A stretch of 64,000 nt of DNA from Thysanoteuthis rhombus (lineage: Eukaryota; Mollusca; Cephalopoda; Oegopsida; Thysanoteuthidae): positions 40,127,406-40,191,405 of the forward strand of contig OY735231.1 of the NCBI GenBank assembly GCA_963457665.1, read 5' to 3'. Shown here piece after piece: positions 1-64,000 of this stretch. The position numbers and the translations under genes were made by a program. Position 1 is the stretch's first letter, and each line of letters opens with the position of its first letter. The notes under the pieces are model-generated. The model searched no databases and was not told the origin of the DNA. It saw only the letters and a program-made list of their open reading frames with translations.

Positions 1-1070
1 AACAACTTAAAACAGATGTAGAATATTACTTGCCAATTGGCAAATATCAGTCGGCTGATATTCAAAACTTTTTCTTTCTTTTTTGTTAATGAAAAAAAAA
101 AAAAAGAGAAAGAAATTAAAATGTATCTGTACAAAAGTCTACAGAAATGCATTTAACAAAAATCTCGATTATATCACAACAGTTAAGAGTCTCTTTGGCC
201 AAGTCTTACAAAAGTTAGACAAGATGAGGTGCACTGGAATCGGACCAACATTATTGAGTCACAAATTCAAAAGTAATATTTTCTGCTGCAATTATATGGA
301 AGCACTCAAATTCAGCTCATTCAGGCCGGGAGCATACATAGGTACATTCAAATTTTTGTGATCATTTTGAATACATAATGAGGTCACATGAGCATTATAT
401 TGGTATAATAATTTTGCAATGAATGAAATCTATATCTTATAATCTTCAAAATTATAAGTGTCCAACAAATCATTTTTTCAAAAAGTTGATATTTTCATTA
501 TTTTCAGAGCTATTTTGAACACTCTGCATCATGATTCACAGGGTTTCCAAGCTTAAAAAACAAAAACAAAGAAGAAAACAGAGCATTGTAGTTTTGAAAA
601 TAACAAAAATATCAACTTCTTTAGAGATGGTTCGTTGAACTCATTTCATGCAAGGCCATTCAGGTATGACTTCCCCGGATTTCTTAAAAAAATGAGAAAA
701 CTTGAATCCATCCATCATATTCTTGCTTTGTAACACTTAAAAACCCTGGACCGAATGAGTTCAGCATTAAAACCAGACACAATATGCAAATCAATCCCCC
801 TCTTAATTCTATTTAAACTTTATTAATACAGTAGAGGTGCAAGAATGAAGTCCGATCTCAGAATATTGACACTTCAAGTATATATCTAAAGCTCCAATTT
901 CTTAGGCTGACTATCATATATATATATATATATATTAGTATCTTTATATATATATATATTTGGTATCTTTTTTAACCAAAAGAGGTGTTCAGCCTAGGAC
1001 ATTGACCCCTTCATTCAAAGAGTCAATCACTTTTGGCAATCATTGTATACTAAGTTTTATTTTATATTTG
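1..1070. other. Unannotated AT-rich flank downstream of FYCO1
   Basis: No coding support. A short open frame at 83-361 has no recognisable domain and lysine-poly(A) composition. TA microsatellites lie at about 917-960. Part may be FYCO1 3' UTR or downstream intergenic DNA. Confidence 0.4.
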
Positions 1071-1330
1071 TTTTATTAGATGAAGGATTATAAATCATTA
1101 TTATTCATTTTTGCTATGTTTTATCTTCATCTTAATTGTTGTTGCTTTTTATCTCTTCAGCAGTGAGTAAATAATCAACAGTGTGGATTGGAATAAAGCT
1201 TTATCCCGATGCGTGCTGTTGATTTATCTACTCATTGAAGGAGAGTACCTAGCCTGAGTTTAGTTGCAATGAAAAACAACAACAATTAAAATGAAGGTAA
1301 ATAGTCACAAAAATCAATAATAATGACACT
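1071..1330. repeat. Family B MITE-like inverted-repeat element, copy 1
   Basis: The ends are inverted copies: TTTTATTAGATGAAGGATTA and a Ttatcttcatcttaattgttg block at the left, and the complement (caacaacaattaaaatgaag) at the right. A second inner pair (gctgttgatttat / ataaTCAACAG) continues the palindrome. No coding potential, which fits a non-autonomous DNA transposon. Related copies at 12970-13262, 32335-32480, 32660-33086 and 62060-62175. Confidence 0.7.
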
Positions 1331-1747
1331 GTACCCTTCACTAACTTTATCCTAATCCTTACTGTGTATCAGTTAACCATACAATCAACACTTGAATTAG
1401 CTCTAATACTGAACTCATCACAAGTCAAAATTGATTTTTTTGTAAAAGAGTCATGAATCATCGACATGATTTTTAAAAAAAATTAAGAATTGATTAGAGT
1501 GCTTAACACATCTCTTGTTTCAATCAGTGACTATTTCACTATATCAATGCTGATCCTCACTCCAAATCGACTTTGTAAAAATCTTGACCATCTTATCCAA
1601 TATTCACAAACGCTCTCCATTTAACGTGACTTGTTAGGCATCGTCGAAAACATTTTGTACTGCACAAACAAAAGGAGAATGTTGACAAAGAAGTCTCCAT
1701 TGATTGTGTTGCTGCAGTAAATGCTGTGGTGGCTTTCTTCAATTTGT

Positions 1748-1820
1748 TTAAAAACCAGACCAAGACGCTGTAATTGCTTTTTGTATACGGAGAGTATAAG
1801 TCACTTTCTTTGAGGTTAGC
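1748..1820 (-). CDS. FYCO1: FYCO1 exon 22, last coding exon and stop
   Basis: Residues 1238-1261. [15 protein letters not shown] matches human RFVSKKVFYHLTVDR, the last GOLD strand. The ending ASWSGF* replaces the human YDGSDFL. Acceptor AAATTTCAG. The stop TAA is at 1750-1748. The 3' UTR runs to lower coordinates. No AATAAA appears in the first 600 nt; one is at 1062-1057, at the edge of a family B element, so the 3' end is unplaced. Confidence 0.93.
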
Positions 1821-4800
1821 CTGAAATTTAAAGAAAAAAAAAATTAGATTCAATGGATAGGTGATTCTGGGTATCATATCTGCTGGTATATAAGACAAAC
1901 AATTTTTTCTAAACACTGTGAAATCGCTTGTAACACAGTTTGAGTAGGGACCCCATTTTTAAAAACATTAAATTTGGTTCTCAAAATAATAGCTGAATTC
2001 AAGGGGTGTCAGAGTCAGTAATTTCAGAAATTATCTACTTGTCACACACCCATTTTATTTTTTGCCGACCAGTTTCACTAATCATCTTTGGGGATCCACG
2101 TTGTGAATGGTGATATATCTCTGAATTTTTGAGATGAGGTATTATTATCATTTCTATTATTATTCGGACCATCCTCATCTTGGTTGTTTTTCATACAACG
2201 TTTCGGCCGTTGTACTCTACGGCCTTCATCAGGTATCATCTGGTAGGTGTGGGGAAGTAACGAGCCGAACCCTTTATTTAACCGACGGGGGTATATTGAC
2301 CGCACTCCCCTCTTAGCATTAGTAGTATTATTATTGTCGGCTGAAACGTTGTATGAAAACAACCAAGATGAGTGAATGGTGATTTCCAGCAGTTGTCTGA
2401 TATTCTCGCAACATGGCAAGCCCATCGCCATTTGGGTTGTATTAATGGTTTCTATGATATCTCTGACCACTGTTTGTTTTCAAATAAAAAACGCTGTCTT
2501 GTGATCTCTCCATGTGATGTTGACCCTGGTTCTCTCCTGTGCACGTTGCACGGTTGATCCAGGGTGTGATTTGGTGTGGTACATCTCCTCCTTTGTCCAC
2601 CGGCCACAGGAAAGGATCAAAGGGCATAAGGTCAGGACTTTGTGCAGGCCATTCCCTCTAATTGGGAGTTAATTTACACCCACCTATGTTTTAGTCAAGT
2701 GTATAAACTATTGATTTTAGAAATTGCATACGAGATACAAATTATTCCAGTTTACAAAATGCACTTTGAGAAAGATTGAATTCCTTTATTGGACACCATA
2801 TATGACCCCACTGAAATGGCTCAGAAGGTAAATGTAGCTTTTGTTGTCCAGTCCCACTCGAGGAAGAGTTCAATTTACAAAGGCGATACACTTTAAAATA
2901 AATTTTTCTGTAACACATAACTTGAGTTTAGTCAGCCAAGCCAAATACAAGTTGATTATCGCGGTTAATTTTTTCCAAAATTTTCCATATTGTTTGAAAC
3001 CACACAGTTCAAGGTTTTATAATTCAATAGGTTTCTTTTCCAGCTTATACTTAATTATACTTAATTGAATTAATTAATACTGCATAACCTTAACTGTACA
3101 ACATTAAAAAATGCTCTATTTAAGGCGTTCCTGCATATATCATCCCAGCAGTTCAGCCGACCCAGGAAAAGTATCTTTTGAAAGATAAACAAAATCATAC
3201 TTTATTTCATGACACACAAAGAGATTATCAGCGACATACTCGAGTGTCGTGACACAGTTTTTAAAGCTTCAAGTTGAACTTTTAAAAATTTTCTCCTGCT
3301 GAAATATGGTGGGTCTGCTATGCCATAAAACATTGCACTTTGATCAAAATGGACAAAATACCACTTCATGATTTCAGTTACAAGTGAAAACAGATTAAGA
3401 GTTCACTTACCTTGAATATGTGTTATCAAATATAATTTTATAAATTCCCATATCTCGAGGTGTGAGTTGACCTTTGATTGTCTGCTTATGGGAGTTGCAC
3501 TTTTGAACAGGCACAAAGATTTGGGAAGACTCAAGTGAAGGTTTCGAACTGGAATTTCCAGGAGTAAAGTGGACACCAAACGCAATATCCTGGCAAAAAC
3601 AAGGAGAAAATATTTAAAAAAAAAAAATATCCACTATTACTAAAAAAAAGAAAAAAAAAAAGAAGTCTGGTTAGTCACTTAGTAGAAACTGTCACATGCC
3701 CAATGTCTTTTGGTAACATGCTGTGTTCATCATCATCATCATCAGTCTTTTAGCGTCTGTCGTTGGACATAGACCTTCCCCAGGATTTGCCACACTTCTC
3801 TATCATGGGTGTCACGGAGCCAGTACTTCCTGAACTTGTCTAGCTCGTCTCTCCATCTAACATTTTGCCGGCCTCGGTTGCGCATATGGTCTCGGGGAAT
3901 CCATGTTGTGAGTCGTGATGTCCATCGATTGTCAGCCATTCTTGCAACATGGCCAGCCCACCGCCATTTGAGATTTTTTATGGATTCTATGATGTCTCTA
4001 ACTCTTGTCTTTTCCTGGATGTGCTGTGCTGTTTTGTGGTCTCTCCATGTGAGGCCCAGCATTATTCTTTCATGTGCACGTTGCATCGTAGGACAAGGAA
4101 ATGAAAATTGCATCGGCATGCTGTGTTGGAGGTGATCAAATAAAAAATTCAAAAAGGGAAGGATCAATGGACAAGTTACTTACTAATACCCTCCAATCTA
4201 TTTAAGGGGGGGAATTATCAAAACGCAAAAAGACTTTATTTCTAGACCTAATAAGGAGTATGTATTTAAATTTTCAATCTTCCAGTTCCAGCCATTAAAA
4301 TCAAGCTCGTTGTCCTGAACGAAACAAAGTGGTAGGCTTACCTTTGGGTAAGTAGTAAACTCCCAGCAAATATCAAGGCCAGTCCGATCGACAACGACAG
4401 ATACTGTGTACGTGCAACCATAGCGGATCCAAATAACTCTTTGGGAATTTATTTCGCCTCGTTCCAGTTCTTCAAGTGACACTGTGATACTGCTTGGAAA
4501 CGCACTGAGAGGGGAAAATTTTGAAAAGAAAATTCTTTGTACAAAAGCAACCGAAATAAAATGAAAATATACTCATCCAAAATCAACAATATTACCTTTC
4601 ATATATCTAAATAAATCTTGAAAGTATAAAAGTCCCGAGCGTAGAACAGATCAAATAGAGAGTGTCAATTAATTATTTATTAGGACCGTTAACTCCGACA
4701 TACCAGATTTTTAAAAAAATGTATTTTATCAATAATTAGGTGTGCAGGAATGATTTTCATTCTATGCAGTTCAGTAGTTCTGAAGTTCAATATTTTTGCA

Positions 4801-7800
4801 TGTTGACATAAGTTTATTTAAAGCATAATCAAACAATCGGATCAACCATAACTCACTATTCTTCAATTCCTACACAATGACAGAATTTTAACAAAATAAG
4901 ATTTGAAAAATTTTTCCAATAGTAAACAAAATCAACATTTTGGCTTATGAAATCTGAACAATTGATTGAATCAGTCATAACTGACCATCCAAAAAAATAG
5001 AATCTCTCTTCAATACACACAAATTTCATAGAAATATAATAAGGAAAACTGAGAAAATGATGATGGCGGTAATGGCAACAATGACAGACATCTATAGCTT
5101 TTCTTCCACCAGGGACTAAAATCATTGACTCATTAAAGATTTCCTTGTCGCGATTTTGAATAAAAAACAGGGATATATTTGTCCCTATATCACTACAGCT
5201 ACAACCAATTCAAAAAAATATCGATTGATAATTAAATGATAATTAATAATCGAAGAAATCTCTGTGTGCACCAAGATAATTCGACAACTTGTCATTGTAC
5301 AAATATTTGCGATAAATATCAATCAGCACACCAGGCATTGCAGTGTTGAGTTTGAAGTTGTCTGGATCAGCGGTTCTTAAGTAATCTAATGCACTGTGAT
5401 TACTCGACAACTGGCTTTCATTGAAGTTGTTTAGACCATTTGTATGATGGACAGAAAATCATTTTAGAAGACAATCACAGCAGGCTACACTACACATCAT
5501 AAAGTCTGGTCCCTTCAAAACATGCACCTTTGGAATGGATACTTCTATAGTATAAATCAATTTCTAAAATTCTTATCACTTGCAACCTGCGCTTTAATAG
5601 ATAACACAACTCACAGCTCACTGTCACTCTCTGTTTTCTCAGTCCTCATTTTGGCAATCTCATCATCGCTAATGACTGCAAAATCTACAGGGGAATTCTT
5701 TGGGCAGCTCTTAGCAATGGCCACTTCCTTGTTTTGAGGTATCTCTTCTTCTGTTGTGGGTTTTGATTCAGGGGTTTCACATGGAGCCGCTGCGGCTGCT
5801 TCTTCAACACTTTTTACACTACAAATAGCAATTGAAAAAAGGTTCAGATTATTTCTCTGATCCATGAAAAGAAATTGAGTCATTTACTAATGTTTCAAAA
5901 ATTGAAAAAAAAAAAAAAAAAAAAAAACGTTTTTAAAAGATGTGTAGTAAGTACTCATGCAAATTTCAAGGTTCTAGGCTAAATGGTATCTCTGGTAGTA
6001 CTGACACAATGAAACAAGAAAACGAGAGAAAAGTAAAGAAAACTTTGCAACTTGGCTTATTTGATCGGTCGGTGATTGTGATGATTCGATTTAAATTGCA
6101 ATTTTTTTGATTTGGGAAAATTTGGTTTGAGTCAGTGCAACTGGACATAACATTTGGCTTAGAACATAGTAAATTTGCATAATTATTCTACAAGTAATAT
6201 CTAGAGGATCTTTTATACAAGTTTCAGCTTTTTTTAAGCCTCAGATGGCAATTTCCCACAGAAATATGACTGCTGGATTCATATCACCATCCGGCACCAT
6301 CAAAGTTGCCAGACTAGTGAGGTTCAACCTGTAGATTTTCTAACACAGTGATTCTTTTCCAGCTGAATGTTCCAGAATGTATAGGCTATAATATCTCTTG
6401 AGATTTTTGTCAATCTTTCATTAATCATCGCCAGCTAGATCAACTGAAAATCATATATGGTAGGGCAAAATGATTAAAACCTCAAAGTCTAAACACACCT
6501 AAATTTATAAGGAATAATTTATGTATTAGAAATAGAATTACACCACTTGTTATATTTATCTACATAAGATATTTGAAAATTTAATTATCAAATTAAATTA
6601 GGTATATTTCAAAACTCAATAAAAGAATAACATGATATTTAGATTAAAAACACAGTAATTCTGAATTCTTGCAAAACTTGGATTTGATAGAAAAAAAAAA
6701 GAAAAGGAAGAAATAGAAGAATTTATCCATGTTGAAGAAAAAAAGAAAATCTTTCATTTCAGTTTATTCATCGAATTAATCTTTTGTTATTTTTTGCTTC
6801 ATTTTCTTCTCTTGTTTTTTTTTTTGTTTTTTTTTGCTGGGAGTTGATTAATAGTATAAGAATGTATTTAAGCTCACTATCAGTCAATAATTGAAGATCT
6901 GGAGAGTAAAAAAATTGAAGTCATGTAAAAAAATTTCTACTGGAAAGCATAAAAAATAGGATAAAAGAAAAGCAACTAAAAACATCCAGATTCTGGAGAA
7001 TGAAGATCTCATTAATGAACTCGTTAAAATAGCGCCCTGAAACGAATCAGAAGCTTCTTTTCTAAAGATGAAAATAAATATTTTTTGATGGTGTCTAGTG
7101 GAGTACTGATGTCAATCTTCAAGTCTGTCGACAAAGAGCACTGGAACATAAACACTCATATATAAAAGGGATAGGTAGATATAACCGTTCAATAACTATG
7201 TATTAATAACTAATCAAATGGTGTACCTGTCCTTAATATTTCATTTCCTTTAATCCCATTTGTAAAACTTCAATTGAATGACTCAATATTTTTTGTAAAT
7301 ATTTGGGTATAGACCTTTTTAATCACTTCTGCCCAACCATATCTGATTTTGTCAATGGTTGATCCAGCTAGCAACAATCAATGAAAGATTGCCAGATTTT
7401 CTTTGCATACATCAATAAAATACTTACTTTTCTTCTGTTGAGTTTTCAAAATATTCCGACTTGCTGACATCATTGGAAGTGATGGATGACTGGCCGACAT
7501 CCGAGCTTTGGTAACGTAACAAACTATCCAAGTCATCATTGTGATCTGGAAAATATGTCACTTATTTAACGTTGTGTTTTAGGAGACAAACAAGAGGGAG
7601 AAGAGACAGTTCAAAACCTGTGACGTTGTATATAGAATTTTTGACAGCATTTTCTAACAATCGTTTTTGTAATAGAACTATTTGTTTCCAACTGATTTTT
7701 CAGATTGATCCCCATTAAAACATCCAAAACAAAAATAAATAATCATAGCATTAAAAATAAAAGGAAAAATATCGTCTGAAATGCGATATAATTCATTTGG

Positions 7801-10800
7801 AAATAAAAAAAGTAATAAATATAATTATGAAGTGTATACATTAGTTAAAAACACTGTAGTTGCTTTTCTCTCTTTCTTGTACTATTTTTAATCTTGGGAA
7901 TTGATCTAAAAAAGGAATAATATGACAGTGTGATGCAAAAAAGAAAAGTCCATTCTCTCTATCCTTTCTTTCTTATGAACCAGTTCAGATGTGGTCTGAA
8001 TGAAAAGCATTTTGGATTTCATAAAATTATCAATTTCTATCGTAGATAAAAACATAGCTTCAGCTATATAATTTTGCGAAGTGTCATTACCGATCCAAGA
8101 GTTTTTCAGGCACTTGAAGTCAAATTTGAAGGAAGCAGCATACACTAAACTAACAGACAAGTGTACAAATTAGGTTCATGCGATATAATATAATATGATA
8201 TAAGATATCTTATCACAACTGTCACACGGACTGCTAAAAATGAAATTGCTTGAGTGGATTTATAACCTTATGCCAGACTTGTTTTGAGGTTAATAAATGC
8301 CCTATTTGACAACGGAAAGGATAAAACTCAAAATAAACCTTGTGTCATATATAGAGAGCTGAGAATTTTCCATAAACCATTATTTCCTTTTACTACCTTT
8401 GCAAATTGGATACAAGGGGTTTAGAGATTTTCAGTTGGGAGGGTTAGAGGGGGGGGGAGGTACATCCTAGTTGCAGAGAATCTTACCTAAAGTAAGATTC
8501 GATTGACAGCATAAATGATAATCATAAATGTTCAAGCCATCAATCAGTCCAAATAAATACATACCATCATTATTTTAAATTTCAATGACGACTTTTCATC
8601 TTCATCTTGATTTGTTAGTTGCTTTTTTTTTTCATTAACACAACTTTCTCCGAGTGCTTTCTAGTTTTTTTAAAAATAGGTTACAATCTAATACTCAGAA
8701 AATGACTTGCATTTCCAAGAGTATAATGCATGATGGAAGTACTATTTTGTACTCATGAAGCTCACCAGCCTCCTTTTTACTCCTAAACAGCATTTCAATC
8801 CATCTTTACCAGACACAAAATGTTTCAAATTATTCACAAAAATATGAAAAAAACGGTGTTACATATGCTAATCAGAAACCAGATAGAATTGCCTACAGTA
8901 GCAAATGGTAGCTATAAATACAAGACATGGCTATTGTTTAAACCCAGCTTTCTAGCCTCCATGCGGTGAACATTGTAACTCAAATGTTAGCAAATATGAC
9001 ATGGTGTCAAGAAGGAGATCTGGTAAAAACAAATGGATAAAAGAATTTGTTGGAGAGAGAAAAAAAAACTTCTTTCATTTCCACCAAGAAGACAATCAGG
9101 GAAAAGATGTCAGCTAAAAGAGAAAAAAATGTCCAAAAAAAATGAATAAATAAAGCCATTCAACTTTCAATACGCAGAAAAAGTTTGAATTTTCCCAACC
9201 ACAATTGTGGGAAAGATGGATTAAAAGATTTGAGAGTTTCAGCCAAACCAGTAGCCTCCATTTGACAGGTCAAGTGAACCAAGTCAATTCTTTGGTGTAC
9301 TGTATGAGAAGCATAAGCATTAAGTGGCTGACCATCAGGAAGATAACAAAACAGTAAGGATTGGGTTCACTGGTTCCTTCATTTGGAAGAAAAAGATGAT
9401 TTACGAGAGAGCTTGTTTCAATTTGAGACGGCAAAGAATGGGGGAATCTGTAGATCTGTTCCAAACTGCAGTTTACACGTTTGCAGAATATTGAGCCCTG
9501 AGAGAGGAACTCATAAAGAACATGTTGGTAGTGGATCTGTCAGAACGTAAGCAGTTGGATAAGGACCTCACATTGGAGATGGACATTGAAATGGTAAAAC
9601 AGACTGAAGTGGTCTGTCAACAACAAACCAACCTTCAGGGAGAAAGCCAGGAAGAGAACTCCATAAATAGGATGGCAAGAGAAAAAAGGTAAAAACATTT
9701 GTTGCAGATGTGAATTTGACACTCTTCACCAATATGCGGACATTGAAATGGTAAAACAGACTGAAGTGGTCTGTCAACAACAAACCAACCTTCAGGGAAA
9801 AAGCCAGGAAGAGAACTCCATAAATAGGATGGCAAGAAAAAATTTAAAGAGAAAAAAGGTAAAAACATTTGTTGCAGATGTGAATTTGATACTCTTCACC
9901 AATATGCGCAATACCCAGCCAAGTATGAAAAATGCTCTGCTTGTGGCAAAAAAGGACACTTGAAGCAAGTCTGTAGATTGTCCAAGTCAGTACAAGACGT
10001 AGAGGGAGACTTTATTCCCGGACAATGTGGCAGTGAGTGGGGGACCCTTGGGAAGAGCAAAGCACAAAAGGGCCATGGATTTAAAAAAGCAGCGGCAAAA
10101 ACTGCAAGGAAAATATACCTGGTACAATGTTAAATCCAAGTTTCAGTGGGGGAACTGGAGAATAAATTCTCCAATCGGAGAGACAGGCTTGATAAAATCA
10201 CCTCAAAAGTCAAAGCAATAGAGGCTAAATACAAGCAAAGAGGAACGTACTTAAAAAAAGCAGAAGGAAAGAAAGTTGGGGGAAAGACCTGTAAATCCGT
10301 TTCAGCGAGTGAAAAGGGAGATAGAGCCTATAGAAGAAGAAAAGTCAGTTGAAGACAAAGTCTCACAAGAGTAAGTCAGAAATGAACACGAAAATAACTT
10401 GGAGTGTCAACAACAAAGGAGGAGGTACCTAGGAAAAGAAAGAAAACGTCAAATATGATGACAGACCTGTTCCTTGGATGAAAAGATATTTAGGAAGAAA
10501 AGAACTAAACTTCGATGCAGAGAAGAGAAAAAACTTAACAGCAAACTTGCTTAGAAAGAAAAAAGAGAAAAAGAAATGCCCAGCTTGTTTGAAGGAAAAA
10601 GTGAGAACAACGGAAGACTTGTATGTCATAAGACAGATATGAAAGATCTGTAAATTTTGGGATATACAAACGGAAAAAAAAAACTCAATTTGAATATCTA
10701 ATATTGCTGAAAGCTTTTTCTCACTTTGAAAAAGAGAGATGTCATATATGCTAATTAGTAACCAGATAGTACTGCCTACAGTAGCAGGTCGGTAGCTATA

Positions 10801-13800
10801 AATACAGTATACGGTTACTATTTAAACACTACTTCCAATCCAACAAGCTCAATATTAGCAAAAACAACAATATTTACCCTATTCCCAAAGGAATTGAGCA
10901 GAACTATGCTGGATACTATGTTTTGAGTTATTCTACCTACTCTAAAATTAACGTTCAAGTATCTACCAGTACTATTGTGATTAGACACTGCAGTCTTATA
11001 CTGGTAAACCAGTACTATAGGTGGAAATACATACTATTATCTGTTAAACGGTCATTAGACACTAGAGGATAGTACTGGTAGACTGGTATCATGGGTTAAG
11101 GTACATGCTATTATCAGTTCATTGATACTACAATAATTAGACATTGGAGAGATCAACTGGTAAATCAGTCACAAATGTACAATGGATCAAAAAATGCACA
11201 TGATTTAAGTAGTCTAATAATTGTCTTTTTTATACAAGATGCTCATCTCAGAATTGCAAACTCACAATAAAAAACGCAGACCTCAAAAATTCGCAACAGC
11301 TAAATAGAAGTGGTGAATCCAAAGTGAAACAAATTTTGTTAGTCATTCAATAGAAACTGTCATGTGACCATCTTTAGACAGCATGCTGAGTTGGGAGTGA
11401 TCAATTAAAACATTGGAAGAAGGGGGTGATCAATGAATAAGTTCATTCAGTCGCCTTTTGTTGGGTAGTAATTACTAAAAAGTCTGGATTTTCAAAAAAA
11501 CAGGTGCACACAAAATATTTAACATGAACTTACATAGCAAACTGACACACCAAAACCACCACCACCAACCTATGGGGGGGGGGGGTGTTAAAAAAAAGTT
11601 TTTTCTGTTGATGTAATAAATAAATGTTGAAATTTTCAGTCCCCTAGCTCCACTGGTGCAGCCTCTGTGTGTGATACATATATAGCCAGCCAGACTAACT
11701 TGAACACAGGGAAAACCAATGTTAACAGTTTAGTTCGATGGTTTTGAACCAAAGATAAGATTGTCTCGAATCCTCCCGATTCATCAAACTTGAATCCATG
11801 AAAATATTTTGTCTTGAAACAAAAAAATGAGGATAGCTTCTCTCAGCTTCCAAGGTTATTTGTTTCCAGTGTTACGATGAGACATCATCACCGGCTTAAG
11901 TTCTGGTTTGGAATAAGAGTTGATTGTCTCTTAGACTGGTTACCAACCAAGGCTAAGGAGCCTAGTCTGCACTATAAAGCATACAGTGAAAATGACTATG
12001 AAGCATATAGTAATTAATAAATGGACAGATCTGGTTAGTCACTCAATGAAAACAGACTTGTGACCCAGGTCTTCTAACAGATTTCTGTGTCAGGAGTGAT
12101 CCATTAAAACTGTTGAAGAACGGGGTGATCAATGAATAAGTTACTCATCTCATCTTTTGTTGAGCAGCAATCAGTAAAGTCTGAATTTTCAAAAAACAAG
12201 AGGGTACAAACTGAGCAGTCAATTTAGCATAAACTTACATTGTAAATCAAACCCACCACTAAAAACCTATTAAGTGGGGAAATTTTCAAACAAAAAAAAA
12301 AAAAAAAGAAGTTTTTTTCCAGGCATAGTATGGAGTAAATGTTTAAATTGTCAGCACTCTAGGCTCCATTGGTACAGGCTGTATGCCTCATATATACATA
12401 ACAAGCCGCACTGACCGGAAAACTGAAGAAACCTATGCTGACAGTTTGGGTTTACAGTTTCTGATATGACTTCATCAAAAACTTTATAATTTTTTTCACC
12501 CTCATTGCAATACGTAAATTTCTCTACATCCTATACTTAAATTGCAAAGATATCCTCGGAAATTCCCAGATATAAAGAATTATTTTGAAAACGCATGACT
12601 GATATATTATTTTTTCTCTGGATTTTTTCGATGAATGATTGTCATTATGTATAGATTCTTCCAGAAAGTTGTCCTCATCATCTCAGCGTTCCAAACCCTC
12701 CCTATTTACAACACCCACCTGAAGGCCATAGGGTACAACAGCCAAAACATTTCAAAAGATGAACCAAGATGAAGACAACAGTCAAAAAAATCTGTACATA
12801 ATTTATTACTGTTAATAGTTTTGAATTGTTAGTTAAAAATAAATTTAAAAAAAGCATGCAAGTTAGTTGAATACCCTTGTACTCAAGAAGTGCAAATTAA
12901 GCAAAATAATTCATATTCTCTATCAGTAAAATATACCTTTAGATAATGTCATCCAATCTATCAGTTTGGGACCTATCTGAAATCATTATTTTTTGCTACT
13001 ATTTACCTCCATTTTAATTATTCTTACTTTTTATAACAACTAAACTCAGGCTGAGTTCCCGTCAGGGGTGAGTAGATAAATTGATAGCACAGATTAAAAT
13101 AAAGAATAATGAGATCCGATCTATGCTGTTGATTTATATACTCACCGCTGAAGGAAAACAGGCCTGAATTTAGTTGCGATGAGAAGCAACAACAATTAAG
13201 ATGAAGGTAAATGGTAGCAAAAAAAATCAATAATGATTAACGAGATTTCATAAAATAAAACAAATAAAAAATTGGACCATCTGAAATTATTTTTAAAAAA
13301 GATCAAGAGGCCCAGAGCTTCAAAGAAGAAAGCAAGCCAAGGCCCTAAGATGACATCTGTCAAGAAGTAGAATCAGAAATGGTCAGACCCTCTCTGTGCG
13401 ACACAGTAACAGAGATCAGAAAGAGAGGCAGACAAAGAAAGCAGTAGGAAGACAATATGAGTGTGGGTAGGCTGAGTTTCAGAGAATCCCTGAGAGCTAC
13501 CAGAGACAGGGACAGATGGTCTATCATAAATCAAACTCTGCACAGGATGGGATGGGATAAAGGGACATAACTCTCCATTTTAACTTCTTGGCTACAACAG
13601 ATCAAATCCAAACCAATCAAGTGATTAGTTTTTTCAAGTCTTTCAAAAAACAGAATACCTGTCAGTGTGTTCTGAGAGCCTAAAATACAAACAATATTTA
13701 TCATGAATTTTCATATACAGAATAATTTTTACACATATATCATTATAAAAACAAACTATTTGATTTGGTAAGTTTTCTCAAACCTAAAAAAGCTTGCTAG

Positions 13801-16800
13801 GTGTTGACAGTTTATGAAGTGGGATGTTGAATGAGGTTTAAACATCCATAAAATGAAAATTCATCAATCCATCAATTCAATACACTGGGCTACCATACAT
13901 TTATGAGAATTTCGAAATTTCTATGTTGTAAAATTTTAGGAAGATTTAAAAGAAAAAATCATCTGAACCTGTATGGACTGATAGCTACAATATAGATGAA
14001 GTAATTGTTGGATACTGATCTCAAACTCTTACATAGAATGTTCCTGGAATTCTTACCTAATACATCAGATACATCACTGGCCGATTCACTCCACTTAGTG
14101 CTACGTCTTTGAGAAGAACTTTCAGACAATTCTTTGTCTTCCTCTTCACTTTCAACACATAAAATGGAGCTTGAGCTGTCATCAGCACGGTCTTTTTGTT
14201 CTTGGTAGCATCTGTCACAGGCACGGGACTTCTTGCTGCAATAAATAAACATCAGTGACTTTTGGCAGCATGCTGTGTTGGGGGAGATCAATCAAAAAAA
14301 TGGAAAAAGAAGTGATTAATATATAGGTTATATCTCTTGACTTTTGTTGGGCATTAAAATATCAAAAATTTAAAAAAAAACTTGACTTACAGTGACTTAC
14401 ACTGAACAGGTCAAGTTAAACACTTGATAGAAACAGTCATGAGACCAGTGTCTTTTGGCAGCATGCTGTGTTGGGGGAGATTAATTAAAAAAATGGAAAA
14501 AGGAGTGATTGATATATAGGATACATCTCTTGGCTTTTGTTGGGCATTAAGATATCAAAAATCAAAAAAAAAAACGAGGGGTGACTTACACTGAGGAACC
14601 AATTTAGTATTAACTTACATTGAAAATTGACTCCCCACCCCGATTAAAACCATTTTGCAGTAGAATTTAAAAAGAAAATCATTCTCCCTACTCGTTGAGG
14701 GGAGTGAATGTGCAAAATTTCAACTTTCCACTACGGGCAGTTAGATACATAGATAAATGTCAGAACATAGAATAACCTAAACCCAGCAACAGTATCTAAA
14801 CCAGTTTTGTAGGTAGCTAAGTTGCATCAATTATCATAAAGATAAAAAGTTATTTCTCTTGCCTTTTCTTGGCTAGTGATCACTAAAAACGTCTGAATTT
14901 TCAAAAGAACAAATGTGAATGCGGCTGGACACTAACTAAGGGTTCAATTTAGCATAAGCTTACATTGCAAATCAAACCCATCACTCAAAACCTATTTAGT
15001 GGGGGGGATTTTCAAACAAAAAAAACATTATTTCTAGACATAGTAAGGAGTGAATGTTTAAATTTTCAGCCCTCTAGCTCACACACACTAAAAACTTATC
15101 AAGAGAGTGAATTTACATAAAACAAACCAAAAAAGTTTTTTCTAGATATAATAAGAAGTAAATGTTTAAACTTTCATCCCTCTAACTGCATTGGTGTGGC
15201 CTGTATACATCATATATACGTACAGAGCCAGCCAGCCAGCCAGACCTACTTGAAAACTGCAGAAATCTATGTTGACAGTTTCTAATACAAAAAATATACA
15301 AAAAACCAACTTGTTACTCACCTGCTATGTGTGGTCATCACCCAATGGTTACTGCAGTTATGGCAGAAGATGCCTCCACAAAGACGACAATGGTGCTTAA
15401 AAGTGAACAATAGAAAATATATTCAGATTTACTTTTGCAAAGGATACAAAATTTCGGACAATTTACAGTCATTGTTATTAAACTAATGGTTATGAACAAC
15501 TTTACTTCATAAAGAACTAACACTAAATTTATTTTTATCAATTTTTAAAATTTTAATCTATTTTAAATATGTACAACTTCCTGGGTGTTTGTGTTTTATT
15601 TTACATAACCATCAACTGCTCTACCAATGCTGAAGATGTAAGACCTTTCTGCTGAAGATATAGCCCTATAGATGGCCAATTAACTAATTAAGCGGGCTAA
15701 AGATTCTCTATGCTATGCGCATCTATGTGTCTCTGGGCATTCCTGGACACATTTTGGGGGCTACAACCTAGGAAATTTACATCAGGAAACCACTCAGTCA
15801 CAATTAAAAATCTTTTTTGAAAGTGCTTTTTTGGGTCTTCATCGTCATTTGGATAATTTTTTTTTTTAGACAATTTCAGTCGAAGATATTTTTTTAATGA
15901 AATATTTTAGATAATTAGTTCTAGAAGACGCATGTGCAACAGTGATTCATTTATGTGGAGTACAGATATTTCAAACCTATTATCCACCATATCCAGAACT
16001 GGTCTTATACAGTAATCGTGTTGTATACAAAGAAACATGGTAAATGCTATGGGAGACAGAATTTGATTAGCCCACCCATGAAGTACTTACCTTCCTCAGA
16101 GTAAATGAAAAGGCAGATTTACAACCAAGACAATTGTTGACTTCATTATTATCCATCCACTTCTTCATTGCTTCCATCTTCTGAGAGTAAACCAATTTGT
16201 CCGTCTGTTTCCACAAAGTGTCTTTTTCTCTGGAAACAAAAGATTGCAAGAAAAGAAAGGAATCATAATCAATCAATGTCAGGTGAAATTTCTCTATTTG
16301 ATGATCACAGAACCATCTTTACTGTTTCTGGGGTTGATGTAGTAATTTAGTGACTAAGTATGACAAAATCTTTCGATTTATCTCATTCATTACAATACCT
16401 AACCAGGTCTGGTTAGTCACTCAGTAGCAACTGTCACATGACCGTCTTACGACAGCATGTCTTGTAAGTGAGCAATTAAAAATTTGGAAAAAAATATGAT
16501 CAATGAATAAATTACTTTTTTCATCTTTTGTTAGGCAGACATCACTCAGAGAGTCCAAATTAAAAAAAAAAAACAAGTATAAACACTGCTGAACACAAAC
16601 AATGGGACCAATTTAGCAAAAACCAAATTTAAATTCAAACTGGGAGAGTTCAACTCCTCATTCAGTGTCCATTGTTGGACATTGACCTTCCCCAAGATTC
16701 GCCAGACTTCTCTACCATGGGCATTATGGAGCCAGTACTATCTGAACTTATCTAGTTTGTCTCTCCATCTTGTATTCTACCAGTCTCAGTTTCATATATG

Positions 16801-19800
16801 ATCTCTGGGGGTCCATGTGAGCTAAGACGTCTATCGGTTGTCTGCCATTCTTGCAACATGACCAGCACATTGCCATTTGAGTTTTCTAATGGATTCAATA
16901 TCTCAGACTCTTATCTATTCTCTAATATACTGTCCATATAAGGTTGAGCATGATTCTCTCTTGTGCACGTTGCATGGCTCTCAGTTTAAGAGCAAGTCTC
17001 TTGGTCAGGCTCCCTGTTTCAGCTCCATAAGTGACTATCTGGAGGATGCATTGGTTGTATACCCTTCTTTTTTAGCACAAGCGGAATTTTCTTGTCCTCA
17101 AATGTTGAGTTAACCCTGCTGAAAGCTTGCCATCTAAAAGTGATTCTTTGCTTGATTTCTTCTTTTAAGGATTTCATGGAGATTCTTTGTCCTAGGTAAA
17201 TGTACTGGAGTACTTTCTCCTGTTCTGCATTTTCAATTTTGATTGTTGCATCTTTGACTTCAACATATTCGTTGTAAATGACATTTGTTTCACTGAAGTT
17301 CCTGTGAAGACCAACTTTTTTGATTTTTGCATTTAGTCTGTCCAGCATCATTTTAGTTCATAAATATCTTCTATAATTTAGGAAACATTAGCGTACAATA
17401 ACTATTTAGTCAGGCTTTAGTGTGTGCTATATTACTTACCGTATTAATTTAATAAGTCTTTTCTTCAACTCCTTAAGGTCTTCCCGTAAGACAGCAATCT
17501 CATCATCTCTTTGTTTGATTATTTCTTGGTTTTTTGCTAGCTCAACCTGAAAAAAACCCAAAACAACAAGAACATAATTATATCCCTAAAATAAAGATGT
17601 GAATAAACGAATGCTGAGCTTCAAGAATCATTTTTTTTATACTTACCATCAACCAGTGAATTATAATCCATATAAATAATAAAATGCTTATTGCACTCCA
17701 ACTCCAAAGCAATAAATGCTCGCAACTTGAAACTGCTAAGAATGGTCAACAGAATATTTCAAGAGTTTGAAATTGGGATATTGAATATAACATTTGGAGG
17801 CAACTCCCACTTATCAAAAAATTGTGCAATTTCTGGAACTGGAGGATACATTGACTACATCGTGTTTTTATTTCCTAATAACTCAAACATTTTCTCTCCT
17901 ACCAATCCTAATATATTCAATTTCCTACCAATCCTAACACATTTTCTTTCCTAACAACATAAACACATTTTCTTTCCTAACAACATAAACACATTTTCTT
18001 TCCTAACAACATAAACACATTTTCTTTCCTAACAACATAAACACATTTTCTTTCCTAACAACATAAACACATTTTCTTTCCTAACAACATAAACACATTT
18101 TCTTTCCTAACAACATAAACACATTTTCTTTCCTAACAACATAAACACATTTTCTTTCCTAACAACATAAACACATTTTCTTTCCTAACAACATAAACAC
18201 ATTTTCTTTCCTAACAACATAAACACATTTTCTTTCCTAACAACATAAACACATTTTCTTTCCTAACAACATAAACACATTTTCTTTCCTAACAACATAA
18301 ACACATTTTCTTTCCTAACAACATAAACACATTTTCTTTCCTAACAACATAAACACATTTTCTTTCCTAACAACATAAACACATTTTCTTTCCTAACAAC
18401 ATAAACACATTTTCTTTCCTAACAACATAAACACATTTTCTTTCCTAACAACATAAACACATTTTCTTTCCTACCAATCCTAACACATTTTCTTTCCTAA
18501 CAACATAAACACATTTTCTTTCCTAACAACATAAACACATTTTCTTTCCTAACAACATAAACACATTTTCTTTCCTAACAACATAAACACATTTTCTTTC
18601 CTAACAACATAAACACATTTTCTTTCCTAACAACATAAACACATTTTCTTTCCTAACAACATAAACACATTTTCTTTCCTAACAACATAAACACATTTTC
18701 TTTCCTAAAAGCCCAATCATATATCTTTTATTTTTTCAGGTTCTATTTTGTCTATCTTATCCAGAATTGATTCCAGAAAAGCCAAAGATGCTCTTCAAAA
18801 GGAGTCTCTAACAATGAAGAATGAATAAATCTCCATTGTGCCCGACACTAACTGATAAACATTTACAATCTGTGTTGAGGATAACTAATTTACGTGATTT
18901 GAAGCCAAACATAGGATCTCTGGTTACAGCAAAATGTTGCCAAAAATCAACTTCAACATGAACTGACTGTGATTGAATGAAGGTAATAAGAATTCTTTTT
19001 TAGCATCAAGTGTGAATCTGAATTCAGTAAAAAAATTTCAATTTTTCTATTTTAATTTTCATCCTCTTTTTGTACTGATTTACAAACTTCATATACCATC
19101 ATGTACACATTCATTTTGATAGATAAATAGCAGCCTATTACAGTTATCTCAAGCTATTAGTAGGGCTAAGGGGTACCAGAGGGGCATGAATGTGCTAAAT
19201 CAAAAATATTTACTGATTCTCATGCAAACCCTTTTGGTCTCCCAAAATTTTCCAAACAGGAAATATTTTTTCTGCATTTCTTATTTTCCATTTCAGAGCC
19301 AATTTTAAAAAAAACAAAAACAGTCAGCAGCATCAAATAAAATTATATTGTATGCATAAATATTTTTCAGTGGATAATTTTTTTCTTCCTTTCAATAACA
19401 CAAAGATTATAATGATAAGATTGATTAATAGATAAAAAATTTCCAATGTTTTTTATTGACATATCACTTTTGGTCAAAATGTATTTATGATTTCAAAAAT
19501 ATTCAACATTTGGTTTATACTTTATACTGACAGCATTTTTCTATGATGCAGTTTTTTGCAGATCATTACAAACTTCTAAAAACGTTTCCGTTAAATCATT
19601 CATGACTGAACCATAAATTATTAGAATTGTGAATGGAAAACATCTGAATGAAAATATGTAGCTCTAGCTGTATTGTAATACAATTCTATCATTGTTGTAA
19701 ATTATGAACCTCCTTCCTGTCTTAATTTTGGCCTGCTGAGCCTCTTCCGCAAAACGTAATGGCCCTTTCATATACTTTTGAGACCCCTGTCCTACATTTA

Positions 19801-22800
19801 ATAGTCACTTTTCTGCATTAGTTACTTTGAACAAGTATTGTTTCAAAGCAAAATAATGAATGATGAACAAAAGTCTAAAATATTCTAGAGCTCATAGCTA
19901 TAAGATACGGCATGGGAGGCATTGGATAATGTTGGAATCTTAATAAATGGTCTCAATTAAGCAAGAATAGGAAATTTTAACTTGATTGAGCCAGACAGGA
20001 CAAAGGGAAACAGAGCTATTCATTTGGGTGGAAAAGATAAGATCGGCAGACAAACAGGAGATATTGATGGAAGATGAACCCCAGATACCAACCAAGGATT
20101 GAGCTGCGTTCCATGTATTTCTTGCCATCCACATATTTTGCATCTCATGTTCTGCTCCGTTTCATGCTCTGAAAACAAGGAGTCACTCTCTTTTCCATCC
20201 ATATGGAGAAATGGAATTCAAAATGTTTGTTCTTTACCTTTTTGCCAGGACACAGTTTTTACACAAGTACATTTTTGTCTACATGGCCTTTTCCTTCTTT
20301 GCAGCTATTAGAGAGAGTTCTGTGTTAGACCAAGGTTAACCTATGCTATTCAAAGTTGGTGACCATAAGAACAGCAGTGAAAGAAACTTCAATCATGTTG
20401 GTACTTATTTCTGAGATAGATAGTCAAAGGTGGTTTTAAATCTAAACCAGAGGAGACTGGAAAACCTGATAATGGACCTGGAAAATATCATTGAAACTCC
20501 ACCTCGCAGAGACTTCACGAATATCTCAAGTTTATTGCAAACACGTGCCATAGATCAAATACAAATCTTACAAAGTTGAATCTTTTCTTTATTTCTATCC
20601 AAAGATCTTACAAAGATCCATGGATCCAGGATATCTCAGATCCTTCGCAATATATCAACAGACTTGAATGGAATTTTTAGATGAGAAATTAACTCAGGAT
20701 GGAAAAGACCTTTAGACGAGTACTAACCCCCTACTGTATGTACTTAATGGTATCAGTGCTACAGGTATCCAGTTTGGTGCTTTGCAACAGGTGTTTGATT
20801 TGACAAGAAGTAATACCACATTTCAAAGCAGGGCAAGAAGAGCACATGTATATTCCAGCAGTCATAGAAGCTTTGAGATACATGTTTCCTAGGGGATCAA
20901 ATCAGAATATATTTTCAATCCAATTAACTTTTCACCTCAAATATTGATTATTGTTTGTACAGTAAAAATACATTACCTCAATGTCCCTCACATGCAGAAT
21001 TAGTAGTACAATCCTATAAAGAAATAAGTGGGGATGGGGGACAAAAAGAAAATCATTATTGAACAATTGTAGCCACCAAAGTTTATGCGTTTGTGTGTTC
21101 CAGCACTCCTGTCCAGACTGTTTTGTCTATAGAATTGGAAATTGGAATCAGTAGTAGACTGGACCCCTTCTAAAAATGTTTTTTTCTTCGATTCATTCTC
21201 TATTCATCTTTATATGTGTGTGTTAGTGTGGTCCAGTACTCTTGGCCATACAGTTTTGTTTACAGACTTGAAAATTAGCATTAGTACTCGACTACACAAA
21301 AATTTCATTTCTGTTGAGCCTTATTTTGACGAATTATTTATAACATCAAGATTCTCCAAAATTTAGATGTTTCTTTACTCGATTTTAGACGTTTTCCATA
21401 GGAAAACCTCAGTGATGTCATAAATAGAATTTATTAGGACCATATTTATTCTTCCATGAAATTCTTTACATCAAAATGTTTTCTAAAATTCTAGAATTTA
21501 TTCTATAAGCAAAAATATAAAATGATCTATTGTAAAAGTCCTGATTAATTGGTATAATATCAATATGAACAATCAATTTGGAAAACTAAAATGGCACGTA
21601 GTGACAAGTACCATTAATTTATACGGGAAAATTTTGAAGCATTCCCAGACTCAAAATATTGTAGTGATGTTAGGCTGGGTAATAGGAATTTGGGGTGATG
21701 GGAGGTACAGGAGATGGGGGTGTAAGAGGAAAGGGGTGCATGCTGCCTCTTCAATTGGGCTTGCTGCAAAACAAAGGATAAATGCTATTTTCACTTTTTG
21801 TATGAGAGTTGAAAAATGGTGTAAAGCAAACTTTCTGGAAGCACAGGATACTTGTATACCCTTGGTTGGGTGAAGGGTATCAACAGTTGTCGGCCAAAAG
21901 AGCCAAAAGGGAAGGGTCTCATGGTTAATGTCTATCAGGGGGGTATTTCACACTCCAACCCAAGTATGACAGGTCTGGTTAGTCACACAATAGAAAACGT
22001 CACGTGATCAGCATCTTTTATCAGCATGCTATTATTGGGGGTGCTCGATTACAAAAAGAGTGATCCATGAATTTTAGTTGGAAAGTGATCACTAAAAAAG
22101 TCTGATTTTGAAAAAAAAAAAAAGGTATTTATTCTGCCAGACAAACTAAGGGATCAATTTAGCATGAATTCACATTGCTAACTGACCCCCCCACACACAC
22201 ACACACTAAAAACCTATTGGGGGGAGGAAGGCGATGATCAGAAAAAAAAAAGTGTTTTTAATAGACATAAGGAGCATATATATAAACTCTCAGCCCTGCA
22301 GCTCCATTAGTCCGCCCTGTATGCATGATACATACATAGCCAGCCAGATCAACTTGAAAACAGAAGAAACCTAAAATGCATAAACTGGATGAGTTGTTAA
22401 GTAAGTAGTACCCTTAGTTTAGCCAGCCTGGGCTTCACCCATCACGTTATTACTTACTCGGTCTGTTTGCAATCTATGAATTTGACTTAGAAAAAACAAT
22501 CATCTGAAGTGACATCACTCACTATATTTTACTTATAACTGAAGGAAGAATAGTAAACATGTCTTTCTCAGGGGCCTTAGTGCAAAATGGACACAAACCG
22601 TCCCAGGTAGAGTTTGAACTCCCCTCGCCAAATCCATTCTCTATGCCGGTAGGTGTTTGGCCGCCATACACTTGCCTTAGTTGATAATAGCATTAAATTG
22701 CTGTTTGTAGTTACTAATGTACCAAACACCAACACTCTTGGAAATGTGATTGATCCAAATTTTATAACATGTAAAGCAGATGAAAATAGAATGTGATTGA

Positions 22801-25800
22801 GGCTGCCTTCTTTATTGAAAATCACTGCCATTGGAACCGAAATCAGTCATCACTCAAAGAAAAATATCAAAATACAGCAAGTCCTCCTTATAACAAACTA
22901 AATACTAAAACAAATGGGTCAGTTAAAAACTATTGAAAAGTTTTTATGTATTTGTGTTAAAATGTTCAAATAGACAGTTTTTCATGGTTGAAATAATTCA
23001 CACTGCTGTAATATAGGAGGTGTACATAGGAACCTAATTTATGCAGCTTATCTAAGATTACCAAATTTTGATTGCTGCCCCCTTGTTTTGACTAAATGAA
23101 ATTTTAACTCAATTAAAACTTCATATTTATTTTGCAAGAAAAAAAGACACAAACTGTCAAAGAATAATCAAGGTAGCACGTGACACCCTCCTCACACACA
23201 CACACTCAAAAAAATCTTTCAGATGATTCAAATTTTGGTCTCAAAAATGTTATTGTATTGAAAGTTCATGGTCCACATATTTGCCGAATTTATCGAACTT
23301 CACTTATCAATTCCAAAGTCAGTTATGATGGATCAATGAGTTTGATTGAGCCAGTGTTCATTATAGTAAGGGTTTAACCTATTAATAGTCATAACTCTTG
23401 AATCAGGCAATCATGGCTATTGACAGAGAACAGAAATCGACCCCTAAGGGAACTCTCTATGTAAACATAAGCCAAACCCCTGGTTCTGACGGCTTATTCC
23501 ACATATATATTGTTATAGAAGGTCGAACAAAGCTTGAAATAGGAAATGATATAACCATTACAGCTTCCAAATATTTGATATTATTAAAAATAGTTTGTAC
23601 AAATTGCTAAAATAAACATTGAAATTCATCGAGTTTACAGTTGTTTAATGTATCAGCTTAATATCTCTATTATTGTTCGAACTATCCTCATCTTGGTTGT
23701 TTTCCATACAACGTTTCGGCCATTGTACTCTACGGCCTTCATCAGGTATCATGGACACATGGTGTAGTTGTTAGAGAGTCGGACAGAATTACTGCAAGTA
23801 ATCTAATGGTTCTAGGTTCAATCCAAGTGTGAGATAATAATAATTCGAAAATACTACTACTGCTAAGAGGGGAGTGCGGTCTATATATCCCCGTCAGTTG
23901 AATAAAGGGTTCGGTTCGTTACTTCCCCCACACCTCCCAGATGATACCTGATGAAAGCCGTAGAGTACAACGGCTGAAACGATGTATGGAAAACAACCAA
24001 GATGAGGATAGTCCGAACAATAATAGAGATAATAATAATGATAACTCATCTAAAAAATTCATAGAAACAGTATCAGTTTAAGTGCAAAATTAAGTTTGAA
24101 ACTGAATTGAAGAGTTCCACAAACCAATGTACAAGTTACTTCTCTCACCTTTTGTTGGACAGTGATAACTAAAAAAAAGTGTCAATTTTCATTAAAAAAA
24201 AAGGTGAATGATTATGTTAGTCAAAGCTGCAGCTGCTGCAAATGCTGATGTTAGTCAAAGAAACCCCAAATATGAAAGCAAGCATTAGTCATAGTTGTTA
24301 GAGGCACAAAATGCATTAGTTATGCAAAAGGCAATAAAGAAAAAGATGGAAAATAAAGATGGAAACCTGTTACCCAACTTACCTTAAACTTTTCTTCATA
24401 AACTGAATTTACCTAAAAGGAATCAACACATGACTATGGTACCAACAAAAAGCAAGATTTAAAGTCAAGATGGTTGGAAATGATTGGAGATATCTTCCCT
24501 AGAAGAATCAATGTATGTAGTACACCAAATTGGTGAAATTGGTGCCCAACTGGCAAAATTTCAACTTTATTTTACAATTAATAAATAAATATGTAGTTTT
24601 AGTTTGATCGAAAGTTTATTCAATCAAAACAAGGATATGAAATAACTACATTCAAGTAATCAAAATGAAATCACTTTTTTTTTTTCTCACAAAAAAATAA
24701 GTAAATTTCACCAATTAGGGTATTTAACTGATTTGGTGCAACAACTTTTGTACAAGTACATCTCTGAGATGCCTAAATTGATTTCAACCAATTTTATCTA
24801 TTATCAGTGCATTGTCAAAATTCCCTAAGAAATTTCAGTAAAACCAATGTACTTTCCAAGAGGACAAAACACCATAAACTCTGGAATAAATTTGTTCTCT
24901 TACTGAAGGTACAAACAGAATTTCAAGCAGTAAAAGATGGAAGTAAAACTAAAAACACTTTTTATCTATGTCAACATGCTAGTCTATTTTTTCTTCAACC
25001 ATATAATGCAGATATCTGAAGATTGATAGTTAAAACTGACTGAGACTTTTTGTCCCCACCCCCCAAAAATTGATGGGGGAATATAATCTGTCCATGTTGT
25101 AGTCATTATTCCCTGTTTCTCGAGTATATTTCAATGAAATTTTGTACATATGCTTGTGGAAAAATTTTACCAGAGGAATGGTGAATTATGGCCGATCTGA
25201 TTGTTCGTTTATATTCTATTAGCAAAAACGTTTTTGTACATAATCCGGGAAATTCCTCTGATCTTGAAAGATTTTGCTGAAATTTGGCCATAATGTGTAC
25301 AAAACCTCAGGAATTGAAAAAAGGTGAGTTATGGTGATCTGACTGTATACATTTTATATGTAAATAGCCATATGTCAACATGTAAATAAATATCTAACTT
25401 TGAAACGGCTGAACCAATCAGAATGAAAATTATCATATAGGTTGTTGGGAACTAAATTACTGAAAATATGTATTGTTTTATGGTTCAAATATATTACAAT
25501 TTTTTCTTTTTCAATTTAAAAAATCAGGTACCTCTGAGTTAATGGTCCTAGTGAACAACTAATTGCCACTCACTCTCTCTCTTTCAAACATTGGTTTAAC
25601 CGTATAAACTAGACATCAGAAAATTGATATTTAAGGCTGATACTTTTTTTTGATTTTTCAATTTTATTCAACATTCTACTTTCCACATTCAATATTTTAA
25701 ATAAACATAGAAATATTTTCCTTCATTGGGTTGGGTACATTTTGAATGTTGCTTGCTGATTAATTAGCAAGAGCCTCAAATTTTCCTACAAGTTATCCAA

Positions 25801-28800
25801 ATTAGCCAGGACCAGAAGAGTTTCAGATTTCAGAATCTATACATATACATAATGTGATTTATTGGGGATAGGGGCTAGTAATGTGAGGGGGTAATCTTGG
25901 GTATTTAGATGTATGTTTATCTCACATTAATCAAATGGTTGTTTCTTTCGTAATGTTAAAAAAAAAAGTTTTATTCCGTGCTCAGACACAACAAATTCTG
26001 GCTTTTAAACAGTTTCAGATTTTGGAACATTTTGGTTTCCAGAGTCTCGCAAAATGGGTGCTCAACCTTTAGTGATTTTTCTAAGCAAAGATTATTAATC
26101 TAGTTACATTAAATGGTACCTTAGCACTGCTGTAATAGCGTTAGACTGGCGAACAGTGGTCCCTCAGTATTGACATCATTTAATTAGACCAGGTAAAGGT
26201 AAAGTATCACATCTCATAAGAGACAACCCCCAATGTGGTATGACGGCCAGGGATGAAGTCCTGATTTCTGTTGCATGAGTCAGCTTAGTGATCTTTGCAA
26301 GATACAAGTCTGATCGAGACCAGAACTTTATACCTACAAGTTTTTATGACCACCCTCTTGGCAGGATGCAAGTCAACCGAAGAGATACCTCTACTCTAAT
26401 CACACAACTTAGAGTGTACTCAATTAGCTGCTGAGTGCACAGGGAAATTGGTCCAAATGAAGAGTTTTCCACATTCTGATACTGGGAATCAACCCAAGAC
26501 CTTCTGTGTGCGAGGCAGACATGCTAGCCGTTACACTATCCAAGCAGACTATTTATAAAAAATACAATCATTGGAAAAATATTTGTCAGCCATCTATCTT
26601 TGATTAATAAACAAGAATGGTTGAAGATTTTCTAGATATTTCAACATCTTTACATCCTCATCAGAATGGATGATGCGGATAAACACATAATCTGCACTTC
26701 TTTATGATGATGACGTGAATAGATATCAGAATATTTTTAAAATCAATCATATCTTTATATATCTTGTACAGATCATATAATCAAAACTTAAACACTTAAC
26801 AAATTCAACAGCACTCCTCATGTTATACAGACGAGGGGCAATGCTCCATTCCAGAGGGGCTTGTTTGGAAGGGACAGGACTTTATGGAATGTGGGGTAGC
26901 CTGCCTTAATCGTCATGTAAAATAATTTTACATCTCTGTCGAGTAATCATGATACATGCACACAGATTACTTTGATTGTATGAAAATAAATCGACTGCAT
27001 TTTGTTTGTTAATCAAATATTGATTACTTAAAAGCTGGTTACTTTAAATAGTTTCATCATATTTTAGAATTGTCTGTTAAACAAGGGTTGGCAAAGTGTA
27101 GTGAGTCAGACATTAAAAATTGATCCAAGGATTGGGTCTATTTTGACCGATCACCTCTAAACAAGAAAACATTTGTTATTTTTATATCTAACCTACTAAC
27201 ACAAGTACAATGCGATCTCAAATTCAGAAATATATCATTATGACTTTTTTTAAAATTTTACAAATGAGTACATTGGTACCCATCAATTTTGACCGAGATT
27301 TTTTAATTAACTTTTTTGCATTGTACAGAAGTAAATACGGTGATGTTTTTTTCAATTAAAAAAAGATTTTTAGAACTTTAATAAAATTGATAATAATCAT
27401 GACTGAATTTAAGATACAAAAATTGTAATCGAGATCGCAATTTACATGTGTAAATCAGTTAATTACAAAAATGACAAATGTTAGCTTTAGGAGAGATCAT
27501 ATAATTTCTAAATGACTATGAGATTCTGAAAGAGGAGTATTCCAAGATAAAAGTTGGTCGATATTGTTGAATGCATCAAGCAAAGATTGCTATTGGACTT
27601 TGAATAAATTTTCAACTCAGTTATTGTTTAGGAATTTATTATACAATAATTTCATTATTGAGAAAAGATTCCAAATTATGATTTTTATTGAGTGAAATTT
27701 AGCCAGAGTTACTTTTCTTTGAAAGTAAAAATGAAACTATAACCTTAAGAGAAAGCAGCAGTATTAAAACTGTGTTTGACAGAACCTTAGAGTTCTGTGC
27801 GATCTTTCTCTGTATTTCTCAAAACAAAGTGACATTTACACATATCTAAACATATGTCTTCATATCTTATTTACTTTGTGTGATAATTGTTCATAATGTT
27901 TTTTTAACAAATTATGACTCTTAACTAAATTCAGAATACTTATTCTTAACAATTATCTTTAAGTTAAAAACATTTTGGTTATTTAGATGATAGGGATGCT
28001 GTTCAGTTAATAGTCGTTCACTTGTCCATTTTTCCTGAGTAGGCTTCGTTCTTGCTTTTCCAACTGAGTATGTATTTTTTATTTGAGTTTATATACATTT
28101 GGATAATTCAATAAACAAGGCCAAAATCCAATATATAGAAGGGAAAGTTGTCTTTTGAAGGGGTTCCCTTAAAAATTCAATTATTTACAAGGATTACTTG
28201 AATAGTGAATATTTGGAAACTACTAGAGCATTCAGGTTGTCCATAAACATCATTTTTTCTCAATTTAAGATACCAGCTCACAAACTGAAATTTCAAAAAT
28301 CTACATGAAAACTTATATAAGAAAGTAAAGGACCAATAAGATAACGTACTGAAAGAATTGTACTTGGATTAGGTCAAGAAAGCTTGCAAGGAGGGGGTTG
28401 TTCTCAATAACATATCTACCATTTCAAATAGACCTATCAGATTCACAAACCAGAATACATCAAAGCAACAAAAAATAAATGATAAACATCTTATTTTACC
28501 TGAAGTAGAGGATCAAGAAGATCTTTTAGACGATTCATTCTACGGCCCTCTTCAGGTGTAAAATTTAATATCCGTAAGAAGAAAAGTTCAGAAAGTCTGA
28601 ACAGAAGTTAACATATTACTGACTCTTCTTAAAATTATAGACAATGAGCTTAGGCCATAATAGAATGGGGAATCATCAGACTTACTCAATAAGCAATGGT
28701 CAGTAGAACTAGCTTGCTAAAGCTCACTCTTAGACATGTGCCTTAAGCAGATATTTCCAAAGGGTAGCTAAGTCAGGCTACTCACCCTTGACATACCCAT

Positions 28801-31800
28801 GATGAAATCATCTGTAGTGCCCCAATGATTCTGCACTGAGTTACAGGATTTAGAAAAAAAAAAAAAAATTTTTTGATTCACTCGATAAATTTGAACTTTG
28901 ACCCAAACAACTATGAATATGCTATTTGTTGCTGACATGCAAATTGAGTGACTTTGTCCTCCTAATAATGATAAAATATATTGACATAACTATTAGCATT
29001 TCCTTCATAAAAATAGATGTACCAACTACAATAAAGTTCATTATTTGTCATCTGAAATTTGTCTCCAAATCTAGATAATCATGGATTACTCTCAGATTTC
29101 AATTTATACCCTATCATTTGACTGTCACATGCTGTAACGATGGTAAACTTTTTTTATTTGAAATGGTTGTCGACAATCACAATTATATAAAAATGATAGT
29201 GTAGTAAAAATCATTTGGGATTATTTATATATGGATAAATCATACAAATATATATCTTAGTATAAATGTATTTATTGTGAGGATTCTTTATAAAAAGCTT
29301 GATTCCACGAGTTTGCCCAGCCCTATAACACTGAATCATGGTAGTCACGATCATTGACCTGACCAAACAACAAACAGTGGTTAGGGTATTCTTGTCTCTT
29401 TTCACTTGTTTTGAGGTAGGCTACCAATTTACAATAATAATCCATCATGAAATGGACACATATTTTGCCCATGGCATTATGATGTATAGACGATTGTTGA
29501 AAAGCCTGGTTAGACTTATAAAGAGAGAGCGTATGACAGAGTCAGTATATGGTTACATTTCAATTTTTTTTTAGTAAAAATGACATCCTTTTTTTGTCCT
29601 ACTGGTTCTGTAACAGCTGTTCCCTTGAAACTGACAACTAAAGTTGATTGGTACCTTTGATCTCAGTAAGTCATGTGTCATTCTACATCACCTTGTATCA
29701 CTGTCCAAAGAGTCAGGGTGGGTGGGTGTCTAGGTAGGTTAGTAAAGTCTTGGTGACAGAGAGATAAACTGACAGAGTGGGGATCTTGAGACAGAACAAA
29801 ATAACTAAGTCATTGTGATTCATTTTTTAGGCAGAGGGGGAAATATTCCACTGGTAATTTCAAATTAGTATGGTTCCTTGTGACATACGATTGGTAAAAG
29901 CTGTACAGATTGTCGGAGGAACAAACATCCTTTATGAAAAGATCCCATTGAGCCAAAAAATGTTATTGCAGTTTGTTTTCCTTTTGTTAAATTAATATCT
30001 TGAATGAAAATTAACTATTAATTGAAAAAAATAATCAAAGTTGTAATAAATTTCAAAGTGACAGCTGTTTTATCAAAATGTAACAAAATTTTTTTAAAAA
30101 GATATAAAATTTAGTTTTCATTGTTTTTCAACGAGTTTAATGCATCGTGTGACGTACACAAAACACAAAGGTGGAGAACAGCGGCTTATAAGTGGGGCAA
30201 ACACATAGACAGAAAGGTCAGGAGTAGACAGCAGTAAGTCAGTCTGTTTGCTTTAGCATGACCACAACAAACAGACAAAAAAATGACCGGGTTTTTATAT
30301 TATAATTAATATCTAAATGATAAATTAACATTTCAAAACAAAGTATGCTAATTTGCTTAAAGCTTAATTGATTTCAAAGGCTATAAATACAGGTCTGGAG
30401 AGTCACTTAATGGAAACTTTAATGAGATCCACATCTTTTGGTAGCAGGCTATGTTAGGGGGTGATCAACTTGAAAAAATTGGAAAAAAGGGGGTGATCAA
30501 TGCATAAGTTACTTCTCTTGCTTTGTTGGGCAGTGATCACTAAAAAGTTCAAACTTTCAAAAAACAAGGGTGAATGCTGCCAGACACAAACTAAGGGACC
30601 AATTTAGCATAAACTTGCATTGCAAATAGCCTCCTCATATACACACACACATACAAAGAAGCCTACTTATGGAGGGAATTCTGGATAAACAAAATATTTT
30701 TTCCAGAGATAAAAATAATAAATAGTGAATGTTGAAAACTGTTAGTGTGGCCTCTACATACATAACCAGCAGCCAAACCAACTTAAAAACTGAAGCAACT
30801 TATGTTGACAGTTTTGGTTGACAGTTTCAAACAATGCAAATAATTGAGTAACTGGGGAATGTTGGGAAAACCCCTCAACCTGGTTACCTAACACCTATTC
30901 AGTGCTGACACAAATCTAACAAGACAAAAGCAAGTGACTAAATATTAGTAACTTAGACTCACCTCTTGGTATTTCTCTTGCAGCAAATTATACTGCTGCT
31001 CGGAGTTTTTCAATTGAGTCTGTGTTTTCTCTAACTGAAAAAAGATAGCAAGGGAAAGACGGCATTTGTTGAAAGGCAAACAGGAGAACTTGGGGGGGGG
31101 AAGTGAGGGTGCATAACCGTAATCATTTTAACCATTGGTGCAAAATGAAACCTTTCTTCTCGAGAAATTGTTCTGATCTGAACCCTTTCAAGACTGTCGT
31201 GGAAAAGTGATCATGCTTACCAAATTGTAGTCAGATAACAATTGGTGCTCACTAAAAGTATTTGTGCTCTATCACGAAATTTAAAATCACTATTTAAAAC
31301 TATTCAATCAAAACAAAGTGTTTGAAAGCAAAAAAAAGAAAAGGAAAATGTAGAGAAAAAACGAAAAATGAGAGTGAGAATGAAAATAAAAAGAAAGCAT
31401 GAAGAAAAAAATCGAAAAAGAGATGAAAAAAAAATTGGATGAAAGCTGAAAAAAGAAAATTTTTTTAAAATGAAAAATGAATAATTAATTTTTTAAAATT
31501 TAATATCACGAAAGATGAGCCAAGTATCTTCATCAAATCAAATAGTAAAAGGCACCTTTACTGCCCTCGGGTGGATCAGCAAGCAAGGTATTATTGTGAG
31601 TTCAGGATAACATAGAATTACACGTATATTCACATTGCTTTGTACATACTACAATCACCATAGTCAGAGACAACCCAAGGGCTCATCTTTAATGTGCTAC
31701 TAACCTTTCGAAAAGCATAAGGCACAAATCCAAACCCAATTATTCCATTCTAATCACACAGCTTAGGGTGTACCCAGTTAGCTGCTGAATGCACCAGCTA

Positions 31801-34800
31801 ATTTGTCTTAATGAAGGGTTTTCTGCAGAATTGCTAACCATTACACCATCTTTTACATTTGACTACAAGGATTATTCTACTAAGGAATTTAAAGCCTCAA
31901 TTTTTTAAAGACAAAAACATGTTAATTTCCATTTAATGGTTAAAGTATCCAATTTTTTAAAATAAAGTCATTGTCTGTGGTTGTAGAAACCAGGAAAATC
32001 TCATTCACTTTATTTTTTATGATACATACATCTCAGTAGAGATCAACGAGACATATATATCCCAGCAGTCATAGACACATAGGGATATATATGTCCCAGG
32101 AGTCTTGAAAGGGTTAATATTTCAATGAGTGGGAAATCTTTTAGATAATCACAATCAAGATGTTATACAAAACTGATGAAACTAAAATAAAATGAAACTA
32201 GGTGGAATAAACTGCTAAATACGCTGATTGAAATAAAGAGAAAATATATTCAATTAACACATAATGATAACGAGATCTTTGGAATAAAATAATAATAAAA
32301 CACATGAGCTGCAAATCAACACAATATAAAATACTAAGTTAGTAATTTTGGCTACTATTCACCTTCATTTTAATTGCTGTTGCTTTTTATTGCAAGTAAA
32401 GTAGGGCTGCATTTCCCACAGCAGGAAGTAAATAATTCAACAGCATAGATCAGAATAAAGAATAATTTCCCAGCAAGGATCTATCTCACAGCCTTCTATG
32501 CTATTGGGTGGCTCAATAAATGCACGACCACTCTTACCACTGAGCAACTGGAACTCGATGGCAAGGGAGAATCAAAATCAAACCCTTATACCCTACCTCT
32601 ATCTCTTCTGCGCTATGTATGTTATCAACCGTTAGGTCAATCTCAGTAATCCAATTTTATTTTATTAGACCAAGTATTATAAATCATTATTAATTTTTTG
32701 TCACTATTTATCTTCATCTTAACCCATGAGAACCCAGATCCATTTCCTCTCGTAGCAACATTATGTGAGATATAGAACATACTGGGTCATGAACTTGACC
32801 AACAGTCACATGACTGCACCAGGATGTTCAGTACAAATCAATTTTTACACTCCAGGAGTTGAAAATTTAAAAAATATGTGGCAGTGATCATTCAGAATAT
32901 TCAAAGTTGATGTGATACCAGTGTCACGTTGGGTTTTTATAGATTGATAGATGTTGCTTTTTTATATTGCAACTAAACTCAGGTTGGGTTCTCTTCGGCA
33001 ATGATGGAATAACTTGACAGCGTGGAACGTAAAAAGCAGCAGAGAATCAATAATAATGATCTACAAAACTTCATCTAATAAAATGAACAAAAAAAAATAG
33101 CTTCATATTTTTTAATTTTTACAATTCCATTTTATAATTTAAACTATATTTTCGACTTGGATAAATGTAATATATTTCAAATAAATAAATTACAAATTTA
33201 TTTTTCATTTTGTATAAAAATCTAAAATTGCAAGCTAGTTCTCAGATATTCATGAAGTATATTATGAAAAAATGAAAATAAGAAAAATATGTAAAACTTT
33301 TAAATAAACTATATGAACTTATTATTTTCATATAATTCATCTAAAAGTTTTATGATTTTAAACAAAAAATCTGAAATTGGGAACTAGTTTCCAGATATTC
33401 ATAACTAAAATAATTCATGAGTAAAGTATATTATGGAATTTTTTTTTAAAATTAGGGTAAAATTAAACAAACCTTTATATAAATTATATAAACTTATATG
33501 GACAATATAATTATATAAATATTAACATAGTACAAATAAACAAAGTCAAAATTCATTTTCAATAAAAATCTAAATTAGGAAACTAGCTTTCATCTATTCA
33601 TATCTAAAATGATTCATAAAGTATATTATTATATAAAATGAATGAAAATGCTAGCATTCCAAGGGAAATTATGAATTACCCATATATGCTGCTTTTTGCC
33701 TTGTAGAAAATACTACCAGTGGGGTTTGAATCATCAAGTTATGATTTGATAAAAAAAATTTTTAAAAAGTTCATGTTAATCACTCTATAGAGTGATTAAT
33801 TAAAAAATTTGAGAAAAATGAATAAGTTACTTTTCATGCCTTTTTTTGAGCTGTAATCACTGAAAAGTACAAAGTTTCAAAAAACAAGCATGAATGCAAC
33901 TGGACACAAACTAAGGGATCAATTTGGCAAAAAACTTTCATTGTAAATTGAACCCCCTCATCAAAATTTAAGCGGGAAATATATATATATAAAAAAAAAA
34001 AAAAAACAACAACAAAAAAAAAAACAAAAGAAAAAAAACAAAAGAAAAATGATTACGGAAAAGATCTTTCAGACATTTCAATACAGCAAGGAAGTTTATT
34101 GTTAGCAAGCATCACAACAAAGTTAATCCAAAGTTAATTCCTTCCCAGACATCTCACTGCCCCGACCCAACTAAAAAGGAAATTTGTTCATTGAATATTT
34201 GCTTTTTAGTAAAAGAGGATTGTTAATAAAAATGAATATTGGAAACAACATCTACAGAGTTAAATATCAAAACTTGGATTTGGAGTACTTTGGAGTAAAA
34301 TCAGGTGGGGTGGACTATCAAGGAATATTTCAATTCAGGTATTATTCTGACAACTAATCAAAACAGAATCTACACAAATAATAGAGTTATCAAATGGAGG
34401 TGATTTATATTTTTATATAAAAGTCAGCTTGCTGTAAGAAGCAGATACTTCGGTCAAGATATTCAAATACTTTTTTGGTAAAATTTTTGTTTAAAAAAAT
34501 ACAGAACCATCAAAGTGTGTTTAATGATAAATGATAAACATACTATATTTGATGTGATACGAGACCCACAATCATAGAAGGCCCTGCCTCCCTAATGTCA
34601 GCAGGGAGTTTAGAAAAAAAAAAAAAAATTAGACTTGCAGATCTGGGCTTAAAATTGACCAGAAAAAAAAACATACAAAGGCTCGTAACATGTACAGTAT
34701 GCTCAAAAATTCATACAAAGGCTCCAAAAAGTATAACCATATAATATAATGATCAGATATTAACACAAGTGAAAATAGATAACCAAAATTGTCAAGTATT

Positions 34801-37800
34801 TAAAATTTCATTTGATTTGAGGAATGGTATCTTATAGAAAGAGAGTAACAACTTCAGTGAAGTAAAATTTTAGAAAAAAATATATTAGACACACTTTTTT
34901 ACATAGTACATTAGGTGAGGATATCAGTGTAAGGAGAGAGAAGCAATAAATATCAATTCATAGATTATGCAAGCAGTGAAATTATACAATATTATGATTT
35001 TTGAATAATATATTTGATGAAAATAAATTTAAACATTAAATAATTGATAGGATACATAACATTTAAGGAGGCTTTCTATGATTTTTTTTACAACATTTGA
35101 CATTTTTAGCAATAAAGTTAGCTGGAAATAGAAAAAATTGAAAAAAATCTAACTACTTTTAGCCATTTTGTTTACAATAGATAATTCTAGGCTTGTATCT
35201 GCAAGTTAGATAAAAAAAAATGCTGTAATTAACAAGAAGAAACAAAAGCAGCTTAAGTTTGTCAATAAAACCAAAGGGTATTTTTCAGGAATTTTTTTTG
35301 GGGGAAAAGTGGGCCTTATATGCCATCAAATACAGTACATGAAAAAAAAAAAAATAACAAAAAACACAAATTAACCAATTGTTTGAATATGATAGTTATA
35401 AATGAATTAATAAGTGAATTTACTCCTGTAGGCATTTTTTTCCAAATCCATTTGAAAAAAAAACAAAAAAAAACAGACTCAATTCAAGAACACCATTCTT
35501 ACATAAATTTATGAATTTTACAAATGATCCAAAATAGACTTTGCTTAATGAAAATAATTGGGATGTTAATCAAATAGAAGCGTCAAAATATGCAGATTTG
35601 CGGGGGGTGAGGCCACATGCTGAAACATTGGTAGATGGAGGTGTGGCTGTAGATTTTTTTGCAATATATACTAAGCAGCATCAGTAAACTTGGTCATAAT
35701 TTTTGTTATCATGCATAAAAATATTATTTTACAAATTTTGAAGAAATTTTTTCACAATTTTTATGAATAAAGAAATTCAACAAGTAGTTTTTTTTTAAAG
35801 CAATATCATGTTGCATTTTATTTGAAAAACCTCAAATGGATTAACTAGCAATTATTTTTGCTGTAGAATCATGTCCCTGTGGACTTACAACTTTTACTCA
35901 ACAAAGTAAATCATCAAGATAAAATTCCAAATTTTTTCTCAAGTTTAATGCCAAATTTATTTTTTACGAATGAAATAGAGTCAAAAAGCAGAAATAAAAA
36001 TATCAGTTTATCAAAAATCATAGAAATAGCAATTTCTGACCTCTACATGCAACCTAAAACATCTAAATAAACATCTGAAGAGGAATTTCAGTTACCTCCC
36101 TTTCTGTTATCTGCTTTTTTTTTGGTTACAGAATTTGACGTGTTACTGTCCTGTTGTTGAATAAAAAATGAAGTCATGATTGCTGAAAAGTCCTGAATTT
36201 TGAATCTTGTTGATCTTCTTCTCTCTTCTTTAAAACTCAACAGACCCAGATTTAATTTCATTACAATTTTCCCTAAAGCCATTGAAAGACAAAAGAAAAA
36301 AAAGAAAAGAAATTTTCTCTGCTTACCAACTCCTGCAAGTAGACCTGCTGCTTATTATATTCCTCTTCCTGCAATTCCTTCTCTTCTCGAAGTTTAGAAA
36401 GAATGTCTTCTTTCTCTTTCAATTTCTGTTGTTCATCAAGAAGATCATTTTCTCTGCTGCTGATGGCCTGAAAACAAAATCAATGCAACTCAATGGATGT
36501 TGACAGTTCAGCCATAACATGTATATCCATAAAAAGGCATTCATGAATACAAATCACAAGGTGGACCCGTGTTTATAAGAGTTTTAGTAATTTTGAAATT
36601 TAAGGTTTCTGGAAATTTTAAAGTTTTAGAATTTCAAGAACTCTGAAACTGAAAGAAAATATTTCCATTTTCACATTTTACTAACTTTCTTTTTCCTATA
36701 TTTAAATCATTTTATCTCAAACGGATCATTCAAGAAATGGAGAGAAAATCATTTCCTCATAACATGCTACACAGGAGCTACGGAGTAAGACCACATATCA
36801 TTTTTGCATATGTAGAGCTGGAGATGACGTAAACAACACGGAAATAATAACTCTGTAGCAGACTGTTTTTTGCATAAAATTTAAAGCATACGTATGTGCG
36901 CTCCTTCCTTGATTGAGTCAATAAAATACTGATTGCCAGTTTTTCAACAATGTTTTGAAATCCTATAGTCGGCAGATGGACAAGATCAAGTAACATATGT
37001 GATCAACAGGCAGAAAAACTGGCCAATGAGTTAACAGATGAGAAGTGTAGATGAGAATTCATCAACTACAACTCATACTTTCTCAGATTTCCAAGAAATT
37101 CTGGGAAGTCATATATCATTTTGAAGGTTATAATATATAGATTTTATTTATGGCAAACTTATACAAATAAATGACCATGTGACCACATTAAGTACTAAAA
37201 ACGGCTTTCACATTTAGGCATTTCATGTATGAGAGAGAGAGATAGTGAAAGAGAGTAAATTAGTATATGGTTTCACTTTTCATTTTTGAAAATGAGAAAT
37301 TACATCCTTTTTTTCTCCTACTTGTTCTGTAACAGCTGTTCCTATATGAAACAGGTAACTCCAGTCAAGCTATGTATTGCTTTATGTAATCTAATATCAC
37401 TCACTAAAAAATCGAGCAGGGTAAGTGGTTTAGTGAAGTCAAGAGTGATAGAGAGATAAGCTCTGTAGCGGATTGTTACTTGCACAAAATTCAAAGTGTA
37501 CATATGTGCACTCCTGCTCTGTTTTTCAAAAGTTACAATGTGTTAAATTTCAAATTTCAATGTTTACAGGGAGCTTTTCTCTACAAATAAAATGAAAATC
37601 ATGGCTCGGGTTTGAGCACAAAGATTTGGGAAGATTTTCAACATCTGTTGTAGGACGTCAGGTGCCCAGTGTGGCAGGTGCATGGTATAGCTCTCAGGCT
37701 TGCATAATTGAAGTTTGAGGGTGAAGTATAATGAGAATGTGACCCACCCCAACCTTTAAACCAGAGGGTTCACTTGCCATGGTGAACAAAGGTGGGACCG

Positions 37801-40800
37801 TGGGTGTAAGTCCCAAAGTTATAGCTCTTCCGTTGGAGTTTTCATCATCTAAGCAGATGTTTATAGCTATTTATGTATTGATCGAGAAAGAGTAGCTCAA
37901 TTCCAGAGAGAAATAAAAGCTTTGCTGACTTTATTGTATCGGAAATAAATTGGTGAGTCTTAACAGTCCAAAAACAAGAATCCGACGTGCACCCCTCACC
38001 AGTCCAGATTCAAATTGAGAAAATAACTAACCAGCCTTTCAAGTCAGTCACTATATACACTTCAGCTAAACCTATTTCCCGTTCCGCAAGTGGAGAACCA
38101 AGATTTATTTCCACTGGATCACCTCTCCGTTTTTTTCTTCAATCGTCAGAGTAATAGAGTCACAGACAAGCAGAAGTTCATTTTATATAAGACAGAAAGT
38201 ATAATGATAAAGGCAGGAATTCCTGCTTTTTCTACGAACTTACCTTCACGGTTTGTTGGTACTGAAGCTGCTGAGCACTGAGCTGAAATTGGGCAGCGGA
38301 TAATTCCTGCTTTACCATATTCAATTCGCTGCTAAACGCTTCTTGGGCCTCTACCATGTTTTGCTCGAGAGAACTTATCTTACTTTCTTTTTCCTGCAAT
38401 TCAGAGGCAAATGTTTTCTCAGATGTCATCAGTCGCTCGTTCTCCTGAAGTAAGTGACTCTTATCTACATTCAGGGCATCAATGACTGACTGTAGCGTCT
38501 CTCGGATGCTACATGACTTCTGGCTCTCAAGACAAATATTCTCTAATTGTTGTTGCAGATCTTTCTTATCTTTCTTCAGACAGTCCGATTCCATCTGCAA
38601 CTTTTTGGCCTCTTTCTTCAATTTCTCATTCTCTACAGACATCTGTTGTTTTTCCTCAAACAACTTGTCCAGCGTTTGATCCAAGCTCTCTTTGATGCTA
38701 TGTAGGTTATCAACAACTTCCTGATTTTTCTTAATCTCATCTGACAGTTGCGTCTCGCTCTCCTCCTTACTGCAGATATACTCCTGCTCGAGTTCTTCGT
38801 ATCTCAACTTCAGCTCATTGTACTCAGCTTCGGCAGCACTGAGCTTTGCATCTATTTCCTCCTTTTGTTGGAGTAAGTTAATATTGTGCTGCTCCAAACT
38901 CTCCACCTTACTGTTGTGATCCTCAAGAATTTTGTTGAGGGAAGCCAATTCCTTCTGGGAGGTTTCCAGATCCAGTGTCACTTGCTGAAGACGCTCTTCG
39001 AGAATGGTATTCTGACTTTTGGCAGTGGATAATTCCTCATTATCAACTTGGTTGGTTTTTATTTCTTCAACATATTCCACCAACCTCCCTAGGGTATCGC
39101 CCAGCTCCTTATCATCAAATTCATAACTTGGAGCATTGTTCTGTAATGAAAAGTAAATGAGTTGAAATTGAAATATCAATTACAAGTAATTTTTAGTATA
39201 GAAAACATGTAGGAACAATAATTCCTAAAATACTAGCATTCTAAGGGAAATAATGAATCACCATCATCCAAACATGCTTTGTTGGGAGCGATCAATCAAA
39301 AAGTTATGATCAATGAATAAGTTACTTCTCTAGCCCTTTTCTTGGGCTTTGATAATTGAAAAAGGTCTGAATTTTCAAGAAACAAGTGAGCTCAAACTAG
39401 AGACTAATTTAGCATAAACTTACGTTGCATGTTGAACCCCCAACTAAAAACCTATTTTGGAGGGAAATTTACAAAAAACAAAAAAATTTTTTTCCCAACT
39501 CATTGAGGGGAGTGCATGAGCAAATAAGGTCTGGGTGAAGTCCAGATAGAAACATAGATAGATACATATAAATGTCAGAACACATGAATAACCTAAACAC
39601 AGCAACAGTGATTAAACCGGTCTGTTGTAGGTAGCAGTGATTAAAAACAAACCTTTTGTTAGTATTCCAAAATGGTTGGGCCAATATTGAATTAGGATTT
39701 AAGAGATGCACACACATAAAAATCATCGAAATCTTTGATCACGGTACTTTAAAGGATACAACTACAATTTCTGTAGATACTAATACCACATTAATATTGG
39801 ACAATATTTCTTGGAAATCTCACACCATGCAAAAGTTGCTCTATGGGGCAAAGCCCTGTCTATTGACCATCATAAGACAGCAAAGACTTGCATTAGCTGG
39901 CCACTTAGAAAGACACAAAGGACCAGCAGGTTGAGTCCTATTGTAGAATCCAGATGTGAACTGGAGAGTTGGACATCCTAACACCACCTTAAAGAAAATC
40001 CGAGAAGGACACTGGATTGGAAGGGGACAAACTTCTTACAGTTATGTTGGAAAAGGAGAGCTGGAGGAAGAATTATGTCATGGCACCAACTGGCATCTGA
40101 TGAAGATAATATTAATAGAAATAATAATGGACAATTATAAAATATGAATTTAAAAAGTGATTTTTCAATATTATGTTAAGTCCTATCTATGTTAAACTTA
40201 TCAGGAAAATGAAGGGTGTTGCCATCCCTAGACCATATAATGTTGATTGAGATTAGATTCTTTTTGGTTGGGAGCTGAATTTACATGTAGGGACTCCCCG
40301 CCCCCAAGGATAAGAGAGGGAGAGAGATCAGCCTGTGATGATAGTAGCTAGGAAAATCAAGTACCAAATATATCGGTATACAAGACAGATATTTAATCAA
40401 AAGAGAAAAACTATGCAAATATTTCACTGCATCCACTGTGCTGGTATATCAAAGGGCCTGTACAAGGTTGCCAGATTGGGATACAAAGGGAAATAATGCA
40501 AACTTTATCTCAGAGATTTGCCCAACATAGGCATTGAAATAGCGTCAAATTTGGAAATCAAGTAAGTCTAGAGGACAAGGTTCAATACCAGCCTTCAATA
40601 GTGATATAAGGCTTGAGGCTGGTATCAAATTTCTGCTTTCAGTGTCGCTTATTTCCAAATCAACACTATTCCTATGCCCCTGTTGAGTGAGTCTCAGAGA
40701 TAAATTTTGGATTATTCTCCTTCGTAGTCCAATCTGGCAACCCTGGGACCATACACTGAAGCTCAATATGGACGGTAACAGAGCTTGGATGAGTCGCAAT

Positions 40801-43800
40801 CAGTGATAATTCTCCAAATACTTTTGTAAATCATTCATCTTATAGGCTAGTATATAATGTTATTTACTCAATTTTACAAAAGAAAAAAAAATTCTCACTT
40901 CTGTATCCAAGACAGAGTCCAAGACTTGTTTGAACTGCTGTGACTCATTTTGGTACTTTTCGACCAGCTGAGCCTTCTCTTCCACTTGCTGTCGAGAGAA
41001 ATCCAACTCATCACTCTGTTCCTGAAGCATCCGTTGCAGTTCTTCAATGTCTTTGCACCTCTGCTGTAAACGGCTATTCTCTTCAGACAATAACTCTCGA
41101 TCCTTCTCGTACTTCCTCTTCAAAAGTTCCTCTAACGAACACTCGGTGCCGTCTGCCTGCATTTCACCATTCTCAGTCGGTTTTGACACGGATTTTAGCT
41201 GACAAATCTCAAGCAGTAGGTCGGATTCTCTCCGCTCCAACTCTGCTATCTTGGACATTTTCTCCTCAACTATTCGTTCATGTTCTTGTTCGATTTCATT
41301 TAATTTTTCTTGAAGCTCAAGCAGCTTTACTTGCAGGTCTTTCCTTTCGAAATCCAGATTGTCTTTCTCGTCCTGAGTGCAGTTATAGTCTTTACTTAGA
41401 TCATCATACCTGTAACAAGATACACTTTTTAACTCTCTGCATACCAAATTGCTCGCAATATTGTAATAATACTTTTAAAACTCAGTGAAATAGTAAATAT
41501 AAAACTTCATCTTATTGAATTTCACTGGATAAAAAATGCAGAATTTTAATTCATATGTCATTTAATCCAAATGCATTTAATTCCACTTCAAATGCAAATA
41601 CTACTTATTGTAAGTCACTCAGAATAGTTATTTCTATGCTAAGTTTATTTTGGCACACGGTCACAAACATGAGGAATAGTGACAACTGAATTTGTTACAC
41701 CAGTGAACTGGTTGTTGAAACAGGCTTGCTAACTATCACATAATGGTAACTAGTGAAACAATCAGATGATACCCAAGATCATGTTAAGGAAAAAATCATT
41801 TTTTCCAAGCAACAGTGGACGGACTTACTTCCGCTGCAAAGTACTGTATTTTTCTTTCATTACACTGAGTTTCTCAACCCATGAGGCGACTTCTTGACCT
41901 GTTGTCAGTTTCTCCTCTTCCAATTCTTCAATCTTGGTCAGAAGCTCAGACTGGGATCCACAAACCTCATCCTCAATCGGAGACATGCATTCGGATTCAG
42001 TGAATGAGGAGGCAACATCCACTTTGCTCATCAGGCTGGAATCCTATAACGAAGCAATTACAAGATTAAAAAACTAAATCAACCAAGGGAAATTATGAAT
42101 CACCACAATCTATATATGCAGCTTTTTACCTCGTATATCAGGCCGTAGTGGTGGTAAAATTAAATTACTTTGATAAAAATACTACCAGTATGGTTTGAAT
42201 CATACAGGTCAGATTAGTCACTGAAATAGGGTGAGCAATTAAAAAAAATGGAAAAAGGGTTCATCAATGCATAAATTACTTTTCTTGCTTTATTGGGCTG
42301 TGATCACTAAAAAGCACAGACTTTCAAAAGAATAAACCTGAATGCTGCTGGACACAAACTAAGAGACCAATTTGACATCAACTTTCATTGTAAATTGAAC
42401 TCCCTAATAAAAACATATCTAGGGAGGAATTTAAAAAAACAACGTTTTCCCTTTGTGTGTGAAAAATTTCAAAGTTCTATGAATGGTTAGGGATGGGCAA
42501 AGTCTGGGTACATAGGTGCATTTAAATGTTAGAAGATATGAACAACCTAAACCCAGCAATAGTGATTAACCAGTCCATAGTGTGAAGTGGTGATTATCAC
42601 ACATAAATTCCACTCTTTCCTATGCAATACAAAAACTCACATGTTCTTTGATAATCCATAAATTTCTTCAGTTTTAGAAGCTATTTAGGCCACACTACAA
42701 CCACAACAACAGAAACTTCTTCGATGTACATATTGCATGTTCTAAGTTTAAGGGGATGAGTGGAGTCTTGAAGGATAAGAAAATAAATCTGTATTAGGGA
42801 GAAATTGTTAGAGTCCTGTGTTAGGTCAAGATTAATCTATGCTACTCAGAGTTGGTGGCCAAAATAATAGCAGTTGAAGAAGCTTGAATCATGTTGGTAC
42901 TTGTTTCTAAGATTGATGGTCAAAGTTGGTTCTGAATGTAAACCAGATGAGTCCAGAAAACCTGATAAAGCCTATAAATATATGAACAAGAACTTGGAAA
43001 ATATCATTTTAACTCCACATCTCAGATACTTATGAATGTCCAACATCTCAAGTATATTGTACCCGTGTGCTGTAGACCGAATACTAATCTTACTAAGTCT
43101 TCTTTTTTTGTTCATGTCCCAAAATCTTACAGAGATCCATAGATAAGGATATCTTAGCTCCCTAGCAATATTGTTCTAATGGTTATGAAGGAAAAACAAA
43201 GGCAACTCCAACTTGGGTTTGGGTTTAATGGAAAAAAAAGGAAAAGAAAAGCTTACGTTATGACTTGTAATACTGAGAAGACTGCTCATACTGGATGTTC
43301 TGCTTGGGGGGTTCCATGTATAATTTCCAGCCGACTTCCTGGGATTTAGAATAACAAAATAAAAAACTTGACTCATTTGCACTACAATAATCATTTTTTG
43401 GCAGCATGCCATGTTGGGATGATCAATTTAAAAACATGGGAAGAAAATGGTGATTATTAATAAGCTACTTCTCTCACCTTTTGTTGGACAGTAATCACTA
43501 GAAAGGTTTGAATTTTCAAACTACAAAGGTTTGAATTTTCAAACAAGAAGTGTGAATGCAGAGTAAGGTACGAATTTAGCATGTGTTTGCATTTCAAACT
43601 TAACCCACCACTAAAAACCGGGGGGGGGGGGGTTAAAAATTTTTTTTTTTTTCTTCCAGACCTAAGTTTAAATTTCCAACTCTCCAGCTCCGTAGGTGCT
43701 ACCTGTATACATGATACACACACAACCAGTCAGCCAGAGCAGCATAAAAACTGAAGAAAGCTATGTTAACAGTTTTGGCTGATGTTTTCTTATAACAAGG

Positions 43801-46800
43801 AGCCCTAGCTATGGCTAAATAGCAAGGCAGACTTGGCTCTTCAGCCTTGGTTGACCACCGTTCTAGGAGAAGGACAACTCTGAATTAAAACCAGGAAAGT
43901 TGTCCAACATCATGAGGAGTAGGCAATGGACAGATTAGGGAACATGTTCCCAAAATGTACAGTTAGCAAGGCTCTGGTGAAGCTACAACAGGCCTAGCAA
44001 GCCAGAAGTAGATAATACAACTACCGTTTCTAACTCGCCACAACATCTAAAGTAAAAGTGGAAGATTTTGTTCTGTTTTTTTTCTTTTTTTTAAAAAAAA
44101 GAAAAGAGAACAAAAAGAGCTCTTTTACCTTTTTTTTTGCAGGGGGGTGGCTCATTACTGCAGTAGGCATTGGAATTTCCCAGCTATATTGGGTTATTTG
44201 AATTCCAGTTCACCAAAGCATGTTACAACTTTTATTTCCAATGAAATGAGCTTTAAATCAATCACTCAAATACAAACATCTTAACCTTTTCATATCAATT
44301 TCAGATCAAAATCAGCCATTCTGAAAATGAGTCGCATTAGTATCTTCAAATTTGCAATATAGTTACCGTACTTGCTGGCATATTCAAATGAATCACATAG
44401 TCCAAATTTAAAAAAAAAAACAACATGAAAGCTGCAAGACTCTAGCTTTAATATAAACTTACATTGCAAATTGAACTCCCAACTGAAAACCTATTCCAAA
44501 AAAAAACAAATGTTGAAATTTTCAGCCCTCTTGCTCCACGGTGCGACCTGTATGCATGATACATACATAGCCAGTCAGACCGACGTGAGTTTTGGAGATA
44601 GTTTTGGTCGATAATATCTAATCGTTGCTTTTGACCCATTCTGTAGATTTCTGCTATAGAAATGATTTTTTTTATTATGAAATAAAGTTACTGAAAAACG
44701 GATTTTTTTCCAAGTGAATTATAAAATTCAGAGCCTCTCCAAAAGAAGATTCTTTTATATCATCCCAAAATAATGTCAATTTTTAATTTACCTGGCAAAT
44801 GATGGCCACGTGTTGTCCAAATCATAACCAGTAGGTATAAGGTCAAAGTTCACATCATTTAGATCATACAAAGCATTGATCAAAATTGAACTATGCTTAT
44901 GTTGCAACCATGGAGATGACGGATGATACCAATCACTGAAATTTTTAAAAAATTCAAGTTTTATAACAATTTCACATAGACTAAAAGTAAAAAATATTCA
45001 AATGGTCATTTTATCAATAAACATAACTCAGGTAAAATTAAAAATACAATCAATGATACAAAACTATATTTAACTCATGAGATGCATTTATAGTGGAACT
45101 CTCCACTACTTAGAGTCAAGACCAAATGTTGACCAATGACTTTCTACAAAAAGCATGTATCCAAATTATCACTCTGATGAATCAGAACTTGGTACAGTAA
45201 AGGAAAAATTTTTTCCTATATGTGTTTTTGCTGTGCCAAGCTCACTCTGAGATCCTATCTACTATTATAAGGGGTTCAAAATTCAAGTGATCATTTGGGT
45301 TCCCTTGAACATCCGAAACTTTCAGGTTTCATCCACTTGACACCCACAGCCTCGATGGACAGGTCCTTCCATTTCCTCAATGATTACTTCCACAAATACT
45401 ATCTCTCTGTCCATTATCTAATGATCATCATCCATCCACAGTCCAAAGATGAAAAACGTTTTTAATTCAGTCAACAAATGATGAGGTTAGTTCCAAAACG
45501 TGATAAGTGCCATTTTGAAAATTTCAAATTTCCGCCTCAAAAAGTTTGGTATTTCATTACTATTCAAAGTTCAATCATCAATTTCAACAAAATGTGATAT
45601 CTGGCATGTTTCTCAGCATTAAGTTAGTCCCTTTTGTTCTAAATTGCAAGAAGCGCCACACCTGATTTCCTATGCCATGATATTTCTGCTTAGCCAATCA
45701 CAGTGTGCCATTCCTATGATGTAAACAGTAATAACTGCAACCTATGAAGATCAATAGTGTGGGTGTGTAGCAGTTGAATTTAAGCATTGTTCAATCTTTT
45801 TTCTTGTTTGTATCAAATAGGATTAGGGTTTTTTGGTGATTTCCATTATGTTTTGAAACACGAAATTCACACATTATTTAGAAGAAATGGAAAGAAAAAG
45901 TCTTTAGAAAATTAAGCGCACATGAATAAAAAAAGATTTGAAAATAATTTACTTCAAAAATCACTGAATGAGTGTGAAAACCACTTAGAGTTAAAACTAT
46001 CTATGACAAAAATTCAATTTTTTTCTCAGTTTGAAGGTATTACAGTTTATAGCAGAATAAGTTTGTAAACAAAATATATATATTATACTCACACAAACTG
46101 GCTTACAAAAAAAAACATTCAATTTTTGTTGGTGCTGTAAAAAAAACCTAACTTTGATTGTACTAAATTGTTTTAATTACATCCTTAGTAGTAATAAGTA
46201 ATGGAAAAAGTTTTTTTTTTAATTCTTAAGAAATTTCATAATGTTCATGAATCAGTTTGCAAAAGGCATTGACTAGCAAGGCCAAAATATTATCAATAAA
46301 AAATAAAATAAAATAGTACAGTTGCTGAAAAGAAGAGTAAATAGATATACTTGTATTTGAAATTGGTTTATTGTGTAAGTGTTGTGCATAGTTTGATCAG
46401 AAACTAATTCAACAAAAAACTCTATTATCTGCAAACTGAAAAATAATTTCAATTTTCTTAGTAAAGAGTTCTAACCCTAAACTTTATAGTTTGGTTACAA
46501 ACTCATTTAGTGATAAACTGAAGTACCATCAAACTAAAAGATAAATAAGATGTAAAGAGATTTTTCTATTTTTTCTTCAAAATATTTTGCATAATTTCAC
46601 ACAGCAAAATAGTTTTTACTCGTATATTGCATTTTGGGGGAAAAATGATCATTTTGTTAAATCAAATTTGGGATTTGAGTTTTTTCATCTCATTACAACC
46701 TAAGGCTTCAAACAGAAAAGATTTTTCTCGAGTTAAAGAAAGTGGATTTATGGCCTTTTGGAAATAAACACTTCAATATTTTTTCAACATCATCTCTTTC

Positions 46801-47729
46801 CTTGTTAATGCACTTAATACAATAGTGAACAATAACCATGTAGATTGAATATTGTACAGTGAAAATTTCAGATGAAAATTCAGCAAATAACTGTCAAGCT
46901 ATAGACACATATCCACCTCATGTATACCAAGAGAAAGATATTAACCAATCAAAAAGATATTACCTAGTTATACGGCCATTAGAAACACACTGTTGGATAG
47001 TATCAGCAAGACGTTTGTGCACGAGGGCAAAACGTATTAATGCCCGACCTTTTCCAATTGATGTCCGATACTGAAAAGAAAAGATTTTTAAAAAGGTCTG
47101 GTTAGTCACTTGATGGAAACTGTCTTTTGACAGCATGCTATGTTGGAGGCAATCAATTAAAAAGTTGGAAAAACGGGTGATCAATGAATGAATGAAGTTA
47201 CTTCTCTCGCCTTATGTTGGGCACTGAATTTTTTGAAAAAAGTGTGAATACTGCCTGGCACACACTACAATTTAGCATAAACTTACATTGCAAATTGAAT
47301 CCCCATCAAACAAAACAATTTAGGGAGAGGAGATAAAGAATAGAAACATTCTTTCTAGATAAAATAAAAAGTAAATTTTTAGGCATTTCGGACAGCCTGT
47401 CTTTATGATACTTACTTAGCCGGTCAGCTACACCAACTTGAAAACTGAAAAAAACTATATCGAGAGTTTTGATGACAGTTTTGGTTGATGTTCCCTAATA
47501 TGATTATCATCAATCACACGCTATCACAGATTTCTTGAGATATAACAAAAAAAAAAAGCAGACTCTATCAAAAAACTGCAAAGTTGAGTATAAAATTTTT
47601 GACATTCGTTTCTGTATTGAAGCTAAATATTTCCAAAACATAATCATGGCATCAAAAATAGAATGACTATATCATCCAAAATGCAACAAAATTCATAGTA
47701 AAATGAAAAAGTTACAAATATATTTATAT

Positions 47730-47773
<44 letters not shown>

Positions 47774-50700
47774 ACAAAGTATAAAAACTGTATAGTCTGC
47801 TTTCTTTTTTCTTGAAATTTCTATTTTTTTATCTCAAGAATTGATTTTTGAAGAAGGAATATGACAAAGTGTGACGTAAAAAAAAAAAAACATTCCTATT
47901 TCTTTGCCCTCTCTCCATATTGTATCTTTCTGTCTTGAACAAGGCTTTCTCTGTTATTAAGATAACTGTTTTCTTTCTTTGTTACAAACACTGTCTCTTT
48001 TTAATCACACTTTGAGTCACTTAATTACATACAAATGCCATTAACTCATTTAAATCTGGTCTTAACATTAAATTTCTCCTGTTCTTAGAACTGTCAACTC
48101 ATGTAGCATTTCAAAAATATAATCATTATCAATGACATGCGATCACAGATTTCTCAAGAAATAATGTAATAAATCAAACTGTGATGAATAATCAGGTGGA
48201 AAAAAAAGTTCTTACAACAGTTTTTAATTCTATCAAAATTAAAGAATATTGAAAACATCTATCGTTGGATAGGGGTTGACCTAAAACCCTTCCACAATAT
48301 TCTCTCCACAGTAGACTACAATATATGCTGGTATATAAGATGGGCATTTAATCATTTTTTTCAAAACTATGTAAATATTGAATTGCATCAAATGCACTGG
48401 TATTACTACTAAGTGGCTGTACTGAAGACCAAGATGGACAGTTGAAAGCTTGGATAAGTTGCAGTGAGCAGTAGTCTTCTAAATATGCTTGGAAACCATT
48501 CATCTCGTGTATACAGGAAACCAACTTATCACTGGCTAATATCGCTCAGTTTTACATCAAAGGATTATAGACCACTACAATAACTGGTGCTGGAACAGTA
48601 TTAATCAAATCACCATCGTCTCATAAATAGTCTGCCCAACCAACGAACCTGCCAAGAGGGTTTTAGATTGTTCTCTCTCTGCCTGCCTGTGAGTGTCCGG
48701 GTGCTCCTGGTCACATTTTAGGGGGCACCACACTTGAAAATTTACACGAGAACACCATCTAAAGAGACCTTTTTTGTTTTTCAAAAAAAATGTTATTTGG
48801 GGTCTCTATAGTAATTTTGAACTAATAATGCCAAATTCTTATACTGGTATTCTTTTTAGATCATTTTAGATAAAAAGATCTATAATTTTAGATGATTTTC
48901 CTTTAGATATTTAATTATAGTACACATTTGGGCTACGATGAATCATTCATGCAAAGTATGAATATTGTTGCTACATATCCATTTCAGAAGAGAAAATTGA
49001 TTTGAACAATTATTAAATTTACAATATCCTCTCATAATTGAATTAGGAAATAAAGTATTACATAAAGATTGTCATTTGACTGCTGGAGTTGCTTTAGAGT
49101 GAGAGATTCCTAATGATAATTTTTAGGCAACTTCTACAGTCTTGAATAGCTCTTCAATGTACAACATTTGGCATTGTCAGTGCAAAATTACCATAGAGAC
49201 ACACAACCCCCCCCTCTTAGACAAACTTAAACCTTGTCAGTAGTAGACTTTCAATTGTGAAGATCACCATTCAGTTGTTTTATGTCATTTTCTCAATAAG
49301 ATTTAAAAACTACTCTTCAGCACACATGCAAACTTGTGTATATAACATTAGATTGGACAGTTTATGTCCGGCAGAATGTGATAATTATAGAGAATTTATT
49401 TGGAGACATATTTCGTTTGGCACTGGAATTAACCAAGGAGCGAATTGAACAGCTGACCTCATGAATGAATAAATGGCGCCCATTTTCTTTATTCATTCAT
49501 ATGATTGGCTGTTTGATTTGCTACTTGGTTAATACCGATGCCAACCAAAATATATTCCTAAATTCATTGTCTCTACAACTATCATATGCAGACTTGAATA
49601 AGCACAAATACTTCGCAGACTATTAACAATGTTCTATTCTCATTAATACTGTATATGCTGGACTATAAGATGAATTAGAGGAACTTTGTTGAGCTCAGAT
49701 ATCCTGATCTCAAATTTTGCTAACTTAAATTTTCATCAGAGGATCCCTAACCATTTTCTGCAGACCCCTAGGAGTCTACAGAACTTAATTTCTAAATCAC
49801 AGTGATAAATAGTTTACAAAAACAATAGACTATTGCTCATTGCAACTCATCCAAGCCACATAACTGTCCATATTGAGCTTTGGTAGTTGCTCCTCTAATC
49901 ATAATACCAGTGCATTGGGTGCAGTGCAATACTTAATTGTTTTTTTTCAATCAAATGTCTGTATTATGTACAGGCACATACAGTAGCTCTTTGGTAATCA
50001 ATTGAAATATTACATTTTGTACAGTTAATTACCAGAAGTAAGACAAAATGTCCAGAAACTGTCCAACCTTACCTCTTTAAGTGATTTCACATACTTGAGA
50101 CCATCTTTAAGTCCTTTACTGGAACCAAGGCACTCACAGAAATATTCCCAGTAACTTTTTCTACGACCCATAATGCTGATGTGATCTGAAAGATTAAATT
50201 CAAAAATGCAATATTTGAGAATATCAATTTATTTTAAATTCAAGTCATGTTACATACAGGGAGTGCAATAGATATCAAAATGTTTGTTTTAACATCCTTT
50301 TACAGATTCTGAAATATATAAAAGATACTTTTTGGCTCTCGATGTACAGAAAATCCAGAGTAAATAAAAATGGCTACCTTTCATTTCGTAAGTGAGGAGA
50401 TATTCCAGCTTTGCACAAGTTTTATGGAGAAGTTGGCAGTCATCTGTGATTGGGATACCCGAGTCTGTGAACTCTTGTTTTAATTGAATCATACAGTCTG
50501 GAAAAGAATTCAAAAATTGGTCTGCTTAGTCAATCATTAGAAATCAACACATGACAAATGTCTTTTGGTAATAAAGTTACAATAATTCAACAATAATTGT
50601 TATTTTTTCACTTTGGCCATAATTGCTACACAAAATTTCTTTAATGAAAAAAGACTGAATTTTTGTCTGAAAAAACAAAACAAATTTTCATAAATTACAT

Positions 50701-53700
50701 CTTCGTACTGGCTGTTTTCAAATCTTTTTTTCACGGCAAGTAGCAAATGTGTGCACATTTCTAAAATTCTAAAACAGTCAGTGGAATCCTCTATCAGTGC
50801 AGAAGTGGTGGTGAGGAAAACGATGTAATGTTGCCAGTAATACATTTTATATCTGTTTTTTGGGGGACATCTGTACATTTGACTGTTCTAAGAGAATGAT
50901 TAAAATTCTTATTAAATCATATAATCCCAAGTTTTGAAAATACCATTATTACATTAAAAACAACATTTCGCAGTTAATATGCTTCCATCATAAAAACCGC
51001 AATATCTAAAAGAAAAAGAAAAAGAATGTTGTAGATAAATCAAAAAATGATCCCTGCATAAGCAAAGGTTTTGAAACTACCGACATTACGCTACTGTAGA
51101 TACAGAGATGATATGATCTAAATGTTTATCTTATTGCACAGTTTTTATGACAAAGGTGCAATGAGAAACTTCCTCCAATCTCAATCTAGTCACTTGTGAG
51201 ATCACAGATTTAGAGGTCACAAGCTCAATGTACAAAAAGACAGCTGTAAAAAAAGATAATGCTCGACCTTTTCCAATTGATGTCCGATACTGAAAAGAAA
51301 AGATTTTTAAAAAGGTCTGGTTAGTCACTTGATGGAAACTGTCTTTTGGCTGCATGCTATGTTGGAGGCGATCTATTAAAAAGTTGGAAAAACGGGTGAT
51401 CAATGAATGAATTAAGTTACTTCTCTCGCCTTATGTTGGGCACTGAATTTTTTGAAAAAAGTGTGAATGCTGCCTGACTCACACTAAGGGATCAATTTAG
51501 CATAAATTTACACTGCAAATTGAATCCCCATCAAACAAAACAATTTAGGGAGAGGAGGAAAAGAACAAAAACATTCTTTCTAGATAAAATAAAAAGTAAA
51601 AACAGATATCAGAAGATTCTCTTTCAAGTACCGAATCACTGATAAGGGAAACAATCTTCTAGAGGTAATAGTGCAGGCACCAACCTTGAATGCATTCAAA
51701 AACCACCTGGACAGAATCTGGGAGTGAAATGGAATTATTTATGAGCTTGATGCAGATCTTTATGAAATATCACCTGATCACAGAAAAAGATATGAAGCGA
51801 TCAACATAGGTTAGAATCTAGTATAAGAAGCCATTTCTAAGGCCTTATCCCAGAATACTATTACTAATATAATTGAATTACCAAAACAGATGTCAAGAAA
51901 TCTACAAAATCCATTCCAAATATTTTGAAGGAAAAAATAAATAAACAATGCTCTAATTCAATGTATTTAGCAGCTTCAATTTCTTTCAATTAACAAAGTT
52001 TACTTTTTCTCCTAACCTCATAATCTGTTAACATTTTTTTCAGGTTGAATTTTTTTAGCATCTTTTTTTTTGAAAATTGTTTCTTTAATACAAGCTCATA
52101 TTGTATCAGGAGTTAAATATCTTGATACGAATCATATCATGAAAAAAATGTATCATCGTGGCTCTATTTGGCAGCATGCTGTGTTGCGGATGATCAATAA
52201 CAAAATTAGAAATAAAGGGTGATTAATGAATAAATTGCTTTTTTTACTTTTTGTTGGGCAGTGAAATGTCTGAATTTTCCAAAAATAAGCATGAATACTG
52301 CCAGACACAAACTAGGGATCAATTTACCATAAACGTACATTGTAAATTGAACCACTACTAAAAAACTTGGGGGGTGGGGATTCTAAAAAACAAAACAAAA
52401 TACTTTCCCCCTCGACATAAAGGAATAAATTTTTTAAATTTCAGCCCTGTAGCTCCACTTGTGTGGCCTGTATGAGTTACATACATAGATAGCCAGACAG
52501 ACAGACCAAATAATAAACTGATGAAACCTTTGACAGTTTTTGGTTGAGTTAAAAACCAATTGAAATATTTAAACATGGAAAAATTGGAAACTGGCAAAAA
52601 TTCTATTGTTACGTTCATAATCTTGAAACTTGTAGCGATTTTGAGTTATTCACAAGAAAGAGCTTATACAGATCCATCAACACTAATCCGGTATTATTGG
52701 AACATGTTATTAGTCATTGTGCCGGATTACAGGTGGTTAAGTCAGGTAAATACCTCATACTACAATGAAAAAAATAGAGACCATACAGCGATAACTTGCA
52801 GTCTACGGTTTTGATTTGTGATGGTTTTAATGAGTAATCAAGGTACTGCTTTATAAACAATTGAAACTAAGTATAATCTATCTCTGAATTTTTGAGATGA
52901 GGTATTATTATTATTTCTATTAATATTCGGACCATCCTCATCTTAGTTGTTTTTCATACAACATTTCGGACGTTGTACTCTACGGCCTTCATCAGGTATC
53001 ATTTGGTAAGTATGGGGAAGTAACAAACCAAACCCTTTATTTAACCGATGGGGGTATATTGACCGCACTCCCCTCTTAGCATTAGTAGTATTATTATTGT
53101 CTCACACTGGGATTGAACCTAGAACCATCAGATTACTTGCAGTAATTTTGTTTGATTCTGTAACCACTACGCTATGTGTCCATGATAGTTCTAGGTTCAA
53201 TCCCAGTGTGAGACAATAAAAATACTACTAATGCTAAGAGGGGAGTGTGGTCAATATACCCCTGTCGGTTGAATAAAGGGTTCGGTTCGTTACTTCCCCA
53301 CACCTACCAGATGATACCTGATGAAAGCCGAAACATAATATGAAAAACAACCAAGATGAGGATGGTCCGAATATTAATAGAAATGAGTATAATCTGAAAG
53401 AGAAAAATGACCTAGAACAGTGTGGCTTTGAAAAGTGCAGACAAATTTTGGAACGGGTTTTGATTTGTGTGAGTTTCGATCAAGTACAGTTGCACAATTG
53501 CTGGACAAACAAATGAAACTAAGAATGTGCTGAAAATTAAAATTAAATCATAATGAGATTGAATAGTGTGCTTTCGAAAAGTGCGGAAAAATTCGGGGAT
53601 AGATCTTGATTTGGGTGGGTTTTGATGAATGAGACCCTCAAAAGAAGAAGGAATCAAGCGAAAAATCACCTGAAGTTGGCAAGCCTTTGGCAGAGCAAGC

Positions 53701-55264
53701 TCAACCATCAAAACAAGAAGACCCCATTGATCTTAAAAAGAAGAGTATACAACCAATGCATCCTCACAATAGTCACTTACAGAGCTGAAACATGGAACCT
53801 AGCCAAGAGACAGAACCGCAAACTGAGAACCATGCAACATGCACATAAATGAATTATGCTCAACCTCACATGGAGAGACCACAAGATAGTACAATACATC
53901 TGGGAGAAGACAAGAGTCCGACACATCATAGAATCCATTAATAAACTAAAATGATTATAGGCTGGCCATGTCGCACGAATGGTAGACAATCAATGGACAT
54001 CACGACTCATGTCCCCAGAGATCACATGCACAACTGAGGCCAACAGAGTACTAGATGGAGAGACAAGCTAGACAAATTTAGAAGGTCCTGGCTCCGCAAC
54101 ATCCACAATAGAGAAGTGTGGTGAATCCTAGGGAGGGTCTCTGTCCAATGACTGATGTTGAGAGACTGATGATGATGATGTAGTACTGTTAAAGAATTGC
54201 AGAACAAATAAATGAAACTAAGCTGAGAAATAAAGTGAAATTATAATGATCTTGATCAGTGCAGTTCTGAAAAGAGCAGACAAATTTTCGAACAGGTTTT
54301 GATAAGACCTTGAAAAAAGCGTTTTTTTTGGAACAAATTAACCACCAAGTATTGCTGTACCAACATTATCCTACCATTAAAAAATAATCTGTAAATCAGT
54401 AAACCTTTCAACAACACTGTCAAGTTTTCTCTTATCTGCTTTGAAAAATGTGCGATCATTTTGGAATATCCTCTGACATACACAGAGCATGTCTATCAAA
54501 TGTGTTATTTTGTGGTCCATTTTTAGACACAATAACATTTTGGGGGACCCATCATCCATCAGAGAGATCAACTGATAAGTTTATAACAAGTTTTATCCAC
54601 CTCCAATATTTTGTTCAGATTGTCATAAAATGGGGACTTACTTAATTTACCTATTTTAATTCCCTAAAATTTCTTGAAAAATCAATAGTCCCTTCTTCAA
54701 AGCTATATTTGAGGTTCTTCATCTTCATTTTGAAATTCGCGGGAGGATGAAAGTTTACAATCCAAGTTGTAATAAACTTATTTCTGTACATATATTTCAA
54801 GATTGAAAAAAAAAATCAAAATTCATGTTTGAAATGAAAGGTCGGTTTATCGATTAATTTAAAAATTAAGAACAAAAAGAGAAAAGATAATTGTTTGGTG
54901 TTAGGATACGATAAAAATATTTTATACTGTTCAAACAGAAATTGCAAATTTAATACAACACTATTATCAAAAATTTGATTTGATTTAAACAAGACAAAGA
55001 TGAAAAGTAGAATTCAAATCCCTCTAACTACAGATAAAGAATATTGTGAAAGAATTGTATCAGAAAAACGAGGATTTCATAATTGAATAAAACACAACTG
55101 GTGAAGACTGAAAAATGAATCTTTCTGATGGATCAAATTTGGGTTCCAGAAAACATTACTGTGACCACCTTTGCTCAACACTGGTCAGTCTTACCAAGAA
55201 GGTCCTGTTTGATCCTCTCAATAGACGGTTTGCTGACCAGTTTGGGATACATAAGTGTATCCAT
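1748..55264 (-). CDS. FYCO1: FYCO1 orthologue: RUN, coiled-coil, FYVE, LIR and GOLD adaptor (22 coding exons)
   Basis: Adaptor linking PI3P-rich late endosomes and autophagosomes to plus-end microtubule transport; in vertebrates it binds Rab7, LC3, PI3P and kinesin. Seen: coding exons 55264-55195, 50497-50378, 50185-50073, 47070-46964, 44935-44792, 43338-43257, 42043-41829, 41409-40899, 39140-38244, 36467-36327, 31034-30963, 28547-28500, 24412-24383, 17546-17440, 16229-16091, 15395-15322, 14235-14057, 7545-7428, 5818-5615, 4504-4342, 3589-3411, 1820-1748. All borders are AG/GT and the phases close exactly at 1,261 residues plus stop; human FYCO1 is 1,478, the shortfall being coiled coil. Domain order: RUN about 37-180, coiled coil about 213-905, FYVE about 910-970, LIR 1102-1105, GOLD about 1124-1261. 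Every domain aligns from memory to human FYCO1, so orthology is close to certain. Least certain are the short exons 12 and 13, and there may be isoforms. Confidence 0.95.
2080..2610 (-). mobile_element. RTE-like LINE 3' fragment, split by a SINE insertion
   Basis: LINE sequence at 2080-2114 and 2372-2610 matches the better copy at 3727-4097 (the block after the W-P-R motif, CATGTGATG, and GTGCACGTTGCA). It is cut in two by the 2115-2371 insertion. Damaged ORF2 tail; no intact frame. Confidence 0.75.
2115..2371 (-). mobile_element. Hammerhead-motif SINE insertion 1 (inverted dimer, 12-bp target duplication)
   Basis: Flanked by identical GTGAATGGTGAT at 2103-2114 and 2372-2383, inside a LINE. 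The main copy is on the minus strand with its 3' end (CTCATCTCAAAAATTCAGAG) at the left. An inverted plus-strand piece of the same element (GAAACGTTGTATG... to CAACCAAGATGA) sits at 2339-2371. The minus copy lacks its tRNA-like head. Core CTGATGA/stem/GAAAC at 2200-2232 with a perfect 6-bp stem II. Confidence 0.85.
3411..3589 (-). CDS. FYCO1: FYCO1 exon 21, GOLD domain part 2
   Basis: Residues 1179-1238. [10 protein letters not shown], then [15 protein letters not shown] and [13 protein letters not shown], match human SISFSVVFQE, TTRCNSHKENIQGQL and GIYMLIFDNTFSR. Acceptor TGCCAG, donor GTAAGT. Confidence 0.97.
3666..4300 (+). repeat. Family A copy, interrupted by a LINE
   Basis: The head (TCTGGTTAGTCACTTAGTAG) is at 3666-3726. 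The body resumes at about 4114, with ATGCTGTGTT repeated on both sides of the LINE as a target duplication. It ends near 4300, just below exon 20, where AATTTTCAAT...CCAGTTCCAGCC reads into family A tail sequence. Confidence 0.75.
3727..4110 (-). mobile_element. 5'-truncated RTE-like LINE 3' end
   Basis: The minus-strand frame reads [10 protein letters not shown], then [24 protein letters not shown] and [14 protein letters not shown]. This is the C-terminal tail typical of RTE-clade endonuclease/reverse transcriptases. The 3' end carries a (GAT)n microsatellite, also usual for RTE. Inserted in a family A copy with a duplicated CATGCTGTGTT. Only the last 110 or so codons remain. Confidence 0.85.
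4342..4504 (-). CDS. FYCO1: FYCO1 exon 20, GOLD domain part 1
   Basis: Residues 1124-1178. [27 protein letters not shown] and TYPK match human PLTVDEIAS, YSLIPITVAEAGLTISWVF and SDPK. A beta-sandwich GOLD fold is expected. Acceptor CCTCTCAG, donor GTAAGC. Confidence 0.96.
5243..5414 (-). other. Unexplained open frame, possible alternative last exon of FYCO1
   Basis: Lies between exons 19 and 20 on the coding strand. From AG at 5415-5416 (or 5403-5404), it joins exon 19 in the correct phase and reads about 56 codons ([16 protein letters not shown], then [20 protein letters not shown] and HRDFFDY) to TAA at 5245-5243. Composition looks protein-like rather than AT-noise. I do not recognise the sequence; it is not GOLD. 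Acceptors are weak, so it may instead be an exon relic of another gene. Confidence 0.35.
5615..5818 (-). CDS. FYCO1: FYCO1 exon 19, LC3-interacting region
   Basis: Residues 1056-1124. The block [15 protein letters not shown] aligns with human AVFDIITDEELCQI. The LIR core F-A-V-I (1102-1105, bases 5671-5682) fits aromatic-x-x-aliphatic, with Asp before it and S-D-D-E after it. An alanine/proline/glutamate-rich stretch precedes it. Acceptor TTTGTAG, donor GTGAGT; ends in phase 2, which joins exon 20 in frame. Confidence 0.95.
5819..7427. other. FYCO1 intron 18, no feature seen
   Basis: AT-rich with poly(A)/poly(T) tracts at about 5906-5928 and 6810-6835. No open frame, repeat family or RNA signature that I can support. 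Confidence 0.5.
7428..7545 (-). CDS. FYCO1: FYCO1 exon 18, disordered linker
   Basis: Residues 1017-1056: [15 protein letters not shown], then further Ser/Asp-rich sequence. Acceptor TTTCCAG, donor GTAAGT. Placed by exact phase match with exons 17 and 19; the sequence itself is not conserved. The intron above it, 7546-14056, holds an LTR fossil and several repeats. Confidence 0.88.
7546..8850. other. FYCO1 intron 17, 3' part, no feature seen
   Basis: AT-rich. A short minus-strand frame at 7906-8160 has no recognisable motif and no usable splice sites in phase. Confidence 0.5.
8858..10870 (+). mobile_element. LTR-retroelement fossil with gag-like zinc knuckle (broken)
   Basis: Two similar direct end repeats, about 8858-8990 and 10740-10870, share CATATGCTAAT, CCAGATAG, TGCCTACAGTAGCA and GGTAGCTATAAATAC (a TATA-like box), so they look like short LTRs. 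The interior is lysine-rich and gag-like with a CCHC knuckle ([14 protein letters not shown]) near 9930-9975, as in Ty3/Gypsy or related gag. No pol is visible in the 2 kb, so it is a deleted or non-autonomous copy. Broken, with several breaks; the end repeats have drifted apart, so it is old. Confidence 0.65.
10960..11200. repeat. Three tandem units of about 80 bp with a palindromic core
   Basis: ATTAGACACT/ATTAGACATT recurs at about 10980, 11053 and 11137. Each is followed by an ACTGGTAAACCAGT-like palindrome (perfect at about 11000-11015: ACTGGT-AA-ACCAGT) and, in the first two units, by a TACTATTATC/TGCTATTATC block. Confidence 0.6.
11332..11745 (+). repeat. Family A copy (A1 tail)
   Basis: Near full length: head TTAGTCATTCAATAGAAACT, AGCATGCTGAGTTGGGAGTG, the GATCAATGAATAAGTT block, a G-run at about 11574-11585, and the A1 tail with AGCCAGCCAGACTAACTTG. 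Confidence 0.85.
12028..12470 (+). repeat. Family A copy (A1 tail)
   Basis: Head CTGGTTAGTCACTCAATG through to GCTGACAGTTT...ACAGTTTCTGAT. The end inverts the GAAAC-rich head, giving short imperfect terminal inverted repeats. Confidence 0.85.
12655..12792 (+). repeat. Diverged relative of the hammerhead-motif SINE
   Basis: ACCTGAAGGCCATAGGGTAC, then ACAGCCAAAACATTT and GATGAACCAAGATGAAGACA repeat the order of the hammerhead-motif family, in degraded form. Upstream GAAAGTTGTCCTCATC is the inverted tail, so this copy also looks like an inverted dimer. A minus-strand relative lies at 57985-58085. Confidence 0.55.
12970..13262. repeat. Family B MITE-like element, copy 2
   Basis: TTTGCTACTATTTACCTCCA at the left pairs with GGTAAATGGTAGCAAA at the right. 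The inner ACTAAACTCAGGCTGAGTT pairs with GGCCTGAATTTAGTT. Overall it can fold into one long hairpin. Confidence 0.75.
13290..13575 (+). mobile_element. LINE ORF2 C-terminal fragment
   Basis: A plus-strand frame reads RGRQRKQ, (stop), [29 protein letters not shown], the common tail (GRP..RWEDN...GLSF.ESLRAA.DRDRW) of several non-LTR retrotransposon polyproteins. It carries an in-frame stop, so it is dead. Confidence 0.7.
14057..14235 (-). CDS. FYCO1: FYCO1 exon 17, end of FYVE and acidic Ser-rich linker
   Basis: Residues 957-1017. [11 protein letters not shown] gives the last zinc pair, C963 and C966 (human KKERCCRACFQ). The remainder is acidic and serine-rich ([15 protein letters not shown]), probably disordered. 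Acceptor ATTGCAG, donor GTAAGA. Confidence 0.96.
14255..14390 (+). repeat. Family A partial copy
   Basis: GGCAGCATGCTGTGTTGGGG followed by the AGTGATTAATATATAGG block. Adjacent to, and nearly identical with, the start of the next copy (14440-14560), so it is probably a local tandem duplicate. Confidence 0.75.
14413..14830 (+). repeat. Family A copy with A2 tail
   Basis: Same head and middle as other copies, but the 3' part is the A2 tail: AGATAAATGTCAGAACATAG, AACCTAAACCCAGCAACAG, then a run into GTTTTGTAGGTAGC. Confidence 0.8.
14855..15290 (+). repeat. Family A copy, 5' truncated with duplicated tail
   Basis: Begins in the TTATTTCTCTTGCC block. The segment TTTTCTAGA(C/T)AT...GTAAATGTTTAAA...CAGCCCTCTAGCTC appears twice (about 15035 and 15140), and the copy ends with the A1 tail AGCCAGCCAGCCAGCCAGAC. 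Confidence 0.75.
15322..15395 (-). CDS. FYCO1: FYCO1 exon 16, FYVE core
   Basis: Residues 933-957. [14 protein letters not shown] supplies zinc ligands C935, C938, C943 and C946 and completes the PI3P-binding R-K-H-H-C-R motif across the exon 15 junction. Acceptor TTTTAAG, donor GTGAGT. Confidence 0.97.
16091..16229 (-). CDS. FYCO1: FYCO1 exon 15, start of FYVE zinc finger
   Basis: Residues 886-932. It carries W910, the first zinc pair C919/C922 ([12 protein letters not shown]), and the beginning RK of the RKHHCR motif. Human equivalent: [20 protein letters not shown]. The W-x-x-D membrane motif reads WMDN, so the Asp is one residue early. Acceptor TTTCCAG, donor GTAAGT. Confidence 0.97.
16400..16645 (+). 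repeat. Family A copy, 3' end replaced by a LINE
   Basis: Head GGTCTGGTTAGTCACTCAGT to GACCAATTTAGCAAAAACC. LINE sequence begins at about 16650. Confidence 0.8.
16650..17352 (-). mobile_element. RTE-like LINE 3' fragment
   Basis: The minus frame contains [20 protein letters not shown] and [16 protein letters not shown], the YIYLGQ...GWQAFGR block after the RT domain of RTE-type elements. It is followed by damaged KGIQPMHPP and the tail homologous to 3727-4097. About 230 codons of ORF2 remain, with frameshifts. Lies between exons 14 and 15. Confidence 0.85.
17440..17546 (-). CDS. FYCO1: FYCO1 exon 14, last coiled-coil helix before FYVE
   Basis: Residues 851-886. [14 protein letters not shown] followed by EKDTLWK from exon 15 matches human [25 protein letters not shown]. 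Acceptor TTTTTCAG, donor GTAAGT; ends in phase 2. Confidence 0.95.
17899..18704 (+). repeat. 31-unit, 26-bp tandem array (minisatellite)
   Basis: Unit CTAACAACATAAACACATTT then TCTTTC, 31 units in exact 26-bp register (806 bp). I saw no difference among 28 units. A variant, CTACCAATCCTAACACATTT, is found at 17925 and again at 18471, exactly 21 units later; the first unit (17899) is a more diverged relative. Lies in FYCO1 intron 13, 350 bp above exon 14. Confidence 0.95.
18705..20305. other. Intron 13 interior, no feature seen
   Basis: AT-rich single-copy-looking sequence. Short frames at 19940-20311 on both strands overlap each other and carry no recognisable domain. Confidence 0.45.
20308..20680 (+). 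repeat. Family C repeat, copy 1
   Basis: Shares with 42805-43175 the order: AGAGTTCTGTGTTAG, AATCATGTTGGTACTT, TGGAAAATATCATT, AATACAAATCTTAC, TCTTACAAAGATCCAT. About 370 bp, same orientation, no coding potential, type unknown. Confidence 0.7.
20681..21964. other. Intron 13 interior with one candidate cassette exon
   Basis: Mostly featureless. A 37-nt segment at 20977-21013 (minus) has a good acceptor (TTTCTTTATAG) and donor (GAG|GTAATG) but is out of frame; see findings. A short plus frame at 21565-21873 has no recognisable domain. Confidence 0.4.
21968..22390 (+). repeat. Family A copy (A1 tail)
   Basis: Head CAGGTCTGGTTAGTCACAC, then TCAGCATGCTATTATTGGGG, a (CA)n run at 22193-22206, and the tail ATAGCCAGCCAGATCAACTT. 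Confidence 0.85.
22391..23661. other. Intron 13 interior, no feature seen
   Basis: Short open frames at 22577-22831, 23180-23377 and 23398-23610 have no recognisable domain. No repeat family found by eye. Confidence 0.4.
23662..24069 (+). mobile_element. Hammerhead-motif SINE insertion 2 (inverted dimer, 12-bp target duplication)
   Basis: Flanked by GTATCAGCTTAA (23650-23661) and GTATCAGTTTAA (24070-24081). The plus copy starts at about 23752 with a tRNA-like head (A box TGGTGTAGTTGTTAGAG; B box GGTTCAATCC) and runs through the body to the tail. An inverted piece of the same 3' region, lacking the last 30 or so bases, occupies 23662-23751. Cores at 23713-23745 (minus) and 23948-23980 (plus). 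Confidence 0.88.
24120..24215 (+). repeat. Family A fragment
   Basis: Only the AAGTTACTTCTCTCACCTTT to AAGGTGAATG middle block is present. Confidence 0.65.
24383..24412 (-). CDS. FYCO1: FYCO1 exon 13, 30-nt micro-exon
   Basis: Ten codons, [10 protein letters not shown], phase 0 to phase 0. Acceptor CCTTTTAG, strong donor GTAAGT. Including or skipping it keeps the frame; in the coiled coil it would shift the heptad register by three residues. Confidence 0.72.
24416..26170. other. FYCO1 intron 12, 3' part, no feature seen
   Basis: AT-rich. Open frames at 24807-25019 (plus) and 25106-25291 (minus) lack domains and in-phase splice sites. Two similar minus-strand stretches (GAATTCCTCTGATCTTGAAA-type text near 25140-25330) look like a weak local duplication. 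Confidence 0.4.
26180..26550 (-). mobile_element. tRNA-derived SINE (family G), copy 1
   Basis: The minus-strand head reads TAGTGTAACGGCTAGCATG (A box) and GGTCTTGGGTTGATTCCC (B box) at about 26480-26542. The body holds GAGTGCACAGGG, CTCTTGGCAGGATGC and GAGACCAGAACTTT blocks. Body similarity to 31560-31860 establishes a family. Confidence 0.8.
26580..28499. other. FYCO1 intron 12, 5' part, no feature seen
   Basis: AT-rich. A less AT-rich patch at 26826-26915 (GGGGCTTGTTTGGAAGGGAC) is unexplained. A segment at 26630-26690 reads, on the minus strand, CTGATGAGGATGTAAAGATG then TTGAAAT, loosely like the hammerhead-family layout but without a stem II. Confidence 0.4.
28500..28547 (-). CDS. FYCO1: FYCO1 exon 12, short coiled-coil exon (tentative)
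   Basis: Sixteen codons, [16 protein letters not shown], phase 0 to phase 0, donor GTAAAA. The acceptor is GAAGAG rather than a classic CAG, with a weak pyrimidine tract. Other AGs just above give stops, so this border is the only in-frame one. It falls where human has the short stretch before the final coiled-coil helix. It could be skipped without breaking the frame. Confidence 0.65.
28548..29450. other. FYCO1 intron 11, 3' part, no feature seen
   Basis: No repeat family or coding signal recognised. Confidence 0.4.
29480..29770 (+). repeat. Family D repeat, copy 1
   Basis: Shares with 37215-37520 the blocks AGTATATGGTTACATTTCA, ACATCCTTTTTTTGTCCTAC, GGTTCTGTAACAGCTGTTCC and GTGACAGAGAGATAA. 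Same orientation, about 290 bp, no frame. Confidence 0.65.
30391..30838 (+). repeat. Family A copy (A1 tail)
   Basis: Head CAGGTCTGGAGAGTCACTTA to GACAGTTTTGGTTGACAGTT, with an (AC)n run at 30642-30653. Ends 125 bp before exon 11. Confidence 0.85.
30963..31034 (-). CDS. FYCO1: FYCO1 exon 11, coiled coil
   Basis: Residues 801-824, 24 codons, phase 0 to phase 0. [20 protein letters not shown] resembles human LERTQKELEKATTKIQEYY. Acceptor TTTTTTCAG, donor GTGAGT. Confidence 0.92.
31540..31865 (-). mobile_element. tRNA-derived SINE (family G), copy 2, head damaged
   Basis: CTAATCACACAGCTTAGGGT, AGTTAGCTGCTGAATGCACC and TTAATGAAGGGTTTTC match the 26180-26550 copy. Only the tip of the tRNA-like head (GCTAACCATTACACCATC) is left. 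Confidence 0.7.
32335..32480. repeat. Family B partial copy
   Basis: GGCTACTATTCACCTTCATT, TTAATTGCTGTTGCTTTTTA and AACAGCATAGATCAGAATAA: left arm and centre only. Confidence 0.65.
32660..33086. repeat. Family B copy 3, with an internal insertion
   Basis: Ends TTATTAGACCAAGTATTATA (left) and ACTTCATCTAATAAAATG (right) are inverted. The left arm stops at ...CATCTTAA, then about 230 bp of unrelated DNA (starts CCCATGAGAACCC, ends near GTTGGGTTTTTA, a short inverted pair) follows, before the element resumes at ATGTTGCTTTTTT. The TTAA at the left border suggests a piggyBac-like MITE insertion. Confidence 0.55.
33765..33985 (+). repeat. Family A partial copy
   Basis: From AGAGTGATTAATTAAAAAAT to AATTGAACCCCCTCATCAAA, then a poly(A) run at about 33991-34010. 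Tail missing. Confidence 0.75.
34011..36326. other. FYCO1 intron 10 interior, no feature seen
   Basis: Very AT-rich with many poly(A) tracts. Open frames at 35320-35514 and 35879-36070 (plus) have no recognisable motif. Confidence 0.45.
36327..36467 (-). CDS. FYCO1: FYCO1 exon 10, coiled coil
   Basis: Residues 754-800, 47 codons, phase 0 to phase 0. Heptad-rich ([20 protein letters not shown]). Acceptor TTTTCAG, donor GTAAGC. Confidence 0.93.
36790..36910. repeat. Family D end fragment
   Basis: AACTCTGTAGCAGACTGTTT, then TGCATAAAATTTAAAGCATA and TATGTGCGCTCCTT match 37455-37515 (GCTCTGTAGCGGATTGTTAC, ATATGTGCACTCCTGC). Confidence 0.55.
37215..37520 (+). repeat. Family D repeat, copy 2
   Basis: TTAGTATATGGTTTCACTTT, then ACATCCTTTTTTTCTCCTAC, TTGTTCTGTAACAGCTGTTC and GTGATAGAGAGATAAGCTCT match 29480-29770. 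Confidence 0.65.
37521..38243. other. FYCO1 intron 9 next to exon 9, no feature seen
   Basis: Less AT-rich than most introns here. A short minus frame at 37564-37752 has no domain. Confidence 0.4.
38244..39140 (-). CDS. FYCO1: FYCO1 exon 9, main coiled-coil exon
   Basis: Residues 455-753, 299 codons without a stop; the largest exon. Long heptad runs, for example [19 protein letters not shown] and [18 protein letters not shown]. The segment [20 protein letters not shown] resembles human ELNTLKFQLSAEIMDYQSR, which supports alignment at its 3' end. Acceptor CATTACAG, donor GTAAGT; phase 0 at both ends. Confidence 0.96.
39265..39660 (+). repeat. Family A copy with A2 tail
   Basis: GCTTTGTTGGGAGCGATCAA through the AATTTAGCATAAACTTACGT block to the A2 tail (AAATGTCAGAACACATGAAT, AACCTAAACACAGCAACAG). 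Head truncated. Confidence 0.8.
39730..40110 (+). mobile_element. LINE ORF2 C-terminal fragment, second family
   Basis: Frame reads [20 protein letters not shown], then [39 protein letters not shown]. The R-L-x-x-A-G-H...GxPxxTLKKI pattern is a common tail of non-LTR retrotransposon polyproteins. One frame change is visible between the two blocks. Directly abuts a family A copy. Confidence 0.65.
40370..40870 (+). repeat. Family F repeat, split by a hairpin MITE
   Basis: 40370-40465 and 40744-40870 match the two halves of 48310-48575 (CTATGCAAATATTTCACTGC, ATCCACTGTGCTGGTAT; then GAGCTTGGATGAGTCGCA, CTAGTATATAATG). The hairpin element at 40466-40743 lies between them. Confidence 0.65.
40466..40743. 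mobile_element. Fold-back MITE-like element with GGTTGCCAGATTGG ends
   Basis: Left end GGTTGCCAGATTGGGAT, right end GTCCAATCTGGCAACCC. Inner arms continue the inversion (TTTGGAAATCAAGTAAG / CTTATTTCCAAATCA), as does the centre (ACCAGCCT...AGGCTGGT). Nearly the whole 278 bp pairs with itself. No coding capacity. Confidence 0.8.
40899..41409 (-). CDS. FYCO1: FYCO1 exon 8, coiled coil
   Basis: Residues 284-454. A continuous 170-codon open frame, rich in E, K, Q and L with heptad spacing ([36 protein letters not shown]). In the human gene one very large exon encodes most of the coiled coil; here the region is split across exons 7-10. Acceptor GTTACAG, donor GTGAGA. Confidence 0.94.
41829..42043 (-). 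CDS. FYCO1: FYCO1 exon 7, acidic linker and start of coiled coil
   Basis: Residues 213-284. An acidic first half ([12 protein letters not shown]) runs into heptad-like sequence ([12 protein letters not shown]). Acceptor GTTATAG, donor GTAAGT; ends in phase 2, completed by the first base of exon 8. Confidence 0.92.
42205..42605 (+). repeat. Family A copy with A2 tail
   Basis: CAGGTCAGATTAGTCACTGA head, GACCAATTTGACATCAACTT middle, and the A2 tail GGGCAAAGTCTGGGTACATA, AACCTAAACCCAGCAATAG. Confidence 0.82.
42805..43175 (+). repeat. Family C repeat, copy 2
   Basis: See 20308-20680. An extra 25 or so bp (AAAGCCTATAAATATATGAA) is present relative to copy 1. Confidence 0.7.
43257..43338 (-). CDS. 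FYCO1: FYCO1 exon 6, post-RUN serine-rich linker
   Basis: Residues 185-212. [17 protein letters not shown] matches human YLWKPPSRSSSMSSLVS. The Ser/Thr-rich linker joins RUN to the coiled coil. Acceptor ATCCCAG, donor GTAAGC; ends in phase 0. Confidence 0.95.
43392..43795 (+). repeat. Family A copy (A1 tail)
   Basis: TTGGCAGCATGCCATGTTGG to GTTAACAGTTTTGGCTGATG, with a G-run at 43621-43632. A short internal duplication of AAGGTTTGAATTTTCAAAC occurs at about 43503-43542. Confidence 0.82.
44445..44625 (+). repeat. Family A fragment (3' half, A1 tail)
   Basis: TAGCTTTAATATAAACTTAC to ATAGCCAGTCAGACCGACGT. Ends about 170 bp from exon 5. Confidence 0.75.
44792..44935 (-). CDS. FYCO1: FYCO1 exon 5, end of RUN domain
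   Basis: Residues 137-185. [16 protein letters not shown] and [12 protein letters not shown] match human SDWYYARSPFLQ, QFDL and GFDLDAAWPTFA. Acceptor TTTCAG, donor GTAAAT; phase 2 on both sides. Confidence 0.96.
44950..46960. other. FYCO1 intron 4, no feature seen
   Basis: AT-rich, apparently single-copy. A slightly less AT-rich part at 45640-45770 is unexplained. Confidence 0.45.
46964..47070 (-). CDS. FYCO1: FYCO1 exon 4, RUN domain core
   Basis: Residues 102-137. [20 protein letters not shown] is nearly identical to human [20 protein letters not shown], the strongest RUN signature in the gene. Acceptor TTTTCAG, donor GTAATA. The first 33 or so coding bases and the acceptor are copied again at 51257-51289 inside intron 1. 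Confidence 0.97.
47093..47480 (+). repeat. Family A copy (A1 tail), start of the duplicated block
   Basis: Begins 23 bp above exon 4. Bases to about 47382 are copied at 51305-51600 together with the exon 4 acceptor. Confidence 0.85.
47711..47769. repeat. TA-rich microsatellite
   Basis: Long run of TA/TATA with a few TACA units. Confidence 0.9.
48310..48575 (+). repeat. Family F repeat, intact copy
   Basis: ATGCTGGTATATAAGATGGG, CAAATGCACTGGTATTACTA and AAAGCTTGGATAAGTTGCAG match 40370-40870. An inverted copy lies at 49770-49985 (CAACTCATCCAAGCCAC, CCAGTGCATTGGGTGCAG). Confidence 0.65.
48590..49765. other. FYCO1 intron 3 interior, no feature seen
   Basis: No support for genes. A short plus frame at 49257-49448 has no domain. 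Confidence 0.4.
49770..49985 (-). repeat. Family F repeat, inverted copy
   Basis: Minus-strand reading gives TGCACTGGTATTATGATTAG, AAAGCTCAATATGGACAGTT and GGCTTGGATGAGTTGCAATG, as in 40370-40870. Confidence 0.65.
50073..50185 (-). CDS. FYCO1: FYCO1 exon 3, RUN domain
   Basis: Residues 64-101. [10 protein letters not shown] and then GLKYVKSL match human DYWDYFCACL and GIRFVKSI, a RUN helix block. Acceptor TTTCAG, donor GTAAGG; ends in phase 0. Confidence 0.96.
50378..50497 (-). CDS. FYCO1: FYCO1 exon 2, start of RUN domain
   Basis: Residues 24-64. PITDD, then LHK and KLEYLL, align with the same blocks in human FYCO1 (GEPITDD, LHK, KLEYLL). Acceptor TTTTCCAG, donor GTAGCC, phase 1 at both ends, which matches exons 1 and 3. 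Confidence 0.95.
50515..50585 (+). repeat. Family A head fragment
   Basis: TGGTCTGCTTAGTCAATCAT, then AACACATGACAAATGTCTTT. Confidence 0.55.
51257..51601. pseudogene. Duplicated piece of FYCO1 exon 4, intron 3 and family A
   Basis: 345 bp nearly identical to 47038-47382. It carries the first 33 or so coding bases of exon 4 (minus strand), its intact TTTTCAG acceptor, the 22-bp intron spacer and most of the adjacent family A copy. Lies in intron 1, same orientation as the source. The donor half of the exon is absent. Confidence 0.92.
51602..51840 (+). mobile_element. LINE RT C-terminal fragment (CR1/Jockey-like)
   Basis: Frame reads [26 protein letters not shown], the ...N.LP..VV.APSLNAFKNRLDK.W pattern seen after the RT domain of several non-LTR elements. 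It ends in a stop and a short extra frame. Confidence 0.65.
52155..52555 (+). repeat. Family A copy (A1 tail)
   Basis: TTGGCAGCATGCTGTGTTGC to TTTGACAGTTTTTGGTTGAG. Confidence 0.82.
52880..53385. mobile_element. Hammerhead-motif SINE insertion 3 (long inverted dimer, 10-bp target duplication)
   Basis: Flanked by AGTATAATCT at 52870-52879 and 53386-53395. The left arm (52880 to about 53184) is a full minus copy with tRNA-like head (TAGCGTAGTGGTTA A box, GGTTCAATCC B box). The right arm (about 53186-53385) is a plus copy that starts at the B box and lacks the last 35 or so bases of the tail. The right arm has lost most of stem II. The pair would fold into a near-perfect hairpin of about 200 bp. 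Confidence 0.9.
53620..54180 (+). mobile_element. RTE-like LINE 3' fragment
   Basis: Plus frames read [40 protein letters not shown], then [18 protein letters not shown] and [11 protein letters not shown], ending in (GAT)n at about 54167-54180. Same family as 3727-4110 and 16650-17352, with several frame breaks. Confidence 0.85.
54200..55194. other. FYCO1 intron 1, 5' part, no feature seen
   Basis: AT-rich, with no repeat family recognised. Short frames around 54256-54645 overlap on both strands and carry no domain. Confidence 0.4.
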
Positions 55265-55285
55265 TTGGCCTGTTGCACCCGGCTT
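55195..55285 (-). CDS. FYCO1: FYCO1 exon 1 (start codon; 5' UTR up to an acceptor)
   Basis: The ATG is at 55264-55262. It encodes residues 1-24 and ends one base into a codon at a GTAAGA donor. The tail, [11 protein letters not shown] followed by D across the junction, matches the human N-terminal helix (QRIIRDLQD). The 21 nt above the ATG abut a pyrimidine-rich TTTTCAG acceptor at 55286, so a non-coding exon lies further upstream (higher coordinate). A second in-frame ATG follows four codons later; the first is chosen because it is the first ATG after the acceptor. Confidence 0.85.
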
Positions 55286-55289
55286 CTGA

Positions 55290-56240
55290 AAAGAGAGAAT
55301 AGACGAGTTATTAAATCTACTCATACAATTAGCCACATGATTGGCGATATCTACAGTCTGTAACATTTGGCATTTGTCATGGGAGATAACTATTAAACAC
55401 TAATTGATTAAAATCTGGGTTCATTCTGGTTGGAAATAAATGAGTAAATATAGATCAATAATGTTTTTGATATTTTCTACATACAGTGCAATTATAAGCT
55501 TTTTTAAATACTACCGTCATCTTTTGACGGCATAGATAAATCAATTTAACAGTCAAATAAAAAAATACTTATACTGTAGAAGAAGAAAAAACACAAAATG
55601 AACAAACTTGAAAATGACAGTATTTTTTTTTTTCAAATGATAAGTGGGATTATCTTGAATTTGTTAAACATGGCCATTATATAACAGTCATAATATAATA
55701 AAATATTCATACATCTTTGTCGGTCTCTAATAACGAGAACTTTTTATATGTTTCTCGGTATAATTCCATCAATAGAGAGAGATTTGGAAAAAATTAAGAT
55801 TAGATTTCTACAGTAAACCCTCGCATTAATGAACCTTAATAGAATGAATTTTGGCTTCAACAAAGTTTGATAAGTGTGGCAAATATGTAGATTATAAAAA
55901 ACTTTCTTCTTATTTACCAAAACAAATTCCATGAATACAAGAACCTATCAGCAATCACACACATGCTCAGACTGATACCTTGGTGTGAAGGAATTGTAGT
56001 TCCAACATAGTTTCCTTGAATACTTGTTTGCGTCAACACTTTTCCCTCCGTGCTCACCAAGTTGCGTTTTTTGCTTGTATTTCCGCTATGACTTTTAAAT
56101 GAAGTACACCTATGTCTTCAAGGAACTTAGTCCTGGCTTGCACCCTGGAGAGGTCACTTCAGTGTCATTCTATTGTCTACCGAGACAGAAGGCTTTCTTT
56201 GGTTGTTCATTTCATTTTAATCAATTGCTGGATATCAATT
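55290..56240. other. Upstream of FYCO1 exon 1, no feature seen
   Basis: Expected to contain intron and possibly a 5' UTR exon, but I see no clear donor following a promoter-like sequence. Confidence 0.35.
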
Positions 56241-56244
56241 TTAG

Positions 56245-56362
56245 GAATAAAAACATTCAACTAGGATGACACATGAATAACGTAACCCAAATAGATACAT
56301 ACAGATGTAATAATCTAAACCCAATATCAAAACCAGTGTAGTAGGTAGAGGTGATTAATTAT
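56245..56362 (+). repeat. Family A fragment, A2 tail only
   Basis: ACATACAGATGTAATAATCT, AAACCCAATATCAAAACCAG and TGTAGTAGGTAGAGGTGATT. Confidence 0.55.
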
Positions 56363-56837
56363 TCTGTACATATCATTTCAATTAATCCTAAAAGCTAAAG
56401 CAGGATCTGTGTTATTAATTGCTTTCATTTATTCCATTCAGATGTATTTAATTTGCATCTCTTTTCAGTAATTCATTTGTAAAACAACAAAGCTGCAGTG
56501 AACTGTAATCCCACAAATTACAGCAGACCACAATTCAAGCCCACAGACACAGAGACATCAGCAAATAATAGGTTTAAGTTGAGAGAGAAAAAAAAAAAAC
56601 CAACTGACATGAAAGGAATCGCAACTTTCATAGCAATTGTTCTGACCACTATTATTTTCATTGTTGTAATGTCTACCCACCACAGCCAGATTCAATAGAA
56701 CAGATAAACCGTCTTTTTTAACCTGAATAATATGGCTACAGGAGGTGCATATTGGTTACTAGCACAGATAACAGAATCAGCGGACCAAGTTCAAGTTTCA
56801 GCAAAGGATGTTTTCGGTATGATGAACAATATGAACT

Positions 56838-57608
56838 GAATTTTCACCGGAAAAATGACATCTGAGAAATTTTTAAAATTTAAAGATCAGGCAAAAATCA
56901 TGATATCATCTGATTTTAATAGAATTTTTGATACTTATCTATCAAGAGACAAATTTGAAAAAAAAACATTTTTTTCACTCCAGATATCGGAAGAAAAGAA
57001 TTTTTTTCATGATTTCTACCTCTACTTTCATTATTTTTGATGATTTTATTGATTTTTACACAACTAACAGATAAATCCCTTGAGATATTAAATATGTTTA
57101 CCTTCTTTAGGAAGGTGCTCAGGAACTGTTCTGAGTGAAATTGATGAAAATGATGAAAAACCATTTCTTTCCTAAATATTGGATGAACATTTTTTTTCAA
57201 TATCAGAAGCCTAAATAATAATTAATTGAACAAAACTAAAAAGATTGCTGAGAAAAAAAATATTTCACTTCATTTTCCTGTTTTTTAATTCCCAAAGTAA
57301 AACTCTTAGAGTGGAGTAGTTTTTGAGTGTTTTTCTAAAAAAAGGTAAACATATTTGATATCTCAAGGGATTTATCTGTTAAACATATAAAAACCAATGA
57401 AAACATCAATGTATAGATAAGATAAATAATCAAAATGGTAAGAATTATGAAGAAAAACTTCTTTTTTTTTGATACATGGAATGAAAAATTATTTTTTTTG
57501 AAAATTTGTCATGTAATAAACGAGTATTGGTTATTTTATTGATTGAATAATACGCTGATTTTGCTAGATTTTTCAATTTCTCACGAGCCAATTTTCTGGT
57601 GAAATTGC
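56838..57608. repeat. Family E, 771-bp imperfect palindrome
   Basis: Ends GAATTTTCACCGGAAAA and TTTTCTGGTGAAATTGC are inverted. Inner arms include ACAGATAAATCCCTTGAGAT at about 57067 and its complement at about 57362. Centre near 57225. A shorter relative is at 61630-62016. A fold-back element; type unknown. Confidence 0.75.
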
Positions 57609-57639
57609 GTCCATTTTATTTATAACAAGGCTGTTTGCG

Positions 57640-58090
57640 TTCACTTTGTACTAATACCCTTAGGGAAATAGCTGGGCAGTTGAGACCCTCTAGCTCTATA
57701 ACGCATAAGGCAGTCCTTCTGAGAGAAACTTACCCTGAGAGAAAAAACTACAGCTCGACAGAAGCCATAGCTGGTCCCCAGCCCATGTGAAGGAGGAAGG
57801 CTTGGTTTGGAGTACTTGCAACTCTACCCCATGAAAACCTACCCACAACTGAAACCAGAGTAGAGTGGTTGCAGCCTCATGCTCAATAAAGAATCTACTG
57901 GAATATACATCATAACAATACTGCCACACCTTGCAGACTAAGTCTGATAATTTGTCTGGATTTTTAGACGAAGGATTATCATACATAGATTTCTTCTGAC
58001 AGTTGTCCTCATCTAGGTTCATCTTTTAAACACAATGTTTCAATCGTTGTACCCTATAGCCTTCATCAGATGAATGTCTTGAATTTGGTT
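57640..58090 (-). repeat. Unclassified repeat-like block ending in a diverged hammerhead-family tail
   Basis: At 57985-58085 the minus strand reads CTGATGAAGGCTATAGGGTA, CAACGATTGAAACATTGTG and GATGAACCTAGATGAGGACA, a relative of the hammerhead-motif family and of 12655-12792. The rest (57640-57980) is less AT-rich and has a 108-codon minus frame without recognisable domains. Confidence 0.45.
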
Positions 58091-58499
58091 ATGACCTTAG
58101 GATTTCTTGCTGCAGAACTTCCTTTTAACCCTTAAATTCATAGGCCGCTTGTAATTGACAGAGAAGCTCTTCAATGAATAGAAGTTAAAATAATGGAGCT
58201 CTTCTGTAGATTGAATAGAAATTTTTTTTTCCAAATTCACTCAGTGTTCAAAGGGATATCATTTTAATCCAGAGTTATTTCTTTTGATATTGACTTTCAA
58301 TTTTTTAAATATGAATTTAGAGGTTAAAGTAAGGTGGCAAGTGTTATTAGACACTGAATTGCACCCGTTACAACAGCTATGCCTGCAAACATCAAAACAA
58401 AAATAACAAACACTTCCAGAGCACGACATCCACAAGAAAAATATCATCTTTAACTTGGTCAATAAAATTCTTGGGGATGGCGAGGGGGTATCTTTAATT

Positions 58500-58690
58500 A
58501 CCAAAACTTACTGGGGGTGAGCTTTAAATAGCTCTCCAAGTACCCCCTTGGGTTTGATCCAATTTATTTTTTTTAATTTTTCATTAATTCTCATTGGGGT
58601 TTTAGTGGGGGTTTCAATTTACAATCTAAATTTATGCTAAATAGGTCTCTTAGCTTTGTTTTCAAAAAATTCTAATTTTTTTCAGTGATT
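58500..58690 (-). repeat. Family A fragment in the opposite orientation
   Basis: Minus strand: TTGTAATCACTGAAAAAAAT, GACCTATTTAGCATAAATTT and AAACCCCCACTAAAACCCC. It is the only clear minus-oriented family A piece in the window. Confidence 0.7.
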
Positions 58691-59138
58691 ACAATCCAAT
58701 TTTCAAAATCTACTAAAATTTAATTAATCATCAAAGTTCAATGAAAATCAAAGTTGGTATTTATTTATTGATTAGTGTTTCTCTTTAAGGAAAGGATTCT
58801 TTATAAAAAAAATTAGTGGAAATATATCTTTATGTTAGAACTTCTTTTAATTTCATGACATCTCAATAAATATCGAACAGAATCGAAAGGTATTAGCATT
58901 GTAAAAAAGTGAATTCCAGAAGAATTTGAATCTTTTTTTTCTCTAGAATTAGTCAGATGAGTGTTAAATAATGCCCCAAGACATTTAAAATTGCTATATA
59001 AATAAATATATAGCTTTGTTGAGCAATGTTTCAGTCTCATTTGATAAAACATATTGCAGATTTAGGGTGTGTAAAAACTTTTGTAGACAATTTACTTTAT
59101 GAATATCAACTATACATATGAGGCACGTGCCATGAATA

Positions 59139-59140
<2 letters not shown>

Positions 59141-59181
<41 letters not shown>
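59141..59181. repeat. TA microsatellite
   Basis: About 20 TA units. Confidence 0.95.
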
Positions 59182-59186
<5 letters not shown>

Positions 59187-59429
59187 TTATTTATGCATTT
59201 CCTTGTCATAACATTTTGACATTTCATTCTTTTTTCAGTGTGTTTACTTTGACATAAATTCATTTTGTTGTGGAATCTGTCATAATTGAATGTTAAGGAT
59301 AAAGTTTAAAAACCTGAATCAGAAACCGTCAATGAAAACTGTCAACAAGACTCTTGAAATCTTTTCATGGATATTTTGTCTGGAAAAATGCCTGGCTGCT
59401 TCTGATTAATTCTTCCAAGGGATATATGT

Positions 59430-59513
59430 ATCATCTTGTAGTCAGCTATACCAGCTTAAAAACTGAAGACTTATGTTGACTGTTTTTGTAACAGTTTTGG
59501 GCGATGATTTTAG
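59430..59513 (+). repeat. Family A tail fragment (A1)
   Basis: AGTCAGCTATACCAGCTTAA to TTGTAACAGTTTTGGGCGAT. It is the target of SINE insertion 4. Confidence 0.6.
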
Positions 59514-59771
59514 CAAAGTAATCTGATGGTTCTAGGTTCAATCCCAGTATGAGACAATAATAATACTACTAATGCTAAGAGGGGAGTACGGTCAATATAC
59601 CCTCGTCGGATAAATAAAGGGTTCGGTTCGTTACTTCCCCACACCTCCCAGATGATACCTGATGAAGGCCGTAGAGTACAACAGCTGAAACGTTGTATGA
59701 AAAACAACCAAGATGAGGATGGTCCGAATATCAATAGAAATAATAATAATACCTCATCTCAAAAATTCAGA
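59514..59771 (+). mobile_element. Hammerhead-motif SINE insertion 4 (simple, 5' truncated, 11-bp target duplication)
   Basis: Flanked by GATGATTTTAG at 59503-59513 and 59772-59782. It starts inside the tRNA-like head just before the B box (GGTTCTAGGTTCAATCCC) and runs to the complete tail (CTCATCTCAAAAATTCAGA). Core at 59659-59691. The only copy without an inverted piece. Confidence 0.9.
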
Positions 59772-60249
59772 GATGATTTTAGGGTTCGGGAAAAGTGAGC
59801 AAACAACATAACTCATTCTTTCTGAGCGATAAAGATATTTTTAACTCAATAGATCCAAGATTCACAATATATTCAGGTGTTTTTTTGTCAGGTATTGATA
59901 GAGACATCTTTGCCTCTCTGGAACTGGCTCTCGCTATCTCTCTATCTATATTGACCGGTCGGTCGGTCAATCCTAATATTGTTTCTCTGCTGTTTCAAGA
60001 CAGATTTACTTGAAACTTGATGAGATGCTTCTTATTGCCTAGTAATTAATTTAGTCGAATATCATCAGAACAAGGTTCGACATTCAAAAACACAAGACCC
60101 CAGAGGATGACCAGAGAAAACAATTGGCAAAACAATGGAGTAATAAAAATAAAACCCCAAAAAACAAAGGCAAGGAAATTAGTTTTTGAATGAACTAATA
60201 TACAATTATATTCTGGTTTTGTTATGTCATTGATAAATATAAACATTTA

Positions 60250-60524
60250 TATATATATATATACATAAATATATACACACACACATATATATATATATAT
60301 ATATGTATATAATTTATCAAAGTGATAACTTGGAAAAATAACTAAGTTATAAACTTTTAATTTAATTTTTCATATTTGATAATGCGCTTTAAATTCAGTA
60401 ACATCGTCAAATCGGATTTGAATAATTTTTAAAAATTCATGAGGTCCACCTTGAGGGACTGTGTGATGATATCACATTTCTGCAGGGTGATTCAGTTCTT
60501 TCTTGCATACTTCTGATTCTTTGG

Positions 60525-60584
<60 letters not shown>

Positions 60585-60600
60585 TATATGTATGTGTGTT
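60250..60600. repeat. TA/CA microsatellites
   Basis: Runs at 60250-60310 (TATA with ACACAC) and 60529-60595 (TA). The open frames across them are artefacts of the repeats. Confidence 0.9.
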
Positions 60601-60609
60601 GGTTGAAAG

Positions 60610-61629
60610 ACCAAATTCTCCGTTATCACCCTCCCTCCAACCTGAAACCCAACCAGTATGGCAGACGACCATCAACCCTCATACAGAGAAAAAGATGATA
60701 AACGAGAGAAATAAAACATACCATAAAAACAAAATATCAGTGGTTTTATAAAGACAAGAGAGAAAAAATAGCTGTCAATCACAATGCCTGGATGAAACAT
60801 ATTAGTAACCACAAAAATTGTAAATATCTATCTAAAGTGGATATTGAATCCGAGAGAATATTTATGAATGCATTATATTATTTGAAATTACCTCCCATTG
60901 TTACACGGAGAATAAGTCACTCAGCCTAGACAGCATGAATAGAATAAAAAATTAAAGAGATATGGGGCTGCTGCAGGGATTGATAAAGTAGCCAGTTCAA
61001 TGTTGCTTTTTACCATTGAGCTAAACAGCTGCATAGAAAGTCAAAGCCCGAATAACCACTTGAGACTCACTCTTCTCATTTCATTCATCCACTATCCATG
61101 TCTGCAATGTTTATTTATAACATGGAAGATTATATTATCAAGAAATGAATACATATAATTGGACAGAATATCTACGAAGACATAACATAATTTGAAACTA
61201 ATTGAAATGACCTTCTGTTGATGTGCAGAGCATGAGTCAATTGGCCTTGACAGTGTGAATAGAATAAACAATTATAATGCATTTATATATATGTATCTAT
61301 ACATATTTTCATTATAGTTATAGAAATATACACATGGGTTGATCAATAAGTGTGTAGCCTGTCACAGTTATTAGCTGAATTTTCATTGTATGATATTTGA
61401 TTTATGCGATCTATTGAGAAGTGTTGGGACAATGTTTTATAGTTGAAACATGTTTGCTTTTTGGGCCTCTTATGTTGTAATGAAAAACTGTTTTTTTTTT
61501 CCAATTTTTATGACTAATTTTCACCCTTCAATTTGATTGGTCAGTTGCTTTTTATCGCAACATGAAAATTCAAAATAATAATTATTTATAATACTTCATG
61601 TATGTGTGCATGAATGAACAAAATGAACA
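60610..61629. other. Flank, no feature seen
   Basis: Two similar segments, 60840-60960 and 61145-61275, share ATTTGAAA...TGACC/TTACC...GTTG/GTTA and AGTCACTCAGCC / AGTCAATTGGCC, CAGCATGAATAGAATAAA / CAGTGTGAATAGAATAAA, so they look like an old direct duplication of about 125 bp, roughly 300 bp apart. Confidence 0.5.
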
Positions 61630-62016
61630 TAATTTTCACTGGAAAATCAACATTTGAGAAAGTTGAAAATCTGGCAAAAATCAGCATATCATCCAACTAA
61701 AACTTTTCAATACTTATCCATGAAAGAAAGAATTTTAAGAAAAATGATTTTTCCAGAAAAGATGATTTTTTTATACGATCCCTACCCCACCTTTTATCAT
61801 TTTGATCATTGATGTTTACACATCTAAAAGATGAATCCCTTAAGATACTAATTATGTTTATATCATATGGGGAAAAAAAATTTTTTTTCCCGATTTTTGG
61901 AATAAAAAGTTCTTTTTTCGAAAATTCATAATTTAATAAATAAATATTGGAAAATTTATTAAAATTGAATAATATGCTGATTTTTAACGGATTTTTTAAT
62001 TTCCCGCAGAAATTGC
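61630..62016. repeat. Family E, short copy
   Basis: ATTTTCACTGGAAAATCAAC at the left and TTCCCGCAGAAATTGCG at the right match the ends of 56838-57608. The shared interior includes GATGAATCCCTTAAGATACT. Confidence 0.65.
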
Positions 62017-62059
62017 GTCCATTCTTATACCAATTGAAATTACTATTTCTCTACGCTAT

Positions 62060-62175
62060 TTACTCACTCTCACAGGGTAATCGGACTGAGCAAAAAGTTG
62101 CAATAAAAATACGAATTAAAATGAAGGTAAAAAGTTATCATGAAAATAATGATTTAATATACTTCATCTAATTTT
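62060..62175. repeat. Family B partial copy (right arm)
   Basis: TTGCAATAAAAATACGAATT, AAAATGAAGGTAAAAAGTTA and ATACTTCATCTAATTTTT. Confidence 0.65.
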
Positions 62176-62678
62176 TAAAACAATTTTGAAAAAAATGAAC
62201 AAATGTAAAACTTCAGTTTTGTACAATTTTCTAAGCCTAACATTTTCAATAATTCCTAGTGATACAAATTATTTTTGATATCTGTAAATGACTTGCAATT
62301 TGCTAATTCATTTTCACTTCTCTTATCTATCTATTTTCAGTAGAAAGAGGTACGAAGGGTACCACTTGAAAAAAACTAATTCAATCATGAAATATCAACA
62401 ACATTCACAGTTCCGTCAATGATAATAAGCCTTCCACAACAAAATAAAAATGATGAATAATTATATGAGAAAATCAAATGCAACAATTATTCAAATGATC
62501 TTTCGTGTCTAAGTTAGCAAATTTACATGAGTATTATTTTGAGATTAAGGAAAATACTGTTGAGATGAATAATATTAAAACAATTCGCCTTTTTCACGCT
62601 AATATAATAAGCAAGGGGCGTCACTAATAAAAAAAATGTGGTTGCGTGCAGAATGAATTACAATACTAAGCAATAACA

Positions 62679-63050
62679 GGTCTGGTTAGTAACTCAATGA
62701 GCACCGTCATTTGACAGCAGGCCGTATTGAGGGTGATCAATTATAAAACAGGAAAAAAGGGGTAATCAGTCAGTAAGTTACTTCTCTCGCCTTGGGTTGG
62801 GCAGTGATCACTAGCAATGTCTCAAAAATTAGAAAAAAAACAAAAACAAGCGTGAATGGGGTCAATTTAGCATAAACTTACATAGCAAATTTAGCTCGCA
62901 AAAAACGTACAGGAGTAGGTGTTTTCATTTTCATCCCACTAACTCCATTAGTGTGGCCTGTACGCGTTATACACACTAAGCCAACCAACCAGTCTTATTT
63001 GAAAACTGAAGAAACTTTTGGTGACAGTTTTTTGTAGACGGTTACTAATA
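62679..63050 (+). repeat. Family A copy (A1 tail)
   Basis: CAGGTCTGGTTAGTAACTCA to GGTGACAGTTTTTTGTAGAC, with an internal deletion in the second half. Confidence 0.82.
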
Positions 63051-64000
63051 ACAGCCAAGTGAATTACACCACGATCACTACCAGTAACAATAATAGGAAT
63101 TTTAAACGGCCCGAAAAACTCTTTTCTAAGTAATTGTTTTGAACTCAATGGGTCCCAAAATAAAGCCATGTGCCCCAACTTTCAAGTGATTTCTCACTTT
63201 TCATTAGATTTCGTTGAGTTGAATTATCAAATATAGAGCAAATCATCTCAGTATGAAAGATGCTTAAAATGTCTCCTTATCTTCAATCGTACCTGAAGTG
63301 AAAATAAATCACGCACAAAAACGAAGATACAAATAACTATCTGTAAGTAGTGGGTACTTCTTTGTGACTTAGGCAGGAGATCTTACTTCCTTATCTACTA
63401 ATTCGCTTTCTTATTTGCACTACATCAGGGGTACTTTATTTTCTAGGATGGCCTTTTAAAAACCTGGACGTTGTAAACAAAACACGCCCCCTGTTATGCT
63501 GATGTATGCTTTTAACATAAATATTTCATAATTTTTGTTTACTATTTAGCCTTGTTTCTGTCGCTGGTTTTATCTCAACTCTCTACCCAGGTCGATCGTC
63601 ATTCTACGATCGTTAAGCAGTACGAATCGGAAATGAAGAATAAGCCAGTCAAAAATTGATAATATATCTAATTGACAAGAATGATTTAGCTTGATCTAAG
63701 AAATTTGAACACAATCATAGATCTGTTTATTTGATGATATGGGAGGATCGTTTTTTTACCCACTTTCATTTCACGATCGGATAAGTGAGAAACAACATTT
63801 ATAGTAATCTTTGCTTTGACGTACATAAACCTATGGTGGTGTCTTCAATGCCTGAACAGGTCCCAGAAGTCACAGAAATGTTTTTAAAAAGTTTAATTCT
63901 TTTAATCTAAAAGGATAATTGAATAATATACCCATAAGAAATTAATGTAATAGTGAAATTAAAAGCTATTAATTTGCTCTTTGATTGCATACTATGAATT
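63051..64000. other. Right flank, no gene seen
   Basis: Somewhat less AT-rich around 63340-63660, with a perfect 7-bp dyad CGATCGT-CATTCT-ACGATCG at 63593-63612. A FYCO1 promoter or 5' UTR exon could lie here, but I cannot show it. Confidence 0.3.

What the first reader, a model, noticed from the sequence alone, without database searches (positions are those of the whole stretch)
2115..2371. SINE-like family with a hammerhead-type catalytic core; stem II covaries between copies
Seen: in four insertions (2115-2371, 23662-24069, 52880-53385, 59514-59771) the body contains CTGATGA, a 6-bp stem II with loop AGAGTACA, then GAAAC. Stem II is GGCCGT/ACGGCC in the first copy and AGCCGT/ACGGCT in the plus copy at 23948-23980, a compensatory change; a G-U wobble keeps it in the copy at 23713-23745. 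A 5-bp stem III (GTTGT/ACAAC) follows. Known: CUGAUGA-stem II-GAAA is the conserved hammerhead core, and hammerheads occur in Penelope-like elements and retrozymes. Inference: a ribozyme-derived module in a tRNA-headed retroposon. Against activity: the bases after stem III read CCAA where a UH cleavage site and two closing pairs are expected.
Basis: partly seen in the sequence, partly recalled or inferred. Interest (0 to 1): 0.78.

Follow-up and report, generated by a model that had tools for sequence, protein, structure and literature searches.

The report
tRNA-headed SINE with Penelope-type ribozyme end
A short selfish DNA element in an animal genome starts with a tRNA-like promoter and ends with a piece that looks taken from a Penelope-type retrotransposon, ribozyme core included, and its insertions look like those of Penelope elements, so it is probably a parasite of those elements rather than of the usual LINEs.

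Summary
The hammerhead reading is right in kind but its register is wrong. This is a type I hammerhead without helix III, the form published for Penelope-like elements (PLEs). 37 of 53 copies keep the whole core; 300 simulated windows gave none. "Stem II covaries between copies" is not supported inside the family; an older homologous family adds one compensatory switch in stem I. Insertions also look PLE-like: 18 of 30 genome loci, and 3 of 4 window insertions, are head-to-head inverted pairs in one short target-site duplication, and only one member carries a ~30 bp 3' tail. The 3' end is open in a frame that could be a PLE ORF start. Best reading: a pol III-promoter SINE mobilised by a PLE. 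Not shown: the autonomous partner (searched, not found), ribozyme activity, expression, the species. Ten paper searches listed no such SINE; key papers and repeat databases were unavailable.

The parts
2115..2371 (-). Insertion 1: main copy on the minus strand with 3' tail, plus a 33-nt inverted piece of the same module at its head; 12-bp TSDs 2103-2114 and 2372-2383
2192..2237 (-). Minimal hammerhead, complete: GATAC-CTGATGA-stem II-GAAAC-GTT^GTATG
2115..2194 (-). Open frame [26 protein letters not shown] through the 3' tail, candidate start of a PLE ORF
23662..24069 (.). Insertion 2: head-to-head pair, minus copy without tail (left), plus copy with head, body and tail (right); TSDs 23650-23661 and 24070-24081, 1 mismatch
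23705..23750 (-). Minimal hammerhead of the left copy, complete, G-U in stem II
23943..23988 (+). Hammerhead of the right copy, A-U in stem II, but GAT at the cleavage site (no UH)
23747..23844 (+). Pol III (tRNA-like) head of the right copy
52880..53385 (.). Insertion 3: head-to-head pair, minus copy with head and tail (left), plus copy without tail and with stem II deleted (right); TSDs 52870-52879 and 53386-53395
   Evidence: TSD read by eye
52955..53000 (-). Hammerhead of the left copy, GAAAT and one stem II mismatch
59514..59771 (+). Insertion 4 (= locus L001): single copy truncated inside the head, with tail; 11-bp TSDs 59503-59513 and 59772-59782
59654..59699 (+). Hammerhead of insertion 4, one stem II mismatch, UH and stem I intact
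58016..58079 (-). Older homologous family (family 2): same module with other letters in stem I
12617..12802 (.). Older homologous family, inverted pair of module pieces, tail on the left member

Best explanation
A SINE of about 310 bp: a pol III (tRNA-like) head, a body, and a 3' module that looks like the pLTR-to-ORF junction of a Penelope-like element: a hammerhead without helix III, then about 80 nt that could be the start of the PLE ORF. Proposed mechanism: pol III makes the RNA (inferred). A PLE reverse transcriptase/GIY-YIG endonuclease binds the module (inferred), cuts both target strands, and starts cDNA inside the RNA, mostly at either of two sites about 30 nt apart (inferred from the element ends). 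Each cut strand primes its own cDNA; the two are joined head to head within one TSD (structure shown, process inferred). The hammerhead is inherited with the module. It may cleave as a dimer or with protein help, but none of the 18 partner copies begins at the predicted cut, so cleaved RNA is probably not the usual template.
For: Complete hammerhead core (stem II at least 5 of 6 pairs, UH, stem I 4 of 4, G-U allowed) in 37 of 53 copies; a similar, stricter descriptor gave 2 copies in the window and 0 hits in 300 simulated 64-kb windows. Inverted head-to-head partner in 18 of 30 loci; neighbouring pieces within 200 nt: 20 head-to-head, 0 tail-to-tail, 1 same orientation. Matching TSDs: 16 of 18 partner loci at score >=8 against 0.8% of 870 mismatched pairings; all 18 at >=7 against 4.1%. 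Partner 3' ends at element positions 287-298 in 17 of 18 and at 266 in 1, never with the tail; main copies run to 314-321. Published PLE features that match: minimal hammerheads lacking helix III, in pLTRs (PMC6155905, PMC7761336; passages); head-to-head inverted pLTRs, TSDs of 8-10 bp in the cases described, an optional 31-bp tail on one pLTR, and pLTRs that carried unrelated sequence in trans (PMC3846280; passages); cutting and extension of both strands, internal RT start, tail equal to the stretch between two RT start sites (PMC11167929; passages and the main-text section). Module and tail open in one frame in both families. B box in 25 of 26 heads, A box in 14 of 26, both exact in 13. PLE endonuclease relics abound (150 matches among 150 scored of 2991 candidates).
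Against: No autonomous PLE with this module was found. The PLE lineage recovered has a different 3' end. The module is not shown to be joined to a PLE protein anywhere, and the ORF reading rests on about 26 codons. The candidate start ATG lies 2 nt after the predicted cut, whereas in the anole PLE the cut lies 26 bp after the start codon. No Rfam hammerhead match; the head matches no tRNA model. The shorter 3' end lies at the edge of an AAT run, which an ordinary SINE end could also do. The 30 loci were picked by a query that contains the tail, so tail presence on the main copy is forced; the partner ends and the window set are not. No control SINE family was examined for inverted pairs.
Confidence: 0.66

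Rival explanations
1. An ordinary tRNA-type SINE mobilised by a LINE; the inverted pairs come from twin priming and the hammerhead look-alike is a fossil or chance.
For: Pol III head, 5' truncation and TSDs are typical of SINEs; the shorter 3' end lies at an AAT run; most known SINEs use LINEs (my knowledge).
Against: Both outer ends of a pair are element 3' ends and the two copies overlap by up to ~220 nt (L023); twin priming, as I know it, gives one 3' end and little overlap. The tail end is not a poly(A) or simple repeat in the 30 loci. The complete hammerhead is not expected by chance.
Confidence: 0.16
2. A retrozyme: the hammerhead processes tandem transcripts into RNA circles that are the mobile form.
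For: Animal retrozymes carry type I hammerheads in ~300 bp units and are suspected to use PLEs (PMC7229834, PMC7761336; passages).
Against: Neighbouring pieces are head-to-head (20), hardly tandem (1 same orientation). Helix III is absent. The element has pol III boxes. None of 18 partner copies starts at the predicted cut.
Confidence: 0.07
3. The 3' module is a PLE remnant, but today's copies move by another enzyme and the hammerhead is only a decaying passenger.
For: 16 of 53 copies lack part of the core; no significant within-family covariation; in the anole PLE hammerhead mutants insert normally in vitro (PMC11167929).
Against: Copies 93-96% identical to the window copy show the two-end, head-to-head pattern, so whatever moved them recently makes that pattern.
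Confidence: 0.11

Closest known systems
Minimal type I hammerheads of Penelope-like elements
   Same: CUGAUGA, short stem II, GAAAC, UH at once after, no helix III, beside a candidate ORF start; thousands of dispersed minimal motifs are reported in animal genomes (PMC7761336, passage)
   Different: here it sits near the 3' end of a pol III SINE; the cut falls 2 nt before the candidate ATG instead of 26 bp after it as in the anole element (PMC11167929)
Penelope insertions (Adineta vaga Penelope families; Anolis Poseidon PAc)
   Same: head-to-head inverted copies in one short TSD; optional ~30-40 bp tail; unrelated sequences carried by pLTRs in trans in A. vaga (PMC3846280, passages)
   Different: no RT/EN ORF here; about 310 bp with pol III boxes and many copies (40 scored matches among 2121 first-look candidates)
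S. mansoni Sm-alpha and animal retrozymes
   Same: short non-autonomous retroelements with type I hammerheads
   Different: retrozymes occur as tandem repeats and their hammerheads have a helix III, weak in amphibians (PMC7229834, passages); this family is not tandem and lacks helix III
LINE-tailed tRNA SINEs
   Same: pol III head, body, and a 3' end borrowed from the helper element
   Different: the borrowed end here resembles a PLE, not a LINE

Membership tests
Hammerhead ribozyme (PLE-type minimal, type I) | CUGAUGA and GAAA joined by stem II | tested here: met
   CTGATGA with GAAAC in 41 of 53 copies; stem II 92.3% of cells paired on 41 distinct rows
Hammerhead ribozyme (PLE-type minimal, type I) | UH cleavage site followed by stem I pairing with the bases before CUGAUGA | tested here: met
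   GTT in 45 of 53; stem I 98.2% of cells paired; full core 37 of 53
Hammerhead ribozyme (PLE-type minimal, type I) | stems supported by covariation | tested here: inconclusive
   not inside the family. Across two families: both-side cells 16 (6 of 500 shuffles), score 0.312 (3 of 500), but pairs with both-side change (196 of 500) and pair types (220 of 500) are not raised; essentially one stem I switch, and 14 of 46 family-1 rows were hand-picked
Hammerhead ribozyme (PLE-type minimal, type I) | match to an Rfam hammerhead model | tested here: not met
   I expect those models to need helix III (inference)
Hammerhead ribozyme (PLE-type minimal, type I) | self-cleavage | not testable with these tools
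   needs an in vitro assay, as a dimer or with PLE protein
SINE | internal pol III promoter of small-RNA origin | tested here: inconclusive
   B box 25 of 26, A box 14 of 26, both 13 of 26 heads; no tRNA model match
SINE | short, dispersed, non-coding, TSD-flanked | tested here: met
   ~310 bp; 20 of 30 loci with TSD score >=8, control 0.8%
Penelope-like element (non-autonomous derivative) | head-to-head inverted copies inside one TSD | tested here: met
   18 of 30 loci; 3 of 4 in the window
Penelope-like element (non-autonomous derivative) | optional ~30-40 nt 3' tail on one member | tested here: met
   0 of 18 partners carry it; exactly one member in each of the 3 window pairs
Penelope-like element (non-autonomous derivative) | sequence shared with an RT/GIY-YIG-coding PLE | tested here: inconclusive
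Retrozyme | tandem units with hammerheads and circular RNA | tested here: not met
   1 same-orientation piece against 20 head-to-head; circular RNA not testable here

The most novel reading that the evidence does not exclude
The first SINE class that parasitises Penelope-like elements instead of LINEs: a pol III transcript carrying a PLE recognition module with a helix-III-less hammerhead, copied by a two-strand, internally primed mechanism that writes two cDNAs head to head into one target site. If true, SINE-type parasitism has arisen in the third class of eukaryotic retroelements, and a large set of natural insertions records where PLE reverse transcription starts and stops.
Probability: 0.5. 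Interest if true: 0.75.

Novelty: new variant of a known kind. Interest (0 to 1): 0.62.

Why it matters
How Penelope-like elements insert, and what their conserved minimal hammerhead is for, are open questions; the first active full-length PLE protein in vitro was reported only in 2024 (PMC11167929). A high-copy SINE using the same machinery would give many young insertions whose junctions show the RT start sites, the use of both target strands and the usual stops. It would also give a small natural RNA for testing PLE protein binding and protein-assisted hammerhead cleavage. It would extend the SINE rule (borrow the helper's end) from LINEs to PLEs.

Tried and rejected
Cleavage at the downstream GGTC: no stem I (by eye). 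Rfam hammerhead models: no match.

Partner PLE: a GIY-YIG family search (7 matches) led to an old PLE lineage. Its 3' ends, aligned over 35 loci (three duplicate loci removed), hold a hammerhead-like vestige about 580-630 nt after the endonuclease but no homology to the SINE module. The 5' stretches I could read do not show the module either. A match with an apparent 961-aa open frame is probably an artefact of a masked run read as open. A weak 71% match beside L062 was looked at and not taken as partner. The 12 family 2 loci show no match to protein pieces of that PLE lineage, nor does a 601-bp stretch upstream of one more copy. The endonuclease has no clear PDB relative by sequence (one hit at E 0.25).

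Species: not identified. A 2.73 Gb assembly with about 48 large scaffolds made me think of decapodiform cephalopods; that is a guess, passages of two papers say such genomes hold almost no SINEs (PMC8967140, PMC13218726), and nothing rests on it.

Papers: 10 searches; their listings showed no SINE described as PLE-mobilised. I read passages of PMC13282606, PMC7229834, PMC3846280, PMC6155905, PMC7761336, PMC8967140 and PMC13218726, and the main-text section of PMC11167929. Cervera & de la Pena 2014 and Lunse et al. 2017, both on PLE hammerheads, are not held, nor are two further PLE papers that I asked for by DOI. Repbase and SINEBase could not be searched. Twin priming and the family name Ceph-SINE are recalled, not tested.

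Full report
WHAT IS THERE. The four insertions have the coordinates given, each bounded by a target-site duplication of 10-12 bp (the third read by eye). Three of the four are not single copies: they are two copies of one element, head to head (the second copy in insertion 1 is only 33 nt). The element is about 310 bp: a head with pol III boxes (of 26 main copies that reach far enough, B box in 25, A box in 14, both in 13), a body with AAT repeats, then the hammerhead-like module, then a tail ending CTCATCTCAAAAATTCAGAGATATAC. The head matches neither the Rfam tRNA model nor ARAGORN, so 'tRNA-like' rests on the boxes.

THE HAMMERHEAD. Another register fits: 5' GAUAC CUGAUGA A GGCCGU AGAGUACA ACGGCC GAAAC GUU ^ GUAUG. 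GUU is the UH site, stem I is AUAC with GUAU, and helix III is reduced to ACGU, a palindrome that can pair only between two copies or molecules. PLE hammerheads are described as minimal, lacking helix III, and possibly cleaving as dimers (PMC6155905 and PMC7761336, passages). I collected 53 copies (52 of this family and one older relative) from 29 genome loci and the window. CTGATGA with GAAAC is kept in 41 and GTT in 45; the full set (stem II at least 5 of 6, UH, stem I 4 of 4, G-U allowed) in 37. A stricter descriptor finds two copies in the window (2232 and 23745, minus) and none in 300 first-order Markov simulations of it. Against: as a single strand the competing hairpin is favoured (stem I ~0.15, hairpin ~0.8), and no Rfam hammerhead model matches.

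COVARIATION. Seven of the 53 rows were left out of alignment A1 (deletions, junctions inside the core, the older relative). On the 46 rows (41 distinct) there are 3 cells with changes on both sides, reached by 140 of 500 shuffles; the score is reached by 55 of 500. An older family with the same module was found through the window copy at 58016-58079 (40 matches, 40 scored of 627 candidates). With 14 of its modules (two each from L074 and L078; L072 is the window copy) and 14 hand-chosen modules of the first family (alignment A2), both-side cells are 16 (6 of 500 shuffles) and the score is reached by 3 of 500, but pairs with such a change (196 of 500) and pair types (220 of 500) are not raised. 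Stem I position 9/50 is U-A in 14 rows and C-G in 9. That is a compensatory difference, but essentially one switch between two families.

HOW IT INSERTS. The 30 loci are the best-scoring of 40 scored among 2121 candidates, found with a query that contains the tail; L001 is window insertion 4. Of the 30, 18 have an inverted partner at the head of the main copy. Pieces within 200 nt are 20 head-to-head, 0 tail-to-tail, 1 same orientation. The pair shares one TSD: score 8 or more in 16 of 18 against 0.8% of 870 mismatched pairings, and 7 or more in all 18 against 4.1%; most are 9-18 bp with at most one mismatch. Of the 12 loci without partner, 4 have a score of 8 or more. Partner 3' ends fall at element positions 287-298 in 17 of 18 and at 266 in one; none has the last ~30 bp. 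Since the query contained the tail, the main copies were bound to have it; but in the three window pairs, not chosen that way, exactly one member has it too. The shorter end lies at the edge of the AAT run. Partner 5' ends cluster just before the hammerhead: 9 of 18 at positions 193-203 (ATGATACC is at 199), 3 at 158, 3 at 211-218, 3 at 70-105; none at the predicted cut after 241. In the coordinate list of family 2, two pairs lie head to head (C26 and C8), and L074, L078 and the window copy at 12617-12802 look alike.

WHY PENELOPE. In Adineta vaga, described Penelope insertions have inverted pLTRs, 8-10 bp TSDs (some none) and an optional 31-bp tail on one pLTR; inverted repeats are most often head-to-head, and pLTRs have carried unrelated genes in trans (PMC3846280, passages). 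The purified Anolis PLE protein cuts and extends both strands and starts cDNA inside the RNA; the tail is the stretch between two start sites; its hammerhead is protein-assisted and not needed for insertion in vitro (PMC11167929, main-text section). The SINE fits: two main ends about 30 bp apart, a tail on one member of each pair seen, no poly(A). The 3' part is also open in one frame in both families, [26 protein letters not shown] and [24 protein letters not shown] (the second is my consensus of decayed copies), as would suit a PLE ORF start next to a hammerhead. This is suggestive, not proof.

WHAT IS MISSING. The genome holds many PLE relics (150 scored of 2991 candidates; 150 scored of 325); I saw no full-length open PLE frame in those I read. 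Their 3' consensus over 35 loci carries a hammerhead-like vestige but not this module. If the partner is a PLE, it is another one, unknown here. No control SINE was checked for inverted pairs.

VERDICT. A pol III SINE whose 3' end resembles a PLE junction and whose insertions carry the PLE signature. Known parts (SINE, minimal PLE hammerhead, PLE insertion) in a combination that the listings of my ten paper searches did not show; two key papers and the repeat databases could not be read. New variant of a known kind.

Noticed in passing
window 12617-12802 and 58016-58079; L072-L083: An older, decayed family with a homologous hammerhead module and tail, also seen in head-to-head pairs, with other stem I letters.
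   Followed up: partly
L035-L037, L039-L067: Decayed PLE endonuclease relics whose 3' consensus (35 loci) holds a hammerhead-like vestige, CTCTGAAAAAGATGGCTGGCAACCATCGAAATGCATC, about 580-630 nt after the endonuclease.
   Followed up: partly
L004, L009, L011, L012, L016, L017, L024, L027, L030, partner copies: Nine of 18 partner copies stop at or near ATGATACC, the 5' edge of the hammerhead, with several different junctions; it may mark the limit of protein-bound RNA or a microhomology site with the head.
   Followed up: partly
window 11300-12500, 14260-15300, 16400-16620, 21960-22400, 30380-30830, 43400-43790, 47040-47480, 51260-51540, 52160-52500, 62670-63040: Another old dispersed repeat (GTCTGGTTAGTCACTCAATAGAAACTGTCACATGACC ... 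CCAATTTAGCATAAACTTACATTGC), about ten decayed copies in the window.
   Followed up: no
window 17757-18810: Tandem array of a 26-bp unit.
   Followed up: no
window 49412-49549: Hairpin with a sub-threshold match to a plant miRNA family (MIR859, 40.9 bits, cut-off 130); probably just an inverted repeat.
   Followed up: no
window 38232-39179 (-) and 40860-41474 (-): Long open frames that look like coiled-coil exons; the first has a weak CENP-F leucine-zipper match (6e-06, below the curated cut-off).
   Followed up: no
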